Assembly: GCA_024400305.1 (NCBI GenBank)
Contig: JAKSMX010000011.1
Coordinates: 20,765 to 84,764 of the forward strand
Source of the DNA: Bacteroidales bacterium
GTDB taxonomy: Bacteria; Bacteroidota; Bacteroidia; Bacteroidales; F082
DNA: 64,000 nucleotides
Direction: 5' to 3'
Under the pieces are notes generated by a model. The model ran no database searches. It worked only from the letters and a program-made list of their open reading frames with translations, and was not told the origin of the DNA. Shown piece by piece: positions 1 through 64,000 of this stretch (position 1 is its first letter; the number at the start of each line of letters is the position of its first letter). The translations under genes and the position numbers were made by a program.

Positions 1-907
1 GATTGCACAATATGCATATGAAAATGCAGATAAGATAATAAGTGTTAGAGATTTGCATAAACCAACCGATAAGATAAAAGAACTACAAAGATTATCGAAA
101 ATAAATCGTGACAAAATTTACACATACGAAAAAGTCGATGGCGGAAAAACATACATAATAAATGGTGGAGCTATTGCATTTTATAGTAGCAAACTTCAAA
201 TTATTGATGGAGAAAAATGTGTTACCGAATTATTGTCTGATTTTTGGAATCATGTCTCATGGGCAGGAATTGCTGGAGAAGGCCAAATCACTTTCAAAAA
301 TGCCAAGAAACCAGAGAAGTTAATCAAACAAATATTTGAAATTGCTTCCTCAGATTCCGACATCGTTCTCGATTTCTTTGGCGGCTCAGGCACAACAGCT
401 GCGGTTGCTCACAAAATGAATCGTCAATATATCAGTTGCGAGCAGATTGACAGTCAAATGGATTTGATAACAAATCGTCTTCAAAACGTCATCAACGGCG
501 ACCAATCGGGCATCAGCAAATCCGTTTCTTGGAACCCGCAAAATCCGTCATTGGAAGACAGTGCAAACGGTCGTTACGAACGCAACAACTTTATCTATTT
601 AGAACTCAAGAAATACAATCAGGCATTTATTGAAAAAATTGAAGAGGCAGACTCTTCGGAAAAACTTCTGGAAATCTGGGAACTGATGAAGGAAAAATCT
701 TTCCTCAACTACAATGTGGACATCAAAACGCAGGAAGCGAACATCGAAGAGTTCAAGCAATTGGAGTTGGAGCAGCAAAAGCAGGTGCTTTGCGAATTGT
801 TGGACAAAAACCAACTCTATGTGAATGTGAGCGATATGAACGACGGGCGTTTTGCCACAACTGAAGAAGAAAAGAATGTGACCCAAGCGTTTTATTCTAA
901 TTTGTAA
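1..907 (+). CDS. mod: Type III restriction-modification DNA methyltransferase (Mod), 3' part only
   Basis: The reading frame is open from base 2 to the stop at 907, so the gene begins outside the window; about 300 C-terminal residues are visible. The FxGxG-type AdoMet-binding motif is present as DFFGGSGTTAAVAHKM (around base 370-417). In beta-class N6-adenine methylases, the class of type III Mod subunits, this motif follows the catalytic DPPY motif, which must lie upstream of the window. The C-terminal part is Glu/Lys-rich, as in Mod proteins. Only 6 bases separate it from res, so the two form an operon. Mod gives sequence specificity and methylates one strand, and is also needed for Res activity. 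The assignment is firm; the recognition site cannot be read from this part. Confidence 0.9.
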   Translation, partial: IAQYAYENADKIISVRDLHKPTDKIKELQRLSKINRDKIYTYEKVDGGKTYIINGGAIAFYSSKLQIIDGEKCVTELLSDFWNHVSWAGIAGEGQITFKNAKKPEKLIKQIFEIASSDSDIVLDFFGGSGTTAAVAHKMNRQYISCEQIDSQMDLITNRLQNVINGDQSGISKSVSWNPQNPSLEDSANGRYERNNFIYLELKKYNQAFIEKIEEADSSEKLLEIWELMKEKSFLNYNVDIKTQEANIEEFKQLELEQQKQVLCELLDKNQLYVNVSDMNDGRFATTEEEKNVTQAFYSNL

Positions 908-913
908 CAAACT

Positions 914-3487
914 ATGCCACAGCAATTTCTATACGAACAATTCAATGTGCTCTCGCAATTCGGAGCAATCAGTCACGAGTTGCCAAACTGCATAAAAAGC
1001 AATATTAAACCACAATTTGAGTTGCGCCCATATCAGACGGAAGCATTCTGCCGTATGATTTATTTTCTGAAAAACGATTTCGACGGCAAACAAAACCGTC
1101 CGTATCATTTGCTTTTCAATATGGCCACAGGCAGCGGCAAGACCATGATAATGGCTGGTGCCATGCTTTATTTGTACGAGCAAGGCTACCGCAATTTCCT
1201 GTTTTTCGTCAACTCAAACAACATCATCCAGAAAACAAAAGACAATTTTCTGAATGCCAACACGGGCAAATATCTTTTTGCGGAGAAAATTATTTTTGGA
1301 GGAAACGAAATCGCTGTGCACGAAGTGGAAACATTCGACGAGTCGGATGATAAAAACATCAACATCAAGTTCACCACCATTCAGCAATTGCATATTGATT
1401 TGAACAGCACTAAAGAAAATGCGCTCACATACGAAGACTTTCAAAACAAGAAAATCGTGCTGATTGCCGACGAAGCCCATCATCTGAATGCAGGAACAAG
1501 ACAAGGCGAAATGTTCGGAACATTTGAAGATACTGTACAGAAAATCCACGAACAGAATTACGACAACATTTTGCTTGAGTTCACCGCAACAGCGGACTAT
1601 GAGGACTCGAACATCAAAACCAAATACCTGAACAAAGTGCTGTTCCGCTACGATTTGGCGGAGTTTCGCAAGGACGGATATTCAAAGGAAATCAATCTTC
1701 TCCGTTCGCAATTCGATGAAAAGAACCGCATCATTCAGGCATTGATTTTAAATCTTTACCGTCAGGAGTTGGCGACATCGCACAATATAAACTTAAAACC
1801 TGTTATTCTTTTCAAGGCAAAAAAGACCATTGCAGAAAACAATCGCAACAAAGAGAATTTTCACGAACTGATAGAAGGTCTTACTGCAACAGAAATAGAC
1901 GAAGTTCGCAACAATCAACAAATAAAGATTCTGAACAAAGCGTTTTCGTTTTTTGATGCAAAAGGCGTTGACAGCAACGAAATTGTAAAACGGTTGCAAT
2001 CAAATTTCAAACCCGAAAATTGTCTCAGTGCTAACGATAACGAACTGGAAAAGAATCAGATATTGCTCAACACGCTTGAAGACGAAAATAATCCTATACG
2101 TGCCATTTTTGCAGTGCAGAAACTCAATGAAGGCTGGGACGTGCTGAATCTTTTCGACATTGTGCGTATGTACGAAGGTCAGAATACCGGCGGAAGCAAT
2201 AAAGGAAAGATTGGGACAACAACAATTTCAGAAGCGCAACTTATCGGTCGTGGCGCAAGATACTATCCGTTTGCGTTGGAAAAAGGGCAGAACAAATTCA
2301 CCCGCAAATTTGACAGCGACATCGACAACGACATGAAAGTTTTGGAAGAACTTTACTATCACACAAAAGAAGACAGCCGTTACATTTCAGAACTCAAGAA
2401 AGCACTTGTGGAGACTGGTATATATGAAGATGAAGACGATTTTGTGGAAAAAGAATTGAAATTGAAAGAGTCGTTCAAACAAACGGATTTTTACAAGAAT
2501 GCCAAAGTTTTTTACAATCTAAAAATTGAAAAATCCCATGATAAAGTAAAATCACTCAAAGACTTGAATGTAAGGAAAACAAATATTGAATTTACGCTAT
2601 CATCGGGAAAAGGCGCAGTGACCAATGTTTGGGATGATACGGAAACAACATCATCAGAAACTTCATTGAACGAACGTAAAAGCATCACAATTTCGCAAAT
2701 GCCTTACCATGTCGTGCGTTATGCACTGACAACCAACCCTTTTTTCTATTTCAACAACCTGCAAAAGTATTGTCCGAAAATAAAATCCTCAGATGATTTC
2801 ATTTCTGAAGAAGACTATTTGGGAGGATTTGGTGTTACTTTTATTGGAGACAAACAGCATATCGAAAAAATCACAAATGCCGATTATTTGCAAGCCTTGA
2901 AAATCCTTTTGAAAAGCATTGAAACGGAGATTAAGCAAAATGATGCTGAATATGAAGGATCGGATTTCACCTACGGAAAACTGTACGAAAAATTCACCGA
3001 CAAGAAACTGCATATCAACAAGAAAGTGAACGAAGAACGCACTAAAGGACAAGAAGATTTCTTAGCAGACAAAGACTGGTACGCCTATAATGCGAACTAT
3101 GGCACAAGCGAAGAAAAGAAGTTCGTGGAAATGTTCGCTGGGCGTTTTAGTAATTTGCAGGAAAATTTCAGTGACATTTACCTGATTCGTAACGAACAAG
3201 TGTTAAAGATATATGATGAGATAGGACGTGCTTTCGAGCCGGATTTTGTTCTTTTCTGCAAAAGAAAAACAGGCGAAGAACAGGTTTTGCAGGTTTTCAT
3301 TGAACCGAAAGGCGGACATTTGGAAAGCAAGGACAAGTGGAAAGAAGAATTTCTCAACAAAATTCGAGAAAAGAAATTGACATTTGAATCGAACCATTAT
3401 CGGATTACAGGCGTACCATTTTATAATTACGCTAATGAAAATAATTTTGTCAATGAATTAAATTCCGTTTTGGATGTTTGTAATTAG
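914..3487 (+). CDS. res: Type III restriction endonuclease, Res subunit
   Basis: An 857-residue protein with an SF2 helicase core: Walker A ATGSGKT at residues 71-77, DEAH box at 186-189, and a later helicase half with a conserved QLIGRGARY segment (around residue 445). The C-terminus carries a PD-(D/E)xK nuclease signature, with PD at about 776-777 and EPK at 797-799. Length and domain order match Res subunits, which translocate along DNA and cut when two unmethylated sites meet head to head in complex with Mod. It follows mod by 6 bases. No frameshift or stop is seen, so the system looks intact within the visible part. Confidence 0.93.
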   Translation: MPQQFLYEQFNVLSQFGAISHELPNCIKSNIKPQFELRPYQTEAFCRMIYFLKNDFDGKQNRPYHLLFNMATGSGKTMIMAGAMLYLYEQGYRNFLFFVNSNNIIQKTKDNFLNANTGKYLFAEKIIFGGNEIAVHEVETFDESDDKNINIKFTTIQQLHIDLNSTKENALTYEDFQNKKIVLIADEAHHLNAGTRQGEMFGTFEDTVQKIHEQNYDNILLEFTATADYEDSNIKTKYLNKVLFRYDLAEFRKDGYSKEINLLRSQFDEKNRIIQALILNLYRQELATSHNINLKPVILFKAKKTIAENNRNKENFHELIEGLTATEIDEVRNNQQIKILNKAFSFFDAKGVDSNEIVKRLQSNFKPENCLSANDNELEKNQILLNTLEDENNPIRAIFAVQKLNEGWDVLNLFDIVRMYEGQNTGGSNKGKIGTTTISEAQLIGRGARYYPFALEKGQNKFTRKFDSDIDNDMKVLEELYYHTKEDSRYISELKKALVETGIYEDEDDFVEKELKLKESFKQTDFYKNAKVFYNLKIEKSHDKVKSLKDLNVRKTNIEFTLSSGKGAVTNVWDDTETTSSETSLNERKSITISQMPYHVVRYALTTNPFFYFNNLQKYCPKIKSSDDFISEEDYLGGFGVTFIGDKQHIEKITNADYLQALKILLKSIETEIKQNDAEYEGSDFTYGKLYEKFTDKKLHINKKVNEERTKGQEDFLADKDWYAYNANYGTSEEKKFVEMFAGRFSNLQENFSDIYLIRNEQVLKIYDEIGRAFEPDFVLFCKRKTGEEQVLQVFIEPKGGHLESKDKWKEEFLNKIREKKLTFESNHYRITGVPFYNYANENNFVNELNSVLDVCN

Positions 3488-3531
3488 TGAAGAAAATAAA
3501 GTGATATCGACAAATGCAATTTAAATCAAAA

Positions 3532-3563
3532 CCCAGGGCTGATTTTCAATAATCCGTCCTGGG
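3532..3563. terminator. Hairpin between convergent res and arginine deiminase genes
   Basis: The arms CCCAGG (3532-3537) and CCTGGG (3558-3563) enclose an inner GATT/AATC stem. The hairpin lies between two convergent genes, with A-rich sequence to the left and a T-containing stretch to the right, so it could serve both. The flanking T-run is poor, hence moderate confidence. Confidence 0.5.
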
Positions 3564-3592
3564 CTTGTTACTTAATTTGAAAAAATAATCCT

Positions 3593-4834
3593 TTACCAAC
3601 TGACTTCCTGACGTTTCAGCGGCATTGTCATGCATCTCGCGCCGCCGCCGCCGCGCGACAACTCGTTGCCTTGGAATGCCACGACGCAACGCTGGTAGTC
3701 GTCAACGTTCTTCTTCCCGGAAGCGACATCGGCTGCATCGAGGATAGTGAAGCCGTTCTGACCTAACGCATTGATGGTGTTGTAGTTGCGTGCGTAACCC
3801 AACACTTTGCCAGGTGCGAAGGCGAAGAAGTTGGCTCCGCTGTGCCACTGCTCGCGTGCTCCGGCGTATTCGTTGTCGCCGCCGCAGAAGACCGGCTCGA
3901 GGTTCATGCCCAGTTTGCGCAGTGCCTCTATGAGATTCGTCTCTTCGGTAATCTTCGTGTAATCGTGATCTTTGACTTCGATATGAACGGTCTTGAATTT
4001 GTCATTCATAATCACTGGCTTGAATGCCATGCAACGGTCTTTGTCAAGCAAGGTGAATACCATGTCAAGATGTATGAATGAATCCGGAGTGAGCGGGAGC
4101 TGTTGCATGATAAGGTGACGGACACCGCCGAGGCATCTGAGATGCTCGACCATCGCATCAATGCCTTCGCTGCTTGTTCTTGCGCCGCATCCGCTCAAGA
4201 TGATGTCGTGACGTGCTATTTCAACATCGCCGCCTTCAACGGAACCAAGCCCGTTCATGCTGTAATGCTCGATTGGATGGACTGCCTTCGTATCAATAAT
4301 GGTTGAATTGTTGAAGATGGCATCGAGAATCAAAGTCTCGCGGTCGCGTACTGTCGTCGCCATCTTGCTGATCATCACGTTGTTGTACATCGTGAACGAT
4401 GCATCCCTCATGAAAAACAGATTCGGAATAGGAGGGAAGAGGAAACGCTCTGAGAAATTGCTGTTGTCGTACCCTTCAATGAGTACGCGAGCCAGCTCCT
4501 CGGCACTGAACTCGTTGAACAGCTCTATGAAATACTGAAGGTTCTCCCTCTCGCAAATCTTTTGGATAAGGTCTTTCCTGATTTCAGGTTTGTTGAGTAT
4601 GTCAATGAGTAAGTCTTTGAAATACAAAACATTCGTCACCTTCTTCAAGGTCCCTTCAAAGTTTTTGTAGTTTTCCTGAGCTTCCTGATAATTTAATATG
4701 TCGCTGAAAAGGAATTTGTGGGCGTTTTCTGGTGTCATATTTTCTATTTCACGACCTGGAGCGTGCAATATGACATGTTCAAGTTTTCCAATCTCTGATT
4801 CAACACAAGGTTTAATACATCGGAAATAATCCAT
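3593..4834 (-). CDS. arcA: Arginine deiminase
   Basis: A 413-residue protein that would hydrolyse arginine to citrulline and ammonia. The guanidino-group hydrolase landmarks are all visible: the Arg143-Asp144 pair, Glu200 in VEGGD, His255-Leu-Asp257, and the catalytic Cys401 in GGGARCMTMPL near the C-terminus. The family usually reads FTRDP at the first motif; here it is FMRDA, a mild deviation. No ornithine carbamoyltransferase, carbamate kinase or arginine/ornithine antiporter gene lies nearby, so it appears to be a stand-alone gene rather than a full arc operon. A role in acid resistance or nitrogen supply is inference. Confidence 0.93.
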   Translation of the reverse strand: MDYFRCIKPCVESEIGKLEHVILHAPGREIENMTPENAHKFLFSDILNYQEAQENYKNFEGTLKKVTNVLYFKDLLIDILNKPEIRKDLIQKICERENLQYFIELFNEFSAEELARVLIEGYDNSNFSERFLFPPIPNLFFMRDASFTMYNNVMISKMATTVRDRETLILDAIFNNSTIIDTKAVHPIEHYSMNGLGSVEGGDVEIARHDIILSGCGARTSSEGIDAMVEHLRCLGGVRHLIMQQLPLTPDSFIHLDMVFTLLDKDRCMAFKPVIMNDKFKTVHIEVKDHDYTKITEETNLIEALRKLGMNLEPVFCGGDNEYAGAREQWHSGANFFAFAPGKVLGYARNYNTINALGQNGFTILDAADVASGKKNVDDYQRCVVAFQGNELSRGGGGARCMTMPLKRQEVSW

Positions 4835-4875
4835 AAAGTTATTTTTCGTTCAACAATAAGGGCTTTTACACCCCG

Positions 4876-4899
4876 TAATTTTCAATCAGCAAAATTACA
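4876..4899 (-). promoter_or_regulatory. Probable arginine deiminase promoter overlapped by a dyad
   Basis: Read on the minus strand, TAATTTTG (4898-4891) fits the Bacteroidetes -7 element TAnnTTTG, about 55 nt before the start codon. The same bases are part of a perfect 8-bp inverted repeat, GTAATTTT (4876-4883) and AAAATTAC (4892-4899), with an 8-nt spacer. This could be an operator over the start site. No good -33 element at 19 nt was found. Confidence 0.45.
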
Positions 4900-4954
4900 A
4901 AAAATATCCATTCAAAAAGACATTTTCAATAATTTTTATTTAAACGTTTGATTT

Positions 4955-5470
4955 TTAATAAAGATCAATGAACTCATATCCATTTCCCATAGCATCGAGG
5001 AATTTTATGAAATCACCTTTCTTTATGACACATGTCGCGGTGTTGTCATTCGGGTGGAAACTCAGGCGTTCGGCATTGAGCAGGTTCTTGTCAATGTACA
5101 GATACACATGATGTTCCACGTCGTTGATGATTCCGAAAGGTGAGACGCTGCCCGGCTTCAGACCGAGGTATTTGTCCATCCTCGCCTCCGATGCGAAACT
5201 CAGTTTTCCCTGATGAAGCCGGTGCTCCAAGTCGTGAATCGCCATCTGCTGCATGCATTCAAAAATCACGAGATAATGGCGGTCGCCTTTGTGATTTCGA
5301 AAAAAAAGGTTCTTGCAATGTGTCGAATCGAATTCCTTCCAGTAATTTATCGCTTCTTCTATGGTCGGAATAGGCGGATGAAAATGAATGTCAAAAGGAA
5401 TGTTTAACTCATTAAGTTTGTCAACGACTTTTCGCTGACGTTCTGATAATTCGTGGTTTACAGTTGTCAT
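4955..5470 (-). CDS. YbaK/ProX-type aminoacyl-tRNA editing deacylase
   Basis: A 171-residue free-standing YbaK-fold protein, similar in length and pattern to ProXp-ala/PrdX proteins that remove alanine mischarged onto tRNA-Pro. Visible family features are the N-terminal HPPIPTIEEA segment, the CKNLFFRNHKGDRHYLVIF core strand region, and GSVSPFGIIND, containing the conserved G-x-S-P-F-G loop that shapes the editing pocket. It sits alone, with a terminator of the SPFH operon immediately upstream (5481-5521). The fold is certain; substrate choice among mischarged tRNAs rests on family resemblance only. Confidence 0.87.
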   Translation of the reverse strand: MTTVNHELSERQRKVVDKLNELNIPFDIHFHPPIPTIEEAINYWKEFDSTHCKNLFFRNHKGDRHYLVIFECMQQMAIHDLEHRLHQGKLSFASEARMDKYLGLKPGSVSPFGIINDVEHHVYLYIDKNLLNAERLSFHPNDNTATCVIKKGDFIKFLDAMGNGYEFIDLY

Positions 5471-5480
5471 AGTGAATGTT

Positions 5481-5521
5481 AAAAGGCAGACGACCCACCC
5501 AAATCAATGGATGAGTCGTCT
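5481..5521 (-). terminator. Intrinsic terminator of the nfeD-SPFH operon
   Basis: The arms at 5488-5501 and 5508-5521 form a 14-bp stem with two mismatches and a 6-nt loop. On the minus strand the stem is followed by CCTTTT. It lies directly after the SPFH gene and before the editing deacylase gene. Confidence 0.7.
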
Positions 5522-5537
5522 TGGTGTGAAAAAGGAA

Positions 5538-6506
5538 TTATTTGAAAATTTCTTTGATTCCGCCTATCGAACCGAGAAGGTTGGTGGCTTCGTATGGCAG
5601 GTAAACAGTCTTGTTGTCCTTGCCGCTTGTCATCTCCTTCAATGTCTCGATGTATTTTGTGGCGAGGAGGTACGATGCCGGGTCGGTCTTTGTGGCTTTG
5701 ATGGCTTCCGCCACGAGGCTGATCGCCTGTGCTTCGGCTTCGGCCTGCATGATTTTCGCCTTTGCAACACCTTCCGCCCTCAGCAATGTTGACTGTTTTT
5801 CGGCTTCGGCTTTGTTGATCGCCGATGTCTTTTCACCTTCTGAATTAAGGATCGCTGATGCTTTCTCACCTTCGGCTTTCAGGATCTCGGCACGGCGGTT
5901 ACGTTCCGCCTGCATCTGTTTCTCCATTGCCTGACGGACTGTTTCCGGAGGTGTAATATCCTGAAGCTCAACACGATTGACTTTTACCCCCCATTTGTTT
6001 GTCGCATCGTCAAGAACAGCGCGTAGCTTTGCGTTGATGGTGTCGCGTGATGTCAAAGTCTCATCAAGTTCAAGCTCTCCGATGACGTTACGCAAAGTCG
6101 TCTGAGTCAGTTTCTCAATTGCATTCGGCAGATTATCAATCTCATAAACCGATTTGATCGGGTCGATGATCTGGAAATAAAGCAGGGCGTTGATTTCTGT
6201 CGTCACGTTATCTTTGGTGATTACGTTCTGTTTAGGGAAGTCATAAACCTGTTCGCGGAGGTCGATTTTCGCTGTCTCGCTCATTCTGACGACCTGACGG
6301 CCTTGATAACCAGTCTCAACTCTTCTTGTAGTGATGATTTTCGGGCGGTCGATGATCGGCCAGATGATGTTCAAGCCTGCCGGAAGTACCTTGTGGAATT
6401 TGCCGAGGCGTTCTATGACTCTTGTTTCAGATTGCGGGACAACTTTCAGTCCGGCGAGCGCGAAAATGACAACTATCGCGGCGATTACTGCTACTACTGC
6501 TAACAT
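5538..6506 (-). CDS. SPFH/band 7 (stomatin-like, slipin) membrane protein
   Basis: A 322-residue protein with one N-terminal membrane segment (residues 2-20), an SPFH domain beginning at VVPQSETRVIERLGKF, and a long Ala/Glu-rich coiled coil (about residues 190-265) with repeated AEGEK/AEAE units. Order and length match bacterial paraslipins (QmcA-like), which form oligomeric membrane microdomain scaffolds. Its ATG overlaps the end of the upstream nfeD-like gene by 7 bases, so the two are translationally coupled. NfeD/SPFH pairs are widespread and the partners are thought to act together in the membrane. The specific client here is unknown. Confidence 0.92.
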   Translation of the reverse strand: MLAVVAVIAAIVVIFALAGLKVVPQSETRVIERLGKFHKVLPAGLNIIWPIIDRPKIITTRRVETGYQGRQVVRMSETAKIDLREQVYDFPKQNVITKDNVTTEINALLYFQIIDPIKSVYEIDNLPNAIEKLTQTTLRNVIGELELDETLTSRDTINAKLRAVLDDATNKWGVKVNRVELQDITPPETVRQAMEKQMQAERNRRAEILKAEGEKASAILNSEGEKTSAINKAEAEKQSTLLRAEGVAKAKIMQAEAEAQAISLVAEAIKATKTDPASYLLATKYIETLKEMTSGKDNKTVYLPYEATNLLGSIGGIKEIFK

Positions 6507-6964
6507 AATTTATTTTTTAATTTGTTATCTGTTTTTTTTACTGTCAAGATGATGCTTTCGTAAGTGACAACTTTTAGTTTCTCGCCGATTTCGGCTGAAC
6601 TTTCGTCCTCCATCTTGGCTTTCCAGTCGTCGCCGTCAATCTTGACGCGTCCGAAACCGTCTTCTTCAATTCGTTCAGTTACAACGGCGGTTCTGCCTAT
6701 GATGCTGTCCATGTTCGTTTTGACATTATTGCCATTTGTTTTTTTGTCAAGACATTTCAGGACAAAAGGACGAATCAAGACAAAAGCCAGAAACGTTCCG
6801 ACGGCAAAACCCAAAAACTGCCACGTCATTGAAAGGTCTAATGCTGCGAGAACTGAACCGAATATGCAACCGACTGAAAAACAAGCGACTGCAAAACCAC
6901 TTGTGAATATTTCAATAATTACGAAAACCAATGCTACTAATAGCCAAATTTGCCATATTGTCAT
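6500..6964 (-). CDS. NfeD-like membrane protein
   Basis: A 154-residue protein from the chosen start MTIWQIW: three or four membrane segments in the first 80 residues, then a C-terminal OB-fold-like domain (IIGRTAVVTERIEEDGFGRV onward), typical of the short NfeD class without the ClpP-like protease domain. An ATG 27 bases further upstream (6991) is rejected because it lies inside the candidate -7 element at 6989-6996. The gene ends inside the start of the SPFH gene, forming the usual NfeD-SPFH operon. Confidence 0.88.
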   Translation of the reverse strand: MTIWQIWLLVALVFVIIEIFTSGFAVACFSVGCIFGSVLAALDLSMTWQFLGFAVGTFLAFVLIRPFVLKCLDKKTNGNNVKTNMDSIIGRTAVVTERIEEDGFGRVKIDGDDWKAKMEDESSAEIGEKLKVVTYESIILTVKKTDNKLKNKLC

Positions 6965-6988
6965 AATTTTTACATATTTAAATTTCGG

Positions 6989-6996
6989 CAAATTTA
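6989..6996 (-). promoter_or_regulatory. Candidate promoter (-7 element) of the nfeD-SPFH operon
   Basis: On the minus strand the bases read TAAATTTG, matching TAnnTTTG. No clear TTG about 19 nt upstream was found, so only the -7 half is supported. Its position favours the 6964 start of the downstream gene. Confidence 0.45.
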
Positions 6997-7028
6997 ATGA
7001 AAAATTTTTATTTGTTCATTTATTTTTT

Positions 7029-7057
7029 CAAAAAAAATTGCATTGGTTTTCGCAATT
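7029..7057 (-). terminator. Intrinsic terminator after hcp
   Basis: The arms AATTGC (7036-7041) and GCAATT (7052-7057) form a short perfect stem, followed on the minus strand by a run of eight T. It lies 12 bases after the hcp stop codon. The stem is short and AT-rich but the T-run is strong. Confidence 0.6.
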
Positions 7058-7068
7058 AAACTCATTGC

Positions 7069-8718
7069 TCAGGAAATGAGATTTTTGACATCTTCATCTG
7101 CCGTCGTGATGCCTGAAAGATGAAATTTCTCAATCAGGACATCTCTGACATTCGGTGAAAGGAACGCAGGGAGAGTAGGGCCGAGGTGAATGTTTTTTAT
7201 GCCTAAAGAAAGCAGAGCCAGCAACACGATCACGGCTTTTTGCTCGTACCAGGCGATGTTATATACAATCGGAAGGTCGTTGACATTATCGAGTTTTAGT
7301 TCCTGCTTCAACCATAAAGCACTCATTATCAATGAATATGTATCATTGCACTGCCCGGCATCGATGACGCGTGGAATATTCCCGATCATTCCGAGGTTGA
7401 GTTTGTTGTAACGATATTTTGCGCATCCGGCGGTCAGGATTACGACATCATTGGGCAGTCCTTTCGCGAATTTCGTGTAATATTCGCGTTCTTTCATCCT
7501 GCCGTCGCAGCCGCCCATGACGACGAATTTCCTGATTCTGCCATTTCGCATTGCGTTCAAGATATACCTCCCAAGCCTTATTACCTGATCGTGTGCGAAG
7601 CCTGTGATAACGGTTCCTTTTTCGATTTGTTCAGGCGGCTCGCTGACGAATGCCATACGGATAAGATCTGAAAAATCCTTGTGACCGTTCTCGTCAGCCG
7701 GAATGTGTTTGCAGCCGGGATAACCTGCTGAATTTGTGGTGAACATTCTTTTGATGTAGTTGGCATTCGGAAGCGGCGGCACTATGCAATTGGTAGTCAT
7801 CAGGATAGGCCCGTTGAATTTCTCGAATTCCTCTCTTTGTTTCCACCACGCATTGCCGTAGTTTCCGACAAGATGTGTGTATTTCTTAAATTCCGGATAG
7901 GCATTTGCGGGAAGCATCTCGCCATGGGTGTAAATGTCGATTCCTGTGCCTCGTGTCTGTTCGAGCAACATTTCAAGGTCTTTCAAATCATGGCCGGAGA
8001 CGAGGATTCCGGGTCTTTTTTGCACGCCGATGTTGACATGGGAGATCACAGGCTTGCCGAATGAATTTGTATTTGCTTCGTCTAACAATGCCATGGCCTT
8101 GAATCCGTAGCTTCCGGTTTCCAAGACGAGCATGGTGAGCTGGGTCTCGTCAAGGTCTTTCAGTGTGATGTCCGAAATCGCCCTTTGAATGAATTTGAAA
8201 CATTCCTGACTCTTGAAACCAAGATTGTAAGCGTGTTCGAGATAAGCCGCCATTCCTTTCAAACCATAGAGTATCAACTCTTTAAGTGAACGGATGTCTT
8301 CGCGTTCCTCTCTCAAGACCCCGATGTTTTTCGCTTTCTCGTAGTAGTCATCGGGTTTTCCTGAATACATGGTTTCGTCAGTTCCCGGAATCTTGATGCC
8401 GTTTTTTGTGGCTTCCTTAATCATGGAGTCACGGAGTTTGAAGCCATTTTCAACTTTTCGCTGAATGGTCTTCTCGTCGAAGTTCGCGTTTGTGATTGTG
8501 GTGAAAAGTGCGTCTAAAACAAATCTGTCAACTTTTTCAGGGATGCTGACATTTTTTTTGTGTAATAAGTTCGTGACGATGCAAAGTCCTCTCACTGAGA
8601 ACAATAGCATGTCCATCATCGCAGAGGTTGTCGCCTCCTTGCCGCAAACGCCTCTGAGCGTGCAGCCTGTGCCTTTGGCTGTTTCCTGACATTGGAAACA
8701 AAACATTTTTTCGTTCAT
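7069..8718 (-). CDS. hcp: Hybrid cluster protein (hydroxylamine reductase / NO-scavenging)
   Basis: A 549-residue protein of normal Hcp length. The N-terminal iron-sulfur ligands Cys7, Cys10, Cys19 and Cys25 follow the Cx2Cx8Cx5C pattern. Later Cys-containing motifs expected for the hybrid Fe-S-O cluster are visible: GYPGCKHI, MGGCDGR and TAGCAKYRYN. Hcp enzymes reduce hydroxylamine in vitro and are linked to nitric oxide and nitrosative stress in anaerobes. No hcr reductase gene is adjacent. The start codon lies within a long inverted repeat (8702-8770), described separately, which suggests post-transcriptional control. The upstream neighbour is a Na/Pi cotransporter on the same strand, 55 bases away. 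Confidence 0.95.
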   Translation of the reverse strand: MNEKMFCFQCQETAKGTGCTLRGVCGKEATTSAMMDMLLFSVRGLCIVTNLLHKKNVSIPEKVDRFVLDALFTTITNANFDEKTIQRKVENGFKLRDSMIKEATKNGIKIPGTDETMYSGKPDDYYEKAKNIGVLREEREDIRSLKELILYGLKGMAAYLEHAYNLGFKSQECFKFIQRAISDITLKDLDETQLTMLVLETGSYGFKAMALLDEANTNSFGKPVISHVNIGVQKRPGILVSGHDLKDLEMLLEQTRGTGIDIYTHGEMLPANAYPEFKKYTHLVGNYGNAWWKQREEFEKFNGPILMTTNCIVPPLPNANYIKRMFTTNSAGYPGCKHIPADENGHKDFSDLIRMAFVSEPPEQIEKGTVITGFAHDQVIRLGRYILNAMRNGRIRKFVVMGGCDGRMKEREYYTKFAKGLPNDVVILTAGCAKYRYNKLNLGMIGNIPRVIDAGQCNDTYSLIMSALWLKQELKLDNVNDLPIVYNIAWYEQKAVIVLLALLSLGIKNIHLGPTLPAFLSPNVRDVLIEKFHLSGITTADEDVKNLIS

Positions 8719-8770
8719 ATTGTGTATTGTTGGTTGTTTTCAAGCAAAACACAACATGAACGAAAATGTT
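8702..8770 (-). repeat. Long inverted repeat enclosing the hcp start codon
   Basis: The left arm 8702-8729 and the right arm 8745-8770 are complementary over about 26 pairs, with one 2-nt bulge and two mismatches, around a 15-nt loop. In the nptA-hcp transcript the 3' arm contains the hcp ATG (8718-8716) and the first codons. The 5' arm lies 3 bases after the cotransporter stop codon. The right arm therefore looks like an inverted copy of the hcp start region. Confidence 0.8.
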
Positions 8771-8773
8771 CTT

Positions 8774-10495
8774 TTAGTTGGTGAATTTTTTATGTGCGTG
8801 TGCTTCGACGACGTTGATTACGTAGTCGCCGAGTTTCTCGCATTCGCTGATGATGTCCATGTATTGAACACCGGCCTGGTAGTTGTAAAGATGCTCGTTG
8901 ATATCGTTGATATTGGCATCTTTAAGTTGTGCGCGGTAGTTATCGATTTCGTTTTCAATGTTCAGCGACTCGTTGGTATCGACTTTGTTAAGGTCGTCGT
9001 CAAGGACTTTCTGCATGTGAACCAATGCTTTGTCGCAAAGTTCAAACATGTGTCTGATGTGCACTTTCTGCTGGTCTGTAAAATGCTCTTTTGCGATATG
9101 TTTCCGTTTGATGGTGCGCGCGAGGTTGAAACAGCTGTCACCGATGCTTTCAAGTTCACCGACTTCTCGGAGCATATATCTGATTTCTGTCTTGCTCTCG
9201 GCACTCAAACGTCCTTCAGTCACTTTGTTCAGATAATTGGCTATTTCAATTTCCATGTTGTCGGAAATGCCTTCGTATTTTTCTATTCTTGTGTAAAGTT
9301 TGCTGAAATCCTCTTCATTTTTTGCCTCAAAGAGGAGTGTGGGAACAAAACTGAACATTTTCTGTGTACGTATTCCAAACAGACTGATTTCTTTCTGGGC
9401 CTCAAGAATTGAAAGTTCGGCTGTTGACATGATGCCGCCGGAGATGAATTTGAGACGCGAATCCTCGTCTTCTTCCTTCTGCTTGATGAATTTGCAGACG
9501 AGTTTTTCAATTGGTTTGATGAACCATATAAGAATCAGTACGTTGCAGACGTTGAATGCCGTGTGGAACGCCGACAATGCGTATGTGACAGTGACTTGTC
9601 GTTCGGCGATTTCGGCATCTGACTGCGGGACATAATTAGGGTTCGGGTCAAATCCGACAAATCCGCAAACCATGTTGACAAACGGTTTGAAGACAATCAG
9701 AACCCAGATGACACCGAACACGTTGAAAACCATGTGCGCCAAAGCCGCTCTTCTTGCGTTTGTCGAAGCGCTCAACGCGGCGATGTTTGAAGTGACCGTC
9801 GTTCCGATATTTTCACCCATGACAAGCGCAATGCCTTGATAAATAGGGAGAACGCCGCTTGAACACAAGATGAGTGTAATGGCCATGATTGCTGCTGACG
9901 ACTGCACGCACATCGTAAGGATGCTTCCTACAAGCAGGTAGAGCAGGGTGGAACCAAATCCCCATTGACCTGTCTTCTCGAAGAAATTGATGACCGCCTC
10001 ATTGCCGGGAATGTTCATCGCTATGGCGTTCTCGCGCAAGGTGCAAAGCCCCAAGAACATAAATGAAAAGCCGAAAATGAATTCACCTAACGACTTGCCG
10101 GTAGGCTTTTTCTGGAAAATCAAAACTATCGCCAAGGCGAACAATGGGAAAACTACGTTGCTCATGTCCATCTGGAAACCAAACACTGACATGATCCACG
10201 CTGTCACTGTCGTTCCGATATTTGCACCCATGATTACTGAAATCGCCTGAGCCAAAGTGAGAAGCCCTGCATTTACGAAACTGACGGTCATGACTGTCGT
10301 CGCCGTTGACGACTGAACCGATGCCGTCACGAAAACGCCGGTCAGAAGTCCGGTGACGCGGTTCTTTGTCATTGTACCCATGATGTTGCGGAGATGGCTT
10401 CCGCTGAGTTTCTGCAGGCCTTCGCTCATGGCCTTCATTCCGTACATGAGCAATGCAAGGCAACCTAAAAGCTTTAAAAAAAGGTATATTGTCAT
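8774..10495 (-). CDS. Na+/phosphate cotransporter family protein with PhoU-like domain
   Basis: A 573-residue membrane protein. It has two homologous Na_Pi_cotrans repeats, each with the hallmark QSS motif (VQSSTATTVMTVS near residue 60 and VQSSAAIMAITL near residue 195) and a GANIGTTVTAW- or GENIGTTVTSN-type segment. About eight or more membrane helices occupy residues 1-340. The C-terminal 200 residues are a helical PhoU-like domain, common in bacterial NptA-type proteins. It would import phosphate with sodium; the substrate is assigned by family. It has its own promoter at 10588-10618. Confidence 0.92.
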   Translation of the reverse strand: MTIYLFLKLLGCLALLMYGMKAMSEGLQKLSGSHLRNIMGTMTKNRVTGLLTGVFVTASVQSSTATTVMTVSFVNAGLLTLAQAISVIMGANIGTTVTAWIMSVFGFQMDMSNVVFPLFALAIVLIFQKKPTGKSLGEFIFGFSFMFLGLCTLRENAIAMNIPGNEAVINFFEKTGQWGFGSTLLYLLVGSILTMCVQSSAAIMAITLILCSSGVLPIYQGIALVMGENIGTTVTSNIAALSASTNARRAALAHMVFNVFGVIWVLIVFKPFVNMVCGFVGFDPNPNYVPQSDAEIAERQVTVTYALSAFHTAFNVCNVLILIWFIKPIEKLVCKFIKQKEEDEDSRLKFISGGIMSTAELSILEAQKEISLFGIRTQKMFSFVPTLLFEAKNEEDFSKLYTRIEKYEGISDNMEIEIANYLNKVTEGRLSAESKTEIRYMLREVGELESIGDSCFNLARTIKRKHIAKEHFTDQQKVHIRHMFELCDKALVHMQKVLDDDLNKVDTNESLNIENEIDNYRAQLKDANINDINEHLYNYQAGVQYMDIISECEKLGDYVINVVEAHAHKKFTN

Positions 10496-10587
10496 ATCTG
10501 AAAAATGATAGTTGTCTTGTTACAATTCTGATTTTTAGTGAGTTACTGCCTTTTTAAACAAAATTCCAACTGTAAAATTTCAAGTTG

Positions 10588-10618
10588 CAAAATTAAATAA
10601 ATTATTAAAAATCCCAAA
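10588..10618 (-). promoter_or_regulatory. Promoter of the Na/Pi cotransporter gene
   Basis: On the minus strand TTTG (10618-10615) is followed after 19 nt by TAATTTTG (10595-10588), a near-ideal Bacteroidetes -33/-7 promoter. The leader before the start codon at 10495 would be about 85 nt. Confidence 0.75.
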
Positions 10619-10629
10619 CTTTTTTCTGC

Positions 10630-10998
10630 TCATTTGGTTTTTCTGTTGCGCCAATGACTTAATTCGGGATTGTTGTCGTGCGACCTCGGACTTTCCGGCG
10701 TTTTAACCAACGTTTCAAAGTCGTCGAGATGCTTGGATACAATTTCAATTGCTTCAAGTGTCAGTTTCCTGTTAATTTTCACCAAATCATATATGCTGTC
10801 TGCAATCCAGAATTTAACCAATTCGTTTTCATCTAATTGCAATATTTTCGCAATCTTTATGACATCATCTTTGCTGAATTTCACATGACCGTTCTCCATC
10901 TTGCAATATCGGCTGTTGGTGACACCGACCATTTTCGACATGTCCTGCTGTTTGATGCCGGAATACAAGCGGGTTTCCCTTATTTTTTGTCTTAACAT
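10630..10998 (-). CDS. Small XRE-type helix-turn-helix regulator
   Basis: A 122-residue protein starting at the ATG MLRQKIRETR; a TTG start at 11040 would add 14 residues but is less likely. Residues 1-55 form an XRE/Cro HTH, with SGIKQQDMSKMVGVTNSRY as helices 2-3 and a KMENGHVKFSKDDVIKIAKIL segment typical of this family. The rest is a helical tail of unknown role ending in polar residues. It lies downstream of rho on the same strand, 113 bases from its stop. Target genes cannot be told from sequence. Confidence 0.78.
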   Translation of the reverse strand: MLRQKIRETRLYSGIKQQDMSKMVGVTNSRYCKMENGHVKFSKDDVIKIAKILQLDENELVKFWIADSIYDLVKINRKLTLEAIEIVSKHLDDFETLVKTPESPRSHDNNPELSHWRNRKTK

Positions 10999-11111
10999 GT
11001 TGCTTTTGTTAATGTTGATATTCAATTCCGATGCCAACAATGTTTGTCACATATATTACCTTTGTAAAATTGCCCGCTTTAGTTTTGGTTGTTTCAATTT
11101 TATTTTGAAAA

Positions 11112-12986
11112 TCACTTGTCAATTGTTGCCAGAAACTCTTCGTTTGAGATTGTCTTTGAAATTTTGTCTTTCAGAAATTCCATTGCTTCGACAGGTGTCA
11201 TGTCGGCGAAGTGATTGCGCAATGCCCAGACGCGTGCCAAGGTGCGTTCATCAACGAGCAGGTCGTCGCGACGTGTGCCTGATGCCACGATGTCGATTGC
11301 CGGATAGATTCGTTTGTTCGACAGACGGCGGTCGAGCTGCAGCTCCATGTTGCCGGTTCCCTTGAATTCCTCGAAGATGACCTCGTCCATTTTAGAACCG
11401 GTGTCGATGAGGGCGGTGGCCAAAATGGTAAGTGACCCTCCGTTCTCGATGTTACGTGCAGCTCCGAAGAAACGTTTCGGCTTCTGCAATGCGTTGGCCT
11501 CGACACCACCCGAAAGGACTTTCCCGGATGCAGGTGAAACGGTGTTGTATGCACGCGCCAATCTTGTGATTGAGTCGAGCAGGATCACAACGTCGTGTCC
11601 GCATTCGGTCAGACGTTTCGCTTTTTCGAGCACGATGTTCGCAATCTTCACGTGCTTTTCGGCCGGCTCGTCGAATGTGCTTGAAACGACTTCCGCCTTA
11701 ACGCTGCGTGCCATGTCGGTGACCTCTTCCGGACGTTCGTCTATCAATAATATAATAAGGTAAACTTCCGGGTGGTTTGCTGCGATTGCATTGGCGACCT
11801 CCTTGAGCAAAACAGTCTTACCAGTCTTCGGCTGTGCAACGATAAGTCCGCGCTGACCCTTGCCGATAGGTGCGAATAAATCCATGATTCTCGTTGATAC
11901 AGTGCCGCCTTTGTGACCCGTGAGCTTGAATTTTTCGTCAGGGAACAAAGGTGTCAGGAAATCGAATGGGATACGGTCTCTCACTTCCTCCGGGGAACGT
12001 CCGTTGATTCGGTCAACTTTCACCAATGGGAAATATTTCTCGCCGTTCTTTGGCGGACGAATGACACCGAGCACTGTGTCTCCGGTCTTCAGTCCGAAGA
12101 GTTTTATCTGTGATTGTGAGACATATATGTCGTCAGGGGAGTTGAGATAGTTGTAGTCGGCGGAACGCAGGAACCCGTATCCATCGGTCATTATCTCGAG
12201 GACGCCTTCCGCTTGTACAACGCCGTCAAATTCAGAGATCAATTCGTCACGTTTCTGAAATACAGGCTGGCTTCCTTCTTCCTGAATCTGATTCGGTTGC
12301 TGCTCGTTTTGATTCTTCTGGGCTGTATGCTGGCTCGCATTATCATCAAACGTCCTTTTGGGGTATTTCTGTTCAATGGCTGGCTGATCTTCAATGATTG
12401 CGGTGTCGATCTCTTCGGTAAAGATGTTCTCGATGACATCTTCTTCAATATCATCGTTTTCCTCGTTAAGTTTCTCGCTTGTTGTGTCAACGACAGTTTG
12501 AACTTTAGGCTTTGGATATGAAACATGCTGACGTGGTTTTTCGTCACTGTTATTTTCAAATGTCGTCTTGATGGCATCAACGCGTTTGCCTATTCTCGGG
12601 CGTTTGCCTCGTTTTGAGCTGTCAGCCGTGACTGATGTCACACTTGCGGGTTCTTTCCTGACAATCTCTTCAACAGCCTCTTTGCTGTCATTATCATTTT
12701 GATTATCAGTGTTTTCAATGTCAGATGTTGCAATTTTTTTCTTGCGTCCCGGTCTGCCTTTGGTTTTTTCTGTTTGTTCTGTCACGACAGATAATTCTGT
12801 ACTGACACCATTATCGTTTGTTTCGCTATTCATTTTTGTGATAATATCAGGGTGTGATTGTTGCCTTTCTGCTATCTCATAAACTAATTCCTCTTTTGGG
12901 AGATTATAATTTTCAATGCCAAGATTGATGGCAATGTCTTTTAATTCGACTAAAGATTTTTCATTTAGTTCAAAAATATCGTACAT
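11112..12986 (-). CDS. rho: Transcription termination factor Rho with long disordered insert
   Basis: A 624-residue protein against about 420 for E. coli Rho. It has an N-terminal Rho_N helical part (1-48), then about 200 residues (roughly 52-248) of low-complexity, Lys/Glu/Asn/Gln-rich sequence, then the RNA-binding cold-shock-like domain starting at [15 protein letters not shown] (251), with [12 protein letters not shown], and a RecA-type motor with Walker A QPKTGKT at 385-391. The [10 protein letters not shown] segment and the SGGVEANAL secondary RNA-site region are intact. A long disordered Rho insert is known in Bacteroides, where it has been reported to drive condensate formation. It is an essential-type gene with its own promoter and a leader of over 100 nt. 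Confidence 0.96.
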
Positions 12987-13019
12987 ATAATTTAATTTTC
13001 CTTTTTAGATTTGTTTGTG

Positions 13020-13085
13020 TTAGGAATAATCTTGAAATTTTTTTGTGGAACAGAACTGCCGCCACACGCTCGAGAACAACCACAT
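13020..13085 (-). other. Possible short upstream ORF in the rho leader
   Basis: Within the presumed rho leader an ATG-initiated 21-codon ORF runs to TAA 33 bases before the rho start codon. It encodes MWLFSSVWRQFCSTKKFQDY plus one Ser. Whether it is translated is unknown; it is listed because rho leaders are commonly autoregulated. Confidence 0.25.
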
Positions 13086-13110
13086 AACTGTCTTTGTTCG
13101 TTTGACGGTG

Positions 13111-13118
13111 CAAAAATA
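13111..13118 (-). promoter_or_regulatory. Probable rho promoter (-7 element)
   Basis: On the minus strand the bases read TATTTTTG, an exact TAnnTTTG match, placing the start of transcription about 115 nt before the rho ATG. The divergent DUF4293 gene has its own -7 element only 33 bases away. Confidence 0.55.
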
Positions 13119-13150
13119 CAAATTTTTTCAATCGTAAATAAAAAAAGTTT

Positions 13151-13158
13151 TATTTTTG
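13151..13158 (+). promoter_or_regulatory. Probable promoter of the DUF4293 gene
   Basis: TATTTTTG matches TAnnTTTG and lies 36 bases before the chosen ATG at 13195. This position excludes the upstream ATG at 13156, which lies inside the element. Confidence 0.6.
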
Positions 13159-13194
13159 CAAAAATTTTATCAAACAACTTTAAATTCAAAAAAA

Positions 13195-13662
13195 ATGATT
13201 CAGAGAATCCAGACAGTTTTCATGTTTTTGTCCGCAATTTTGGGCGGTCTTCTTTTTGCATTCAATCTTGCATCTTTTGATTACGGTGATGTGATGATGA
13301 ATTTGTCGGTTTTTGGCGTTGACAATCAAGTCGATGCAACATATTTTGGTGGTGCCTACACATGGCCGCTGCTTTCGTTGGCTGTTTTGATGACAATTCT
13401 TCCTGTTGTCACGTCTTTCCTTTATAAGAAACGCGAGGTTCAGGTGAAACTGTGCCAGCTTGAGATGCTTTTCAACGTAATTTTCGTGGTTTTGGTATTT
13501 TTATATTACGTGTCAAACGTTCAGGAAACCATTAATGCAGAAATCATAATCTATAGAATTGGAATTTATTTCCCGCTTGCAAGTATGATTTTCAGCTTGT
13601 TGGCAATCAGGGGAATAAAGAAAGACATTGAACTTTTGAAATCAGTTGACAGAATCAGATAG
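13195..13662 (+). CDS. DUF4293 family four-helix membrane protein
   Basis: A 155-residue protein starting MIQRIQTVFMFLSAI, the characteristic N-terminus of the DUF4293 family of Bacteroidota. Four membrane segments are visible (about residues 6-26, 55-75, 88-106, 117-137), with a short charged C-terminal tail. Function is unknown. It is a single-gene unit with its own -7 element and a strong terminator that overlaps the end of the convergent phosphodiesterase gene. Confidence 0.85.
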   Translation: MIQRIQTVFMFLSAILGGLLFAFNLASFDYGDVMMNLSVFGVDNQVDATYFGGAYTWPLLSLAVLMTILPVVTSFLYKKREVQVKLCQLEMLFNVIFVVLVFLYYVSNVQETINAEIIIYRIGIYFPLASMIFSLLAIRGIKKDIELLKSVDRIR

Positions 13663-13679
13663 ATTTCATCCTTAAGGAA

Positions 13680-14204
13680 TCAATATGGCATCAAATGGTC
13701 GTTTGGTGCCATTTTTCTGTCCATTTCGTAAACTTCCATATTGGAAATTTCCTTTCCTTCAATCTGAAATCTGACCATTGTTATGACTTTGTGAAATCCG
13801 GAGTTGCCGGCCGCACCGGGGTTTATATGTAAAAGACCCAGTTTCGTGTCGCGCATCACCTTTAATATATGGGAGTGACCGCTGATGAAAACATCAGGTT
13901 TCTCGTTGGTTAGCAGCAGTGTCATGCCGGTTTCGTAACGTCCTGGATAACCGCCGATATGGGTCATGACGACTTTCACATCTTCAACCTTAAAAATTTG
14001 GATTCTCGGAAACATCAGTCTCAATTCCTGACCGTCAACGTTACCGTAAACCGCACGTAATGTCTTGAAGGCCGAGAGCTTGTCGGCGACTTCGGTGCTA
14101 CCGATGTCGCCGGCATGCCATATCTCGTCACAATCCTTGAAAAAATCGAGGATCTTCGGATTGAACCATCCGTGTGTGTCGGACAATAGTCCTATTTTCT
14201 TCAT
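13680..14204 (-). CDS. YfcE/MJ0936-type metallophosphoesterase
   Basis: A 174-residue calcineurin-like phosphodiesterase. Metal ligands are visible in order: LSDTHG (8-13), HAGDIG (31-36), YGNVDG (54-59), THIGGYPGR (81 onward) and SGHSH (109-113). This fits the small cyclic-nucleotide or nucleotide phosphodiesterases of the YfcE class. It starts 5 bases after the DUF3078 gene and is probably cotranscribed with it. The physiological substrate is not known. Confidence 0.9.
   Translation of the reverse strand: MKKIGLLSDTHGWFNPKILDFFKDCDEIWHAGDIGSTEVADKLSAFKTLRAVYGNVDGQELRLMFPRIQIFKVEDVKVVMTHIGGYPGRYETGMTLLLTNEKPDVFISGHSHILKVMRDTKLGLLHINPGAAGNSGFHKVITMVRFQIEGKEISNMEVYEMDRKMAPNDHLMPY
13685..13716 (+). 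terminator. Terminator of the DUF4293 gene, inside the end of the phosphodiesterase gene
   Basis: ATGGCA (13685-13690) plus CAAA (13692-13695) pair with TTTG (13702-13705) plus TGCCAT (13707-13712), followed by a T-run. The hairpin lies in the last codons of the convergent phosphodiesterase gene. Confidence 0.75.
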
Positions 14205-14209
14205 CTGAT

Positions 14210-15172
14210 TTAGTGGATTGTATATGAAAGTCCCAAGCTGAACACTTCCTTGAACTGAAGGATGTCGTCGGCGTGTTTGTTGTCGGTTTCATTCCACGGG
14301 AATGCGTCTTCGTCATAGACAAGCCTCGCGGAAATATTGCAGTTGAGCCAGTTGTTTACCTTGAGTGTCAACAGGTTGTCCCAGTCGAAATCAAAAGGAC
14401 ACGAGTAATTTCTGTCGAGTTCGTTGATATAATCGACGAAGATGTCCAACTTCGAGGTGAAAAACACGTTTTTGAACACTTCCGTATTGAACTTTGCCGT
14501 GACTTTCGCACCGAGTTCCCAATGTGTCTTGTCGCCGTGTTTTATAAGTTCACCTGTAACCTCATCGTATTCAGCGGCTTTGACACCGTAGCGGCCTTCA
14601 TCGGCGAAGTCCTGATTGTTCACGATGGTCAGGCGTCCTGTGAGCGGTGCAATATTCATTGAAAATTTCACGCGTGCATCTGCTTTGGTCGGGGTCCAGT
14701 CAACACCAAGACCGAGTGTGATGTAACCTGGCGACATGAACTCTGACACTTGGGCGGTGTCGACCGACTTATAGTCGTAACCGGAGGCGAACTGTGTCTG
14801 GAAAGTGAAGTTCGCTGAGGCGTAGAGCTTGTCTTTCACAACATTGTAACCGTACAGTGACCCGATGAACAAACGGTCGTCAGTCTTGATAGGTCTTTTC
14901 TTTACGTCAAAATAGTTATAACCGAGCTGGAAATCGAAGTCGTTTTCCCATTTGTGCTTGTCCTTGTTGTAGTCGAGGTTGTAAACGGCTGTTCCGAGCA
15001 AGTTGATGTTGTCCTGCCCGCCGGCTGCCCAGTTGTCAAAATGGCTTTGGGCAAAATTGAGTCCGAGCATTCCGCCGTGTGTCCACGGTGATTCATTTTT
15101 CTCCGCATCCTGTGCGAAAGCAATCTGCGCTGTCATAAGAAGCGCAATCAAAGGTAAAAATACTTTTTTCAT
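14210..15172 (-). CDS. DUF3078 outer-membrane-like protein
   Basis: A 320-residue protein with a signal peptide (MKKVFLPLIALLMTAQIAFA, cleavage before QDAE). The remainder has the alternating polar/aromatic strands of an outer-membrane beta-barrel, ending with an aromatic-rich strand (FSLGLSYTIH). The early WTHGGMLGLNFAQSHFDNWA segment is typical of DUF3078 proteins of Bacteroidota. Function is unknown. It is the first gene of a two-gene unit with the phosphodiesterase. A strange AT-rich tandem repeat occupies its upstream region. Confidence 0.82.
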   Translation of the reverse strand: MKKVFLPLIALLMTAQIAFAQDAEKNESPWTHGGMLGLNFAQSHFDNWAAGGQDNINLLGTAVYNLDYNKDKHKWENDFDFQLGYNYFDVKKRPIKTDDRLFIGSLYGYNVVKDKLYASANFTFQTQFASGYDYKSVDTAQVSEFMSPGYITLGLGVDWTPTKADARVKFSMNIAPLTGRLTIVNNQDFADEGRYGVKAAEYDEVTGELIKHGDKTHWELGAKVTAKFNTEVFKNVFFTSKLDIFVDYINELDRNYSCPFDFDWDNLLTLKVNNWLNCNISARLVYDEDAFPWNETDNKHADDILQFKEVFSLGLSYTIH

Positions 15173-15227
15173 TTTTTTATATAATTTAAAAATTTTCTCT
15201 TAAACTTTTAGTTTTGTAATATTTTAA

Positions 15228-15403
15228 CACAAGTTACACAAGATGTTTTCACAAGTTACACAAGTTTTTCATGTCGTCGAAACCTTTCAACTTTATACTT
15301 TATAACTTTATAACTTTCAACTTTATAACTTTCAACTTTATACTTTATAACTTTATAACTTTCAACTTTATAACTTTATAACTTTCAACTTTATAACTTT
15401 ATA
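15228..15403. repeat. Intergenic low-complexity tandem repeats
   Basis: Two direct copies of CACAAGTTACACAAG (15228-15242, 15250-15264) are followed from about 15284 by a block built from short alternating units CTTTATAA, CTTTCAA and CTTTATACT. The block fills nearly all of the gap between the TonB-like and DUF3078 genes. It has no spacers of constant length and no palindromes of CRISPR type. Confidence 0.85.
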
Positions 15404-15404
15404 C

Positions 15405-16199
15405 TTAATAGGCGTTTCCGTCGTAATAGTTCCTTTCACCGATCTTGAATGTGATTTCCTGTGATGTCCTTGTCCTTACGAGACTGTCATTTTTGACACC
15501 CGGAGTCCACATCAGATTTTGCAGGAGTCTGATTGCCTCGTTGTCGCAGCCTCCGCCTACGCTGTTTTCAATCACGATGTTCGACGCCCTGCCGTCAGTC
15601 TCAATGATGAAATTCATCTTTACGGTTCCTTGAATCTCGAATTGTTTCGCCTGTTCGGGATATTGAAGCTCGTTGCGCAGATAGCCTCCGATTGTGGCCT
15701 GTGGATTTGAAAAATAAAAACGCGGTGAAACGTGCAAATCATTCATCTCGTAAACCTTGTTGCTTTTTTGTGCTGGATAATTCTGTGCCGGCAACATGGT
15801 GCGCGGGTTTTTAGCTTCAGCTTTGGCATACGACTTAGGGGAAAAATCGACAGTGTAATCCATCTGATATTCAATTGGTTCAGAGTCTTTACTCGCCGGA
15901 TTCCATTCAATCATCCTCACCAGACGGATGGCTTCTTCCGAGCATTCTTCATCAAAACTTCCAGTTACTTTGAAGTCTTTTCCGATTCCGTTTTTGTCAA
16001 CGGTAAATGAAACAGCAACTTTTCCGCCGAGTTTCTGCTCAAGTGCTTTCTGCGGATATATCATGTGGCTTTTTAATATTTTGCCTGTCAAAGTCTTGCC
16101 TGATACAGGTTCCGGCGTTATTGTCTGCGATTTGACATTCATGCATAACAACATGGTTGTCAGTAAAATCATGAAAGTACGTGCTTTATATTTTCTCAT
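15405..16199 (-). CDS. TonB-family protein with two TonB C-terminal domains
   Basis: A 264-residue protein from the ATG MRKYKARTFM; an upstream extension to 16331 would run through the promoter. A signal peptide (residues 1-24) is followed by two TonB_C-like repeats: GGKVAVSFTVDKNGIGKDF with EEAIRLVRMIEWNPA (about residues 55-115), and IQGTVKMNFIIETDGRASNI with NEAIRLLQNLMWTPG (about 185-245). It lacks the long Pro-rich spacer and the retained N-terminal anchor of classical TonB, so it is probably a periplasmic TonB-like domain protein. Its partner is unknown. Confidence 0.82.
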   Translation of the reverse strand: MRKYKARTFMILLTTMLLCMNVKSQTITPEPVSGKTLTGKILKSHMIYPQKALEQKLGGKVAVSFTVDKNGIGKDFKVTGSFDEECSEEAIRLVRMIEWNPASKDSEPIEYQMDYTVDFSPKSYAKAEAKNPRTMLPAQNYPAQKSNKVYEMNDLHVSPRFYFSNPQATIGGYLRNELQYPEQAKQFEIQGTVKMNFIIETDGRASNIVIENSVGGGCDNEAIRLLQNLMWTPGVKNDSLVRTRTSQEITFKIGERNYYDGNAY

Positions 16200-16225
16200 A
16201 TAGTTTTGTTTATTTTTAATTCTCG

Positions 16226-16233
16226 CAAATATA
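16226..16233 (-). promoter_or_regulatory. Candidate promoter of the TonB-like gene
   Basis: On the minus strand the bases read TATATTTG (TAnnTTTG), 27 bases before the start codon at 16199. No -33 match at 19 nt is seen. Confidence 0.45.
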
Positions 16234-16269
16234 GTACAAATTTTCAATGCGATGTTACAAAAAAAATAA

Positions 16270-16277
16270 TATTTTTG
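16270..16277 (+). promoter_or_regulatory. Probable rlmB promoter (-7 element)
   Basis: TATTTTTG matches TAnnTTTG and ends 19 bases before the rlmB ATG, giving a very short leader. It is divergent from the TonB-like gene promoter. Confidence 0.5.
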
Positions 16278-16296
16278 TGTTTTAATTTTTTGAACG

Positions 16297-17052
16297 ATGG
16301 AATACAGAAACAAAAAGGAAGATTCAAGCATGATTTTCGGAGTTCATCCGATTGAAGAAGTGATAAAGTCCGGCAAGGAATTTGAGAAGATTTTTGTGCA
16401 GAACGGCTTGCGGTCGCCGCAGATTTCGGCAATTTGCGGATATGCGAAGGAACATGGAGTTCCGGTTCAATTTGTGCCGATTGAGAAACTGAACCGGCTG
16501 ACGCGGAAAAATCATCAAGGCATTGTGGCGTTTGTCTGTCCGATTTCCTACCAAAATATTGAAAACGTGATCCCCATGGTTTATGAAGAGGGGAGAACCC
16601 CGTTTGTCGTGATTCTTGACCGCGTCACCGATGTCCGTAATTTCGGAGCTATCGCCAGGACTTGTTATGCCGCAGGTGTCGATGCCATTGTGATACCTTC
16701 CCGCGGCTCGGCATTAATTAATGGTGACGCAATGAAGACATCCGCCGGAGCTCTCTCATTAATTAATGTATGCCGTGTCGAAAACGTCAAAGACACGATA
16801 GATTTCCTGAAGGCGAGCGGATTGAAGGTCATCGCGTTTTCTGAAAAAGGGAGACAGACCATCTGGCAGGCCGACCTTACCGGTCCGATTGCAATCATGA
16901 TGGGGTCGGAGGAAGACGGCATCAGCGAGGCATATCTGAAACGCATTGATAACCATCTAGTTATACCGATGCCAGGCGACATCGATTCGCTGAATGTAAG
17001 CGTTGCTACAGGAATCGTTGCGTTTGAGGTGGTCCGCCAAAGAATCGGATGA
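16297..17052 (+). CDS. rlmB: 23S rRNA (guanosine-2'-O-) methyltransferase, SpoU/TrmH family
   Basis: A 251-residue protein. It has an N-terminal substrate-binding domain (IFGVHPIEEVI onward, residues 13-88) and a SPOUT methyltransferase domain with the knot motifs LDRVTDVRNFGAIART (109-124), IMMGSEEDGIS (about 205-215) and IPMPGDIDSLNVSVATGIVAFE (about 226-247). Length and motifs match RlmB, which methylates G2251 of 23S rRNA; the closely related TrmH tRNA enzymes usually lack this N-terminal domain. It converges on rplS with a shared terminator. Confidence 0.9.
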   Translation: MEYRNKKEDSSMIFGVHPIEEVIKSGKEFEKIFVQNGLRSPQISAICGYAKEHGVPVQFVPIEKLNRLTRKNHQGIVAFVCPISYQNIENVIPMVYEEGRTPFVVILDRVTDVRNFGAIARTCYAAGVDAIVIPSRGSALINGDAMKTSAGALSLINVCRVENVKDTIDFLKASGLKVIAFSEKGRQTIWQADLTGPIAIMMGSEEDGISEAYLKRIDNHLVIPMPGDIDSLNVSVATGIVAFEVVRQRIG

Positions 17053-17071
17053 TTCAATTTCAGTCAACAAT

Positions 17072-17099
17072 AAAAAAAGCGCCTTATGGCGCTTTTTTT
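17072..17099. terminator. Bidirectional terminator between rlmB and rplS
   Basis: A-run, GCGCC (17079-17083), TTAT loop, GGCGC (17088-17092), T-run. It is symmetric and serves both convergent genes. It overlaps the rplS stop codon. Confidence 0.9.
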
Positions 17100-17460
17100 A
17101 ATTTTCTTTCTTTTTGATAACTTCTTTGATTCTCGCTTTCTTGCCGCGGAGACCTCTGAGGTAGAAGATCCTGGCTCTGCGCACTGAACCGATCTTGTTG
17201 ACTTCGATGCTCTCAATCATTGGGTCAGCGATAGGGAAAATTCTTTCAACACCGATGTTGTTAGAGATCTTCCTCACTGTGAATGTCGCAAGCTTGCCTT
17301 CACCTGAACGCTGGAGAACTACACCCTGGAATTTCTGCAAACGTTCCTTATTTCCTTCGATAATTTTGTAAGTCACTGTGATGGTGTCACCTGACTTGAA
17401 CTGTGGAAAATCTTTTACTTCCACTTGATTTTCAACAAATTGAATTAACGGACTCTTCAT
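17098..17460 (-). CDS. rplS: 50S ribosomal protein L19
   Basis: A 120-residue protein of normal L19 length. Visible family segments are FKSGDTITVTYKI, ERLQKFQGVVLQRSGEG, TFTVRKISNNIGVERIFPI, and a basic RRARIFYLRGLRGKKARIKE C-terminal part that contacts rRNA. It is located between trmD and rlmB; in many bacteria trmD and rplS share an operon, but here a promoter precedes rplS (17508-17537). Confidence 0.98.
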   Translation of the reverse strand: MKSPLIQFVENQVEVKDFPQFKSGDTITVTYKIIEGNKERLQKFQGVVLQRSGEGKLATFTVRKISNNIGVERIFPIADPMIESIEVNKIGSVRRARIFYLRGLRGKKARIKEVIKKKEN

Positions 17461-17507
17461 TGTATATATGTTTATTTGTTTAATTTCTTGACTTTTAAAA
17501 AAACGTG

Positions 17508-17537
17508 CAAATATATGAAATTTTTAAACACGTACAA
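17508..17537 (-). promoter_or_regulatory. rplS promoter
   Basis: On the minus strand TTG (17537-17535) is followed after 19 nt by TATATTTG (17515-17508), a good -33/-7 pair. It lies 48 bases before the rplS ATG, after the end of trmD. Confidence 0.7.
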
Positions 17538-17543
17538 CATTTA

Positions 17544-18233
17544 TTAATTTTTTTTCAAAATTTCATACATTTCAGGTCTGCGGGCCTTCGTTCTTTCTAA
17601 TGCCTGCTGGTATTTCCATTCATTTATCACCGAATCGTTGCCTGAAAGCAGAACTTCGGGAACCGCCCATCCTTTGTATTCACGTGGCCGTGTGTAAACC
17701 GGCGGTGAGACCATCCCGTCTTGAAATGAGTCGGATAAGGCGGATGTCTCGTCGGAAAGCGCGCCGGGAATCAGGCGGACGAGGCTGTCGGTAAGCACTG
17801 CGGCCGCAAGCTCGCCACCGGACAGAACATAGTTCCCGATGGAAATCTCCATCGTCACGAGATGTTCGCGGATGCGTTCGTCGATGCCTTTGTAATGACC
17901 GCATAACATTATCAGATTCTGATTCATTGAAAGCTGATTTACAACAGGTTGCGTGAGAAGTATTCCATCAGGACTCATATAAATCACCTCATCGTAATTG
18001 CGTTCCGATTTGAGTTTAGTGATGCAGTTGTCAACAGGCTCAATCATCATCACCATGCCTGCTCCGGCTGAAAATGGATAGTCATCGACACGTCTGTGCT
18101 TGTCGGTGCTGTAATCGCGGAGGTTGTGAAGATGAATGTCAACGAGGCCTTTGTTGATTGCTCTTTTCACGATGGATTCAGTCAACGGGCCGTTGAACAT
18201 CTCAGGAAATATGGTGATAATGTCGATGCGCAT
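17544..18233 (-). CDS. trmD: tRNA (guanine-37-N1)-methyltransferase
   Basis: A 229-residue protein, typical TrmD length. It begins [13 protein letters not shown] and has the trefoil-knot SPOUT signatures [15 protein letters not shown]-type sequence ([11 protein letters not shown], about residues 109-119) and [14 protein letters not shown] (about 131-144), then the C-terminal [15 protein letters not shown] region with the catalytic-domain linker. It methylates G37 in tRNAs to prevent +1 frameshifting. Its promoter overlaps the divergent protease promoter region. Confidence 0.97.
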
Positions 18234-18264
18234 GATGCTTGATTATATTAAATTTTTCCGGCTG

Positions 18265-18272
18265 CAAAAATA
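18265..18272 (-). promoter_or_regulatory. Probable trmD promoter (-7 element)
   Basis: On the minus strand the bases read TATTTTTG (TAnnTTTG), 31 bases before the trmD ATG. It is divergent from an identical element at 18295-18302 on the other strand. Confidence 0.6.
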
Positions 18273-18294
18273 GTGATTTTTTCCGAAAAATGTG

Positions 18295-18302
18295 TATTTT
18301 TG
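18295..18302 (+). promoter_or_regulatory. Probable promoter of the secreted subtilase gene
   Basis: TATTTTTG (TAnnTTTG) lies 27 bases before the GTG start at 18329. It excludes the in-frame upstream start at 18239, because transcription would begin downstream of it. Confidence 0.6.
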
Positions 18303-18328
18303 CAGCCATATTAATAAATGTACCGAAA

Positions 18329-19975
18329 GTGAAGAAATTTTTATCTTTGTTTGCGCTTCTGACCATGTTTTCAGGACTTTTCGCGCAGGTCGCACCAGGC
18401 AGATACTGGGTGCAGTTTTCCGACAAAAACAACTCACCTTATTCTATTAATCGTCCTGGGGAGTTTCTCAGCCAGCGGGCTTTGGACCGCCGTGCGAAAT
18501 TCAACATCGCCATTGATGAGCTTGACATCCCAGTCAATCAGGCGTATATCGATGCCGTTGCAGGATGCGGAGCCGAAATTCTGAATCCGTCAAAATGGTT
18601 GAATGGCGTCACCGTCAGGGCGGTTGACCCTGCTGTCGTTGATGCCATCAAAGGGCTTGATTTCGTCGTGGAGGTGCGCGGCTGCTACGACAATTCCATA
18701 AAACAGGAATTAAAAGATAAGTTTTGTTTTGAAAAAATTTCGAGGGATGAATTCGAGATTAATGCAGACTCCGGATATTACGGTCTGGCTTTCGAACAGA
18801 TCAATCAGCTCAACGGCGTTGCCATTCACGATGCAGGATACACGGGCGAAGGCGTTTTGATAGGTATATGTGACGGCGGCTTTGCCGGAGCCGACAACAT
18901 CTCGCTGTTCGCCGCGGCCCGCGAGGAAGGCCGTCTCCTCGGCACCCGCGACTTCGTCCACGGCGGCACCGACGTTTTCAATGAAAGTGCGCACGGCACG
19001 GCGGTCTGGGGACTGATGGGCGGAAAGATTGGGAACACATACGTCGGCACGGCTCCGGATGCGATGTTCTTCCTGTGCCGCACAGAGGACGTGGGGACAG
19101 AAAACGTAATCGAGGAATACAACTGGGTCTCCGGCGTGGAACTTTTAGACAGTCTAGGCGCTGACATCATGAATTCGTCGTTAGGTTATGTAACTTTTGA
19201 CAACCCGCTGATGAATCACACCTATAATGAAATGGACGGACAGACGGCAGTGATCACCCGCGGAGCCGAAATAGCATGTTCCCGCGGACTTCTCGTCGTC
19301 AATTCAGCCGGCAATGAAGGCGGGGAAAACAACGAGTGGCGTTGGATTGGCGCGCCGGCGGATGCCGAACACGTCTTTACAATCGGCGCGGTTGGCATTG
19401 ACGGGATCAGAGCACCGTTCAGCTCCATCGGGCCGACTTACGACAACAGGATAAAACCTGACGTGATGGGACACGGATATAACGTTTATATCGCAGGAAG
19501 CATGGACGGCTGGTTCGGAAGGAGCAGCGGCACTTCGTATTCTTCACCGGTCATCTGCGGCATGACGGCTTGCCTCTTGCAGGCAAAACCAGAAAAAAAA
19601 CCTCAGGAAATTATGGACTGCCTGAGAAAATCAGGAAATTTTTCCGAAAATCCTGATGGATTCTATGGTTTCGGCATTCCCGACTACGTAAACGCACTGA
19701 ATTTTTTGGACGTGAAAGAGGTTGAAAACGATGTCTCAAAATTCATAAATATCTATCCAAATCCGTCAAATGGCGTAATTTTTGTCGAATTTGGCGTGGA
19801 AGGCGAGAAAAACATTCAAGTGTTCAATCAACTTGGTCAGATGATTTATAATATTGATATTCAGAATGATAACTCTGAAATTGAGGGCTTTTTGACAAAA
19901 CTTTCATCTGGAGTGTATGTTATAAAAATGGCCTCTGATGAAAAAAATATTTCAACAAAACTTATTAAAAATTAA
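18329..19975 (+). CDS. Secreted S8 subtilisin-like protease with type IX secretion signal
   Basis: A 548-residue protein from a GTG start that gives a clean signal peptide (KKFLSLFALLTMFSGLFAQ). A prodomain-like region is followed by a subtilase domain with the catalytic triad Asp192 (GICDGGF), His232 (AHGTAVWG) and Ser412 (SGTSYSSPV), and the oxyanion Asn338 (SAGNEG). The last about 75 residues start with YPNPSNG and end in KLIKN, the type A sorting domain recognised by the type IX secretion system of Bacteroidota. The protein is therefore predicted to be exported and probably attached to the cell surface. Substrate unknown. It stands alone, divergent from trmD. Confidence 0.92.
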   Translation: MKKFLSLFALLTMFSGLFAQVAPGRYWVQFSDKNNSPYSINRPGEFLSQRALDRRAKFNIAIDELDIPVNQAYIDAVAGCGAEILNPSKWLNGVTVRAVDPAVVDAIKGLDFVVEVRGCYDNSIKQELKDKFCFEKISRDEFEINADSGYYGLAFEQINQLNGVAIHDAGYTGEGVLIGICDGGFAGADNISLFAAAREEGRLLGTRDFVHGGTDVFNESAHGTAVWGLMGGKIGNTYVGTAPDAMFFLCRTEDVGTENVIEEYNWVSGVELLDSLGADIMNSSLGYVTFDNPLMNHTYNEMDGQTAVITRGAEIACSRGLLVVNSAGNEGGENNEWRWIGAPADAEHVFTIGAVGIDGIRAPFSSIGPTYDNRIKPDVMGHGYNVYIAGSMDGWFGRSSGTSYSSPVICGMTACLLQAKPEKKPQEIMDCLRKSGNFSENPDGFYGFGIPDYVNALNFLDVKEVENDVSKFINIYPNPSNGVIFVEFGVEGEKNIQVFNQLGQMIYNIDIQNDNSEIEGFLTKLSSGVYVIKMASDEKNISTKLIKN

Positions 19976-20024
19976 AGAGTTATAAAAAATTTGAAAATAT
20001 TTTGAAAAAAAATGCTGCAAAGTG

Positions 20025-20054
20025 TTGCGCATATTGAAAATATGTGTACCTTTG
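20025..20054 (+). promoter_or_regulatory. Promoter of the tRNA-Leu operon
   Basis: TTG at 20025-20027 and TACCTTTG at 20047-20054 are separated by 19 nt, a consensus Bacteroidetes promoter. Transcription would begin about 60 bases before the first tRNA. Confidence 0.8.
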
Positions 20055-20121
20055 CAGCGTCTTTTGAAAGGGAGTTAAACGCAGACGGTTCTTTGAAAAA
20101 CTTCCTGACAAAGATGGTGAA

Positions 20122-20208
20122 GCCCAGGTGGTGAAATTGGTAGACACGCTACTTTGAGGGGGTAGTGACGAATGCGTCATGCAAGTTCGACTCTTGTCCT
20201 GGGCACCA
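20122..20208 (+). tRNA. tRNA-Leu (anticodon GAG)
   Basis: An 87-nt class II tRNA. The acceptor arms GCCCAGG and CCTGGGC pair, followed by A and an encoded CCA. The D-arm sequence GTGAAATTGGTAGACAC is typical of tRNA-Leu. The anticodon stem CTACT/GGTAG encloses the loop TTGAGGG with anticodon GAG. A long variable arm and the T-arm GTTCGACTC are present. Confidence 0.95.
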
Positions 20209-20233
20209 AACGAAATCCAAGAATTTCGACATC

Positions 20234-20317
20234 GCCCATGTGGTGAAATTGGTAAACACGCTACATTCAGGGTGTAGTGAGCGGACGCTCTTGGAAGTTC
20301 GAGTCTTCTCATGGGCA
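20234..20317 (+). tRNA. tRNA-Leu (anticodon CAG)
   Basis: The acceptor arms GCCCATG and CATGGGC pair, followed by the discriminator A. The next bases are CAA, so CCA is not encoded and must be added, unlike in its neighbour. The anticodon stem CTACA/TGTAG encloses TTCAGGG with anticodon CAG. A long variable arm and the T-arm GTTCGAGTC are present. It is 25 bases downstream of the first tRNA-Leu. Confidence 0.95.
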
Positions 20318-20327
20318 CAAAGAAATA

Positions 20328-20352
20328 AATCGACGATTGTCGATTTTTTTTT
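20328..20352 (+). terminator. Terminator of the tRNA-Leu operon
   Basis: AATCGAC (20328-20334), loop GATT, GTCGATT (20339-20345), then a T-run. A clear Rho-independent terminator 10 bases after the second tRNA. Confidence 0.9.
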
Positions 20353-20567
20353 GTTCGTGGTTTTTGTATTGAATTTCCATGTCGGTTTCTGACGATATTT
20401 TCTTTCAAAACAAGATGAAATTTTAGTCGTTTTTTACAAATTTTTTCTTTTTTTCGCATGAGGTTTTCTGTTTTTATGCGTGCAGTTTTTTTGAAAAGAT
20501 GTTTGAGGGTGTAAACATATTTTCAGGAGACGGAAAAAGTTTCGTATATTTTTTTTATAAAATTAAA
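20353..20567. other. Gene-free AT-rich spacer before the polysaccharide locus
   Basis: The whole gene-free stretch runs from 20318 to 20631, with a terminator at its left end and a promoter at its right end. In the middle I see no coding frame with credible codon use, no inverted repeat of note and no integrase or attachment-site duplication of the tRNA ends. Confidence 0.5.
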
Positions 20568-20594
20568 TTTGAAAGGAATTATTCCGTATTTTTG
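20568..20594 (+). promoter_or_regulatory. Probable promoter of the wlbA-like / sugar transferase operon
   Basis: TATTTTTG (20587-20594) matches TAnnTTTG and is preceded by TTTG at 20568-20571, though the 15-nt spacing is short of the usual 19. It lies 37 bases before the first gene of the polysaccharide locus. Confidence 0.55.
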
Positions 20595-20631
20595 CAGGGT
20601 TTCTAACTTAACGAATAATTGGATTAGGTTT

Positions 20632-21612
20632 ATGTTTAATTTTGCGTTGATAGGTGCGGCTGGATATATTGCACCAAGACATTTGAAAGCAATTGCAGAC
20701 ACAGGCAACAAGCTCGTGGCGGCGTACGACAAATTTGACAGTGTCGGCCGCCTTGACAGTTTTTTCCCGGATTGCGTTTTTTTCACTGAACATGAGCTGT
20801 TTGACAGATATTGCAGCAAGGTGAAAGGTACCGAAGGCAACATTGATTGGGTTTCGGTCTGCACGCCGAACTACACACACGATGCGTTTATCCGTTACGG
20901 TCTCCGTCTCGGAGCGAATGTGATATGTGAGAAACCTGTCGTTCTGAATCCGTGGAACATTGACGCACTTATGAAAGTCGAAGAAGAGACCGGGTGCAAG
21001 GCATATAACATTCTGCAGCTCAGGCTTCACGACAGCATAGTTGCCCTTAAGAAAAAAGTCGAGGAGGGTCCGAAAGACAAAATATATAATATTGACCTTA
21101 CGTATATCACGTCACGAGGAAATTGGTACTACTCTTCATGGAAGGGCGACAACCACAAGAGCGGCGGCGTGGCCACAAACATCGGCGTTCATTTCTACGA
21201 CATGCTCCAGTGGATATTCGGACCTGTGCAGGAGAATATCGTTCACGTGATGAGTTTCGACCGAGTTGCAGGTTATCTCGGCCTCAAGAACGCCAGAGTG
21301 CGTTACTTTTTGAGTATCAATGCCGAATGCCTTCCGGAAAACGCAGTCAATGGCGAGAAGAAAACCTACAGGACCTTGAACATCGACGGCGATGAGTTTG
21401 AGTTCAGCGAAGGCTTCACCGAACTTCACACAAAGAGCTATCAGAACATCCTGGCCGGGAACGGATTCCGCATCTCGGAAGCGAGACCATGCATACAAAT
21501 TGTCCACGACATCAGAAACGCCAAGCCTGTCGGATTGGTCGGCGACTACCACCCGCTGGCGAAAATGCCTTTGGCAAAGCATCCGTTCGGATGGGATGAC
21601 GTCAAATATTAA
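20632..21612 (+). CDS. wlbA: Gfo/Idh/MocA oxidoreductase, WlbA-like nucleotide-sugar 3-dehydrogenase
   Basis: A 326-residue protein from the ATG MFNFALIGAAGYIAP. The N-terminal Rossmann domain has the dinucleotide motif LIGAAGYIA (6-14) and the family-defining EKP at 100-102 (VICEKPVVLN). A C-terminal substrate domain includes GVATNIGVHFYDML. It resembles WlbA/WbpB enzymes, which oxidise the 3-position of UDP-GlcNAc-uronic acid on the way to 2,3-diamino sugars. The usual partner aminotransferase and acetyltransferase (WlbC, WlbB) are not next to it, so the exact reaction is not certain. It is the first gene of the locus, 22 bases before the sugar transferase. Confidence 0.8.
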   Translation: MFNFALIGAAGYIAPRHLKAIADTGNKLVAAYDKFDSVGRLDSFFPDCVFFTEHELFDRYCSKVKGTEGNIDWVSVCTPNYTHDAFIRYGLRLGANVICEKPVVLNPWNIDALMKVEEETGCKAYNILQLRLHDSIVALKKKVEEGPKDKIYNIDLTYITSRGNWYYSSWKGDNHKSGGVATNIGVHFYDMLQWIFGPVQENIVHVMSFDRVAGYLGLKNARVRYFLSINAECLPENAVNGEKKTYRTLNIDGDEFEFSEGFTELHTKSYQNILAGNGFRISEARPCIQIVHDIRNAKPVGLVGDYHPLAKMPLAKHPFGWDDVKY

Positions 21613-21634
21613 ATTTTAATGTTTTTGGAAAGAG

Positions 21635-22756
21635 TTGGTTTCGGAAGAGAAAATACCGGTTTTCAATGATGTTCGCAAGGATGAAGTTTTGGAGGCGAAC
21701 AAGAATGTTGTCGCCGGCAACACTTTCGACCTGTCAACATTCGGTGACGAGGAGCTTGAAAAGGTCTTCAAGGTCTTGTTCCAGCCGATAACCAAAGAGA
21801 CTCTGGATTGGCTGGACGATTACTCCAAGAAAAGCGTTGCGGTTGAAGACGGGACTGGACATGTGGTTCTTGGGGAGTGGTTCCTCAACAATCAGCGTTA
21901 TCTCAACCGGTATATCATCAAAGTGAACGAGAAACTCGAAACCGGCGGCTATTTCATAGGCTGTTTTGTCACGGCGAAGAAGCGTCACGACAAATATTAC
22001 ACTAAAGGCTATCCGAAATGGGTCGCCCGCATCCGTTTCTCGTTCGATTTCCTGTGGCATCGTATTTGTCCTAAATTGATGCTCACCAAGAAGTTCTATT
22101 TTTTCGTAAACAGAAGCGTCAAACGTGCGCTTCCGCGGATGGAGGTATTGGGGCGACTTTATTACTGCGGCTTTGAGCTGTACCGGGAGTTGTATGTAGG
22201 CGAAAATTATTTCTTCGTCGCAAGAAAAGTAAAAGAGCCGTGTAATGACCAGCACCCGTCATACGGCCCGCTTATAAAGCTCAACAGGGTGGGGAAGGAC
22301 GGCAAATTGATACAGGTTTATAAGTTCCGTACCATGTATGCCTATTCGGAATATCTTCAGAAAGAGATGTACGACTCCAACAAACTCGACGATGGCGGGA
22401 AAATCAACGATGACTTCAGGATATCAGGTTGGGGCGCGTTCCTGCGGAGATACTGGCTCGATGAATTGCCGATGTTCATCAATGTGCTGAAAGGTGAAAT
22501 GTGCCTCGTCGGTGTCAGGCCGTTGAGTCCGCACTATTACAGTCTGTATTCCAAAGAACTGCAGGACTTCAGAATAAAATTCAAGCCTGGCATGCTGCCT
22601 CCGTTTTATGCTGACAACCCTGTCACCTTGGATGATATTCAGGAAAGCGAGATGCGTTATCTGAAGGCATACGAGCAACATAAATTCCGAACAAAATGGG
22701 TCTATTTCTGGAAGATAATGAATAATATCCTGTTTAAAAACAGACGTTCAAAATAG
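21635..22756 (+). CDS. Initiating sugar transferase (bacterial sugar transferase domain) with unusual N-terminal half
   Basis: A 373-residue protein from a TTG start preceded by GGAAAGAG. The C-terminal half is a polyprenyl-phosphate sugar-1-phosphate transferase domain: LNRVGKDGKLIQVYKFRTM, DDFRISGWGAFLRRYWLDEL, and KGEMCLVGVRPLS. Such enzymes load the first sugar phosphate on undecaprenyl phosphate. The usual hydrophobic N-terminal segment of this domain (KR-FD then a long membrane hairpin) is absent. Instead about 200 residues resemble a degenerate methyltransferase-like fold (VNEKLETGGYFIGCF, LPRMEVLGRLYYCGFELY, ENYFFVARK). Related two-part proteins occur in Bacteroides loci. A terminator follows. 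Confidence 0.8.
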   Translation: MVSEEKIPVFNDVRKDEVLEANKNVVAGNTFDLSTFGDEELEKVFKVLFQPITKETLDWLDDYSKKSVAVEDGTGHVVLGEWFLNNQRYLNRYIIKVNEKLETGGYFIGCFVTAKKRHDKYYTKGYPKWVARIRFSFDFLWHRICPKLMLTKKFYFFVNRSVKRALPRMEVLGRLYYCGFELYRELYVGENYFFVARKVKEPCNDQHPSYGPLIKLNRVGKDGKLIQVYKFRTMYAYSEYLQKEMYDSNKLDDGGKINDDFRISGWGAFLRRYWLDELPMFINVLKGEMCLVGVRPLSPHYYSLYSKELQDFRIKFKPGMLPPFYADNPVTLDDIQESEMRYLKAYEQHKFRTKWVYFWKIMNNILFKNRRSK

Positions 22757-22773
22757 TAGTTTCAAAAATATAG

Positions 22774-22797
22774 GAGGATGCCAAGTCCTCTTTTTAT
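22774..22797 (+). terminator. Terminator after the sugar transferase gene
   Basis: GAGGA (22774-22778) and TCCTC (22786-22790), 7-nt loop, then TTTTTATTTA. It closes the first two-gene unit of the locus. Confidence 0.65.
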
Positions 22798-22809
22798 TTA
22801 TTTATTACA

Positions 22810-22839
22810 TTGGTGTTATCAAAAAAAACATTATCTTTG
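22810..22839 (+). promoter_or_regulatory. Main promoter of the polysaccharide operon
   Basis: TTG (22810-22812), 19-nt spacer, TATCTTTG (22832-22839): a consensus Bacteroidetes promoter. The leader before the first permease gene is then about 150 nt, unusually long for this genome's other genes. Confidence 0.78.
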
Positions 22840-22924
22840 CAAATTAAAAATTTAAATGATGAAAATCAAGACGAAATTTTCAATAATTTTGTAATATCTT
22901 GATTTTTATTTAATTATAAGTGAA

Positions 22925-22953
22925 GCCACTTTGGTTTATGTGACCCAAGTGGC
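22925..22953 (+). promoter_or_regulatory. Leader hairpin upstream of the ABC permease genes
   Basis: GCCACTTTGG (22925-22934) and CCCAAGTGGC (22944-22953) form a 10-bp stem with one mismatch and a 9-nt loop in the middle of the long leader. No T-run follows, so it is not a plain terminator; an antitermination or regulatory element is possible. Confidence 0.55.
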
Positions 22954-22998
22954 GAAGCTGTGTAATAAAAAAGTGCAGTTTTCACGGTTGAATTTGCG

Positions 22999-23847
22999 AT
23001 GAAAGAAGATAACTGGGACATTGAAATCAGGCCGAAAGACAGGATGCTATCCGTTGATTTCAAGGAGATGTGGCGTTATCGCGACCTTTACTGGCTTTTT
23101 GTGCGGCGTGACATCACGACCATGTACAAGCAGACGGTGCTCGGACCGCTCTGGTTCATCATTAACCCGATAATGGGGATGATAGTGATGGTGGTTGTCT
23201 TCGGCGGCGTTGTCGGCATCCCTACCGACGGCGTCCCAGCGACTTTGTTTTATCTGCTCGGCCCCGCAATCTGGGGGTATTTCTCAAGCTGCCTGACATC
23301 AACGTCAAATTCATTCGTCACGAATTCCGGCATCTTCGGGAAGGTTTATTTCCCGAGGATGATAATGCCCGTTGTGGCAGTCACGACAAACCTTGTCAGT
23401 TTCGGGGTCAACATCCTGCTGTTCACTTGTTTTTATGTTTACTACGTGGCCACTGGCACTCCGATAGCACCGAACTGGATGGCGTTGCTGTTCCCTGTCT
23501 TGATTGTGATGCTCGCGTTGCTGGCGATGGGCTTCGGTATGTTAATCTCTTCTGTCTCAACGAAATACAGAGACGTTCAGATGTTTTTCGAATATATCGT
23601 CTCGCTGTGGATGTATGTCACGCCGGTCATCTATCCGTTGAGTCTTGTCACAAATCCGAAGTTGCATTTCGTCATGTCGTTGAATCCTGTCACGCCGATA
23701 ATGGAGGCGGTGAAATACGGGCTTTTAGGTTCGGGCAGTTTCAGCTGGCTATGGCTCGGCTACAGTTTTGTTTTCATGACAATCTTGCTCGCAATAGGGA
23801 TTGTCGTTTTCAACAGGACACAGAAATCGTTCATGGACACGGTTTAG
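22999..23847 (+). CDS. wzm: ABC-2 type polysaccharide export permease (Wzm), copy 1
   Basis: A 282-residue protein with a cytoplasmic amphipathic N-terminus, six predicted membrane helices, and the conserved signatures YKQTVLGPLWFIINP, GKVYFPRMIMPV and SSVSTKYRDVQMFF-LWMYVTPVIYPLS. These match O-antigen/capsule permeases that, with a Wzt ATPase, move a finished undecaprenyl-linked glycan across the inner membrane. It is followed after 2 bases by a second, clearly homologous permease gene. The matching ATPase gene (wzt) lies about 10 kb downstream. Confidence 0.93.
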   Translation: MKEDNWDIEIRPKDRMLSVDFKEMWRYRDLYWLFVRRDITTMYKQTVLGPLWFIINPIMGMIVMVVVFGGVVGIPTDGVPATLFYLLGPAIWGYFSSCLTSTSNSFVTNSGIFGKVYFPRMIMPVVAVTTNLVSFGVNILLFTCFYVYYVATGTPIAPNWMALLFPVLIVMLALLAMGFGMLISSVSTKYRDVQMFFEYIVSLWMYVTPVIYPLSLVTNPKLHFVMSLNPVTPIMEAVKYGLLGSGSFSWLWLGYSFVFMTILLAIGIVVFNRTQKSFMDTV

Positions 23848-23849
23848 TT

Positions 23850-24692
23850 ATGGAAAAATTCACGACAGAAATAAAGCCGAAAGATAAGTTGTTCGACCTA
23901 GAATTGAAGCAGGTATGGGAGAAACGCTATCTTTTGTGGCTGTTCATCAAGAGGGATCTGACCGTCAAGTTCAAGCAGACCATCTTCGGTTTCGCTTGGT
24001 ATTTCATCTCGCCGCTGATTTCAACATTCATCTACATCATCGTTTTCAGCCGCGTCGCGGGCATTCCCACCGACGGCATCCCGCAGCCGCTTTTCTATCT
24101 GTCGGGCACCTGCCTGTGGAACTATTTTTCGCAGTGTATCGGCAAGACGTCAACCACGTTCCAGGAAAATTCCGGGCTGTTCGGAAAGGTGTATTTCCCG
24201 AGGCTTATCTCTCCGATATCGGAGGTCGTGTCACATCTGTTCAGGTTTTTCATTCAACTTTCACTTTTCGTGATCGTATATTTGATTTTCGTGATCAAAG
24301 GCGCTGATGTCCATCCGAACTGGTATCTTCTGCTTTTCCCGGTGCTCGTCGTGATGCTCGGAGGCATCGCCCTCGGACTCGGCCTGATTGTCACTTCGCT
24401 TACGACAAAATACCGCGACCTGAAGAACTTTTTCAGCGTTTTCGTCTCTCTGTGGATGTACGCCACGCCTATAGTTTATCCTTTGAGCGTCATTGAAAAT
24501 CAGAAGCTTAAGACGATAATGACGTTGAATCCGCTGACGCCAATCACGGAGGCGTTCAAATACGGCTCGATGGGGGCCGGTGAGTTCAGCTGGGGCTGGC
24601 TCGCCTACAGTTTCGCTGTGATGTTGGTGCTTCTTGTCGTCGGGATGCTGATGTTCAACAGGAAACAGAAAATGTTTATCGATACGATTTGA
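23850..24692 (+). CDS. wzm: ABC-2 type polysaccharide export permease (Wzm), copy 2
   Basis: A 280-residue paralogue of the preceding protein. The same landmarks align: FKQTIFGFAWYFISP, GKVYFPRLISPI, TSLTTKYRDLKNFF, LWMYATPIVYPLS, plus a shared N-terminal pattern (EIKPKDKLFDLELKQVWEKR against EIRPKDRMLSVDFKEMWRYR). An in-frame extension upstream to 23427 overlaps the first permease and is not real. The two permeases may form a heterodimer with Wzt, or one may be an alternative; both read intact. Confidence 0.93.
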   Translation: MEKFTTEIKPKDKLFDLELKQVWEKRYLLWLFIKRDLTVKFKQTIFGFAWYFISPLISTFIYIIVFSRVAGIPTDGIPQPLFYLSGTCLWNYFSQCIGKTSTTFQENSGLFGKVYFPRLISPISEVVSHLFRFFIQLSLFVIVYLIFVIKGADVHPNWYLLLFPVLVVMLGGIALGLGLIVTSLTTKYRDLKNFFSVFVSLWMYATPIVYPLSVIENQKLKTIMTLNPLTPITEAFKYGSMGAGEFSWGWLAYSFAVMLVLLVVGMLMFNRKQKMFIDTI

Positions 24693-24694
24693 TA

Positions 24695-25834
24695 ATGGAA
24701 ACAGGAAACATAAATCAGGAAACCGTTGCCGTAGTGGGTGCGAGTTACCTTCAGCGGCCGTTGGTCGGGAAGGCGAAGGAGATGGGGCTTCGCGTCTTAT
24801 GTTTCGCATGGGCTGAAGGCGCCGTGTGCAAAGATATTTGCGACATGTTCTATCCGATCTCCATCGTCGATAAAGATGAGATTCTTGATGTTTGCAGAAA
24901 AGAAGACATCGACGGCGTCTGCACAATAGCATCTGACGTGGCTGCACCTACGGTGGCGTATGTTGCCGAAAAGATGGGCTTGAAGGGAAACAGCTATGAC
25001 TCGGCGTTGAAGGCACACGACAAGATGGACATGCGAGTCGCATTTTCAGAACACGGCGTTCCATGCCCGAAATTCTGGCAGGTGCAGTCCATCGATGACA
25101 TCAGAAAAGAAGAATTGGTGTTTCCTTTGATTGTGAAGCCCGTTGACCGTTCAGGAAGCCTCGGCGTCACAAAAGTTGAAAGCGTTGAAAATCTCAACGC
25201 CGCGATCAAATGCGCATGTGAGAATTCGTTCAGAAAGGCAGCCATTGTCGAGCAGTTTGTCTATGGCAGGGAGGTGAGTGTCGAGTTTATCAGCTACGAC
25301 GGAATTCATTATCCTTTGGCGATAACGGACAAGGTGACGACCGGAGCGCCTCATTTTGTGGAGATTGCGCATCATCAGCCGTCAACGTTGCCGTCCGAAA
25401 CGAAGGAAAGACTGTATTCAATTACAAAAAACGCACTCGACGCACTCGGTGTCACCAACGGAGCGTCGCATTCCGAATATAAGATAACCGAAGATGGTGA
25501 GATATTCATCATAGAGACCGGCGCGCGCATGGGCGGCGACTTCATCGGTTCCGATCTGGTGCGCCTTTCAACAGGTTATGACTTCGTGAAAGGCGTTATA
25601 GAAGTGGCACTTGGAACATTTGAAAAACCGGTTTTGAATGAAAACAACTGCTCCGGAGTTTATTTCTTATGCAGCGAGACTCCTGCAGTTCTGGAATATA
25701 TAAAAAACCGGGAGAAATATCCGCAGATTGTCGCCGCCGAACTGACTGACAAAGAACTGAAAAAGGTGACATGCAGCGCAGAGAGGAGCGGGTATTTCAT
25801 TTATAATGGCAGAGAAAGATTTTCTTTTAAATAA
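24695..25834 (+). CDS. ATP-grasp ligase, copy 1
   Basis: A 379-residue protein from the ATG METGNINQET, 2 bases after the permease stop. It has an N-terminal pre-ATP-grasp Rossmann-like part (VAVVGASYLQRPLV), then the central ATP-grasp fold with FPLIVKPVDRSGSLGVTKV (ATP lysine and glycine-rich loop), VEQFVYGREVSVEFI, and the metal-binding EIFIIETGARMGGDFIG. Family members form C-N bonds between a carboxylate and an amine using ATP. In a glycan locus the likely job is making an amino-acid or acyl amide for a sugar, but the substrates cannot be read. A divergent paralogue follows two genes later. Confidence 0.85.
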   Translation: METGNINQETVAVVGASYLQRPLVGKAKEMGLRVLCFAWAEGAVCKDICDMFYPISIVDKDEILDVCRKEDIDGVCTIASDVAAPTVAYVAEKMGLKGNSYDSALKAHDKMDMRVAFSEHGVPCPKFWQVQSIDDIRKEELVFPLIVKPVDRSGSLGVTKVESVENLNAAIKCACENSFRKAAIVEQFVYGREVSVEFISYDGIHYPLAITDKVTTGAPHFVEIAHHQPSTLPSETKERLYSITKNALDALGVTNGASHSEYKITEDGEIFIIETGARMGGDFIGSDLVRLSTGYDFVKGVIEVALGTFEKPVLNENNCSGVYFLCSETPAVLEYIKNREKYPQIVAAELTDKELKKVTCSAERSGYFIYNGRERFSFK

Positions 25835-25846
25835 ATCAACACTTAT

Positions 25847-26773
25847 ATGAAAATATCAATTGTCTCTCCAATTTACAAAGGAGAAAAAATGCTTCACCAT
25901 CTTGTGAATCGTTGCGAGGCTGCCATGTCAACTATTACCGATGATTATGAACTTGTCCTTGTCAATGATTGTTCTCCAGATAATTCATGGGAAGTGCTTA
26001 AAGAAATTTGTGCAAAAGACAAGAATGTAAAAGCTATTGATCACAGTCGCAACTTTGGTCAGCATCCGGCTATCTCCACAGGGCTTCGATATGCCACGGG
26101 TGATTGGGTGGTGGTCATGGACTGCGATTTGCAAGATCGTCCTGAAGACATTCCTGCGTTGTATGCAAAGGCGCAGGAAGGCTGGGATGTAGTTTTTGCT
26201 CGTAGAGGCGAACGCCACGATGGCTTCTTCAAACAATTGGGAGGGAAGATTTTCCATTTGTTCTTCCGTTGGCTGACTGGCATAAAAACCGATAAAAACA
26301 TTGGTAATTTCAGTATTTTCAGAAAATCGTGCGCGGAAGAGATTGTAAAGATTCCAGATCTGTCACGCTCATTTGGAACTTTGATAAGGCACGTTGGAGG
26401 CAGAACAACTTTTATTGACGTTGACAGACCGCAACGTGAAGAAGGCACTACGGGTTATACCTTATCTCGTCTTATGAAACTTGCCTTTGAAAATAGCATT
26501 TCAAACAGCAACAAACCATTGCGATTAGTAGCGTTTTTGGGATTTATAATGTCTGTTGTATCCGGGCTGTTGGCACTATATCAAATTATTGCAAAACTTG
26601 CAGGACTGATTACGGTATCGGGATATACCTCGACAATAGCATCTATATGGTTTGTCGGAGGGCTGATTCTTTTTGTTCTTGGTACGATTGGACTTTATGT
26701 CGGTAAGATTTATGATCAGGTTAAGGGGCGACCTTATTCTGTAGTACGTGAAACAATAAATATCAGTGAATGA
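25847..26773 (+). CDS. Polyprenyl-phosphate glycosyltransferase, GtrB/DPM1-like
   Basis: A 308-residue GT2 enzyme (SIVSPIYKGEKML, LVNDCSPDNSW, MDCDLQDRPEDIPAL) with two C-terminal membrane helices (about residues 225-245 and 262-285) and a GKIYDQVKGRPYSVV tail. This is the GtrB/ArnC/DPM1 architecture, which transfers a sugar from a nucleotide donor to undecaprenyl phosphate. With the SMR pair (28939-29626) and the GT-C protein (30792-32387) it makes a complete lipid-linked side-sugar system. The sugar is not known. Confidence 0.9.
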   Translation: MKISIVSPIYKGEKMLHHLVNRCEAAMSTITDDYELVLVNDCSPDNSWEVLKEICAKDKNVKAIDHSRNFGQHPAISTGLRYATGDWVVVMDCDLQDRPEDIPALYAKAQEGWDVVFARRGERHDGFFKQLGGKIFHLFFRWLTGIKTDKNIGNFSIFRKSCAEEIVKIPDLSRSFGTLIRHVGGRTTFIDVDRPQREEGTTGYTLSRLMKLAFENSISNSNKPLRLVAFLGFIMSVVSGLLALYQIIAKLAGLITVSGYTSTIASIWFVGGLILFVLGTIGLYVGKIYDQVKGRPYSVVRETINISE

Positions 26774-26815
26774 GAGGATGTTTTTACTGGTTAAATGTGT
26801 GAAACTGGGGGAAAA

Positions 26816-27922
26816 ATGAAACTGGCGATAATGGGAGCCGGCAGGTGGCAGCTGCCTCTTTATCTGAAAGCTATGGAAATGGGGCTGGAAACTTATGGCT
26901 TTGCATACGAACAAGGAGCCTTGGCGAAAAATCACGCTGATTTTTTCTATCCTATTTCTTTGGCTGACAAAGAGTTGATTGCCGAAAAATGCAGGCAAAT
27001 TGGTGTTGACGGCGTAATAACGTGTGCGTCAGATTTTGCCACTGAAGTGTCATGTTGGGTCGCAGAACAACTTGGACTCAACACGAATCCTTGTCAGACG
27101 GTTCTTAATATTCACGATAAGGCTTGGGTTCGCGAAAAGACCAAACATCTTTCATCAATTCGGCAACCGCTATCATGTACAGGCAGTCTGGATTCGATAT
27201 CTCTTCCTTTTTACCCATGCATTGTCAAACCAGTTCGCGGCTATGGAAAACGAGGCGTTTGGTTGGTGAACACCCCGGAGGAATTTGAAAAAATCAAGGC
27301 ATATTCCGGTTTCAATGACAATGAGGACGCTTTGGCTGAACAATTTATTGCCGGAAAAGAATATTCTGTTGAATCACTTTCGTATCATTCAAAACATTAT
27401 GTTGTGCAAGTTACCGAGAAGGTGTCAGGCGGGGCTCCTCATTTTGTGGAATTGGGACATCATCAGCCGGCTGACATTTCTGACGCCTGCAGGGAAAAGC
27501 TGTCTGATGCGGTGAGTACTATTTTGACGGCTGTCGGCTATACCAACGGGGCTTCGCATGTCGAGCTGAAAGTGACAGAAAATCAAGAGGTTTATCTTAT
27601 CGACCTTAATCCGCGAGGCGGCGGCGATTATATATCAACGCATCTTATTCAGTTGTCCACTGATTGCGACTATATCAAGGAGATCATAAACATCTCTCTT
27701 GATAAATTTGATGAAAACGCTTATCCTTATAAAAACGTTGGGTGTTCAGGTGTGTATTTTCTGACTAAGCAGACGGAGTTTTTGCTGCCATATTTCAAAC
27801 AAGATCTTACTTGTGTTGTTCAGAAGGAGTATGACAGTAACAACATATCTGAATCTGTCAACAATAATGATAGAAGCGGATATATGATTTACAAGGACAC
27901 AAAAAAATTATTACTATACTAA
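26816..27922 (+). CDS. ATP-grasp ligase, copy 2
   Basis: A 368-residue protein from the ATG MKLAIMGAGRWQLPL (an in-frame start 21 bases earlier is less likely). The same layout as the 24695-25834 protein is seen: FYPCIVKPVRGYGKRGVWLV, AEQFIAGKEYSVESL, HFVELGHHQPADIS, and VYLIDLNPRGGGDYISTHL in place of the other copy's IIETGARMGGDFIG. Both copies share the GAPHFVE segment and the C-terminal DRSGYMIY/ERSGYFIY motif. The two probably act on related substrates in the same pathway, either in sequence or in parallel. Confidence 0.85.
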   Translation: MKLAIMGAGRWQLPLYLKAMEMGLETYGFAYEQGALAKNHADFFYPISLADKELIAEKCRQIGVDGVITCASDFATEVSCWVAEQLGLNTNPCQTVLNIHDKAWVREKTKHLSSIRQPLSCTGSLDSISLPFYPCIVKPVRGYGKRGVWLVNTPEEFEKIKAYSGFNDNEDALAEQFIAGKEYSVESLSYHSKHYVVQVTEKVSGGAPHFVELGHHQPADISDACREKLSDAVSTILTAVGYTNGASHVELKVTENQEVYLIDLNPRGGGDYISTHLIQLSTDCDYIKEIINISLDKFDENAYPYKNVGCSGVYFLTKQTEFLLPYFKQDLTCVVQKEYDSNNISESVNNNDRSGYMIYKDTKKLLLY

Positions 27923-27931
27923 TTTATCATT

Positions 27932-28930
27932 ATGAAATCAATATTGGTCATCGGCGCCACAGGTAATCTCGGCGCATACGTCGCACTTCATTTTCACAAA
28001 TTGGGATGGAATGTTTATGCGGCAAGTCGTCGAAAAAATGACAATGGATTCTTTGCGGATTACGGTATTCCATATTATTCCATGGATCTGACCGAAAAAG
28101 AAAGTTTTGACAAATTGCCTGCGGATGTTGATGTCGTCGCGGACTTTGCCGGTGATCTCCCTGCTTCGATGGAAGGTTATGATGCAGAGAAATACATTCA
28201 AACGATAGTTAATGGGACATTCAATGTCTTGGAATGGATCCGCAGGAATCATATTCCCCGCATAATTTTCCCTCAAACTTTATTTGACGTTCATTATTTA
28301 TTCGGAACAAAAGAACCTATAAGTGCGGATGCTGAGAGACGTGTTCCTTTGGTCGGTGACCATCAAATGTATGTAATCGCAAAGATGGCAGCCGTAGAGA
28401 TGATTGAAATGTATCACCGCGAGTTCGGATTGGAGCGTTTTATTGTCAGGCTGTCAAAGGTGTATCAGTATCATCCAAACCATTACACGTTTACCGATGG
28501 TAAAAAAACACTTATTAATGACTGGTTCTTCATCTCGAAGGCGGAAAAGGGTGAACCCATTGAAATATGGGGGGATCCGACTCGTGTATTGGAAACTTGT
28601 CATGTTGAGGATTTCCTGCAAATCATAGAGAAATGTGCTACGGTTAATCATGATGGCGGTATATATAATATTGGATCTGGTGGTTCCAGTTTGGAGGAAC
28701 GCATTCGCGCCATAATCGAAGTGTTTGCAAAAGATGGAAATAAGTCGGAAGTATCTTATGCCCCTGAAAAGCCACTGTGTTCTCAATACATTTTGGATAT
28801 CTCAAAAACAAAAAAAGAACTTGGATATGAACCCAAATATAATTGGCATGATTACTGTGTTTGGTTGAAAAATGAACGCAAAGCACAAAGATTTGTTAAG
28901 ATTTGGGGTTCGGAGTTGGATTACGAATAA
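27932..28930 (+). CDS. NAD-dependent epimerase/dehydratase (extended SDR)
   Basis: A 332-residue extended short-chain dehydrogenase. The NAD motif GATGNLGAYVALH is at residues 8-20; VVADFAGDLPAS and a YVIAKMAAVEMIE helix follow. In that helix the YxxxK pair is Y and K of MYVIAKMA. The C-terminal half includes HVEDFLQIIEKC, a usual feature of nucleotide-sugar epimerases and dehydratases. It lies 9 bases after ATP-grasp copy 2 and may act on the same nucleotide sugar. The exact reaction is not assignable. Confidence 0.83.
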   Translation: MKSILVIGATGNLGAYVALHFHKLGWNVYAASRRKNDNGFFADYGIPYYSMDLTEKESFDKLPADVDVVADFAGDLPASMEGYDAEKYIQTIVNGTFNVLEWIRRNHIPRIIFPQTLFDVHYLFGTKEPISADAERRVPLVGDHQMYVIAKMAAVEMIEMYHREFGLERFIVRLSKVYQYHPNHYTFTDGKKTLINDWFFISKAEKGEPIEIWGDPTRVLETCHVEDFLQIIEKCATVNHDGGIYNIGSGGSSLEERIRAIIEVFAKDGNKSEVSYAPEKPLCSQYILDISKTKKELGYEPKYNWHDYCVWLKNERKAQRFVKIWGSELDYE

Positions 28931-28938
28931 TTGACCTT

Positions 28939-29289
28939 ATGAAATCATCATCCAATCTCACCGTGTGCTCTGTGGTAATTCTTCTGTTGGTCTATCTTTT
29001 CTATTCCACAGTGTCCATAGCCACCAAGTTCACGTCGCTCCAGGAATTCCTCAGCCTGAGGTATTTTCTCGGGCTTTCAGTCGTGGTTGCCATGCTCGGT
29101 GTTTACGCCGTCATCTGGCAGCAGGTCCTCAAACGTATCGAACTCACGACAGCCTATATGTTCAAAGGCATTAGCCTGATCTTTGTGCTGATGTTTTCCG
29201 CATTGATTTTCAATGAGACGATAACGGTTTGGAACATTGCCGGCGCAAGCCTGATAGTGGGCGGAATCGTCTTGTTCGCCAAATCTTAG
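28939..29289 (+). CDS. Small multidrug resistance-like membrane protein, subunit 1 of a flippase-like pair
   Basis: A 116-residue protein with four membrane helices, from the ATG MKSSSNLTV. The C-terminal half (TTAYMFKGISLIFVLMFSALIFNETI, WNIAGASLIVGGIVLF) is the SMR/EamA-half pattern. It is paired head to tail with another SMR protein 4 bases downstream. Paired SMR proteins of this size (as ArnE/ArnF) flip undecaprenyl-phosphate-linked sugars, which fits the GtrB-like gene upstream. Confidence 0.8.
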   Translation: MKSSSNLTVCSVVILLLVYLFYSTVSIATKFTSLQEFLSLRYFLGLSVVVAMLGVYAVIWQQVLKRIELTTAYMFKGISLIFVLMFSALIFNETITVWNIAGASLIVGGIVLFAKS

Positions 29290-29293
29290 CAAG

Positions 29294-29626
29294 ATGTATT
29301 ATATTGTAGTCATAACGAGTGTGTTCATTGCGGCTCTATCGCAATTGCTTTTGAAAAGCAGTTCGAGGGACAGACATGCGAACGTCATCCGCGAATATCT
29401 CAACTGGAAAGTGATGTGCGGTTACGGCATGATGGGAGTTTCGTTGCTCATGAACATTTTCGCCATGAGCAAGGGAATACAAGTGAAGGAAGTGTCTATC
29501 ATGGAATCATTGAGTTATCTGTTCGTGCCGTTTTTGTCGTTCCTCGTTTTCAAGGAGAAGTTGAGCTGGCGTAAGATTGGGGCGATAGCGATGATAATGA
29601 TAGGAGTAATTGTGTTTTTTCAATAA
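29294..29626 (+). CDS. Small multidrug resistance-like membrane protein, subunit 2 of a flippase-like pair
   Basis: A 110-residue protein with four helices: an N-terminal helix (YYIVVITSVFIAALSQLLLK), VMCGYGMMGVSLLMNIFAMS, ESLSYLFVPFLSFLVFKEKL, and a final helix WRKIGAIAMIMIGVIVFFQ. The conserved KEKLSWRKI motif before the last helix is the usual EamA/SMR signature. It is probably the second half of a heterodimeric lipid-linked sugar flippase with the preceding gene. Confidence 0.8.
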   Translation: MYYIVVITSVFIAALSQLLLKSSSRDRHANVIREYLNWKVMCGYGMMGVSLLMNIFAMSKGIQVKEVSIMESLSYLFVPFLSFLVFKEKLSWRKIGAIAMIMIGVIVFFQ

Positions 29627-29645
29627 GACTGTATAAAAACGTTAC

Positions 29646-30782
29646 ATGCATATTATTTTTAACAAGCCATATCTCACCGGCAAGGAGTCTCATTACATGT
29701 ATCAGGCGGTATATGCAGGGAAAATCTCCGGCAACGGTGAGTTTACAAAAAAATGCCAGGAATATTTCGAGCGGCGTTACGGTTTCAGGAAATGCCTGCT
29801 GACGACGAGCTGCACCGACGCTCTCGAAATGGCGGCTATGCTTTGTGATGTGAGACCCGGCGACGAAGTCATTGTGCCGAGTTATACTTTTGTCTCATCG
29901 GCTTTGGCTTTCGTGAGGGCGGGGGCGAAAATCGTGTTTGCCGACAGCTGCGCCGAGAATCCAGACATCGATGCCGACAGGATTGAGGAATTGGTAACAC
30001 CGAGAACGAAGGTCATCGTTCCGGTTCATTACGCAGGTGTGGCCTGCGACATGGACAAGATAATGGAAATCGCCAATCGTCACAACATTCTCGTTGTTGA
30101 AGACGCTGCTCAAGCCGTTGATTCATATTATGTTTCACCGAGGACAGGCGGGAAGAAAGCACTCGGGAGCATCGGACATTTTGGCTGCTTCTCGTTTCAT
30201 GAGACAAAAAACATCATTTCGGGTGAAGGCGGGATGCTCACGATCAACGACGAGCGTTTCATCCGCCGCGCCGAGATAATCTGGGAGAAAGGCACGAACC
30301 GCGCCGAGTTCTTCCGCGGCGAGGTGAACAAATACGGCTGGGTTGACATTGGAAGTTCTTTCTTGCCGAGTGAGGTGGTGGCCGCTTTCCTTTGGGCTCA
30401 GATTGAGCATCTTGATATTATTCAGGAAAAACGTAAGATGTTGTGGAACAGGTATTACGGACTCCTTGCACCGGCAGCGGCGAAGGGAATGTTCCGGCTG
30501 CCGGATGTCCCGGTTTACGCCACAAACAACGCTCATATATTCTACTTGGTCTGCAACAGCCTTGAAGAACGCACCGCATTGATAAACAAACTGAAAACCA
30601 ACGATATCGAATCGGTGTTCCATTATCTCTGCCTCCACAGCAGCCCATATTATCACGACAAGCACGACGGACGCGAGTTGCCGAACTGCGACCGTTTCGC
30701 CGACTGCTTGGTGCGTATGCCGATGTTCTACGAACTTGGCGAGGACGATGTGGAGAGAATTTGCGGGGTGATAATGAACTGA
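29646..30782 (+). CDS. wecE: DegT/DnrJ/EryC1 aminotransferase, WecE/RffA-like
   Basis: A 378-residue PLP enzyme. The PLP-binding Lys188 lies in SFHETKNI and Asp153 in VVEDAAQAVD; the substrate loop GEGGMLTIND follows. The N-terminal FNKPYLTGKESHYMYQAV and TTSCTDALEMAAML are closest to WecE/RffA, which makes dTDP-4-amino-4,6-dideoxygalactose (Fuc4N) from the 4-keto sugar. The dTDP-4-keto sugar supply genes (rmlA, rmlB) are not in the window, so they must lie elsewhere. A second, VioA-type aminotransferase is at 42202-43317. Confidence 0.87.
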   Translation: MHIIFNKPYLTGKESHYMYQAVYAGKISGNGEFTKKCQEYFERRYGFRKCLLTTSCTDALEMAAMLCDVRPGDEVIVPSYTFVSSALAFVRAGAKIVFADSCAENPDIDADRIEELVTPRTKVIVPVHYAGVACDMDKIMEIANRHNILVVEDAAQAVDSYYVSPRTGGKKALGSIGHFGCFSFHETKNIISGEGGMLTINDERFIRRAEIIWEKGTNRAEFFRGEVNKYGWVDIGSSFLPSEVVAAFLWAQIEHLDIIQEKRKMLWNRYYGLLAPAAAKGMFRLPDVPVYATNNAHIFYLVCNSLEERTALINKLKTNDIESVFHYLCLHSSPYYHDKHDGRELPNCDRFADCLVRMPMFYELGEDDVERICGVIMN

Positions 30783-30791
30783 ACAAAGATC

Positions 30792-32387
30792 ATGAAGAAA
30801 CTATTGGAAAATAAATACTTGTTTCCTGTTTCGGTCCTCTTTGCCGATATATTGTTTTTTATATTGGTATCGCTTTGTCTTCCAATTCGTTATGGCGAGT
30901 GTGACGATGTGATAATGTGCATGATCGCGTCAGGCTTGTACACCGGCGTTCCCGACTGTCACCTTGTCTTTGTCAATGCGATATATGGCTGGCTGATATC
31001 TTCAATGTATAAACTGACAACAGCGGTTGAGTGGTATTCTGTTTCGTTTGCAATTCTGCATGTCGTTTCAATGACAGTTGTCACTTGCTGTACATTGAAG
31101 GATAAAACTATAACAAAAATCCACAAGGCAGTCTTTCTTGTCTTTTTCTATGTGCTGTGGACGAGAATCATTCTGTCGTTCCAGTTTACGACAACAGCCG
31201 GTCTGACGTGTTTTGCCGGATTGTTGATGTTGCGAAAGGCTGATGCGCCGCCGTTCTCAAAATGTTCAGACATAATTATCGGAGCGGCATTGATCATCAT
31301 TTCGTCACTGATAAGATTTTCGTCAATGGGGATGATTGTTCTGCTGTTTATCCCGCTCATATTATTTGACAACGGCCTGCACTTAAAAAAATACGTTCCA
31401 TATATCATTATCTTCTTTTCTGTCATATCACTGAATTTTGTTGACAAATTTTTTTACAACACTCCGGAATGGAAATATTATCTTGAATATAATTCGGTAA
31501 GATCAAAAATACAGGACAATCCGAATACTTATCGGTTGGACATCAAATTGCCGGAAAACGTGTCATATTACGACTTTTGCATGTTCCGGGGTTTTGAAGG
31601 AGATCCGAATGTCATGACCTTGGATGTGATAAAAGACTTGTATGATTCAAATTATAATGTCGGGGTAATCGACAAGCTTGGCAATTTGGGCACATTGAAC
31701 AATTATCGTCTGGTTACGGCGATGATGGCTGCGTTGTACATTGTTCTTATTATTTCCATTAAAAACAGAAAATTCAAGTTGGTGTTATCGGCGACATTGT
31801 TTGTTTTATTGTTTGTCCTGATATTTTTATGCTTGGATCATTATGTGAAAAACAGGGTTTTTGTATGTTGTCTGTTCCCTGTGATATATGTTGCGATGGT
31901 ATCGATGCCATATTTTTTTAAGAAAAAAATACTGTACGTGTTTTCAGTAATTATTATGCTGTTGATTTCGGCGAAATATGTCAAACAGACTTCCGTCGCT
32001 GTCAGTAATTATGAAGACACCGAAAAATTATTTTCAAATAACATGAAATGTCTGGAAATGTATGGTGAAACGAAAAACATTATCATGGGATTAAATACGG
32101 AAAGCCTGAATCCGTACAAAATCCATGATGAATTGTCCGGATACAATATAAAATATAATAGCTGGCTGTCGGGCTGCCCATTGAACAGAGGTTTTTTTGA
32201 ATCATATTTGGATTATATTGACAATGAAATATTGCTGCTGAATGTTGATACTGACGTAATAAGTGATTGTATAAGTGATAATTACGGGGTGGAAGCTGAA
32301 GCTGTAGTGGTCGCGGAATATGGTGAATGTAAATTGGAGAAGTTAGTTCGTGCCAGTTCGGCAAATTATAATGATACCGTTCGATAA
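30792..32387 (+). CDS. Multi-spanning GT-C-like membrane glycosyltransferase
   Basis: A 531-residue, AT-rich gene product with about ten hydrophobic helices and an extracytoplasmic C-terminal region. The first loop after helix 1 contains GECDDVIMC, acidic residues in the position expected of the catalytic loop of GT-C (lipid-linked donor) transferases, and the large loop ESYLDYIDNEILLL is near the end. No exact family is recognised. Its place after the GtrB-like and SMR genes suggests it adds the lipid-linked sugar to the glycan on the periplasmic face. It could instead be a polymerase. Confidence 0.6.
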   Translation: MKKLLENKYLFPVSVLFADILFFILVSLCLPIRYGECDDVIMCMIASGLYTGVPDCHLVFVNAIYGWLISSMYKLTTAVEWYSVSFAILHVVSMTVVTCCTLKDKTITKIHKAVFLVFFYVLWTRIILSFQFTTTAGLTCFAGLLMLRKADAPPFSKCSDIIIGAALIIISSLIRFSSMGMIVLLFIPLILFDNGLHLKKYVPYIIIFFSVISLNFVDKFFYNTPEWKYYLEYNSVRSKIQDNPNTYRLDIKLPENVSYYDFCMFRGFEGDPNVMTLDVIKDLYDSNYNVGVIDKLGNLGTLNNYRLVTAMMAALYIVLIISIKNRKFKLVLSATLFVLLFVLIFLCLDHYVKNRVFVCCLFPVIYVAMVSMPYFFKKKILYVFSVIIMLLISAKYVKQTSVAVSNYEDTEKLFSNNMKCLEMYGETKNIIMGLNTESLNPYKIHDELSGYNIKYNSWLSGCPLNRGFFESYLDYIDNEILLLNVDTDVISDCISDNYGVEAEAVVVAEYGECKLEKLVRASSANYNDTVR

Positions 32388-32432
32388 TTGTTTGAATTTG
32401 ATGAATTACAAAAAAATATTTGTTGAAATATT

Positions 32433-32542
32433 AAAACATGACCGCAATAGAATTTGAAAACATATCAAAGCAGTACCGTTTGGGATTGGTGAGCACGAAA
32501 ACACTAAGCCACGACATCCGCAGGTTCTGGATAACCAATGTC
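32433..32542. repeat. 110-bp direct repeat, left copy (5' end of wzt)
   Basis: It matches 33750-33859 at 109 of 110 positions, the only difference being A at 32533 against C at 33850. The repeat begins 5 bases before the wzt ATG and covers the first 35 codons. The two copies lie 1317 bases apart and enclose the ATPase gene. Confidence 0.98.
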
Positions 32543-32593
32543 AACCTTCACGGGAACGGTTTGAATTACGCCTCGGAGCGTAACTCCAAATAG
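32438..32593 (+). pseudogene. Truncated wzt stub
   Basis: It starts like intact wzt (MTAIEFENISKQYRLGLVST, then through FWITNV), leaves the wzt sequence after base 32542, and ends after 16 unrelated codons at TAG (32591-32593), giving a 51-residue product with no P-loop. It is positioned where wzt would be expected after the GT-C gene. It looks like the broken-off front end of the original gene, with the functional copy restored downstream of the ATPase gene. Confidence 0.9.
32563..32586. repeat. Palindrome at the junction upstream of the first ATPase gene
   Basis: The 9-bp arms 32563-32571 and 32578-32586, with one mismatch and a CTCGGA loop (core TTACGC and GCGTAA), lie in the 58 non-wzt bases between the stub junction and the ATPase ATG. 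It could be an operator, a transcription attenuator or a recombination site. Confidence 0.65.
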
Positions 32594-32600
32594 TGTAACA

Positions 32601-33710
32601 ATGAATCCTTTTAATTACATATCAATAGCTCGCGGGGATGGCTTTTACGACCGTGCCGAAGAAACGGAGCGGTTGGTGAAGACTTTGTCGGGCGGCAACA
32701 ACATCGTTTTGCTTGCGCCTCGCCGTTACGGAAAGACATCGCTTGTCTTCAAGGTGATGGAGGAGTTGGAGAAACAAGGTGTTGACTGTGTGTATTTCGA
32801 CATGATGCCGGTCTATTCATTGGAGTCGTTTGTCGAATTGTTCACCTCTGCGTTGTACCGGAAGCAGACCGCGAAGGAGAAGTTCTTGAGCATCGTCTCA
32901 AAATTGAAGAATATCAGGCCGAAGCTCACTTTCGATCCGGCAGGAAACGCCGATTTCAGCATTGACTTTAACGAGCCTCGTGTTTCGGTCTCCACTGTCG
33001 CCGACGTTCTCGACCTGCCTGAAAAGATGTCACAGGACGGGCGGAAGATAGTCGTGGTTTTTGATGAATTTCAGGAGATACGCAGGTTCGGTAAGTTCGG
33101 CTTGGAAAGTCTGATGCGCAGCAAGATACAGTTGCATCATGCCGCCAACTATCTTTTCCTTGGCAGCAAGACACATCTGATGCAGGACATGTTCATGGCG
33201 AAGAACCGCCCGTTTTACAATTCGGCAATGGTGATGCAGCTGTCGGTGTTACCAGAAGCTGACACATGCCGCTTCCTTCAAAACAGGTTCGCTGCGTCAG
33301 ACATCAGGATTGACGAAACTATGTGCCGTCATCTTATTTCACGTGCCGACAATATACCTTATTATATACAATTGATCGCAGCGGAAGTCTGGCAATACAT
33401 GACTCCTGATCTGCATGATGTAACAAAAGACATTGTTGACGAGTGCTTCGCAAGGGTGATAGAACTTAAACATGATTATTATTTTGAGTTGTTTGACCGG
33501 TTTTCTCCGGCACAGAAACGTCTCTTGCAATCCATAGCACGGTCGGGAGAGAATATTTTCTCCTCGGAGTATATTGCAAACAACCGTTTGGTCGGAGCCT
33601 CATCCATACAGAAATCGCTTGCGGTGCTGATAGAATCCGGCTTGGTTGAACGCTCCGATTCGACATATTTCATCGGAGACCCGTTCTTCAGACGTTTCTT
33701 GCTACAGTGA
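32601..33710 (+). CDS. STAND-like P-loop ATPase inserted between wzt duplicates (copy 1)
   Basis: A 369-residue protein. NPFNYISIARGDGFYDRAEE leads to Walker A PRRYGKT (40-46) and a hydrophobic Walker B strand ending in DE at 155-156 (VVVFDEFQEI). A sensor-like GSKTHLM segment and a helical part follow, then a C-terminal winged-helix-like region (SSIQKSLAVLIESGLVERSD, with YFIGDPFFRRFL). This matches the archaeal-type ATPase/STAND group often annotated only as ATP-binding protein in Bacteroidota. It has no glycan-synthesis motif. It lies between two copies of the wzt 5' end and is homologous to the ATPase at 36969-38102. Function unknown. Confidence 0.85.
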   Translation: MNPFNYISIARGDGFYDRAEETERLVKTLSGGNNIVLLAPRRYGKTSLVFKVMEELEKQGVDCVYFDMMPVYSLESFVELFTSALYRKQTAKEKFLSIVSKLKNIRPKLTFDPAGNADFSIDFNEPRVSVSTVADVLDLPEKMSQDGRKIVVVFDEFQEIRRFGKFGLESLMRSKIQLHHAANYLFLGSKTHLMQDMFMAKNRPFYNSAMVMQLSVLPEADTCRFLQNRFAASDIRIDETMCRHLISRADNIPYYIQLIAAEVWQYMTPDLHDVTKDIVDECFARVIELKHDYYFELFDRFSPAQKRLLQSIARSGENIFSSEYIANNRLVGASSIQKSLAVLIESGLVERSDSTYFIGDPFFRRFLLQ

Positions 33711-33749
33711 AAACGGATTTTAAAATTGAGAGAATTAACAGGTAACTGA

Positions 33750-33859
33750 AAAACATGACCGCAATAGAATTTGAAAACATATCAAAGCAGTACCGTTTGG
33801 GATTGGTGAGCACGAAAACACTAAGCCACGACATCCGCAGGTTCTGGATCACCAATGTC
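33750..33859. repeat. 110-bp direct repeat, right copy (start of intact wzt)
   Basis: Identical to 32433-32542 except for one base. It holds the start codon and first 35 codons of the functional wzt gene and continues into its coding sequence. Confidence 0.98.
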
Positions 33860-35038
33860 CTGGGGAAGGAAGACCCCTATTTGAAAATCGGCGAGACCAA
33901 CGACCGCTCGACGAAAGGCAGTTCCGAATATGTCTGGGCTTTGAAAGATATCAATTTCAAGGTTGAGCAGGGCGACGTCCTCGGCATCATCGGCAAGAAC
34001 GGTGCCGGAAAGAGCACGCTGCTGAAGCTTTTGTCGAAAGTCACAGGCCCTACGACGGGTGTAATCCGTGCGAAAGGCCGCATCGGCTCCCTGCTCGAAG
34101 TGGGAACAGGTTTCCATCAGGAGATGACCGGCCGCGAGAACATTTATCTCAACGGGGCCATTCTCGGAATGACAAAACATGAAATCTCAAAAAAACTCGA
34201 TGAGATCATTGATTTCTCCGGCTGCGAGCGTTACATCGACACGCCGGTGAAACGTTATTCTTCGGGCATGATGGTTCGTCTCGGCTTCGCAGTCGCCGCC
34301 CACCTCGACCCGGAGATTCTCGTGGTTGACGAGGTGCTGGCAGTGGGCGACGCCGAGTTCCAGAAGAAGGCCATCGGCAAGATGCAGGAGGTTTCGAGCG
34401 GCGAAGGCAGGACGGTGCTGTTCGTGAGCCACAATATGGCTTCGGTCAGGAAATTGTGCAAGACGGGCGTCGTGCTTAAAAACGGAAGCGTTGATTTCAC
34501 AGGGACTGCTGATGATGCCGTAGAACATTACATGACACTTGATGTTTTCCGGGAAGAATATTTCAAGGACATCACCGAAAAAATGCGTAATCCCAATATG
34601 CTGAAATATGTCTATTTTGAGAGAATTGCCTTTGCTTCCCAAAAAAACAAGTTCGCGTCAAAAGAGCCGATCGAGATGGAGCTTGATGTGTGTGCAACGC
34701 GAGATGTGCCTGAGGCAAGGATAAATTTCACGATCTTCGGACTTGATGACATTCCTGTCGGAGGAGTCTCCAATGTGCAGACGTTTTCAATTAAAGCAGG
34801 CGAACATAAAAAGATCGGTCTGACAATTAAAAACCATAATTTGGCGTACGGTGACTACAAGATGTCGTTCTCAACAGGGATCGGAAACTATACAACCGGC
34901 CAGAAAGATTACGATATTGTTTGTAATATTTTGAAATTCAGAATTGAAAGGACGGATGTGTCCCAAAATGAGAATTTTGTCCAGTGGAATCCTTGTTGGG
35001 GAAGGATAATGTTTGATTCAGAAACGGTCGTTCTATGA
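33755..35038 (+). CDS. wzt: ABC transporter ATPase for polysaccharide export (Wzt)
   Basis: A 427-residue protein. The nucleotide-binding domain (1 to about 260) has Walker A GKNGAGKS at 80-87, signature motif YSSGM, Walker B LVVDEVLAVGD, and switch histidine FVSHN. About 165 more residues form the C-terminal carbohydrate-recognition-like beta domain found in Wzt proteins that recognise the glycan's terminal modification. It would energise the two Wzm permeases encoded 9-11 kb upstream. Its first 110 bases, including the start region, are duplicated before the preceding ATPase gene. The stop overlaps the next gene by 4 bases. Confidence 0.95.
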   Translation: MTAIEFENISKQYRLGLVSTKTLSHDIRRFWITNVLGKEDPYLKIGETNDRSTKGSSEYVWALKDINFKVEQGDVLGIIGKNGAGKSTLLKLLSKVTGPTTGVIRAKGRIGSLLEVGTGFHQEMTGRENIYLNGAILGMTKHEISKKLDEIIDFSGCERYIDTPVKRYSSGMMVRLGFAVAAHLDPEILVVDEVLAVGDAEFQKKAIGKMQEVSSGEGRTVLFVSHNMASVRKLCKTGVVLKNGSVDFTGTADDAVEHYMTLDVFREEYFKDITEKMRNPNMLKYVYFERIAFASQKNKFASKEPIEMELDVCATRDVPEARINFTIFGLDDIPVGGVSNVQTFSIKAGEHKKIGLTIKNHNLAYGDYKMSFSTGIGNYTTGQKDYDIVCNILKFRIERTDVSQNENFVQWNPCWGRIMFDSETVVL

Positions 35039-35928
35039 AAATCTTCTCGGTAATCGTCACCTACAACGGACGGAAATGGTACGACAAATGTATCGGAAGC
35101 CTGCTGGAATCGTCGGTTCCGGTTACTCCGATTGTTGTTGACAATGCGTCTTCCGACGGTGCGGTTGATTATATAAGGTCCAGATTCCCGTCGGCGATTG
35201 TAATTCCTTCCAATGAAAATCTCGGTTTCGCCAAAGCCAACAACATCGGGATACGCTACGCCATTAACCACGGTGCTGACTATGTGTTTCTTTTGAATCA
35301 GGATGCCTGGGTTGAGAAGGATACGGTTGAGAAATTGGTCGGATCTTTTGAAAAACACGAAAACATCGGCATCGCATGTCCGATAAACCTTAATGCCGCG
35401 AAAACCGCAATGGATTACAAATCAGTCACTGACATGCCTGGCGACTATGTGTCGGATCTGTATTTCGGCAATGTGAAGGATGTCTATGACGTGAGGTTTT
35501 TCTGCGCGGCGTCGTGGATGATAAGCGCGGATTGCATCAGGAAAGTCGGCGGGTTCGACACAAATCTTTTCAAACATTACGGTGAGGACAACAACTACTG
35601 CCAGAGAGTGAAATATCATGGAATGAGGATCGTCGTCAACACCCAGTGTACAATGTGCCATGACAGGGAGTTCAGGAAAATTTATGAAGGCGAATACAGA
35701 AACAGGAATTTCAAGCAGAACGACACTTCGCGCAGGATAGAATTCGGCGATATCACTTCGGATATTGATATCGACTCCTTTATCAATTCCCTGAAAAAAA
35801 GCATCAGAAAATCATATACGAGATTCAGATTCTCGAAGATTGAGCTTTATAAAAACGAACTTGCATTTTTCGAAATGGTGAAAAAATCGAGAGATGCTAA
35901 CTCCCAAGGCGGGATGGTCTGGCTTTAG
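35035..35928 (+). CDS. GT2 glycosyltransferase, rhamnosyltransferase-like
   Basis: A 297-residue GT-A enzyme: FSVIVTYNGRKWYDKCIGSL, VDNASSDGAVDYI, ENLGFAKANNIGI, and a nucleotide-binding LLNQDAWVEKD segment (QDA where many have DxD). KVGGFDTNLFKHYGEDNNYC is the usual substrate loop of RfbF/WbbL-like rhamnosyltransferases. The ATGA overlap with wzt shows translational coupling. Donor and acceptor are not determined by sequence. Confidence 0.88.
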   Translation: MKIFSVIVTYNGRKWYDKCIGSLLESSVPVTPIVVDNASSDGAVDYIRSRFPSAIVIPSNENLGFAKANNIGIRYAINHGADYVFLLNQDAWVEKDTVEKLVGSFEKHENIGIACPINLNAAKTAMDYKSVTDMPGDYVSDLYFGNVKDVYDVRFFCAASWMISADCIRKVGGFDTNLFKHYGEDNNYCQRVKYHGMRIVVNTQCTMCHDREFRKIYEGEYRNRNFKQNDTSRRIEFGDITSDIDIDSFINSLKKSIRKSYTRFRFSKIELYKNELAFFEMVKKSRDANSQGGMVWL

Positions 35929-35950
35929 TCTGTGAATCAATCAGTTGGAA

Positions 35951-36820
35951 ATGCTGCTATATTGTAAACATTCAGGCCAGTTGTGCAATCGACTTTGGTC
36001 ATTGGTCCCGGCAGTGGCTTTCGCTTTGAAACACAAGGCGACGTTGCATGTGTTATTTGCCAATGAAGATTATTTGCGAAATTTTGGTGAAATAAAGAAA
36101 AACAAACATGTCAAATTTTGGCTGACAAATAAAAAATGGCATAAGAAAAGGCTGATGCAATGGTTTGAGAATTTCTCTGAACGGAAAGGCCGGGAAATTC
36201 ATGGAGAACTTGACCTGATAAAAAAAACAGGATTCGGTTTCAGGTTTATCAATGGTTGGGAACACCGTAATGATGTTTCGTATATACCGGAATATAAAAA
36301 TCAAATAAGGGAATTGTTCGCTTTTGACCCGGCTGTCAGGAAAAAAGTTGATGATTTTCTGGAGGATTTTGATGGAGTGACAATTGGTGTCCATGTGCGT
36401 CGCGGCGATTACAGGCAATGGCGTGACGGCAAGTATTATTTTGATGATGAAACTTATGCAAGAATCATGTTGTCATTAAAAAGTCAGGTTGCTGAAAAAT
36501 TGCAGAAACGGTGTAGATTCATAGTCTGCACAAACGGGACGTATAATCATTCCAATTCTGCATTGGACATCATGCAAATGCCTGGAACAGATGCGATTAC
36601 CGAAATATGTGCTTTAAGCAGGTGTGACTATATCGTCGGCCCGCCAAGTACATACAGCCAGTGGGCTTCGTTCATGGGTGACACGCCTCTCAATTTCATT
36701 TTAAATGCCGATGAGATGCCAAGAATTGAAGATTTCAGTCCGATAGTGCTTATGAACACTTTTGGAAACGGACGGAAGTTGATTGACATCGTTGATGAAA
36801 AGAGTTTCATCGTCGCATGA
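35951..36820 (+). CDS. GT11-like (alpha-1,2-fucosyltransferase-type) glycosyltransferase
   Basis: A 289-residue protein from the ATG MLLYCKHSGQLCNRLW; an upstream TTG at 35945 would add two residues. The N-terminal nucleotide-sugar motif GQLCNRLWSLVPAVAFA resembles the G-x-x-x-N-x-x- pattern of GT11, and the family-defining HVRRGDYRQW lies in the middle (about residue 147), with a late GPPSTYSQWASFMG substrate loop. Such enzymes usually transfer fucose or a related deoxysugar from GDP. It is one of three HxRRGD proteins in the locus. The donor is not proven. Confidence 0.75.
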   Translation: MLLYCKHSGQLCNRLWSLVPAVAFALKHKATLHVLFANEDYLRNFGEIKKNKHVKFWLTNKKWHKKRLMQWFENFSERKGREIHGELDLIKKTGFGFRFINGWEHRNDVSYIPEYKNQIRELFAFDPAVRKKVDDFLEDFDGVTIGVHVRRGDYRQWRDGKYYFDDETYARIMLSLKSQVAEKLQKRCRFIVCTNGTYNHSNSALDIMQMPGTDAITEICALSRCDYIVGPPSTYSQWASFMGDTPLNFILNADEMPRIEDFSPIVLMNTFGNGRKLIDIVDEKSFIVA

Positions 36821-36914
36821 TTGCATACCGTGATCAAAATTTTTTAAAAACATTGTTTCAACCCATTATTATCTTTTTTGGATAATCTTTTTTAGATAAA
36901 AACCATGGTTTTAT

Positions 36915-36945
36915 TTGATGGAATTGAAAATAATGTTTACTTTTG
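36915..36945 (+). promoter_or_regulatory. Promoter of the second ATPase gene
   Basis: TTG (36915-36917), 20-nt spacer, TACTTTTG (36938-36945). It lies 23 bases before the ATPase ATG, inside a 148-base gap in an otherwise tightly packed operon. It indicates that this gene is expressed independently of the polysaccharide genes. Confidence 0.7.
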
Positions 36946-36968
36946 CGGCGTAAAAAAAAGATGAAGCC

Positions 36969-38102
36969 ATGACGATAAAGATAAATCCCTTCGTTACATA
37001 CGGATATGAGTCGGCGGAGTATTTCTGCGACCGAAAGAAAGAATGTGAGCAGCTGACCCGATTGCTGACCAACGGCAACAACGTGGCTCTGATTTCGCCG
37101 AGGAGAATGGGGAAGACGGGGCTGTTGCACCACTGCTTCAATCAGGAAGCTGTAAGTAAAAACTACAACACGTTTCTTGTTGACATATACGCGACGAAAA
37201 ACATGTCTGACATGGTTTACCAGATGGGGCAGGTCATAGTTCGCGGACTCAGGCCGTGGGGGCAGAAGGCCATTGACAAGTTTCTGAACATCGTGACGTC
37301 ATTGCGCACGGGAATATCGCTCGACGGCATGGGGAATGCGAGCTGGAACCTGGAGATAGGCGAAATCAAGCGGCCGGTTTTTACGTTGGAGGAGATATTC
37401 TCGTATCTGCGGCAGGCTGAAAGGCCGTGCATCGTGGCGATTGACGAGTTCCAGGCTATATCCAGCTACCCCGAAGCGAATGCAGAGGCAATGTTGAGGG
37501 GGCTTGTGCAGGAATGCAGGAATGCGGTCTTTGTGTTCTCAGGGTCGCAGCGGCATATCATGAACGAGATGTTCTCGTCGCCGGCGCGTCCCTTCTATCA
37601 GAGCGTCTCGGTGATGAACCTGCCGCCTATCGCATTGGATGAATATGTGAAATTCGCGAGACACCATTTCGAGGCGAACGGCAAAAAGATTGATGACGGG
37701 GTGGTTGAAATGATTTACGACAGGTTCGACGCCACAACGTGGTATGTCCAGAAGATGCTGAATGAACTGTATTCACTGACACCTGAAGGAAGTCAGTGCC
37801 AGCTTGAGATGGTTGACATGGCATTGGAGCAGATACTTGGATCATATACGCAGACATATCAGGACATGCTGATACAGATGTCGGTCAAGCAGGCGTCGCT
37901 GTTAAGGGCCATAGGCCAGGAAGGCAAAGCGAGCCAGATAACCGGCAGCAAGTTCATCAAAGCGCATCATCTTGATTCGGCAAGCAGCGTGCAAAAGGTG
38001 AGCAAGGTGCTGTTAGACAAGCAGATAATCACTCAAAACGGAGGAGTGTATGAAATATACGACAAATTCATGTCCTTGTGGCTGAAAAAACAGGCTTTAT
38101 AG
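36969..38102 (+). CDS. STAND-like P-loop ATPase (copy 2)
   Basis: A 377-residue homologue of the 32601-33710 protein. INPFVTYGYESAEYFCDRKK leads to Walker A PRRMGKT (44-50), a Walker B strand ending in DE at 159-160 (CIVAIDEFQAI), and a GSQRHIMNEMFSSPARPFYQS segment that aligns with GSKTHLMQDMFMAKNRPFYNS in copy 1. The C-terminal winged-helix-like end reads SSVQKVSKVLLDKQIITQNG. It has its own promoter and a terminator-like hairpin, making it a self-contained cassette in the glycan locus. It lies directly upstream of a second 5'-end duplication. No known pathway role. Confidence 0.85.
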   Translation: MTIKINPFVTYGYESAEYFCDRKKECEQLTRLLTNGNNVALISPRRMGKTGLLHHCFNQEAVSKNYNTFLVDIYATKNMSDMVYQMGQVIVRGLRPWGQKAIDKFLNIVTSLRTGISLDGMGNASWNLEIGEIKRPVFTLEEIFSYLRQAERPCIVAIDEFQAISSYPEANAEAMLRGLVQECRNAVFVFSGSQRHIMNEMFSSPARPFYQSVSVMNLPPIALDEYVKFARHHFEANGKKIDDGVVEMIYDRFDATTWYVQKMLNELYSLTPEGSQCQLEMVDMALEQILGSYTQTYQDMLIQMSVKQASLLRAIGQEGKASQITGSKFIKAHHLDSASSVQKVSKVLLDKQIITQNGGVYEIYDKFMSLWLKKQAL

Positions 38103-38105
38103 GAT

Positions 38106-38138
38106 TTGACCTGCGCAGATTGTCTGATAACAGGTCAA
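38106..38138 (+). terminator. Terminator-like hairpin after the second ATPase gene
   Basis: TTGACCTG (38106-38113) and CAGGTCAA (38131-38138) form a perfect 8-bp stem, with an inner CAGA/TCTG stem. It begins 4 bases after the ATPase stop codon. T-rich sequence comes about 10 bases later, so the terminator call is tentative. Confidence 0.5.
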
Positions 38139-38174
38139 TGCCGTACTGATTTTTATACTAATTTTAAATGACTT

Positions 38175-38246
38175 TTTAAATGATTAACTATTCCATAATA
38201 ATCCCCCACAAAAACACACCGGACCTGCTCCGCAAGTGTCTGGATT
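38175..38246. repeat. 72-bp direct repeat, left copy (5' end of the GT2 gene)
   Basis: Matches 39271-39342 at 69 of 72 positions, starting 5 bases before the GT2 ATG. The two copies lie 1096 bases apart and enclose the fucosyltransferase-like gene. Confidence 0.97.
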
Positions 38247-38248
38247 AA
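38180..38248 (+). pseudogene. Truncated GT2 stub
   Basis: It encodes the first 22 residues of the GT2 protein at 39276-40178 (MINYSIIIPHKNTPDLLRKC, then Leu-Asp) and stops at TAA exactly at the point where similarity ends. It resembles the wzt stub: the front end of the downstream gene left before an inserted gene. Confidence 0.88.
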
Positions 38249-38275
38249 CATTTAGTGCTTCATAAGATTATTAAT

Positions 38276-39283
38276 ATGACAAAAGAATGGTATTTTGACT
38301 ATAACAGTAGATTAAATCGTAAATTGGTTTATCATCTTGGATATGATGCAGGATTCTTTTCCGAGTATAATAATATGTTGTTTGCGATGATGTATTGTTT
38401 GACCCATAAGATACATTTTAGTATTTATTGCGATGATGCTAATTTTGGATTTGAAAAAGGATGGCAAGATTATTTTGAGCCATTTTTTGAAGAGGTTCAT
38501 GATGATTTTCATCATGTTAATAATTATAGGTGTTTTGAAAGGCCTATAACATCTGATTTTGTTGTTTTTTTGAAAAGGGTGTTTAAAGCAGCCTTGAAAA
38601 TGAATAAAAAATATTACAGACCATATTATAAATTTGAGGAAACGGAAATTGTAAAGAAACATAAAAAGGAAACCAAAATTGATTTATATACTCAAGATAT
38701 ATGGAATGATTTGATACAATATCCCACAAGAAGAGTTATTACAAACCCATACGATAATTCCAGTGTTTGTGAATTTGATTTTTTGAATATGTTAGATGCG
38801 ATGGCGTGGAAATTCAGTGAAAAAACAAAATGTGCCATTGACAATATTCTCGGAGCATTAGAAGTGCCAAAGGATTATGTTGGGATACATGTCAGAAGAG
38901 GTGATAAAATAAAAGAAGCATCTTTCGTGTCAGTTGATAATTATATGTCAATTCTAAAAGATAAAAGTGAAATAAAGAATGTATATGTTGCAACAGATGA
39001 CTATGGTACAATAAAGTTGTTGCGTGCCAATTATCCTGAATATAGGTTTTATTCACTTACAAAAGAAGTTAGTGCTGGTTACGATCAGACAGCTTTTGAT
39101 AATCTGGAAAAAGGGAAAAAACAAACCCACATGATTTCGCTTTTTGCTGATATTGAGATGTTGGCAAGTGCAAAGTGTTTTGTTGGAAGTTATTCTTCAA
39201 ATGTTGGTTTGTATATTGCAATTAGACGTAATAGAGAAAATTGCTTTTATGTTGATTACAAATCCGAATATTTAAATGATTAA
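38276..39283 (+). CDS. AT-rich fucosyltransferase-like glycosyltransferase (GT11/GT23-type)
   Basis: A 335-residue protein from the ATG MTKEWYFDYNSRLNRK; a GTG 21 bases earlier is possible. The core motif VGIHVRRGDKIKEA (about residue 205), followed by VYVATDDYGTIKLLRANYP and SLFADIEMLASAKCFVGSYSSN, resembles GDP-fucose transferases of the NodZ/FUT8 (GT23) and GT11 groups. The gene is much richer in A and T than its neighbours and lies between two copies of the next gene's 5' end, both signs of recent acquisition. Its stop codon lies within the right-hand repeat, overlapping the GT2 start. Confidence 0.75.
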   Translation: MTKEWYFDYNSRLNRKLVYHLGYDAGFFSEYNNMLFAMMYCLTHKIHFSIYCDDANFGFEKGWQDYFEPFFEEVHDDFHHVNNYRCFERPITSDFVVFLKRVFKAALKMNKKYYRPYYKFEETEIVKKHKKETKIDLYTQDIWNDLIQYPTRRVITNPYDNSSVCEFDFLNMLDAMAWKFSEKTKCAIDNILGALEVPKDYVGIHVRRGDKIKEASFVSVDNYMSILKDKSEIKNVYVATDDYGTIKLLRANYPEYRFYSLTKEVSAGYDQTAFDNLEKGKKQTHMISLFADIEMLASAKCFVGSYSSNVGLYIAIRRNRENCFYVDYKSEYLND

Positions 39284-39342
39284 TTATTCCATAATAATCC
39301 CTCACAAAAACACGCCGGACCTGCTCCGCAAGTGTCTGGATT
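39271..39342. repeat. 72-bp direct repeat, right copy (start of intact GT2 gene)
   Basis: Same sequence as 38175-38246 with three differences; it continues into the functional GT2 coding sequence. Confidence 0.97.
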
Positions 39343-40178
39343 CAGTTCCGCGGCGCGACGACATCCAAATCATTGTCGTTGACGACAATTCTGATGCCGG
39401 CAAGGTCGATTTCGGGCATTTCCCCGGGATGGGCGAGCCGCATACCGAAGTCTATCTCACAAAAGAAGGCAGAGGCGCGGGCTATGCCCGGAATGTCGGG
39501 TTGGAACACGCAAAAGGGAAGTGGATTCTGTTCTTGGATTCAGACGACTTCTTCCATGAATGCGTCTCTGAACTGATGGACAGATGCGTTGACAAAGATG
39601 CAGACGTGATCTTCTTCAAGGCTGATAGCATTAATCTTATTGACGGAACTGATGGGCACCGAGGGGATGAATATACGGAAAGAGTTGACATTGCAATAAA
39701 GAATAAAAATTATCAATCAGTCTTGATGTACTCTTGTCCCTGGGGGAAAATATTCAGTTTTGAATTTTTAAAAAAACACGGGATAAAATTCAATGAGGTA
39801 AGATATAGCAATGACGTTGTTTTCATGGCTAAAGTGGCGTTTTATTCGGGAAAATATGATGCAGTGGATTTGACGGCGTATTGTATTTCTGTGTCAAAAG
39901 GTACTTTAACAGGAATTGCAAAGCCGGAGTCATGCTTGATTAGGTTAAAACAGGATCTGGAAGGAATTAGGCTGTTGAAGAAAAAATTCATGTTGTCTCG
40001 ATACGATAAGTACTGGTATTTTTGTACATGGAAAGGTGTTTATGATACAAAGCTAATTAACGGATTATTATATTATCCACAAATGTTATGTTTGTTGGGT
40101 TCGGATTTTTTACTTGATTCGTTTAGGTTTTTTAATAAGAGACTAAAAAAAAATATTAGACATTTTATTAATAAATGA
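39276..40178 (+). CDS. GT2 glycosyltransferase with mosaic base composition
   Basis: A 300-residue GT-A enzyme: YSIIIPHKNTPDLLRKCLDS, IIVVDDNSDAGKVDF, EGRGAGYARNVGLEHAKGKW, and the DxD-type FLDSDDFFHEC. The first about 410 bases are GC-rich like neighbouring genes, while the rest is strongly AT-rich, suggesting that the 3' two-thirds came from elsewhere by recombination. Its 5' end is duplicated at 38175-38246. Donor and acceptor unknown. Confidence 0.87.
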   Translation: MINYSIIIPHKNTPDLLRKCLDSVPRRDDIQIIVVDDNSDAGKVDFGHFPGMGEPHTEVYLTKEGRGAGYARNVGLEHAKGKWILFLDSDDFFHECVSELMDRCVDKDADVIFFKADSINLIDGTDGHRGDEYTERVDIAIKNKNYQSVLMYSCPWGKIFSFEFLKKHGIKFNEVRYSNDVVFMAKVAFYSGKYDAVDLTAYCISVSKGTLTGIAKPESCLIRLKQDLEGIRLLKKKFMLSRYDKYWYFCTWKGVYDTKLINGLLYYPQMLCLLGSDFLLDSFRFFNKRLKKNIRHFINK

Positions 40179-41164
40179 AAATTTTAATATCAAAGAACAG
40201 GTTTATGGACTATTGGTGTCGCCTGAATGGAAAACTTTTAGGCACGGTGTTCTATTATTATCTGTACCCGTCATATTGGCATTATCTGTTTCATTTTGTG
40301 AAGAAACATAATTCCGAGAACTATTTTTCGGCGGTTCCGAACAGAGGTGCCGGAATTGGCCATCAGATGTCAAATTGGAATTCAGGTCTGTGGTTCTCAA
40401 AGCAGTTTAATTTGCATTATGCACATACTACTTTTGCGCAGGATGTTTGGGAAAAATTCTTGGGTTTTGGAGAGAATGTGCCTCATGTAAAATATTTACA
40501 GCAAAATGGTTATAAAAAGGTTCGTCTGCCTCTGTTTGATGAAAGAAAACCGCAGGAAGTTGAACTGACTCGCCGTATAATCGATTCGTATGGTAAGAAG
40601 AAAGTGGTTTTTGTCGCCGAACAAGACCAACGATACAACGACCAATATGGAATCGCAGACGACATCAGAAGATTTTTCTATATGGCAAAAGCCAGAGAAA
40701 ATGACGTGGATATTTATGACCACAATAATTACAACATCGCGATTCACGCACGCAGGGGAGATATTGTTATTGGCCAGACCAACAATGACCCTAATCTGAC
40801 AATGAGATGGTCGTCAAATTCATATTTCGTGAACGTATTGAAGAAAGCTTTGGATGGAATCGTTAAAACAGACAAGCCGATTCATATTTATCTGTTCTCT
40901 CAAGGAAAAGAATCCGATTTTCCTGAATTTGAGCAATTCGCCAATGTGCATTATTGTTTGGATATGAATCCGCAGCAGACTTTTCTTGGTTTCATCAATG
41001 CTGATTTATTGATTACGAGCAAAAGTTCATTCTCATATAAACCTGCATTGATCAGTGACAATTTGAAAATTTGTCCGGCAAATTTCTGGCACAGCTATCC
41101 TGAAGATAGCTCGTGGATTTTGGCGGATGATGATGGAAATATTATTAGAGGAATAAAAGACTGA
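40175..41164 (+). CDS. Glycosyltransferase with HxRRGD motif (fucosyltransferase-like)
   Basis: A 329-residue protein that overlaps the preceding GT2 gene by 4 bases. The N-terminal NRGAGIGHQMSNWNSGLWFS fits the donor loop of GT11-like enzymes, NIAIHARRGDIVIGQ (about residue 190) is the conserved catalytic/binding motif, and INADLLITSKSSFSYKPAL is the late substrate loop. Its N-terminus (FMDYWCRLNGKLLGTVFYYY) resembles that of the 38276-39283 protein (WYFDYNSRLNRKLVYHLGYD), so the two may be distant paralogues. A GDP-sugar donor is likely by family only. Confidence 0.72.
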   Translation: MKILISKNRFMDYWCRLNGKLLGTVFYYYLYPSYWHYLFHFVKKHNSENYFSAVPNRGAGIGHQMSNWNSGLWFSKQFNLHYAHTTFAQDVWEKFLGFGENVPHVKYLQQNGYKKVRLPLFDERKPQEVELTRRIIDSYGKKKVVFVAEQDQRYNDQYGIADDIRRFFYMAKARENDVDIYDHNNYNIAIHARRGDIVIGQTNNDPNLTMRWSSNSYFVNVLKKALDGIVKTDKPIHIYLFSQGKESDFPEFEQFANVHYCLDMNPQQTFLGFINADLLITSKSSFSYKPALISDNLKICPANFWHSYPEDSSWILADDDGNIIRGIKD

Positions 41165-41170
41165 AACATT

Positions 41171-42190
41171 ATGCAATCACCGCTTCTTTCCGTCATCATC
41201 ATCTCCCATAACCAACGCTCCGAGCTGCGGCGTTGCGTTGACAGCGTGCTTGCCCAGGACATTCCGTTTGAATACGAAATCATCTTGAGCGACGACCGCT
41301 CAACCGACGGCACTTTCGAGCTGGCGCAGGAATATGCCGCGAAGTATCCTTTCATAACGGCTTCGCAGTGCAACTCCGATGAGTGCGACCCGGCCAACAA
41401 CTCGCAGCGCAGCGGCTGGAACAGATGCAACGGCTACAAATTGGCGAAAGGCAAATACATCGCCCATGTCGATGCCGACGATTATTTCCGTAAGGGTTCA
41501 AAAGTCTATGAGAAACAGGTGATGATGCTCGAAAAGCATCCGAAATGCAGCCTGTGCATGGAGAACGTCTGCGAACTTGTGGAAGGCGCACCGGAAGACA
41601 GCGGGACTCCCTGGTACAAACAGAAATTTGAAGATGGCCGGATATTGACAAAAGAAGAATACATCGGGAAGGAATTGTTCATTCTGAATCAGGCATTTAT
41701 ACAGAGACGTAATCCCGATGCGAACCCGGTCGAATTGTACGGAAAGCGTTATGTCGATTCAGTGATTACATATCATCACCTTCAGTTCGGAAACATAGTG
41801 TGCGTCGGCGACTGCGACTATATGTACATGAAACATCCCGGTGCTGTCACGACCACGATGAAATCAGCAGACCAGGCGATTCTATGGAATATTGCGGTTT
41901 ATATCTCCGCTTTGATACCGTCTTTAGCGGACAAATTTATAAAACTCAACGGCTCTGAATATCTCCGCATGATTAATCTCGTGCGGCACGGTCACAGGAT
42001 AAGCGATTCGGCGAAACAGTCGATTTCGGATTTGGATGTGTTTGTTTATGAATGCATTAACAAAACAAGGTTGTCTTTTTTTGAAAAATTGAGGCTGAAT
42101 ATTGCAAGAGCGATTTTGGTTGCGCAGCAGAGATGGAATGTGACCTCAAAACTGAGCAGGAAAATAATATCCAGACTTGTGATAAAATAG
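41171..42190 (+). CDS. GT2 glycosyltransferase
   Basis: A 339-residue GT-A enzyme: LSVIIISHNQRSELRRCVDS, ILSDDRSTDGTFELAQEYA, and AHVDADDYFRKGSK as the DxD motif. The region after the catalytic domain is long and helical. It is closely similar in layout to the GT2 protein at 44077-45009 (the TFELAQEYAAKYP pattern against TLAICKDYAEKYP). Both lie around the VioA-WbqC pair. Sugar unknown. Confidence 0.87.
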   Translation: MQSPLLSVIIISHNQRSELRRCVDSVLAQDIPFEYEIILSDDRSTDGTFELAQEYAAKYPFITASQCNSDECDPANNSQRSGWNRCNGYKLAKGKYIAHVDADDYFRKGSKVYEKQVMMLEKHPKCSLCMENVCELVEGAPEDSGTPWYKQKFEDGRILTKEEYIGKELFILNQAFIQRRNPDANPVELYGKRYVDSVITYHHLQFGNIVCVGDCDYMYMKHPGAVTTTMKSADQAILWNIAVYISALIPSLADKFIKLNGSEYLRMINLVRHGHRISDSAKQSISDLDVFVYECINKTRLSFFEKLRLNIARAILVAQQRWNVTSKLSRKIISRLVIK

Positions 42191-42201
42191 ATTTTGAATT
42201 T

Positions 42202-43317
42202 ATGGATGATTCCAAACAAATAACCGTCACGTCGCCGCTTCTGCCGCCTCTTGAAGAGTTCATCCCGTATCTTCGGGAAATCTGGGACAGCAAGTGGATC
42301 ACCAACGGCGGGCAGATGCACCAGCGTCTCGAAAAGGAACTCGCCGAATATCTCGGCGTTGAATATATTTCGCTTTTCACAAACGGCACGTTGCCGCTCA
42401 TGACGGCTTTGCAGGCTCTGAGGATAACGGGCGAGGTGATAACGACTCCGTACAGCTTCGTCGCCACGTCGCACGCAATCTGGTGGAACGGACTTCAGCC
42501 CGTCTTCGTTGACGTTGACCCGAAAACAGGAAACATCGACCCCGACAAGATTGAGGCGGCGATCACTCCGCGGACATCGGCCATAATGCCGGTTCACGTC
42601 TATGGAAACCCATGTGATGTGGAACGCATCGATGAGATCGCGAACCGTTACAACCTTAAAGTGATATATGACGCGGCGCATGCTTTCGGCGTGAAAATCA
42701 ATGGGAAAAGCATTCTCGAATACGGCGACATCAGTACTTTGAGTTTCCATGCGACAAAGACCTACACGACAGTCGAAGGCGGCGCTTTGGTTTGCCGTTC
42801 GGCGGAGATGAAACAGAAAATCGACTATCTCAAGAATTTCGGCTTTGAAGACGAGACGGTGGTCGTCGCCCCCGGCATCAACAGCAAGATGGACGAGGTG
42901 AGGGCCGCGTTCGGACTCGTGAACCTCAAGCACGTTGACGAGGCGATTGAAAAACGTCGTAAAGTGGTTGAGAAATATCGCAAGACCCTTAAAGACATCG
43001 ACGGGATATGTTTTTTCGGGGAATTCCCGAATGTCGTCTATAATTACAGTTATTTCCCAATCTTTGTCGATTCGAAAAGATACGGCATGACACGCGATGA
43101 ATTATATGGTAAAATGCGGGAGAACAACGTCTTGGGCAGAAGATATTTCTATCCGTTGATTAGTTCGTTCTCGCCATACAGAAGCTACAAATCAGCTGCC
43201 ATTGAAAATCTGCCTGTCGCTAACAAACTGGCCGACAGTGTGATATGTCTGCCGTTGCATCCCGGATTGAACGAGGATGATGTGGAAAGGATAATTGGTT
43301 TAATCGAAAAAAAATGA
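42202..43317 (+). CDS. DegT/DnrJ/EryC1 aminotransferase, VioA-like
   Basis: A 371-residue PLP enzyme from the ATG MDDSKQITVTSPLLPPLEEF; an in-frame extension to 42133 would overlap the previous gene. The PLP lysine is Lys186 (SFHATKTYTTVEGGAL) and Asp157 (IYDAAHAFG) binds the pyridine ring. The N-terminal SKWITNGGQMHQRLEKELAEY is typical of VioA/DesI-type enzymes that make dTDP-4-amino-4,6-dideoxyglucose (Qui4N). It is followed after 4 bases by WbqC. With the WecE-type enzyme at 29646 the locus has two sugar 4-aminotransferases of different type. Confidence 0.85.
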   Translation: MDDSKQITVTSPLLPPLEEFIPYLREIWDSKWITNGGQMHQRLEKELAEYLGVEYISLFTNGTLPLMTALQALRITGEVITTPYSFVATSHAIWWNGLQPVFVDVDPKTGNIDPDKIEAAITPRTSAIMPVHVYGNPCDVERIDEIANRYNLKVIYDAAHAFGVKINGKSILEYGDISTLSFHATKTYTTVEGGALVCRSAEMKQKIDYLKNFGFEDETVVVAPGINSKMDEVRAAFGLVNLKHVDEAIEKRRKVVEKYRKTLKDIDGICFFGEFPNVVYNYSYFPIFVDSKRYGMTRDELYGKMRENNVLGRRYFYPLISSFSPYRSYKSAAIENLPVANKLADSVICLPLHPGLNEDDVERIIGLIEKK

Positions 43318-43321
43318 CATT

Positions 43322-44077
43322 ATGAAACTCGCAATAATGCAACCGTATTTTATGCCGTATTTGGGATATTTCCAGTTAATAAATGCAGTTGATGAATTCA
43401 TACTTTATGATAAGGTAGCGTATATTAAGAAAGGCTGGGTGAATAGAAACAGAATAGGAATTGTTAATGAATCTGATGAGCTGATTGTTGTTCCTGTTAT
43501 TAATTCATCATCAAATATATTGATTCAGGATATACGCATTGACAACACGCAAAAATGGGTTTCAAAAATATTAAATCTCATATATTTTAACTACAAAAAA
43601 AGTGTATATTTTGAAGAAATATATTCATTGATACAAAAGTTGCTCAATGTCAGGTATGAATATATTCGTGAACTAAATGCTGCAACTATATTGGAAATTG
43701 CAAATTTTCTTGAAATTAATACGAAAATTATTTCTGACACATCCAAATATATCGACTTGGAGAGTCATTTGAATAATGGAACGTATGGGATTTTTTTCAT
43801 TGATGAAGTAGTTCCGGAACGAAAAAATGCACGAATAATAGAAATATGCCGAAATGAAAACGCTTTAACGTATATTAACCCAATTGGCGGTACCGCCCTG
43901 TATGATAAGAAAATTTTCAGCTTGTATGGTATTAATTTGGAATTTGTTAAGATGTGCGATCTTAAATATTCTTATTTCACGAAAGAATTCATCCATAGCC
44001 TTTCGATTATTGATGTCCTGATGCACAATGGCAAAGAAGGAACGAAAGATTTGTTGAATAAATACACATTGGAATAA
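43322..44077 (+). CDS. WbqC family protein
   Basis: A 251-residue AT-rich gene product beginning MKLAIMQPYFMPYLGYFQLI, the hallmark of WbqC-like proteins, and ending with the KYSYFTKEFIHSLSIIDVLM block. Family members lie beside sugar aminotransferases in O-antigen and antibiotic loci and are thought to take part in modifying amino sugars, for example as acyltransferase components; the chemistry is not settled. Position directly after the VioA-type gene supports that. Its ATG overlaps nothing upstream, and its stop overlaps the next GT2 start. Confidence 0.85.
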   Translation: MKLAIMQPYFMPYLGYFQLINAVDEFILYDKVAYIKKGWVNRNRIGIVNESDELIVVPVINSSSNILIQDIRIDNTQKWVSKILNLIYFNYKKSVYFEEIYSLIQKLLNVRYEYIRELNAATILEIANFLEINTKIISDTSKYIDLESHLNNGTYGIFFIDEVVPERKNARIIEICRNENALTYINPIGGTALYDKKIFSLYGINLEFVKMCDLKYSYFTKEFIHSLSIIDVLMHNGKEGTKDLLNKYTLE

Positions 44078-45009
44078 TGATTGAACCTCTTTTGTCGATA
44101 ATAACTATCACCTACAATCAAGAACAATTCATTGCCAAAACCATTGAATCTGTTCTGATGCAGAAAGTCGATTTCCCGATTGAATACATCATTGCGGAGG
44201 ATTGCAGCACCGACGGCACATTGGCGATATGCAAGGATTATGCCGAAAAATATCCAGACATCATCAGAATCATAACATCTGAGAAAAATGTCGGCGGCAT
44301 TGAAAATGAACGCCGAGCGATGCTTGCCGCAAAAGGGAAATACGTGGCGTTGTGCGAGGGCGATGACTATTGGACCGACCCGTTGAAACTCCAGCGGCAG
44401 GTTGGTTTCCTTGAGTCACACCCAGATTACAGCGTGACTTTTCACAGATATAAAATACATTATCTCAATGACGACAGATGGGTGAATGATGATATCGGAT
44501 GTCTGTTTGAAGGGAAAGATGTTGAGGGCGTTGAGATAAATACGTATATGTTCCTGCATCGTTGGATTACGCAGCATCTGACAATGGTTTACAGGAAAAG
44601 TGCCTTCGACACAAACCTTATCGACCGATACAAATATTACCGCGATTCACATCTCATTTATCATCTGCTTGAAGCAGGCAAAGGCTACATATTCGCATTT
44701 GATGGCGGAGTTTATAACAAGACCGGGGATGGCATTTATTCCAAACTTTCAATGTATGACACGCAAAAGGTTCAAATCGCTGTCTTTGAAGAGCTTTGGA
44801 AACAGAATAACGACAATCGGGTTAGAGAAATGTACGCGATGAATATCCGTTATCTTATTGAAACATCCAAGCATGACAAAGAACATAAGAGGGAATTGGC
44901 CAAATATGCTTGGAAACTGTTCAAAACAGATAAAAAAATAAAGCCTTTGTTTAAGTTGTTTTTGGAATTTTATAAAATAGATGAAAAAGGCTATAATTGT
45001 AAAAAATAG
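44077..45009 (+). CDS. GT2 glycosyltransferase
   Basis: A 310-residue GT-A enzyme: LLSIITITYNQEQFIAKTIE, IIAEDCSTDGTLAICKDYAE, NVGGIENERRAMLAAKGKYV and the metal-binding EGDDYWTDPLKLQRQV, characteristic of a well-defined GT2 subgroup. The last about 25 bases of coding sequence and the stop codon are the first unit of a 29-bp tandem repeat. It is the last glycan gene before the SatD/DUF3307 insertion. Confidence 0.88.
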   Translation: MIEPLLSIITITYNQEQFIAKTIESVLMQKVDFPIEYIIAEDCSTDGTLAICKDYAEKYPDIIRIITSEKNVGGIENERRAMLAAKGKYVALCEGDDYWTDPLKLQRQVGFLESHPDYSVTFHRYKIHYLNDDRWVNDDIGCLFEGKDVEGVEINTYMFLHRWITQHLTMVYRKSAFDTNLIDRYKYYRDSHLIYHLLEAGKGYIFAFDGGVYNKTGDGIYSKLSMYDTQKVQIAVFEELWKQNNDNRVREMYAMNIRYLIETSKHDKEHKRELAKYAWKLFKTDKKIKPLFKLFLEFYKIDEKGYNCKK

Positions 45010-45060
45010 ATGAAAAAGGCTATAATTGTAAAAAATAGATGAAAAAGACTATAAAGTATG
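44974..45060. repeat. 29-bp tandem repeat at the glycosyltransferase/SatD junction
   Basis: The unit beginning ATAGATGAAAAAGGCTATAA occurs at 44977, 45006 and 45035, exactly 29 bases apart; the third copy is degenerate at its end. The first unit is the 3' end of the GT2 gene, including its stop region, so the gene end was copied into the gap just before the SatD-like start. Confidence 0.93.
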
Positions 45061-45696
45061 AAAGGCATAATAACTGCTGATGTGGTGGGATCCACGAAAA
45101 TACCGCTTGAAAAAAGAGAGATACTGCCGAATACATTGCAAGAATTGGCGGGAGAATTACAGAAGTTCAGCGTGTTGAAACTTGAGATGTACAGGGGCGA
45201 CAGCTTTCAGGTGGTGGTAGATTCTTATGAAAAGACGATTCTTATTGCAGTTCTTTTAAGAATAGGTTTGATGCGTAAAAGCCCTGATTCAGAATACCTG
45301 ATAGATGCTCGGATGTCTGTCGGTATAGGTGAAGTGGGGTTTGAATCTCAGTCTGTCGGGCAATCAGATGGAGAGGCTTTTGTGTTCTCTGGCCGCGCAT
45401 TTGAGAAAATGGGGAAAAAACGTCTCGTTATTCAGACAGCCAATACGAAAGTCAATGAAGAACTAACGGTGTTGGTTTCGGTACTTGATGACCTCTTGTC
45501 GGATCTTTCGTTAAGTAAGAGTGAAACGGTGTTTGAATATTTATTGCATCCAGATGCGACGCAGGCTGATATTGCGGCAAGATTGAGGAAGTCACAGCCA
45601 ACGATAAATGTGGCATTGCGCACTTCAAAAGCTGACACTATGTGTTTGATTTTGAGAAGGGTTGAGTATGTTTTGCTAAATTATTTGAAAAAATGA
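45058..45696 (+). CDS. SatD-family protein with C-terminal HTH
   Basis: A 212-residue protein. The N-terminal MKGIITADVVGSTKI resembles the cyclase-like start of SatD proteins (V-G-S-T/R-K-I), with a YRGDSFQVVV strand and a DARMSVGIGEVGF segment. The C-terminal 60 residues form a helix-turn-helix (ATQADIAARLRKSQPTINVALR). SatD was named from an acid-tolerance operon of Streptococcus; its biochemical role is not known. It overlaps the following DUF3307 gene by 4 bases, a recurrent pairing. It has no connection with glycan synthesis and appears inserted. Confidence 0.8.
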   Translation: MKGIITADVVGSTKIPLEKREILPNTLQELAGELQKFSVLKLEMYRGDSFQVVVDSYEKTILIAVLLRIGLMRKSPDSEYLIDARMSVGIGEVGFESQSVGQSDGEAFVFSGRAFEKMGKKRLVIQTANTKVNEELTVLVSVLDDLLSDLSLSKSETVFEYLLHPDATQADIAARLRKSQPTINVALRTSKADTMCLILRRVEYVLLNYLKK

Positions 45697-46415
45697 TGCT
45701 TGAGTTATTTTTACGTTTGTTTTGTGCCCATTTGCTGGCTGATTTCTTTCTGCAAAACAAGTGGATGTGCGATAACAAGAAAAAAATTAATAAAGCTAAA
45801 GGTTGGCTTGTACATATACTGCATGGCATTATACATGCACTTACAGCCTATCTGCTGGTTGCTGATTGGACATGCTGGTTTGTGCCAACGGTTTTGTTCG
45901 TGTCACATTTCATAATAGATGTTTGTAAGTCGGTCGTTTCCAAAGATGGAATATGCGCTTTTATTATTGACCAAATTGTACATGTTGCCGTATTGATTGG
46001 TGTCTGTAGGATGGGAGCTGATAGTGTTGTTCTGTCGGAGTTGCTGTGCAATAAGTTTTGGGTGTTGGCAGTGTCGTATCTTCTCATTCTTAAACCGTCA
46101 TCCATTTTTGTGAATAAATTCTGTGTACAATTGAAAAATTTTAAAACGAACTATTCGGAAATTGAGAATATGAATTTATCCTTGCCACAAGGAGGCATGT
46201 ACATCGGTTGTCTGGAACGAATTATGATAGTGACTTTCATTATGGCTGGATGTATGGAGGGAATAGGTTTTTTGCTTGCAGCAAAATCCGTTTTTCGTTT
46301 TGGTGATTTGCAAAATAAGAATGAAGTGCAAAATACTGAATATGTGCTGATTGGGACGTTTTTGAGTTTTTCAGTTGCAATTGTTGTCGGATTGTTGGCG
46401 AGAGAAATAATTTGA
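45693..46415 (+). CDS. DUF3307 membrane protein
   Basis: A 240-residue protein with about six membrane helices. The N-terminus LFLRLFCAHLLADFFLQNKW and the HFIIDVCKSVV segment carry the His/Asp residues conserved in DUF3307 (ADFxLQ, HxxxDxxK). It is translationally coupled to the SatD-like gene. The pair is AT-rich relative to its neighbours. The family role is unknown; the conserved polar residues within helices could bind metal or be catalytic, which is inference. Confidence 0.85.
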   Translation: MMLELFLRLFCAHLLADFFLQNKWMCDNKKKINKAKGWLVHILHGIIHALTAYLLVADWTCWFVPTVLFVSHFIIDVCKSVVSKDGICAFIIDQIVHVAVLIGVCRMGADSVVLSELLCNKFWVLAVSYLLILKPSSIFVNKFCVQLKNFKTNYSEIENMNLSLPQGGMYIGCLERIMIVTFIMAGCMEGIGFLLAAKSVFRFGDLQNKNEVQNTEYVLIGTFLSFSVAIVVGLLAREII

Positions 46416-46504
46416 TTGATGAAATATTGTTGCTCTCTGTTTGCTGCCGACAAAAGAATTGTTTCATATATAAAAAACATCTTCAAAATTCTTGCTTAAT
46501 AGTC

Positions 46505-47119
46505 ATGTTCAGATATACCCGCAAAATATACCGCAAGCTCCATCGCTTTTTCTTGCGCCGCCGCTTGAAAAACAAGGACTTCACAATTCTTGCCCCGACG
46601 TGCATCGCCGGCGTGATGTACCACGAACTCGGACAACGGTTCTTGTCGCCGACGATAAACCTTTGGATGTACGACAAGGATTTCCTGAAGTTTGTCCATA
46701 ATTTAAAAGAGTATTTGAGTTATGAACTGGAGTTCGTCCACGGCATCGACAAGACACCGACCGCCTATCTGAAAGACATCCTTGTTCATTTCAACCATTA
46801 TCACTCTGATGAAGAAGCAAGAGAGAAATGGGAGGAAAGGAAAAAACGTGTCAACTACGACAACCTCTATATCATCATGGCCGACCAGCCCGACGGCGGG
46901 GTGATCACGAAAGAGGATGTGGAATCGTTGCGTGATGTTCCATGCAAGAACAAGATGGTCTTTACAATAAAAGAGTATCCGCATTTGGATTATGTGATGA
47001 AACTGCCGAAAGACCCCGACAAGGATTGCGTGAACATGTATATGTTCGACAAGTCGAAGATTCTCGCCCGCTACAGATGGGAGCGCGAATGGGATTTTGT
47101 AAGTTGGTTAAACAAATAA
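46505..47119 (+). CDS. DUF1919 protein, capsule/exopolysaccharide-associated
   Basis: A 204-residue protein from the ATG MFRYTRKIYRKLHRFFLRRR; an in-frame extension to 46412 runs into non-conserved sequence. The NKDFTILAPTCIAGVMYHEL start, INLWMYDKDFLKFVHNLKEYL, and YIIMADQPDGGVITKEDVE blocks are the DUF1919 pattern, seen in exopolysaccharide loci next to glycosyltransferases. The activity has not been defined for the family, though a glycosyltransferase-like role is often assumed. No signal peptide; a basic N-terminal stretch may bind membrane. Confidence 0.82.
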   Translation: MFRYTRKIYRKLHRFFLRRRLKNKDFTILAPTCIAGVMYHELGQRFLSPTINLWMYDKDFLKFVHNLKEYLSYELEFVHGIDKTPTAYLKDILVHFNHYHSDEEAREKWEERKKRVNYDNLYIIMADQPDGGVITKEDVESLRDVPCKNKMVFTIKEYPHLDYVMKLPKDPDKDCVNMYMFDKSKILARYRWEREWDFVSWLNK

Positions 47120-47122
47120 GCA

Positions 47123-47929
47123 ATGCCGTTATTTTCAATCATAACTGTAAACAAAGACAATCTCGAGGGACTGAAACGGACCGCGGAAAGTGTTGTAAAT
47201 CAGACTTTCAAAGACTTCGAGTGGATTGTCATCGATGCGGCGTCAACCGACGGAAGCGCGGAGTTCGTCAGGCAAAATGAATCCTACATGTCGTATTGGG
47301 TTTCGGAACCCGACGGCGGCATCTACGCCGGGATGAACAAGGGCATCTTGAAGGCTAAAGGGAAATATGTCCAGTTCCTGAACAGCGGCGATGTCTTTGC
47401 AGATGAAAATGTCCTGGAGAATGTTTCAAAAAACAATGACGGCTCCGATATATTGATAGGTCGCATGAATTTCTGGACTTACGAAGGCGTTTACCGGAAG
47501 GATTATGCGATGAGGCAGCCGCATATCACGTTGTTCTCGCTTTTCCTCTACGGAATATCCCATCAGGCGTCTTTCATCAGCAGGAGACTTTTTGATGAGT
47601 GTGGCTTGTATGATGAAACCGTTAAAATCGTCGCTGACTGGAAATTTTTCGTCGAGGCTATTATAAATCATAATTGTTCGTATGAAAACATCCCCGTGAC
47701 AATCGCCACTTTTGACAGGACAGGGCTTTCGTCACGGAACGGCGAAAAAATGGTGAAGGAGAGGGTGGATGTATTCCGCAAGATGTTCCCTCCGAGAATT
47801 GTTGAAGATTACGCATTTGCCTTTGACCATCATTATGATATGTACAGGCTGCAATGGCTTGCCAAGCATCCGAAATTTTATATGTTTCTAAGGAAATTAA
47901 TCTCTTTGGGGATGAGAAGAGAAAAATAA
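47123..47929 (+). CDS. GT2 glycosyltransferase, WcaA-like
   Basis: A 268-residue GT-A enzyme beginning PLFSIITVNKDNLEGLKRTA, with IVIDAASTDGSAEFV, SEPDGGIYAGMNKGILKAKG and the FLNSGDVFADENVLE motif. The SEPDGGIYDAMNKG-type block defines a common GT2 subgroup (PF00535, colanic-acid WcaE/WcaA-like). It starts 3 bases after the DUF1919 stop. The donor sugar is not assignable. Confidence 0.88.
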   Translation: MPLFSIITVNKDNLEGLKRTAESVVNQTFKDFEWIVIDAASTDGSAEFVRQNESYMSYWVSEPDGGIYAGMNKGILKAKGKYVQFLNSGDVFADENVLENVSKNNDGSDILIGRMNFWTYEGVYRKDYAMRQPHITLFSLFLYGISHQASFISRRLFDECGLYDETVKIVADWKFFVEAIINHNCSYENIPVTIATFDRTGLSSRNGEKMVKERVDVFRKMFPPRIVEDYAFAFDHHYDMYRLQWLAKHPKFYMFLRKLISLGMRREK

Positions 47930-47935
47930 ATTGCA

Positions 47936-48865
47936 ATGAGGAAAGTCAAGAATTTTTGTGAAAATTTTTTTTCGGAGTATAAAAACTTTGGATTCGGCTT
48001 TGCATTTTCATATCGTGTTGTCGGACGGTTGAAAGGCAAAATGCATAAAAATGAAGTTGTTACAAGTTATTTGAAGAAACAGCTTTCTTCAGTTATCGAA
48101 AAATATTCCGGATACAATGAAGTTCCATCAACCATTGCGGAGGATGCGCCTATATGGGTGTGCTGGTGGCAAGGTGAACAAAACATGCCTCCGATAGTCG
48201 CGGCATGTTACCGCTCTTTAAAGAGGCACGCAGGAACTCATCCTGTAAATCTAATCACATTCGAAAACTTAAATGATTACATCACGTTTCCTCCATATAT
48301 CATTGAAAAACAGAAAGAAGGGAAAATAACACTGACGCATTTAAGTGACATTTTGCGTTTTTCGCTGCTGGCGAAGTATGGCGGGCTTTGGATTGATTCA
48401 ACTGTCTTTGTCACTGGCGATTTGAATCTGACGGGGAAGAAATTTTTTACGGTTAAATGCAACAGACCCGATGACGGATATTATATGAGCAAATACAGAT
48501 GGACTGGTTTCTGTATCGGAGGCGACAGGTCGAATGTCCTTTTCCATGCCGTCAGAGATATGCTGTTCGCTTATTGGGATTGTAAAGATAAGCTCATTGA
48601 ATACCTTATTGTCGATTATCTTATTGATATAATGTATCAAGAAAATCACATCGTAAAAGATATGGTTGACAGCAATCCGCTTAATAACGAGAAATTGGAT
48701 GAGTTGTTTCATTATATGAACGACACATATAATGATGAGATGTTCAGAAAACTTTGTGAAAGCACATGTCTTCACAAATTGTCATGGAAAGAGGAATATG
48801 AAGAGAAAGACGTGGATGGGAGAGAGACATTGTATTCACGGTTAGTTAAAATCAAAAATGAATAA
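47936..48865 (+). CDS. Capsular polysaccharide synthesis protein (GT32-like)
   Basis: A 309-residue protein. The central block APIWVCWWQGEQNMPPIVAA, LTHLSDILRFSLLAKYGGLW and IDSTVFVTG matches the capsular polysaccharide synthesis family related to GT32; the acidic residue in WIDSTV sits where other GT32 enzymes have DxD. The stop overlaps the next GT2 start by 8 bases. Likely a retaining glycosyltransferase with unknown donor. Confidence 0.85.
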   Translation: MRKVKNFCENFFSEYKNFGFGFAFSYRVVGRLKGKMHKNEVVTSYLKKQLSSVIEKYSGYNEVPSTIAEDAPIWVCWWQGEQNMPPIVAACYRSLKRHAGTHPVNLITFENLNDYITFPPYIIEKQKEGKITLTHLSDILRFSLLAKYGGLWIDSTVFVTGDLNLTGKKFFTVKCNRPDDGYYMSKYRWTGFCIGGDRSNVLFHAVRDMLFAYWDCKDKLIEYLIVDYLIDIMYQENHIVKDMVDSNPLNNEKLDELFHYMNDTYNDEMFRKLCESTCLHKLSWKEEYEEKDVDGRETLYSRLVKIKNE

Positions 48866-49763
48866 TTTGTTTTTCTCCGTCGTCATCCCGCTTTATAACA
48901 AAGAAAAATCAATCGCTTCCACGGTTGAGAGCGTTCTGAATCAGACGTTTCAGGATTTTGAGATTATTGTTGTGGATGATGGTTCTACAGATAGAAGCAC
49001 CTCTGTCGTCAGTTCCGTTCCTGACGGAAGGATCCGTCTGATACGAAAAGAGAACGGAGGCGTAAGCTCGGCGAGAAACGTCGGTTTCCGAAATGCAAAA
49101 TATGATTATGTCGCATTTCTTGATGCCGACGACCTTTGGGAAAAAACATATCTTGAGGAAATCGCCCGTCTGATAAATGACTTCCCTCAATGCGGCATTT
49201 GGGGAACCGGATACAGTTATCTCAACAACGGCAAATATATCAGAGCCGAAAAGACGCTGCCAGACGGTTTCCGTGGAATTATTGAAAATCCGTGGCATGA
49301 CCATATTCCGCATTCCTATTGTACAACAACAAGTTGCTGCTTGCGAAAAGCGTTGTCTGATGTCGGCGGTTTCGATGAAAGCGTGTGCTATGGCGAGGAC
49401 ATCGACGTATGGTGGAGGATAATGCTGAACTACCCGGCTGCGTATTATAACAAAAGTCTGGCGGTTTACCGCTTCGATTTCGAAAATCGTCTGATGAAAA
49501 AACATGTTGATTTAAAAAAATTGTATATTTGCAACTTTGAAAAATACACCGCCTACAGGTCGCAAAATGCTGATTTCAGGCACTTTATAGATCAGGAATG
49601 TATGTGGTGGCTGTATCAGTTCAGACTTGCGGGGACGGATAAGTCGGACGTTGGGCGAATCCTGTCGATGATTGACCTTGATGAATACAAGTCATCGTTC
49701 AGGTTCAGGTTCAAGCATCCGAAGATTTATAAAGTAATGACATCTTTGAAAAAGATATTGTAA
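48858..49763 (+). CDS. GT2 glycosyltransferase
   Basis: A 301-residue GT-A enzyme: FSVVIPLYNKEKSIASTVES, IIVVDDGSTDRSTSVV, ENGGVSSARNVGFRNAKYDY, FLDADDLWEKTYLEEIA (DxD at DAD), and DVGGFDESVCYGEDIDVWWR as acceptor loop with the catalytic-base ED pair. This is a textbook inverting GT2 arrangement. It overlaps the previous gene by 8 bases and precedes an epimerase by 3 bases. Confidence 0.9.
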   Translation: MNNLFFSVVIPLYNKEKSIASTVESVLNQTFQDFEIIVVDDGSTDRSTSVVSSVPDGRIRLIRKENGGVSSARNVGFRNAKYDYVAFLDADDLWEKTYLEEIARLINDFPQCGIWGTGYSYLNNGKYIRAEKTLPDGFRGIIENPWHDHIPHSYCTTTSCCLRKALSDVGGFDESVCYGEDIDVWWRIMLNYPAAYYNKSLAVYRFDFENRLMKKHVDLKKLYICNFEKYTAYRSQNADFRHFIDQECMWWLYQFRLAGTDKSDVGRILSMIDLDEYKSSFRFRFKHPKIYKVMTSLKKIL

Positions 49764-49766
49764 TAG

Positions 49767-50732
49767 ATGAAAACTGTTTTGGTTGTCGGCGGCTTCGGTT
49801 TTTTGGCCACGAACATAATAAAATATATCGACGAACATCTGTCCGCTGATTATCAGGTTATTGTGTTCGATAAGTTTGCACAGCATCCACATGGTGTCGT
49901 TTTTTCTTCCGTGAAAAAGGTTTATGCCGGTGACTTTTCTGATGAGATGTTTATCAATTCGATTTTCAAGGAAAACCACATTGACCTGGTTATTCATGCT
50001 TTGAGTACGACGGTTCCGGCATTGTCATTGAATGCCCGCTATGATATTGAGTCTAATCTGTTGCCCACAATCAATCTGTTCGACATAATGGTACGTCATA
50101 ATGTGAATGACATCGTCTATATTTCATCGGGGGGAGCTGTTTATGGTAAATCCATGAATTTGCCATACAGAGAAGATATGGATGTGATGCCGATAAGTTC
50201 GTATGGAATTGTAAAACTTACGATTGAGAAGTATTTGCATCAATATTCTGAGCTGAATGGATTAAGGTCTTTGATATTGAGGCTGTCAAACCCATACGGT
50301 CCTTATCATTATTCGATGAAACAGGGAATTTGCAATGTTGCAATGCGAAAAGCCGTTGATAACGAGACTTTTGAAGTTTGGGGGACGGGAGATGCGAAGA
50401 AAGATTTCATTTTCGTGACCGATTTCGTCGATATTCTTTTCAGGCTTCTGTCAAAAAACATTTCCGGTGAAGTCTTCAACATCGGGAGCGGCGAGGTTGT
50501 TTCGGTTAACAGTATTCTTTCAAAAATAAAGAAGATCGACGCCGGCTTCAAATGGATTAACAAGGAGGCGTCGCAGTACGACGTCCAGCATTTTGAACTT
50601 GACTTGACGAAATTGAGGAAATGTATCGGAGACTATCCGTTCACAAAGATGGATGACGGTTTGGATAAGACATATAAATGGTTGAAAAAGAACAAGGATG
50701 TTGAAACTCAGCATAATCATAACATTATATAA
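49767..50732 (+). CDS. NAD-dependent nucleotide-sugar epimerase
   Basis: A 321-residue extended SDR. VLVVGGFGFLATNIIKYI carries the glycine-rich NAD motif (GGFGFLA, slightly different from the usual GxxGxxG), then DIVYISSGGAVYGKSMNLPY with the catalytic Ser and the YGIVKLTIEKYL helix with Tyr-xxx-Lys. RLSNPYGPYH and VFNIGSGEVVSVNSIL fit UDP-hexose 4-epimerases of the GalE/WbpP class. The exact substrate is unknown. Its 3' end overlaps the next GT2 gene by 35 bases. Confidence 0.87.
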   Translation: MKTVLVVGGFGFLATNIIKYIDEHLSADYQVIVFDKFAQHPHGVVFSSVKKVYAGDFSDEMFINSIFKENHIDLVIHALSTTVPALSLNARYDIESNLLPTINLFDIMVRHNVNDIVYISSGGAVYGKSMNLPYREDMDVMPISSYGIVKLTIEKYLHQYSELNGLRSLILRLSNPYGPYHYSMKQGICNVAMRKAVDNETFEVWGTGDAKKDFIFVTDFVDILFRLLSKNISGEVFNIGSGEVVSVNSILSKIKKIDAGFKWINKEASQYDVQHFELDLTKLRKCIGDYPFTKMDDGLDKTYKWLKKNKDVETQHNHNII

Positions 50733-51687
50733 ATCAGAGAAATACATTGCGAAATGCCTCGACAGCGTTTTGGATCAGGACATTCCGGAAACCGACTATG
50801 AAATCGTTGTGGTCAACGACGGAAGCCCCGACCGCAGTTATGACATCGCTTTGGAATACGCTTCAAGACATTCCAACATTGTTGCTCTGACTCACGAAAA
50901 CAAAGGTCTTGCCGGCGCCAGAAACACCGGACTCGACGCTGCAAAAGCGCAGTATATAACTTTCGTTGACCCCGACGATTACATACTCACAAACTCATTT
51001 GCCGCCTTGCTTAAGCAGATGGATGATGAGAATCTCGACATGCTGCGCATGAATTACCAGATGGTTAATGAAGACTATCAGGAGATTGAGCGTCCGAAGG
51101 TTGCAAGGCTGGTTGATTATTCACCGTGCATAATGGACGGCAAGGAGTTCCTGGCGGAAAGGCTCGGCTACGGTTGTTACGTCTGGACGTACATTTACAG
51201 GATGTCAGTAATCAAAGACAACGGAATCAGATTCACACAGGGTATTTACTTTGACGACACCGACTGGCTGCCAAGGGTTTTGTGTGTCGCAAAGCGTGTG
51301 AACACCGTTGACCTCAAAAGGTATTTTTACGTTCAGCGAGAAGGGTCTTTGGTGAATACATCCGACATGTCGTCGCATTTTGCCAAACTCGACGGAATGT
51401 TGCGGGTTGTGGGCATTTTATGCGGAAGGAAAAAAGAGCAGGAATCGCCGGTTGCCGCCGACTGGTACGGGAGAATGATATCAATGATGTCGTTATCTGT
51501 TCTCGACACGGTTTCCTCGATCTGTTTTGAAAGACGTGGCGAATACATAAAGCAGTTGAAAAAACTCGGAGTGTTTCCGTTGAAGCAGCCGCATACGACG
51601 AGGAATTTGGCGGTAAAGGTGATGCTGTGCAATATTTCGGCTGATTTGTATTGTTTTACGATCCAACATATAAGGCATATAAGGTAA
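50698..51687 (+). CDS. GT2 glycosyltransferase
   Basis: A 329-residue GT-A enzyme: LSIIITLYKSEKYIAKCLDS, IVVVNDGSPDRSYDIALEYA, ENKGLAGARNTGLDAAKAQY, FVDPDDYILTNSF. The C-terminal half has the GIYFDDTDWLPRVLCVAKRV block, common in capsule GT2 enzymes. The start used here overlaps the epimerase by 35 bases; no good later start precedes the conserved first strand, so the overlap is probably real. Confidence 0.88.
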   Translation: MLKLSIIITLYKSEKYIAKCLDSVLDQDIPETDYEIVVVNDGSPDRSYDIALEYASRHSNIVALTHENKGLAGARNTGLDAAKAQYITFVDPDDYILTNSFAALLKQMDDENLDMLRMNYQMVNEDYQEIERPKVARLVDYSPCIMDGKEFLAERLGYGCYVWTYIYRMSVIKDNGIRFTQGIYFDDTDWLPRVLCVAKRVNTVDLKRYFYVQREGSLVNTSDMSSHFAKLDGMLRVVGILCGRKKEQESPVAADWYGRMISMMSLSVLDTVSSICFERRGEYIKQLKKLGVFPLKQPHTTRNLAVKVMLCNISADLYCFTIQHIRHIR

Positions 51688-52302
51688 ATGGTTCAGGTGA
51701 TAAAGGATAGAAAATCTTTGAGAATGTATCTTGATGCAGATAGATTCGCATTAGGTATAAATAGGAGAATTCCAATTGTTGATGCTGTTTGGATTTATGA
51801 AAGGACTTTGAGATTTTATGAATATCATAAAAACAAGAATAATATTATCAGGAGATGCTTCTATTCTGTTTTGTTAAGTATTCGTGGTCAAAGATTGGGG
51901 TTTTCGATTAGTGGTAATTGTTTCGGCCCTGGTTTGAGAATTAATCATTTCGGAAGTCTGGTTGTAAATTCAAATGCAAGGATTGGCGAATGGTGTGATA
52001 TTCATCAGGGGGTAAATATTGGAGAAAATGGATGTTTTCAAGATGACAAATTTATAAGTCAGGTTCCAAGATTAGGCAATTATATTTTCATCGGTCCAGG
52101 AGCAAAAATATTCGGAGATCGTTTGATTGGTGATAATGTTCAAATTGGGGCGAATGCAGTTGTGAACAAGGATGTTCATGATGGTTGTTTTGTTTATGGA
52201 ATTCCCAAAACGACACGTGAAAAGATTAGGAAAACTTCAACGATTGCATCGAAGGATTTTGAAAGGATGTTTTTAGAAAATATCCGATATATAAAACATT
52301 GA
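51688..52302 (+). CDS. Serine acetyltransferase-like O-acetyltransferase (left-handed beta-helix)
   Basis: A 204-residue AT-rich gene product. The C-terminal 110 residues are hexapeptide repeats: GPGLRINHFGSLVVNSNARI, EWCDIHQGVNIGENG, PRLGNYIFIGPGAKIFGDRL, GDNVQIGANAVVNKDVHDGC. The His-containing INHFG/DIHQGV segments match the CysE group, where they bind acetyl-CoA and substrate. In a capsule locus the likely role is acetylating a sugar hydroxyl. The start is immediately after the previous stop. Composition differs from its neighbours, suggesting separate origin. Confidence 0.83.
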   Translation: MVQVIKDRKSLRMYLDADRFALGINRRIPIVDAVWIYERTLRFYEYHKNKNNIIRRCFYSVLLSIRGQRLGFSISGNCFGPGLRINHFGSLVVNSNARIGEWCDIHQGVNIGENGCFQDDKFISQVPRLGNYIFIGPGAKIFGDRLIGDNVQIGANAVVNKDVHDGCFVYGIPKTTREKIRKTSTIASKDFERMFLENIRYIKH

Positions 52303-52323
52303 TCCTTAACGAATATTAAAGTT

Positions 52324-53040
52324 ATGATACCTAAAATCATTCATTACTGCTGGTTCGGCCGCGGGCAGATGCCTGAACTTGCGTTGAAATGTGTTGATTC
52401 TTGGCATAAGCACATGCCTGACTACGAATACAAGTTGTGGAATGAAGATAACTTCGACGTGAATTCAATTCCATATACAAAAGAGGCGTACGAAGCAAGG
52501 AAATTCGCTTTTGTGACGGATTATGTGCGTCTAAATGCTTTGTATGAAGAAGGCGGCATCTATATGGACACTGATGTCGAGATTTTGAAACCGTTGGATG
52601 ATTTGCTTGCTCTTTCGGCCTTTACGGGATATGAAGGCAGCAAGCAGAAACCGCCGGTTACAGGGCTGATGGCGAGCGAGGCTGACGGTGAATGGGTGAA
52701 AGAACAATTGGATTATTATCTGAATGACAGGCACTTCATGTTGCCTGACGGTTCCTTGGACTTGACGACAAATACTGTTACTATCACAAAAATAATGAAA
52801 AACAACGGATTTGTTCCGAACGGGAAATATCAGGTTTACAAGGATTTGCATGTTTTCCCGGTTGAATATTTCTGCCCTTTGCAGACAACAGGTGAGTTAT
52901 TAATAACTGAAAACACTTATTGCAACCATCATTTCTGCGGCTCCTGGAATGATGTGCCGAAAACAAAAGCATGGTATGGCTTTATAGGGCAGAAAAACAT
53001 CACGAGATTGATAAAGCTGAAAAGGAGATTGATCGGTTGA
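52324..53040 (+). CDS. GT32 glycosyltransferase (DxD, OCH1/capsule type)
   Basis: A 238-residue enzyme beginning MIPKIIHYCWFGRGQMPELA, with NEDNFDVNSIPYTKEAYEAR, FVTDYVRLNALYEEGGIYMD and the catalytic DTDVE motif. This is the complete short GT32 signature found in capsule loci of Bacteroides and streptococci; such retaining enzymes transfer hexoses or galactose-type sugars. The following membrane gene begins 20 bases later. Donor not assignable. Confidence 0.9.
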   Translation: MIPKIIHYCWFGRGQMPELALKCVDSWHKHMPDYEYKLWNEDNFDVNSIPYTKEAYEARKFAFVTDYVRLNALYEEGGIYMDTDVEILKPLDDLLALSAFTGYEGSKQKPPVTGLMASEADGEWVKEQLDYYLNDRHFMLPDGSLDLTTNTVTITKIMKNNGFVPNGKYQVYKDLHVFPVEYFCPLQTTGELLITENTYCNHHFCGSWNDVPKTKAWYGFIGQKNITRLIKLKRRLIG

Positions 53041-53060
53041 CAGAATAGTTTATTAATGAA

Positions 53061-54470
53061 ATGATTAGCTATTATCCTAAAACATTCACAAAAAAGGCGG
53101 TGTCGGTTTACATCGTGCTGCTGATGATTATCTCATTGGTATTCACGAAGTTTTCCATGAAGTTTATTTTCTTGCTTTCCGGAATAATAAGTGTCGTCTG
53201 CTTCTTCCATTTTTCAAATGTGCTTCCAAAGAAATGGGCGCACGTTCCTGATGCATCCTTTGGTAAGAAACTGTTTATCACGGCTTTGGCAATAAGGGTC
53301 TTCTGGGTTTTTATAAGTATTCTTATGTTTTGGGAAATATATGGAGATCTGTTTGACTTTGAACATTTTGACTCTGTGTATTATGATTATTTGGGAAAAC
53401 AGGGACACAAATTGTTGGTGAAAGGCGGATTCAGAGACAAATTTGAGGCGTTTCTCGTTTTGCCGATTTCCGATCAGGGTTATCCGATATACATAGCATT
53501 CATGTATTATCTGTTTAATGATTCGGTTATTCTGCTCAGGTTGGTGAAGGCGATATTCGGTGCATGGACTTGTCTTCTGATATATAAGTTGGGTTCAAGG
53601 GAGTTCGGTACAAAAGTCGGTCGCCTGGCTGGCATAATGTGTATGCTCATGCCGAATCTTATTTATTATTGCGCCATTCAACTAAAGGAGGTCGAGATGG
53701 TGTTCCTGACTGTACTGTTTGTCGAGCGTGCAAGTGCGATTTTAAAGCAGAATAAATTTGTCGCTTCCCAGACAATCATCTTGGTTTTCACCGGCTCGCT
53801 TCTTTTCTTTTTCAGAACCGCCTTGGCCGTCACTTTGTTTCTGGCGTTTTTTATCGCCATCGCATTCACAAGCAGCCGTATCGTCGGAATCGGGAAGAAA
53901 ATAATAATCAGTATGCTTGTTTTCAGTGTCATCGGCGTGGCTGTTGGTGATACAATGATAGAGGAAATAACAGAGATGTATAACAGCAGAGACAGCCAGG
54001 AGCAGAATATGGAGTGGAGAGCAGAAAGGAAAGGCGGCAACAAATTCGCAAAATATGCCAGTCGCTCTGTCTTCGCCCCTCTCATTTTCACCATCCCGTT
54101 TTCATCTATGGTGAATATCGAAGGTCAGGAGCACACACAGTTCCTGAACGGTGGCAACTACGTGAAGAACGTCACCTCGTTTTTTACCATCTTGGCGTTG
54201 ATAACGTTATTGATGAGTGGAGACTGGAGGAAGCACGTGCTGGCAGTCAGCATGCTTTGCGGTTATCTTGTCATCATGGCGATGAGTGCGTTCGCCCAGT
54301 CGGAGCGATTCCACCAACCCGTGCTGCCGTTTGAATTGATGTTCGCGGCGTATGCACTTTGCAACCTGAAGAAAAAACATGCCCGGTTTTTTAACATCTG
54401 GATGATTCTCATTTTCGTCGCGGAAATCGGGTGGAACTGGTTTAAACTCGCAGGAAGGGATCTGATATAA
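53061..54470 (+). CDS. GT-C membrane protein, GT39/ArnT-like
   Basis: A 469-residue protein with about eleven membrane helices. Between helices 2 and 4, the acidic FEHFDSVYYDYLGKQGHKLL loop resembles the first periplasmic loop of GT39/ArnT enzymes, and YPIYIAFMYYLFNDSVILLR, REFGTKVGRLAGIMCMLMPN and LIYYCAIQLKEVEMVFLTVL follow the usual pattern. These transfer sugars from polyprenyl-phosphate donors on the periplasmic side. It could alternatively be the polymerase of the locus, since no other Wzy-like gene is seen. Confidence 0.72.
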   Translation: MISYYPKTFTKKAVSVYIVLLMIISLVFTKFSMKFIFLLSGIISVVCFFHFSNVLPKKWAHVPDASFGKKLFITALAIRVFWVFISILMFWEIYGDLFDFEHFDSVYYDYLGKQGHKLLVKGGFRDKFEAFLVLPISDQGYPIYIAFMYYLFNDSVILLRLVKAIFGAWTCLLIYKLGSREFGTKVGRLAGIMCMLMPNLIYYCAIQLKEVEMVFLTVLFVERASAILKQNKFVASQTIILVFTGSLLFFFRTALAVTLFLAFFIAIAFTSSRIVGIGKKIIISMLVFSVIGVAVGDTMIEEITEMYNSRDSQEQNMEWRAERKGGNKFAKYASRSVFAPLIFTIPFSSMVNIEGQEHTQFLNGGNYVKNVTSFFTILALITLLMSGDWRKHVLAVSMLCGYLVIMAMSAFAQSERFHQPVLPFELMFAAYALCNLKKKHARFFNIWMILIFVAEIGWNWFKLAGRDLI

Positions 54471-54472
54471 AA

Positions 54473-55402
54473 ATGAGAGTGTTGTTTGTCGCTTCATATA
54501 ACAAAGGTTACTTCGCGCCGTTTATAGTTGAACAGGCGAAGTCGGTGGAAGCGGCCGGAGTCGGTGTCGGTTTCTTCGGTCTTGAAGGTCATGGGATTTC
54601 CGGCTATCTGAAGTCATTGCCGTCATTGATAAGCAAAATATCAAAGTTCCGTCCGGATGTCATTCACGCGCATTACGGCTTGAGCGGGTTGCTCGCCAAT
54701 TTGCAAAGACGTGTCCCCGTGGTGACAACATACCACGGAAGTGACATCAATGAAGACGATGTGCTACGTTTCTCCAAAATCGCAATGAGACTGTCGGCAT
54801 TCAACATTTTCGTTTCACAAAAGAACGTCGATAAAGCCGGCGCAAAGAAAAAGTTCGCCTTGATTCCTTGCGGCGTTGATATTGACAATTTCGAGTTTCA
54901 AGACAAAATTGCCGCCCGCAGGAGACTCGGCTGGGCGGAAGATTGCAGAAAAGTGCTGTTCGCCGGTGCTTTTGACAATGCCGTCAAAAACTCCAGCTTG
55001 GCGATTGAAGCGGTCTCAAAACTCACGGGAGTTGATCTCATTGAGATGAAAGGTTATTCAAGGGAGCAGGTGGCGACGTTGATGTATGCCTCCGACGCTT
55101 TCCTGATGACATCGTTCACTGAAGGCTCGCCGCAGGTCGTCAAGGAGGCGATGGCGTGCGGCTGCCCTGTTGTCAGCGTTGACGTCGGCGACGTGGCGGA
55201 TGTCACAAAAGGCGTTGACGGATGCTATATCACAGAGCGGAATGCTGAAGATGTCGCCCGGAAACTGAAACTTGCATTGAGTTTTGACGGAAGAACCAAT
55301 GGCCGTGACAGAATCGTTGAACTCGGTTTGACTGACAAATTGGTTGCAAGTAAGATAATTGAAGTCTATAAAAGTGTTTTGAATGATAACACTGAAAGAT
55401 AA
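54473..55402 (+). CDS. GT4 glycosyltransferase
   Basis: A 309-residue GT-B enzyme. The N-terminal acceptor domain has VIHAHYGLSGLLA and TTYHGSDINEDD; the C-terminal donor domain begins VLFAGAFDNAVKNSSLAIEA and carries the EX7E-type motif FTEGSPQVVKEAMACGCPVV. A retaining enzyme, usually with a nucleotide-diphospho-hexose donor. Starts 2 bases after the preceding gene; overlaps the next by 20 bases. Confidence 0.9.
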   Translation: MRVLFVASYNKGYFAPFIVEQAKSVEAAGVGVGFFGLEGHGISGYLKSLPSLISKISKFRPDVIHAHYGLSGLLANLQRRVPVVTTYHGSDINEDDVLRFSKIAMRLSAFNIFVSQKNVDKAGAKKKFALIPCGVDIDNFEFQDKIAARRRLGWAEDCRKVLFAGAFDNAVKNSSLAIEAVSKLTGVDLIEMKGYSREQVATLMYASDAFLMTSFTEGSPQVVKEAMACGCPVVSVDVGDVADVTKGVDGCYITERNAEDVARKLKLALSFDGRTNGRDRIVELGLTDKLVASKIIEVYKSVLNDNTER

Positions 55403-56384
55403 TATTAAAGATATCGAATTCGGAAATTGGAACGAATTGATTTTCAATTCTTCAAACTCCACTTTTTTTCAGACGCCACAATGCTTTAGGTTCTACAAGT
55501 CGCTGTCGTTCATGAAACCTTTCGTGTTTTCTGTTTTTGAGGACGGCATCATTAAAGGTGTGATTGCCGGTTACATTCAGCAGGAGAAGAACCGGCTGAA
55601 ACATTTCGTGACCCGAAGGGCGATAATCCCCGGCGGCGCATTGCTCGCCGACGACATCAGCGGTGAGGCTCTGACAAAGCTCCTTCTGAAATGCAGAAGT
55701 GAACTGAAGAAGAACGCGATTTATATTGAATTTCGCAACTTCAATGATTATTCCGCACATAAGGAAATATTTGCGAAATGTGGTTTCGCTTACAATGAAC
55801 ATCTGAATTTTCATATCGACACGTCTTCGGAAGATGTCATTCAGGAGAATCTCGGCAAGAGCCGCAAGCGTGACATAAAGACGTCTTTGCGTGACGGCGC
55901 CGAGTTTGTGGAAAATCCGTCGCTTGATGACGTGAGAAGTTTTTACGGGATTTTGCGTGAGCTTTATACTACAAAGGTGAAAACGCCGTTGTTCCCGTAC
56001 GAGTTTTTTGAAAAGCTGTTCACATCCGGCATCGGAATATACCGGCTTGTGAGATTTAACGGTGAGATAATAGGCGGGACGCTGTGCGTCGGGCTGAAAA
56101 ACCGGGCTTTGTATGAGTGGTTCGCCTGCGGGAGGGACGGTGAGTTCAAGAATATTTTCCCATCGACAATGGCGACATTCGCCGGAATGGAGTACGGCAC
56201 GCGGAACGGATACCCGCTGTTCGACATGATGGGGGCGGGCAGGCCTGACGAAGGCTACGGAGTGCGGGAGTTCAAGGCGAAATTCGGCGGAAAACTTGTT
56301 GAACACGGCAGGTTCGTGTGCGTCTGCCACCCGTTGCAATACGGAATCGGAAAACTCGGAGTCAGGTTTTTAAAAAGAAAGTGA
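55383..56384 (+). CDS. FemAB-like GNAT acyl/aminoacyltransferase
   Basis: A 333-residue protein with two GNAT-like halves. STFFQTPQCFRFYKSLSFMK is the conserved start; SRKRDIKTSLRDGAEFVENP lies in the middle, GEIIGGTLCVGLKNRALYEWFACG marks the second GNAT-like sheet, and FDMMGAGRPDEGYGVREFKAKFGG is the strongly conserved FemAB motif at the C-terminus. FemAB proteins move amino acids from tRNA to peptidoglycan precursors; relatives in capsule loci may aminoacylate or acylate sugars. The overlap with the GT4 gene is 20 bases. Substrate unknown. Confidence 0.85.
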   Translation: MITLKDNIKDIEFGNWNELIFNSSNSTFFQTPQCFRFYKSLSFMKPFVFSVFEDGIIKGVIAGYIQQEKNRLKHFVTRRAIIPGGALLADDISGEALTKLLLKCRSELKKNAIYIEFRNFNDYSAHKEIFAKCGFAYNEHLNFHIDTSSEDVIQENLGKSRKRDIKTSLRDGAEFVENPSLDDVRSFYGILRELYTTKVKTPLFPYEFFEKLFTSGIGIYRLVRFNGEIIGGTLCVGLKNRALYEWFACGRDGEFKNIFPSTMATFAGMEYGTRNGYPLFDMMGAGRPDEGYGVREFKAKFGGKLVEHGRFVCVCHPLQYGIGKLGVRFLKRK

Positions 56385-56385
56385 T

Positions 56386-57441
56386 ATGGTTGTTCTGATT
56401 GATGTCTGTCATACACCGCAGTTTAATTTTTACAAGCCTCTGGTGAAACGTCTGTCCGATTCCGGCGACACGGTTCTCTTGACGGTGATGAATCGCGGCC
56501 GCCTGCTGAAAATTGCTAATCATGAAGTCGGCGATTGGCCTGGGGTGGAAGTCGTAAAAATGGGCAACCATAGATTGAACCGCCTTTCGGTGATATTTGA
56601 GTCAAACTTCCTGCGCATTTTCCAGATGTTGTTCTGGGGCTTCAACAAACATATCGACATCGTCTATGGCAACGGTTTTATCCCGCACATCTTGGGCTGG
56701 CTTAAACGGATCCCTCGTTATGCCTTTGACGATGACCCTGATACGATCGACTTCACTCCAAAAAAATGGTTCTGCACGGAATCAAACTACTGCCTTTGGA
56801 AGGAACCTGAAAAACTTAAAAATTCTCCTTCCAACGTTAAGGTGCTTAAGTCGTTGAAAGAGTGGGCGTATCTGTCGCCGAGTGTCTTCAAACCCAATGC
56901 CGGTGTTCTGAAGACATACAATGTCGAGCCGAAAGAATACATCTTTGTGAGGGAGGTGACGGTCGGCACGATAAACTATGCCGGGCAGCAGGCTGACAGC
57001 ATTTTGCAGATAGCTGACAAATTCCCGAAGGGGAGGAAGGTGCTTTTGTCGCTTGAGAAGAAAGACAAGAAAAACCAATATCCGAAAGATTGGATTCTTC
57101 TTCAGGAGCCGCTTGAAGATGTCCACTCATTAATATATTACAGTGCCGGACTTATTTCGAGCGGCGATTCCATGGCACGCGAGGCCGCTTTGCTCGGTGT
57201 CCCGTCTTATTATCTCGGAATCAGATTCGACATGCCGGCAAATGAGGCGGCCAATAAAGTGGCTGACTTGCAGAATCAGAAGACAATGCCTGTTGAGAAA
57301 TGGCTCGACAGACTTGCCAAAGACAATGATTCCGCTGAAAGGCAAATTGAGATGAGAAAATATATAAATGAAACATTTACAGATGTTAATGATTATATGT
57401 TTAAACTGATACTTAAAGAAAAAAATAAGGAAAGAGAATAA
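56386..57441 (+). CDS. DUF354 protein (GT-B-like)
   Basis: A 351-residue protein. The N-terminus VVLIDVCHTPQFNFYKPLVK and the RYAFDDDPDTIDFTPKKWFC and AGLISSGDSMAREAALLGVP blocks define DUF354, whose fold is a GT-B-like pair of Rossmann domains similar to UDP-GlcNAc 2-epimerase. It starts 1 base after the FemAB-like gene. The function is not known; a glycosyltransferase role is often inferred from location in archaeal and bacterial glycan loci. Confidence 0.85.
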   Translation: MVVLIDVCHTPQFNFYKPLVKRLSDSGDTVLLTVMNRGRLLKIANHEVGDWPGVEVVKMGNHRLNRLSVIFESNFLRIFQMLFWGFNKHIDIVYGNGFIPHILGWLKRIPRYAFDDDPDTIDFTPKKWFCTESNYCLWKEPEKLKNSPSNVKVLKSLKEWAYLSPSVFKPNAGVLKTYNVEPKEYIFVREVTVGTINYAGQQADSILQIADKFPKGRKVLLSLEKKDKKNQYPKDWILLQEPLEDVHSLIYYSAGLISSGDSMAREAALLGVPSYYLGIRFDMPANEAANKVADLQNQKTMPVEKWLDRLAKDNDSAERQIEMRKYINETFTDVNDYMFKLILKEKNKERE

Positions 57442-57446
57442 GTGAT

Positions 57447-58748
57447 ATGAATATTTCTATTTTTGGTCTGGGTTATGTCGGCTGCGTCGGCATGGGCTGT
57501 CTCGCCGCAAAGGGACATAATGTCGTCGGGGTCGATGTCTCGGAAGAAAAAATCAGACTGATTAATGACGGAAAGCCGACTATCGTTGAAAAGGACATTG
57601 ACGTTCTCATTGAAAATGCGCACCGTCAGGGCATGGCAAAGGCCACAAATGATTATGTTTCAGCTGTCATGGAGACGGACATCTCTTTTTTGTGCGTCGG
57701 AACGCCGTCGGCTCCAAACGGACATCTGAACCTCGATTACATAATGCAGACCGCAAGGGAGATAGGGGAGGCGTTGAGGCGAAAGAACACATTCCATGTC
57801 GTGGTGATCCGATCCACGGTTTTCCCCGGGACCAATGCAAAAGTGTCTTCGTTGATAGAGGAACTTTCCGGGAAAAAACGCAATGTCGATTTCGCCGTCG
57901 TGTCAAATCCGGAATTTCTGCGTGAAGGGACCGCCGTCAAAGATTACCTGAATCCGCCGCTTACTGTTTTGGGCTCCGAAAGCGAAGAGGCCATCGGGAT
58001 TTTGAAAAGATTATACGAGACAAGTGGCGCTCCAATCGAAGTCGTTGACATCAAAGTTGCGGAAATGATAAAATACGTCAACAATTCATATCATGCTCTG
58101 AAGGTCGTGTTCGGAAACGAAATAGGCAGAATCTGCAAGGCTTTAAATATTGATTCACACGAGGTTATGCGTCTGTTCTGCATGGACAGGCAATTGAATA
58201 TCTCACCGTATTATTTCATGCCTGGTTTTGCGTACGGCGGAAGCTGCCTTCCCAAAGACCTGAAAGGCTTGAAGACACTCGCCCATGATCTGTACCTCGA
58301 CACCCCGGTGCTGAACGCAATCGACGAGAGCAATCAGGTACATCTGCAATCAGTCATTTCATATATCGAAAATGCCGGGAAAAGAAAAATCGGCGTCCTC
58401 GGCCTGAGTTTCAAATCAGGCACCGATGACATGCGTAACAGCCCTGTTGTCAATGTGATAGAACATTTTCATGGCAAAGGTTATGAGATCAGGATTTATG
58501 ACAGAAACGTGTCGATAAGCCGTCTCATGGGGAAAAACAAGAGCATTATCGCCGAAAAACTTCCGCATCTGAATGTCATGCTTCAGGATAATTTGGAGGA
58601 TGTCACAAACTGGGCGGAACTGTTGGTCATTTCAAACAAAGACGAGGCGTTCAAGACGATACAACCGAAAAATGGACAGCTTGTATATGACCTTGCGAGA
58701 GTGAGTGGAATCGAGAATTACGAAGGCTACAACGGGTTGTGCTGGTAA
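57447..58748 (+). CDS. Nucleotide-sugar 6-dehydrogenase, AlgD (GDP-mannose) type
   Basis: A 433-residue NAD-dependent dehydrogenase. The N-terminal dinucleotide motif FGLGYVG is at 6-12, CVGTPSAPNG at 83-92, VVIRSTVFPGT at 119-129, and the catalytic Cys267 in FAYGGSCLPKD. The preceding MDRQLNISPYYFMPG is closest to AlgD, which makes GDP-mannuronic acid; UDP-hexose dehydrogenases usually read differently there. A C-terminal Rossmann domain (IGVLGLSFKSGTDDMRNSP) is complete. It supplies a uronic acid for the glycan. Confidence 0.86.
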   Translation: MNISIFGLGYVGCVGMGCLAAKGHNVVGVDVSEEKIRLINDGKPTIVEKDIDVLIENAHRQGMAKATNDYVSAVMETDISFLCVGTPSAPNGHLNLDYIMQTAREIGEALRRKNTFHVVVIRSTVFPGTNAKVSSLIEELSGKKRNVDFAVVSNPEFLREGTAVKDYLNPPLTVLGSESEEAIGILKRLYETSGAPIEVVDIKVAEMIKYVNNSYHALKVVFGNEIGRICKALNIDSHEVMRLFCMDRQLNISPYYFMPGFAYGGSCLPKDLKGLKTLAHDLYLDTPVLNAIDESNQVHLQSVISYIENAGKRKIGVLGLSFKSGTDDMRNSPVVNVIEHFHGKGYEIRIYDRNVSISRLMGKNKSIIAEKLPHLNVMLQDNLEDVTNWAELLVISNKDEAFKTIQPKNGQLVYDLARVSGIENYEGYNGLCW

Positions 58749-58778
58749 TGTTTTTATTCTTATTTAAATCATAAATAT

Positions 58779-59930
58779 TTGAAAATCAAGATTCTGACAA
58801 TAATCGGCGCCCGTCCGCAGATCATCAAGGCGGCGGCGGTTTCGCGTGCGGTGCGGAATTGTTTTTCCGACAGGATTGAGGAGAAAATACTGCACACGGG
58901 CCAGCATTACGACACCGGCATGTCGCAGGTTTTCTTTGACGAACTCGGCATCCCGCACCCAGACTATAATCTCAACGTCGGCTCCGGAAAACACGGCGAG
59001 CAGACCGCAAAGATGATCGAAGGCATTGAAAACGTGTTGCTTTCGGAACATTTCGACGGCGTGATTCTTTACGGCGACACCAACTCCACCTTGGCGGGGG
59101 CTGTGGCGGCGAGCAAGCTTCATGTGCCGGTGTATCACATCGAAGCCGGCCTGCGCTCGTTCAACATGTCGATGCCTGAAGAAATCAACCGTGTTGTCTG
59201 CGACAACCTCTCAACGGTGCTTTTCGCGCCTACGGAGACGGCGGTCGTAAACCTCAAACGAGAAGGCCTCGCCGATTCCAAAGCACGTTTCGCCGACGGC
59301 CGACGGCACTCGGTCGTCAATCTCGGCGACGTGATGTATGACAACAGCATGCATTTCGCATCAGTGGCCGATTCGAAATCTGATATAATGAAACGCCTTG
59401 ATTTGCAGCCTGATAGCTTTATCTTGGTTACGGTTCATCGCGACAATAACACCGATATTCCGGAAAGACTGACTTCGATTGTCAAGGCATTGGTTGAAAT
59501 ATCAAAAAACAAGCCGAATCATAAAATCGTGATGCCATTGCATCCGAGGACGGCGAAAATGCTTCCGCAGAATGTTGAACCGAGGGTTTACGAGGAATTT
59601 AAGAATTGCCTGAATGTTGCCTGTATTCCGCCGGTGTCGTTTTTCGACATCATCGTATTGGAGAAAAACGCGTCCGTGGTGCTGACCGACAGCGGCGGTG
59701 TCCAAAAGGAGGCGTATTTCTATGGGAGGCCTTGTGTCATCATGCGACCGGAGACTGAATGGGTCGAGATTACGGACGCAGGCGCCGGAATCATCGCCGA
59801 TGCCGACACGCAGAGAATAGTCGCCGCAACCGACGTCTTGCTGTCAAGAAAGATCGAATATCCTGAAGTGTTCGGCGACTCCAGGGCGGCCGAACATATT
59901 CTGCAATACATTCTGGATAATCATAATTAA
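58779..59930 (+). CDS. wecB: UDP-N-acetylglucosamine 2-epimerase (non-hydrolysing)
   Basis: A 383-residue protein from a TTG start that gives MKIKILTIIGARPQIIKAAA. Family motifs: HTGQHYDTGMSQVFFDELGI, VILYGDTNSTLAGAVAAS, HIEAGLRSFNMSMPEEINR, and LTDSGGVQKEAYFYGRPCVI. The enzyme interconverts UDP-GlcNAc and UDP-ManNAc. A GTR-type donor supply gene for the polymer. The slightly long gap before it (30 bases) has no clear promoter. Confidence 0.93.
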   Translation: MKIKILTIIGARPQIIKAAAVSRAVRNCFSDRIEEKILHTGQHYDTGMSQVFFDELGIPHPDYNLNVGSGKHGEQTAKMIEGIENVLLSEHFDGVILYGDTNSTLAGAVAASKLHVPVYHIEAGLRSFNMSMPEEINRVVCDNLSTVLFAPTETAVVNLKREGLADSKARFADGRRHSVVNLGDVMYDNSMHFASVADSKSDIMKRLDLQPDSFILVTVHRDNNTDIPERLTSIVKALVEISKNKPNHKIVMPLHPRTAKMLPQNVEPRVYEEFKNCLNVACIPPVSFFDIIVLEKNASVVLTDSGGVQKEAYFYGRPCVIMRPETEWVEITDAGAGIIADADTQRIVAATDVLLSRKIEYPEVFGDSRAAEHILQYILDNHN

Positions 59931-59934
59931 AACA

Positions 59935-60714
59935 ATGGATTTCACCTTAAAGAAATATAAACTTCTGATAGAAGCATTGGTCACTAATGGCTATCATTTT
60001 CAGACTTTTAAGGATTTCCTTGAGAATCAACACGAAGGAAAGACGATAATCCTCCGCCATGATGTTGACTTGAAACCCGGAAACTCATTGTCAACAGCGG
60101 TAACAGAGCATGAGCTCGGAATCGAAGCCTCATATTATTTCCGCGCCGTGCCGGAGAGCTGGGACGAAGACATTATCAAGAAAACAGCCGCTCTCGGCCA
60201 TGAAATCGGCTATCATTATGAATCCTTGACGACAGCCAACGGCGACATCGACAAGGCCTACGCCGACTTTGTCGGAAATCTATCCAAACTGAATTCATTA
60301 CTAAACCCCTCAAACCACTGCCAGACCATCTGCATGCACGGCAGCCCACGTTCGCCGTATGACAGCAAGGACATTTGGAAGAAATATTCTTATAAGGAAT
60401 TGAATATCATAGGAGAACCGTATTTCGACATGGATTTCTCCAAGACCTTTTATCTTACCGACACCGGACGCCGGTGGGACGGTTATAACGTCAGCGTCCG
60501 CGACAAAATCCCTGTGTATCAGGATGAATGGACAAGAAAAGGACTCGTTTTTCACAAAACCGACGACATCATCAAGGCGGCGAATGCGGGCGACCTCCCT
60601 GATGTTGTAATGATTACAACACATCCGCAACGCTGGACTGATGACGGCTTGTTATGGATGAAAGAATTTTTCTTTCAAAACATAAAAAATGTGGTCAAGT
60701 TTTTCTATTGCTAA
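59935..60714 (+). CDS. Polysaccharide deacetylase-like protein
   Basis: A 259-residue protein. The NodB-type metal motif appears as ILRHDVDLKPGNS (HD pair), the second motif as GHEIGYHYESL (H-E-x-x-x-H-x), and a later CMHGSPRSPYDSKDIW and ITTHPQRWTDDGLLW. The sequence is shorter and looser than classical chitin deacetylases but the metal-binding pattern is present. It may remove N- or O-acyl groups from the glycan or a precursor. It follows wecB by 4 bases. Confidence 0.75.
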   Translation: MDFTLKKYKLLIEALVTNGYHFQTFKDFLENQHEGKTIILRHDVDLKPGNSLSTAVTEHELGIEASYYFRAVPESWDEDIIKKTAALGHEIGYHYESLTTANGDIDKAYADFVGNLSKLNSLLNPSNHCQTICMHGSPRSPYDSKDIWKKYSYKELNIIGEPYFDMDFSKTFYLTDTGRRWDGYNVSVRDKIPVYQDEWTRKGLVFHKTDDIIKAANAGDLPDVVMITTHPQRWTDDGLLWMKEFFFQNIKNVVKFFYC

Positions 60715-60726
60715 AACATTTTTTAT

Positions 60727-60734
60727 TACTTTTG
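60727..60734 (+). promoter_or_regulatory. Candidate promoter of the Wza/Wzc export genes
   Basis: TACTTTTG matches TAnnTTTG and ends 31 bases before the Wza-like ATG. A TTG lies 16 bases upstream (60708-60710), somewhat closer than the usual 19. The export genes may thus be expressed separately from the long glycan operon. Confidence 0.5.
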
Positions 60735-60765
60735 CAAGATATTTATAGTGAAATAATTTTATTTT

Positions 60766-61545
60766 ATGAGACATATTAAGTTATTGATTGTCATACTATT
60801 CGCCTTGGTCAGCGTGACATCATGCGTGACACCGCAGCGAGTGTTTTATCTTCAGGACATGAACGATACTATACAAATCGAACTTGAAAACAGATTTGAA
60901 GCGATCATAAGTCCATACGACGAACTTGATATTTGGGTTTCCTGCTCGGACAAGGAGCTTGCCGAACCGTTCAATGTGATGACGACAAGTAATGGCTACA
61001 ACAATGTCAGCTCGAACGGAAGCACAAGGAGAGGCTACTTGGTTGATGTGAACGGAAACATCGAATTTCCGGTTCTCGGCCAGATTCATGTCGCGGGCAT
61101 GACACGTCTCCAGTTGCAGAACTACATCAAAAACGTCCTGGTTGCCGGCGACTACCTCAATCAGCCATTCGTTAATGTGAGGTTCAACAACTTCAAGATA
61201 TTTTTCCTGAGTCCTGAAGGCGGAGGCTCAATCCAGGTCACCAATGAGAGATGTACATTCCTTGAGGCCTTGGCGATGCATGGCGGCATTGACCAGTACA
61301 CCCGCCGTGACAAGATCGGCGTCTTGAGGAACATCGACGGGAATATGGTCATCCATTATATGGATCCGCGTTCTTCGGAGATCTTCAACGACCCGTTCTT
61401 CCTGCTGCAGCAGAACGACTTCATCATCACGGAATCAATCAGGTCAAAATATTACATGAACGAGATCGGTTATTGGACGTCATGGTTCGGAATGATAACG
61501 TCTGTCGCGTCTGTCGTAACCATGATAGCGGTGTTGTTTAAATAA
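60766..61545 (+). CDS. Wza-like polysaccharide export lipoprotein
   Basis: A 259-residue protein with a lipoprotein signal (LLIVILFALVSVTSC, Cys at residue 20) and a Poly_export domain: ISPYDELDIWVSC, RGYLVDVNGNIEFPVLGQIH (the SLBB-like entry), and GGIDQYTRRDKIGVLRNIDG. A C-terminal membrane segment (TSWFGMITSVASVVTMIAVL) is visible, resembling the Wza C-terminal transmembrane helix. It would form the outer-membrane channel for the polysaccharide. The wzc gene follows by 12 bases. Confidence 0.9.
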   Translation: MRHIKLLIVILFALVSVTSCVTPQRVFYLQDMNDTIQIELENRFEAIISPYDELDIWVSCSDKELAEPFNVMTTSNGYNNVSSNGSTRRGYLVDVNGNIEFPVLGQIHVAGMTRLQLQNYIKNVLVAGDYLNQPFVNVRFNNFKIFFLSPEGGGSIQVTNERCTFLEALAMHGGIDQYTRRDKIGVLRNIDGNMVIHYMDPRSSEIFNDPFFLLQQNDFIITESIRSKYYMNEIGYWTSWFGMITSVASVVTMIAVLFK

Positions 61546-61557
61546 AATTTATCGGAA

Positions 61558-64000
61558 ATGGAAAATAACAGTCATCAAAATAACTATCAAAATAGCGACA
61601 ACGAATTGTTCAGCGAGGAGTCGAATGGCAGCAAATTGCATTTCAAGGATGTCCTCTTTGAGATTTTGAGAAACCTGCATTGGCTTGTTCTGTTCGGTTT
61701 CATAGGTGCGTTCATAGCCGGATACTGTGTCAGAAAACAGGAAAGAACATACATCAGCAATGCGCAGATAATGCTCAAGACCAACAATTCCGGAGCCCCT
61801 GATGGAATGTCAAGGGAGTCAACACTCATTTCGGAATATTCCAAGATGTCCGGGTTTGTCATAGCAACCTCGGTCAACAATGAAATGATGATTATCGGCT
61901 CGAAAACCACCATGTTGGAAGTGGTGAGGCGACTTAATCTCAATATGGTATATAAGAGGCAGACCAAACTCGTCCGCAGAATCAATGATTTGTATCGAAA
62001 CACACCTGTGGAGGTGATTCTGCCCGATGCACGCGACAACCAGATAATCACCATGATGGTGACACCTTTAAGCAATGATTCGGTGCTGATTTCCGATTTC
62101 TCAAATCCACACATCGAAGACGTCGTGTCAGCATACGGCGACACCATTTATTCATTGGAGGGAAGGATAATAGTGAATAAAACAGGGATCTTTAATGAAG
62201 GCTGCATCGAAGACGCAATTGAGGTGAGTTATTTCAACAGCTCGTATATCGCTGATTATTACAGGTCAAAATTAGGTGTCAGTGCCGACAGCCAGTCGAG
62301 CACTTTAATCAATCTTTCCATTACCGATGTCTCTCCCGTCAGGGCGGCTGACATTTTGAACATGCTCATTATTGTCTATAATGAAGATGCGATAAGCGAC
62401 AAGACACGTATCATCGAAAACACATACAACTTCATCAATGAGCGTCTTGCATCTCTTGATACCGATCTGGGCAGAAAGGAAAGCGAAATAGCGATGTTCA
62501 AGAAACGGCATTCTCTTTTGGACACCAAAGATTACGGGCAGAATTATCTGCAGACAAGCATCGAGTCGTCGGAGGAGATGATGAGACTTGAGGAGAACAA
62601 GTCAATCGCAAACTATCTGCTTAATTATGTGAAAAACAATACGGAGAACAAGCTGCTTCCGATACTTCCGGAAATCGACGATGAAATCATGCAGGACGTC
62701 GTCGGGCAGTTTAACGAGACCGTCCTCAAACTTGAAAAGTATGAAAACAGCGGGACATCCGCCAACCCGGTCGTGAACTCACTTAAGGAGTCACAAGAAT
62801 TGTTGAAACTTAATATCCAGACACTTGTCAATTCATATATAGCAAGTCTCGACAACAAGATTGAATCCTTCAGATTAAAAGAAAAGAAGGCGTCGGCCGC
62901 CATGAATCAGGTCCCGGAAAATCAGGTTTACCTCATGAGTGCGGAACGCATTCAGAAAATCAAGGAGACGCTGTATCTGGATCTTCTGACAAAACGTGAA
63001 GAGCTTCTCATGAGCCAGCCTCAAATTGAAGGAAATGCGAAGGTCGTCGATGAGGCCAGGGTGAACAACACTCCAATTGCACCTAATGAGAGCAAAATGA
63101 TACTTATCGGACTTTTATTGGGTCTGGCCATTCCTGTTTCAGCATATTTCCTCAGGATACTTCTCGATACAAAAGTGTATTACAGTCTGGAAATCAAGAA
63201 GTCAACTTCAGTGCCGGTCATCTGCGAACTTCCTAAATATGAAAAGAATGACAATAAAAACATCGTTGTTTCTGAAAACGGCAAAGACATAGTTACGGAG
63301 GCGTTCAGGTTGTTCAGGTCAAGCCTCGATTATATGTTGGATGCAAATGGCGAAAGAGCCAAAGTGATCTTATTCACGTCGTTCGGACCTAAATCAGGTA
63401 AGACATTCACCTCACTGAATCTGGCATCGAGTCTGGCTATGTCCGGGAAAAAAGTAGTGTTAGTTGACCTTGACATCAGAAAAGGCTCATTGGCAAAACG
63501 CATAGATATGAACGCCAATATTACAGGTCAAAATACAAGCACAGGTAACAAAAAGCTTGAAGGTGTCACCAGCTTGCTTACAAATCGCGTCGAGCAGGTG
63601 GACCAAATCATACAAAAGAATGTATTTATCACTGGCTTGGATATTGTCTTTTCCGGCGCTATCCCTCCAAACCCTGCGGAACTTCTCACATCAAAGCGAC
63701 TTGATGCCATGATAGGAAGATTGAGGGAACTTTATGATTATGTGATTTTGGACTGTGTCCCGGTCGGTTTCCTTGCTGACGTTGACATCATAAAACACCT
63801 GGCGGATGCAACAGTATTCGTTATCCGTTCAGGGGTCGTTGACAGACGGGCTCTTCCGGAACTTGACAGAATTTACAAGGAAAAGGTTTTGCCTAACATG
63901 TACGTCGTGGTGAATTCCACTGTATATAAGGATTATTTGACCAAGGGTTATGGTTATGGTTATGGTTATGGTTATGGTTATGGTTATGGTTATGGTTATG
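61558..64000 (+). CDS. Wzc-like polysaccharide co-polymerase / BY-family tyrosine kinase, 3' end cut by the window
   Basis: Open from the ATG MENNSHQNNYQNSDNE to the window end (814 codons seen). Domains in order: short cytoplasmic tail, first membrane helix (LHWLVLFGFIGAFIAGYC), Wzz chain-length domain with long coiled-coil region (about residues 280-480), second helix (SKMILIGLLLGLAIPVSAYF), and a kinase domain with Walker A GPKSGKT at 610-616, Walker A' VVLVDLDIRKG with Asp637, and Walker B YVILDCVP near 732. The C-terminal tail is a run of Gly-Tyr pairs, the autophosphorylation cluster. It couples glycan polymerisation to export with the Wza-like protein. Confidence 0.92.
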   Translation, partial: MENNSHQNNYQNSDNELFSEESNGSKLHFKDVLFEILRNLHWLVLFGFIGAFIAGYCVRKQERTYISNAQIMLKTNNSGAPDGMSRESTLISEYSKMSGFVIATSVNNEMMIIGSKTTMLEVVRRLNLNMVYKRQTKLVRRINDLYRNTPVEVILPDARDNQIITMMVTPLSNDSVLISDFSNPHIEDVVSAYGDTIYSLEGRIIVNKTGIFNEGCIEDAIEVSYFNSSYIADYYRSKLGVSADSQSSTLINLSITDVSPVRAADILNMLIIVYNEDAISDKTRIIENTYNFINERLASLDTDLGRKESEIAMFKKRHSLLDTKDYGQNYLQTSIESSEEMMRLEENKSIANYLLNYVKNNTENKLLPILPEIDDEIMQDVVGQFNETVLKLEKYENSGTSANPVVNSLKESQELLKLNIQTLVNSYIASLDNKIESFRLKEKKASAAMNQVPENQVYLMSAERIQKIKETLYLDLLTKREELLMSQPQIEGNAKVVDEARVNNTPIAPNESKMILIGLLLGLAIPVSAYFLRILLDTKVYYSLEIKKSTSVPVICELPKYEKNDNKNIVVSENGKDIVTEAFRLFRSSLDYMLDANGERAKVILFTSFGPKSGKTFTSLNLASSLAMSGKKVVLVDLDIRKGSLAKRIDMNANITGQNTSTGNKKLEGVTSLLTNRVEQVDQIIQKNVFITGLDIVFSGAIPPNPAELLTSKRLDAMIGRLRELYDYVILDCVPVGFLADVDIIKHLADATVFVIRSGVVDRRALPELDRIYKEKVLPNMYVVVNSTVYKDYLTKGYGYGYGYGYGYGYGYGY
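63946..64000 (+). repeat. Hexanucleotide repeat GGTTAT in the wzc 3' end
   Basis: Nine perfect tandem copies of GGTTAT, continuing past the window edge, encode alternating Gly and Tyr in the kinase tail. Being a multiple of three, copy-number change would lengthen or shorten the tyrosine cluster without breaking the frame. Confidence 0.95.

Follow-up and report, generated by a model that had tools for sequence, protein, structure and literature searches.

A wzt 5' stub, an ATPase_2 gene and an intact wzt in a Bacteroidales O-antigen-like locus: possible traces of one-sided cassette exchange

The window analysed here is a 64,000-nucleotide stretch of a Bacteroidales bacterium contig (JAKSMX010000011.1, positions 20,765 to 84,764); the features given with coordinates in this paragraph lie on its forward (+) strand. 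A repeat scan found a direct repeat of 110 nt with one mismatch (109/110) at positions 32433-32542 and 33750-33859. The left copy is a dead 5' stub of wzt: 5 nt are followed by an ATG at 32438 and by wzt sense up to codon 35, after which the frame (32438-32593) continues through 16 unrelated codons to a stop at 32593. The right copy is the start of an intact wzt (33755-35038, 427 aa), whose matches to ABC_tran (73.5 bits) and Wzt_C (35.4 bits) both exceed the cut-off. Between the repeats lie a junction filler (32543-32564), running from the stub end to the sequence in common with ATP1 of the related genome G089 (blastn homology begins at 32565), an ATPase leader (32565-32600) that carries operator-like palindromic repeats and is conserved with G089 by blastn, and the ATPase_2 (PF01637) gene itself, here called ATP1 (32601-33710, 369 aa; 44.1 bits against a cut-off of 33.2). 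The stub is adjoined on its upstream side by a 531-aa ORF (30792-32387), labelled GT-C in the initial annotation, which has no Pfam match at an E value of 0.001. A permease gene (23850-24692, start fixed from the length of the G089 homologue), which we take to be wzm-like, forms the left border of the region in which window and G089 differ. The locus has the appearance of an ABC-exporter O-antigen cluster: besides this permease it comprises sugar genes, wzt, a GT2 gene and another PF01637-like gene.

The duplication at 109/110 identity, the dead stub with its 35 wzt codons and 5 upstream bases, the intact wzt from 33755 and the ATPase between the repeats had all been described from the sequence alone, and each was recovered here. 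ATP1 is the sole ORF of at least 90 aa overlapping 32388-33754. Its earlier description as a STAND-like ATPase holds as far as the ATPase (PF01637) is concerned; STAND is a loose label, and no STAND profile matches ATP1. Residues 302-354 match MarR_2 below the cut-off. The second PF01637-like gene, ATP2 (36969-38102), is borderline (32.7 and 33.7 bits in two profile runs, cut-off 33.2) and scores 20.3 bits against nSTAND1, below the cut-off of 27.1. PADLOC and NCBIfam gave no confident anti-phage hit for ATP1 or ATP2, with weak partial matches or none. As had been stated, the stub-ATPase unit contains no transposase or integrase and no terminal inverted repeat: the window repeat scan found no inverted repeat of at least 14 nt bracketing it. 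By these tests the unit is neither an insertion sequence or transposon nor an integrase-driven gene-restoring island, and a search of a plasmid collection returned no match. Across several phyla, operator-like palindromic repeats precede ATPase_2 genes or directly follow them (window 32565-32600, L260, L264, L284 and L312), and at L312 and L284 the same palindromic array flanks the ATPase_2 gene on both sides. Self-regulation of ATPase_2 genes, via a C-terminal wHTH acting on these putative operator palindromes, is possible.

The 110-nt repeat stands apart from its surroundings. Save for pieces of this repeat, the other direct-repeat families listed for 30000-36500 (20 of 21 listed) are 14-34 nt long with 71-93% identity. 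A scan for wzt-start copies upstream of 43 wzt starts in congeners scored 195 bits at the window locus, against null maxima of 34.6 bits (reversed upstream sequence) and 24.7 bits (reverse-complemented upstream sequence). These starts came from a search with the 49-residue Wzt N-terminus, which matched 58 places in 49 of 99 congeners; three of the 58 are stubs, and 43 of the 55 non-stub starts were scanned (most start positions were one codon off, and the query was shifted by 3 nt). A short frame precedes an intact wzt in three genomes: the window's own, G022 and G075. The order in G022 is permease, 168-aa gene, stub, ATPase_2 split into two frames, and wzt; in G075 it is stub, DUF6922 plus AbiEii, and wzt. 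Further finds among the 43 scanned starts were a degenerate wzt stub in G087 and two tandem pairs of whole wzt genes; for 37 starts, no wzt-start copy lies within about 4.3 kb upstream. Two complete wzt genes with one gene between them occur at L078 (G010) and L083 (G103). In G011 an orthologue of the G022 ATPase, which matches its two pieces at 84% and 71%, lies straight before wzt, with no stub; judged from gene order, this arrangement may be donor-like. An assembly artefact is an unlikely source of the 110-nt repeat, because other genomes have the same architecture with different cargo and a different repeat sequence.

The nearest relative, G089, matches the window at 20541-24693 (82%) and from the wzt start to 38246 (86%); between wzm and wzt the two differ and have only short or lesser matches in common. 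In G089 the end of another gene lies 6 nt ahead of wzt, where there is neither stub nor ATPase, and the 531-aa ORF of the window has no DNA match to that gene. Since the gene preceding wzt is not the same in the two genomes, G089 is not a strict empty site for the ATP1 insertion. An ATP1 orthologue (91% aa identity) is located elsewhere in G089, immediately downstream of the wzm-like permease and a 79-aa gene. Behind this orthologue come two degenerate wzt-start remnants, of which the first was aligned and the rest read by eye; the same stretch, also by eye, holds remnants of the 3' end of the ATPase and of the start of the gene at window position 24689. Because ATP1 precedes wzt-start remnants in G089, its position beside a wzt start appears to be older than the window's stub. 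When the locus was tested for the one-sided homology of homology-facilitated illegitimate recombination (HFIR), the wzt side was homologous and the left junction (32543-32564) had no match in G089.

The same architecture occurs a second time in the window. A 72-nt copy (38175-38246, 96%; ATG at 38180) of the 5' end of a GT2 gene precedes a fucosyltransferase-like gene (38276-39283, start possibly 38255; FUT8_N_cat above cut-off), which is followed by the intact GT2 gene (39276-40178), matched to the stub by sequence comparison; all three are on the + strand. Here G089 provides an empty site, with ATP2 followed directly by the GT2 gene, and G086 is the sole other genome of 99 with relatives of the window fucosyltransferase (E 1e-20). 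A flank test that is blind to gene starts (direct repeats scoring 40 bits or more in the 400 bp on each side) yielded this case and two others: in G071, an SLFN_AlbA_2/HATPase_c_4 gene lies between a GT2-type stub and its gene, and in G108, an ATPase_2 gene lies between a GT2 stub and the GT2 gene. The G108 case bears out the earlier forecast of the same ATPase family flanked by a partial copy of a different downstream gene. In G108 the GT2 start is present three times, in the order stub, fucosyltransferase-like gene, stub, ATPase, whole GT2 (L256, G108:C2:58000-72000, about 8109-11338, reverse complement). A joined-flank search for an empty site of the G108 ATPase, scoring at most five candidates per genome, found both flanks at one place only in G108, and nearly all other genomes matched the GT2 flank alone. 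Since other cargo shows the same stub architecture (the fucosyltransferase, the AlbA_2 regulator and the DUF6922/AbiEii pair), the ATPase is not supported as the agent of the rearrangement.

In the genus loci scanned, partial gene copies outside genes of at least 180 aa were 5' ends throughout. With 358 queries for each gene part, the scan returned 10 hits for 5' ends, none for middle parts and none for 3' ends, in a set of loci some of which had been chosen for 5' stubs and from which L067, L068, L085 and L100 were removed because longer stretches overlap them. Of the ten hits, two (L079) represent one place on both strands, with the copy downstream, and another (L137) falls within a truncated GT2-like ORF; the remaining seven, from six genes, lie upstream with cargo behind them.

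Most codon differences between stubs and intact genes are silent: the six pairs together have 44 changed codons, of which 29 are synonymous, where about 22% would be expected (pooled binomial, 5e-10); without G022 and G108 the count is 10/19 (P 0.003). By pair, the synonymous changes number 8/11 in G022, 11/14 in G108, 3/3 for the window GT2 gene, 1/1 for the window wzt, 3/6 in G071 and 3/9 in G075, the bias being not clear in the last two. Decay of a copy made by insertion would disregard codons, and the excess of synonymous changes favours recombination between haplotypes, in which two functional alleles were probably joined rather than one freshly duplicated; it likewise favours cargo that would have brought along its own version of the start of the downstream gene. 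The G022 stub is 93% identical to the wzt of G007 and 82% to its own wzt. At the window GT2 gene, the stub has the base of the G089 empty site at both informative positions (2/2) and the intact gene has another; at the third differing position stub, gene and G089 have three different bases. In G108 the outer stub is nearer to the gene (87%) than the inner stub (75%), an order that speaks against a simple insertion clock. These comparisons support stub and intact gene as putative recipient and donor alleles in G022, in G108 and at window 38175; a subsequent swap of the allele of the intact gene would mimic such import. The window wzt pair has one differing site, which is synonymous and at which G089 agrees with the intact gene; it is compatible with allele import as well as with simple duplication, and its case rests on analogy. 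The earlier view of the stub as a copy made by the insertion does not fit G022 and G108, where stub and gene look like diverged functional alleles. With these alleles, and with the lesser divergence of the outer G108 stub, simple target duplication as sole cause is not our first choice.

ATPase_2 genes do look, from their flanks, like movable single-gene units, and in this respect they speak for the initial description of a cassette with a single ATPase as cargo. In the flank test, 17 of 73 distinct ATPase_2 loci in the genus have direct repeats on both sides, as do 3 of 252 distinct control genes (80 and 261 entries before merging). Two of the three control hits are stub cases described above, and the third is an intergenic repeat array. 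Where intergenic gaps of at least 60 nt lie on both sides, the counts are 10/38 for ATPase_2, 1/27 for controls and 0/29 for PGK. In other taxa, 70 of 80 loci were tested (10 were dropped for a contig end or partial match) and 69 had enough flank; 17 of the 69 have flanking repeats, several of them tandem repeats, against 1/69 in the reversed null. The repeats at ATPase_2 genes are of several kinds (gene stubs, terminators, iterons and tandem arrays), and orthologous loci are not independent; we estimate about ten independent repeat-flanked cases. Among 18 ATPase loci of the window's own genome (E 1e-4), no flanking repeats are common to different ATPases. AlbA_2, taken as a second test family, had 10 usable loci of 30 and gave 2 hits. 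At L266 (RUG13549 contig, ~10001-11104), a mirror case, 166 bp resembling a gene 3' end plus terminator lie on both sides of an ATPase_2 gene, and at L305 (Nitrosopumilus MAG, ~10001-11113) 71 bp of ATPase leader are repeated (85%) directly after the stop codon.

ATPase genes of at least 90% nucleotide identity also occur in different flanks (e.g., L128/L164, L153/L159 and L130/L165), with the homology breaking off no more than about 140 nt before and 115 nt after the ORF. An 86-bp repeat, E1, adjoins ATPases of three kinds or different subfamilies in congeners, partly in arrays; AAA ATPase arrays of DUF4143 and PF01637 types with E1 copies between them are present at L369 (G018:C49) and L370 (G096:C148). 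Because E1 also adjoins other ATPases, it was rejected as a plain target duplication. Where other genomes have E2-ATPase-E2, a solo palindrome E2 stands between two partial E1 copies and may be an excision product marking a lost ATPase. The E1/E2 arrays and the near-identical ATPases in differing flanks are the strongest support for the ATPase as a cassette. Palindromes lie upstream of 40/69 and 37/76 ATPase entries and 42/254 control entries (shuffles 8, 8 and 23), and downstream of 17/69, 18/76 and 31/254 (shuffles 3, 3 and 17), a few entries being the same locus twice. Matching palindromes on both sides were rejected as a general element end, with 3/69 and 4/76 found against 5 and 1 for swapped partners. 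A broader proposal, which we regard as tentative and on balance doubtful, is that PF01637 and AAA_14/DUF4143 AAA ATPases would be widespread movable single-gene cassettes that have no recombinase of their own, are bounded by direct repeats and sometimes by two-sided palindromic operators, and form arrays in some genomes. Such cassettes could adopt the 5' end of a downstream host gene as repeat, and landing there would rebuild the gene.

We lean, with modest confidence, towards reading the stub-ATPase-wzt block as the scar of one-sided-homology recombination during O-antigen cassette exchange. A donor segment with the ATPase already before wzt, in the order seen in G011, would have met a genome with wzt after another gene. 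The right side of the donor would have recombined by homology inside wzt, and its left side would have joined the resident wzt without homology, about 105 nt past the start codon. The 5' end of the resident wzt would then remain as a dead stub, and the event would be tolerated because one complete wzt is always kept; the claim of an insertion-type arrangement that leaves wzt whole is supported. Repeated events at one slot could stack stubs, as in G108 (stub-FUT-stub-ATPase-GT2), and the 109/110 direct repeat could allow RecA-type removal of the ATPase. That wzt and GT2 genes are conserved in their 5' parts and variable in their 3' parts may account for the use of 5' ends as anchors. The reading is based on the anatomy, on recurrence with other cargo and other downstream genes, on allele mismatch in two cases and on one empty site. 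For the window wzt copy, that the left join was illegitimate is inferred by analogy, as are donor, direction and timing. Against a scar, the repeats are all short (about 39-110 nt) and no more than about 60 nt separates the stub end from the start of the cargo, which is tighter than a random illegitimate join predicts. The left join has no provable microhomology, and mirror-image 3' remnants number 0/358 in the genus loci, some of which were picked for 5' stubs.

Two rival explanations centre on the ATPase. In an extension of the initial model, it could be a mobile single-gene unit that inserts with a long target duplication (about 35-110 bp); landing at a gene start would leave a stub plus a complete gene, the allele of the intact gene being swapped later in some genomes. 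The counts in the genus (17/73 against 3/252) and in other taxa (17/69) speak for this, as do the ATPases at least 90% identical in different flanks with homology ending near the ORF. We nevertheless consider it unlikely: such stubs also occur with other cargo, and several of the ATPase repeats are not target copies but terminators, tandem arrays or element-borne sequences (iterons, E1/E2). Orthologous loci make the count too high, the mismatch of stub and gene alleles requires a second step, and the unit contains no recombinase. Alternatively, homologous recombination between the flanking direct repeats could free a circle of ATPase plus one repeat, which a single crossover would reinsert at any site with that repeat; with the wzt 5' end as the repeat in the window, insertion would always rebuild wzt. 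Such a cassette circle would explain short stubs, differing stub and gene alleles and stacked stubs, and would agree with E1 around three ATPase kinds and with a solo E2 resembling an excision product. Yet neither a circle nor an extrachromosomal form was seen, a repeat of 110 bp is short for RecA, the ATPase before wzt in G011 has no stub, and the remnants in G089 are left unexplained; we judge it quite improbable. Hardly credible is a function of the stub as leader or attenuator for wzt or the ATPase. Its frame is open and in wzt sense for 35 codons, but the first G108 stub has an internal stop, the G087 stub is degenerate, the G075 stub changes are mostly replacements, and 37 of the 43 scanned wzt starts have no upstream copy.

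Integron gene cassettes and target-rebuilding integrases likewise place a single gene between direct repeats and keep the host gene whole. Unlike these, the window unit has no integrase, and its repeats consist of host gene sequence. As a PF01637 member, ATP1 belongs with the ATPase_2 and AAA_14-DUF4143 families (PF01637, PF13173, PF13635), which are defined by protein; direct repeats, operator palindromes and repeat-separated arrays are additional to that definition. Homology-facilitated illegitimate recombination with left-over gene parts was proposed for T6SS immunity-gene arrays in PMC5361080, and the same mechanism for Rhs loci (cited there; PMC2935791). As those accounts describe the T6SS and Rhs loci, they share with the scar proposed here a conserved anchor on one side, a non-homologous join on the other, old gene parts that remain and rounds that stack (PMC5361080). 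In those loci a conserved upstream part serves as anchor, and older genes or 3' ends are displaced downstream; in the window, by comparison, the anchor would be the 5' end of the downstream gene, a short 5' stub lies upstream, the gene is whole, and the setting is an O-antigen export and glycosyltransferase locus. Among the matches listed from open-licence literature, no title or abstract concerned wzt stubs or PF01637/DUF4143 genes as mobile cassettes. The recombination is most likely of a kind already known; its mirror form, with a 5' stub and a preserved gene, appears to be new.

O-antigen and capsule loci gain genes constantly, and the path of single insertions is seldom visible. Read as a scar of cassette exchange, the order of stub, cargo and whole gene would be a readable record of the position of the join, the resident allele and the order in which genes arrived. 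It would also mark a route by which defence-like accessory genes (ATPase_2, AbiEii, AlbA_2) may enter surface-sugar operons while the exporter stays unbroken.
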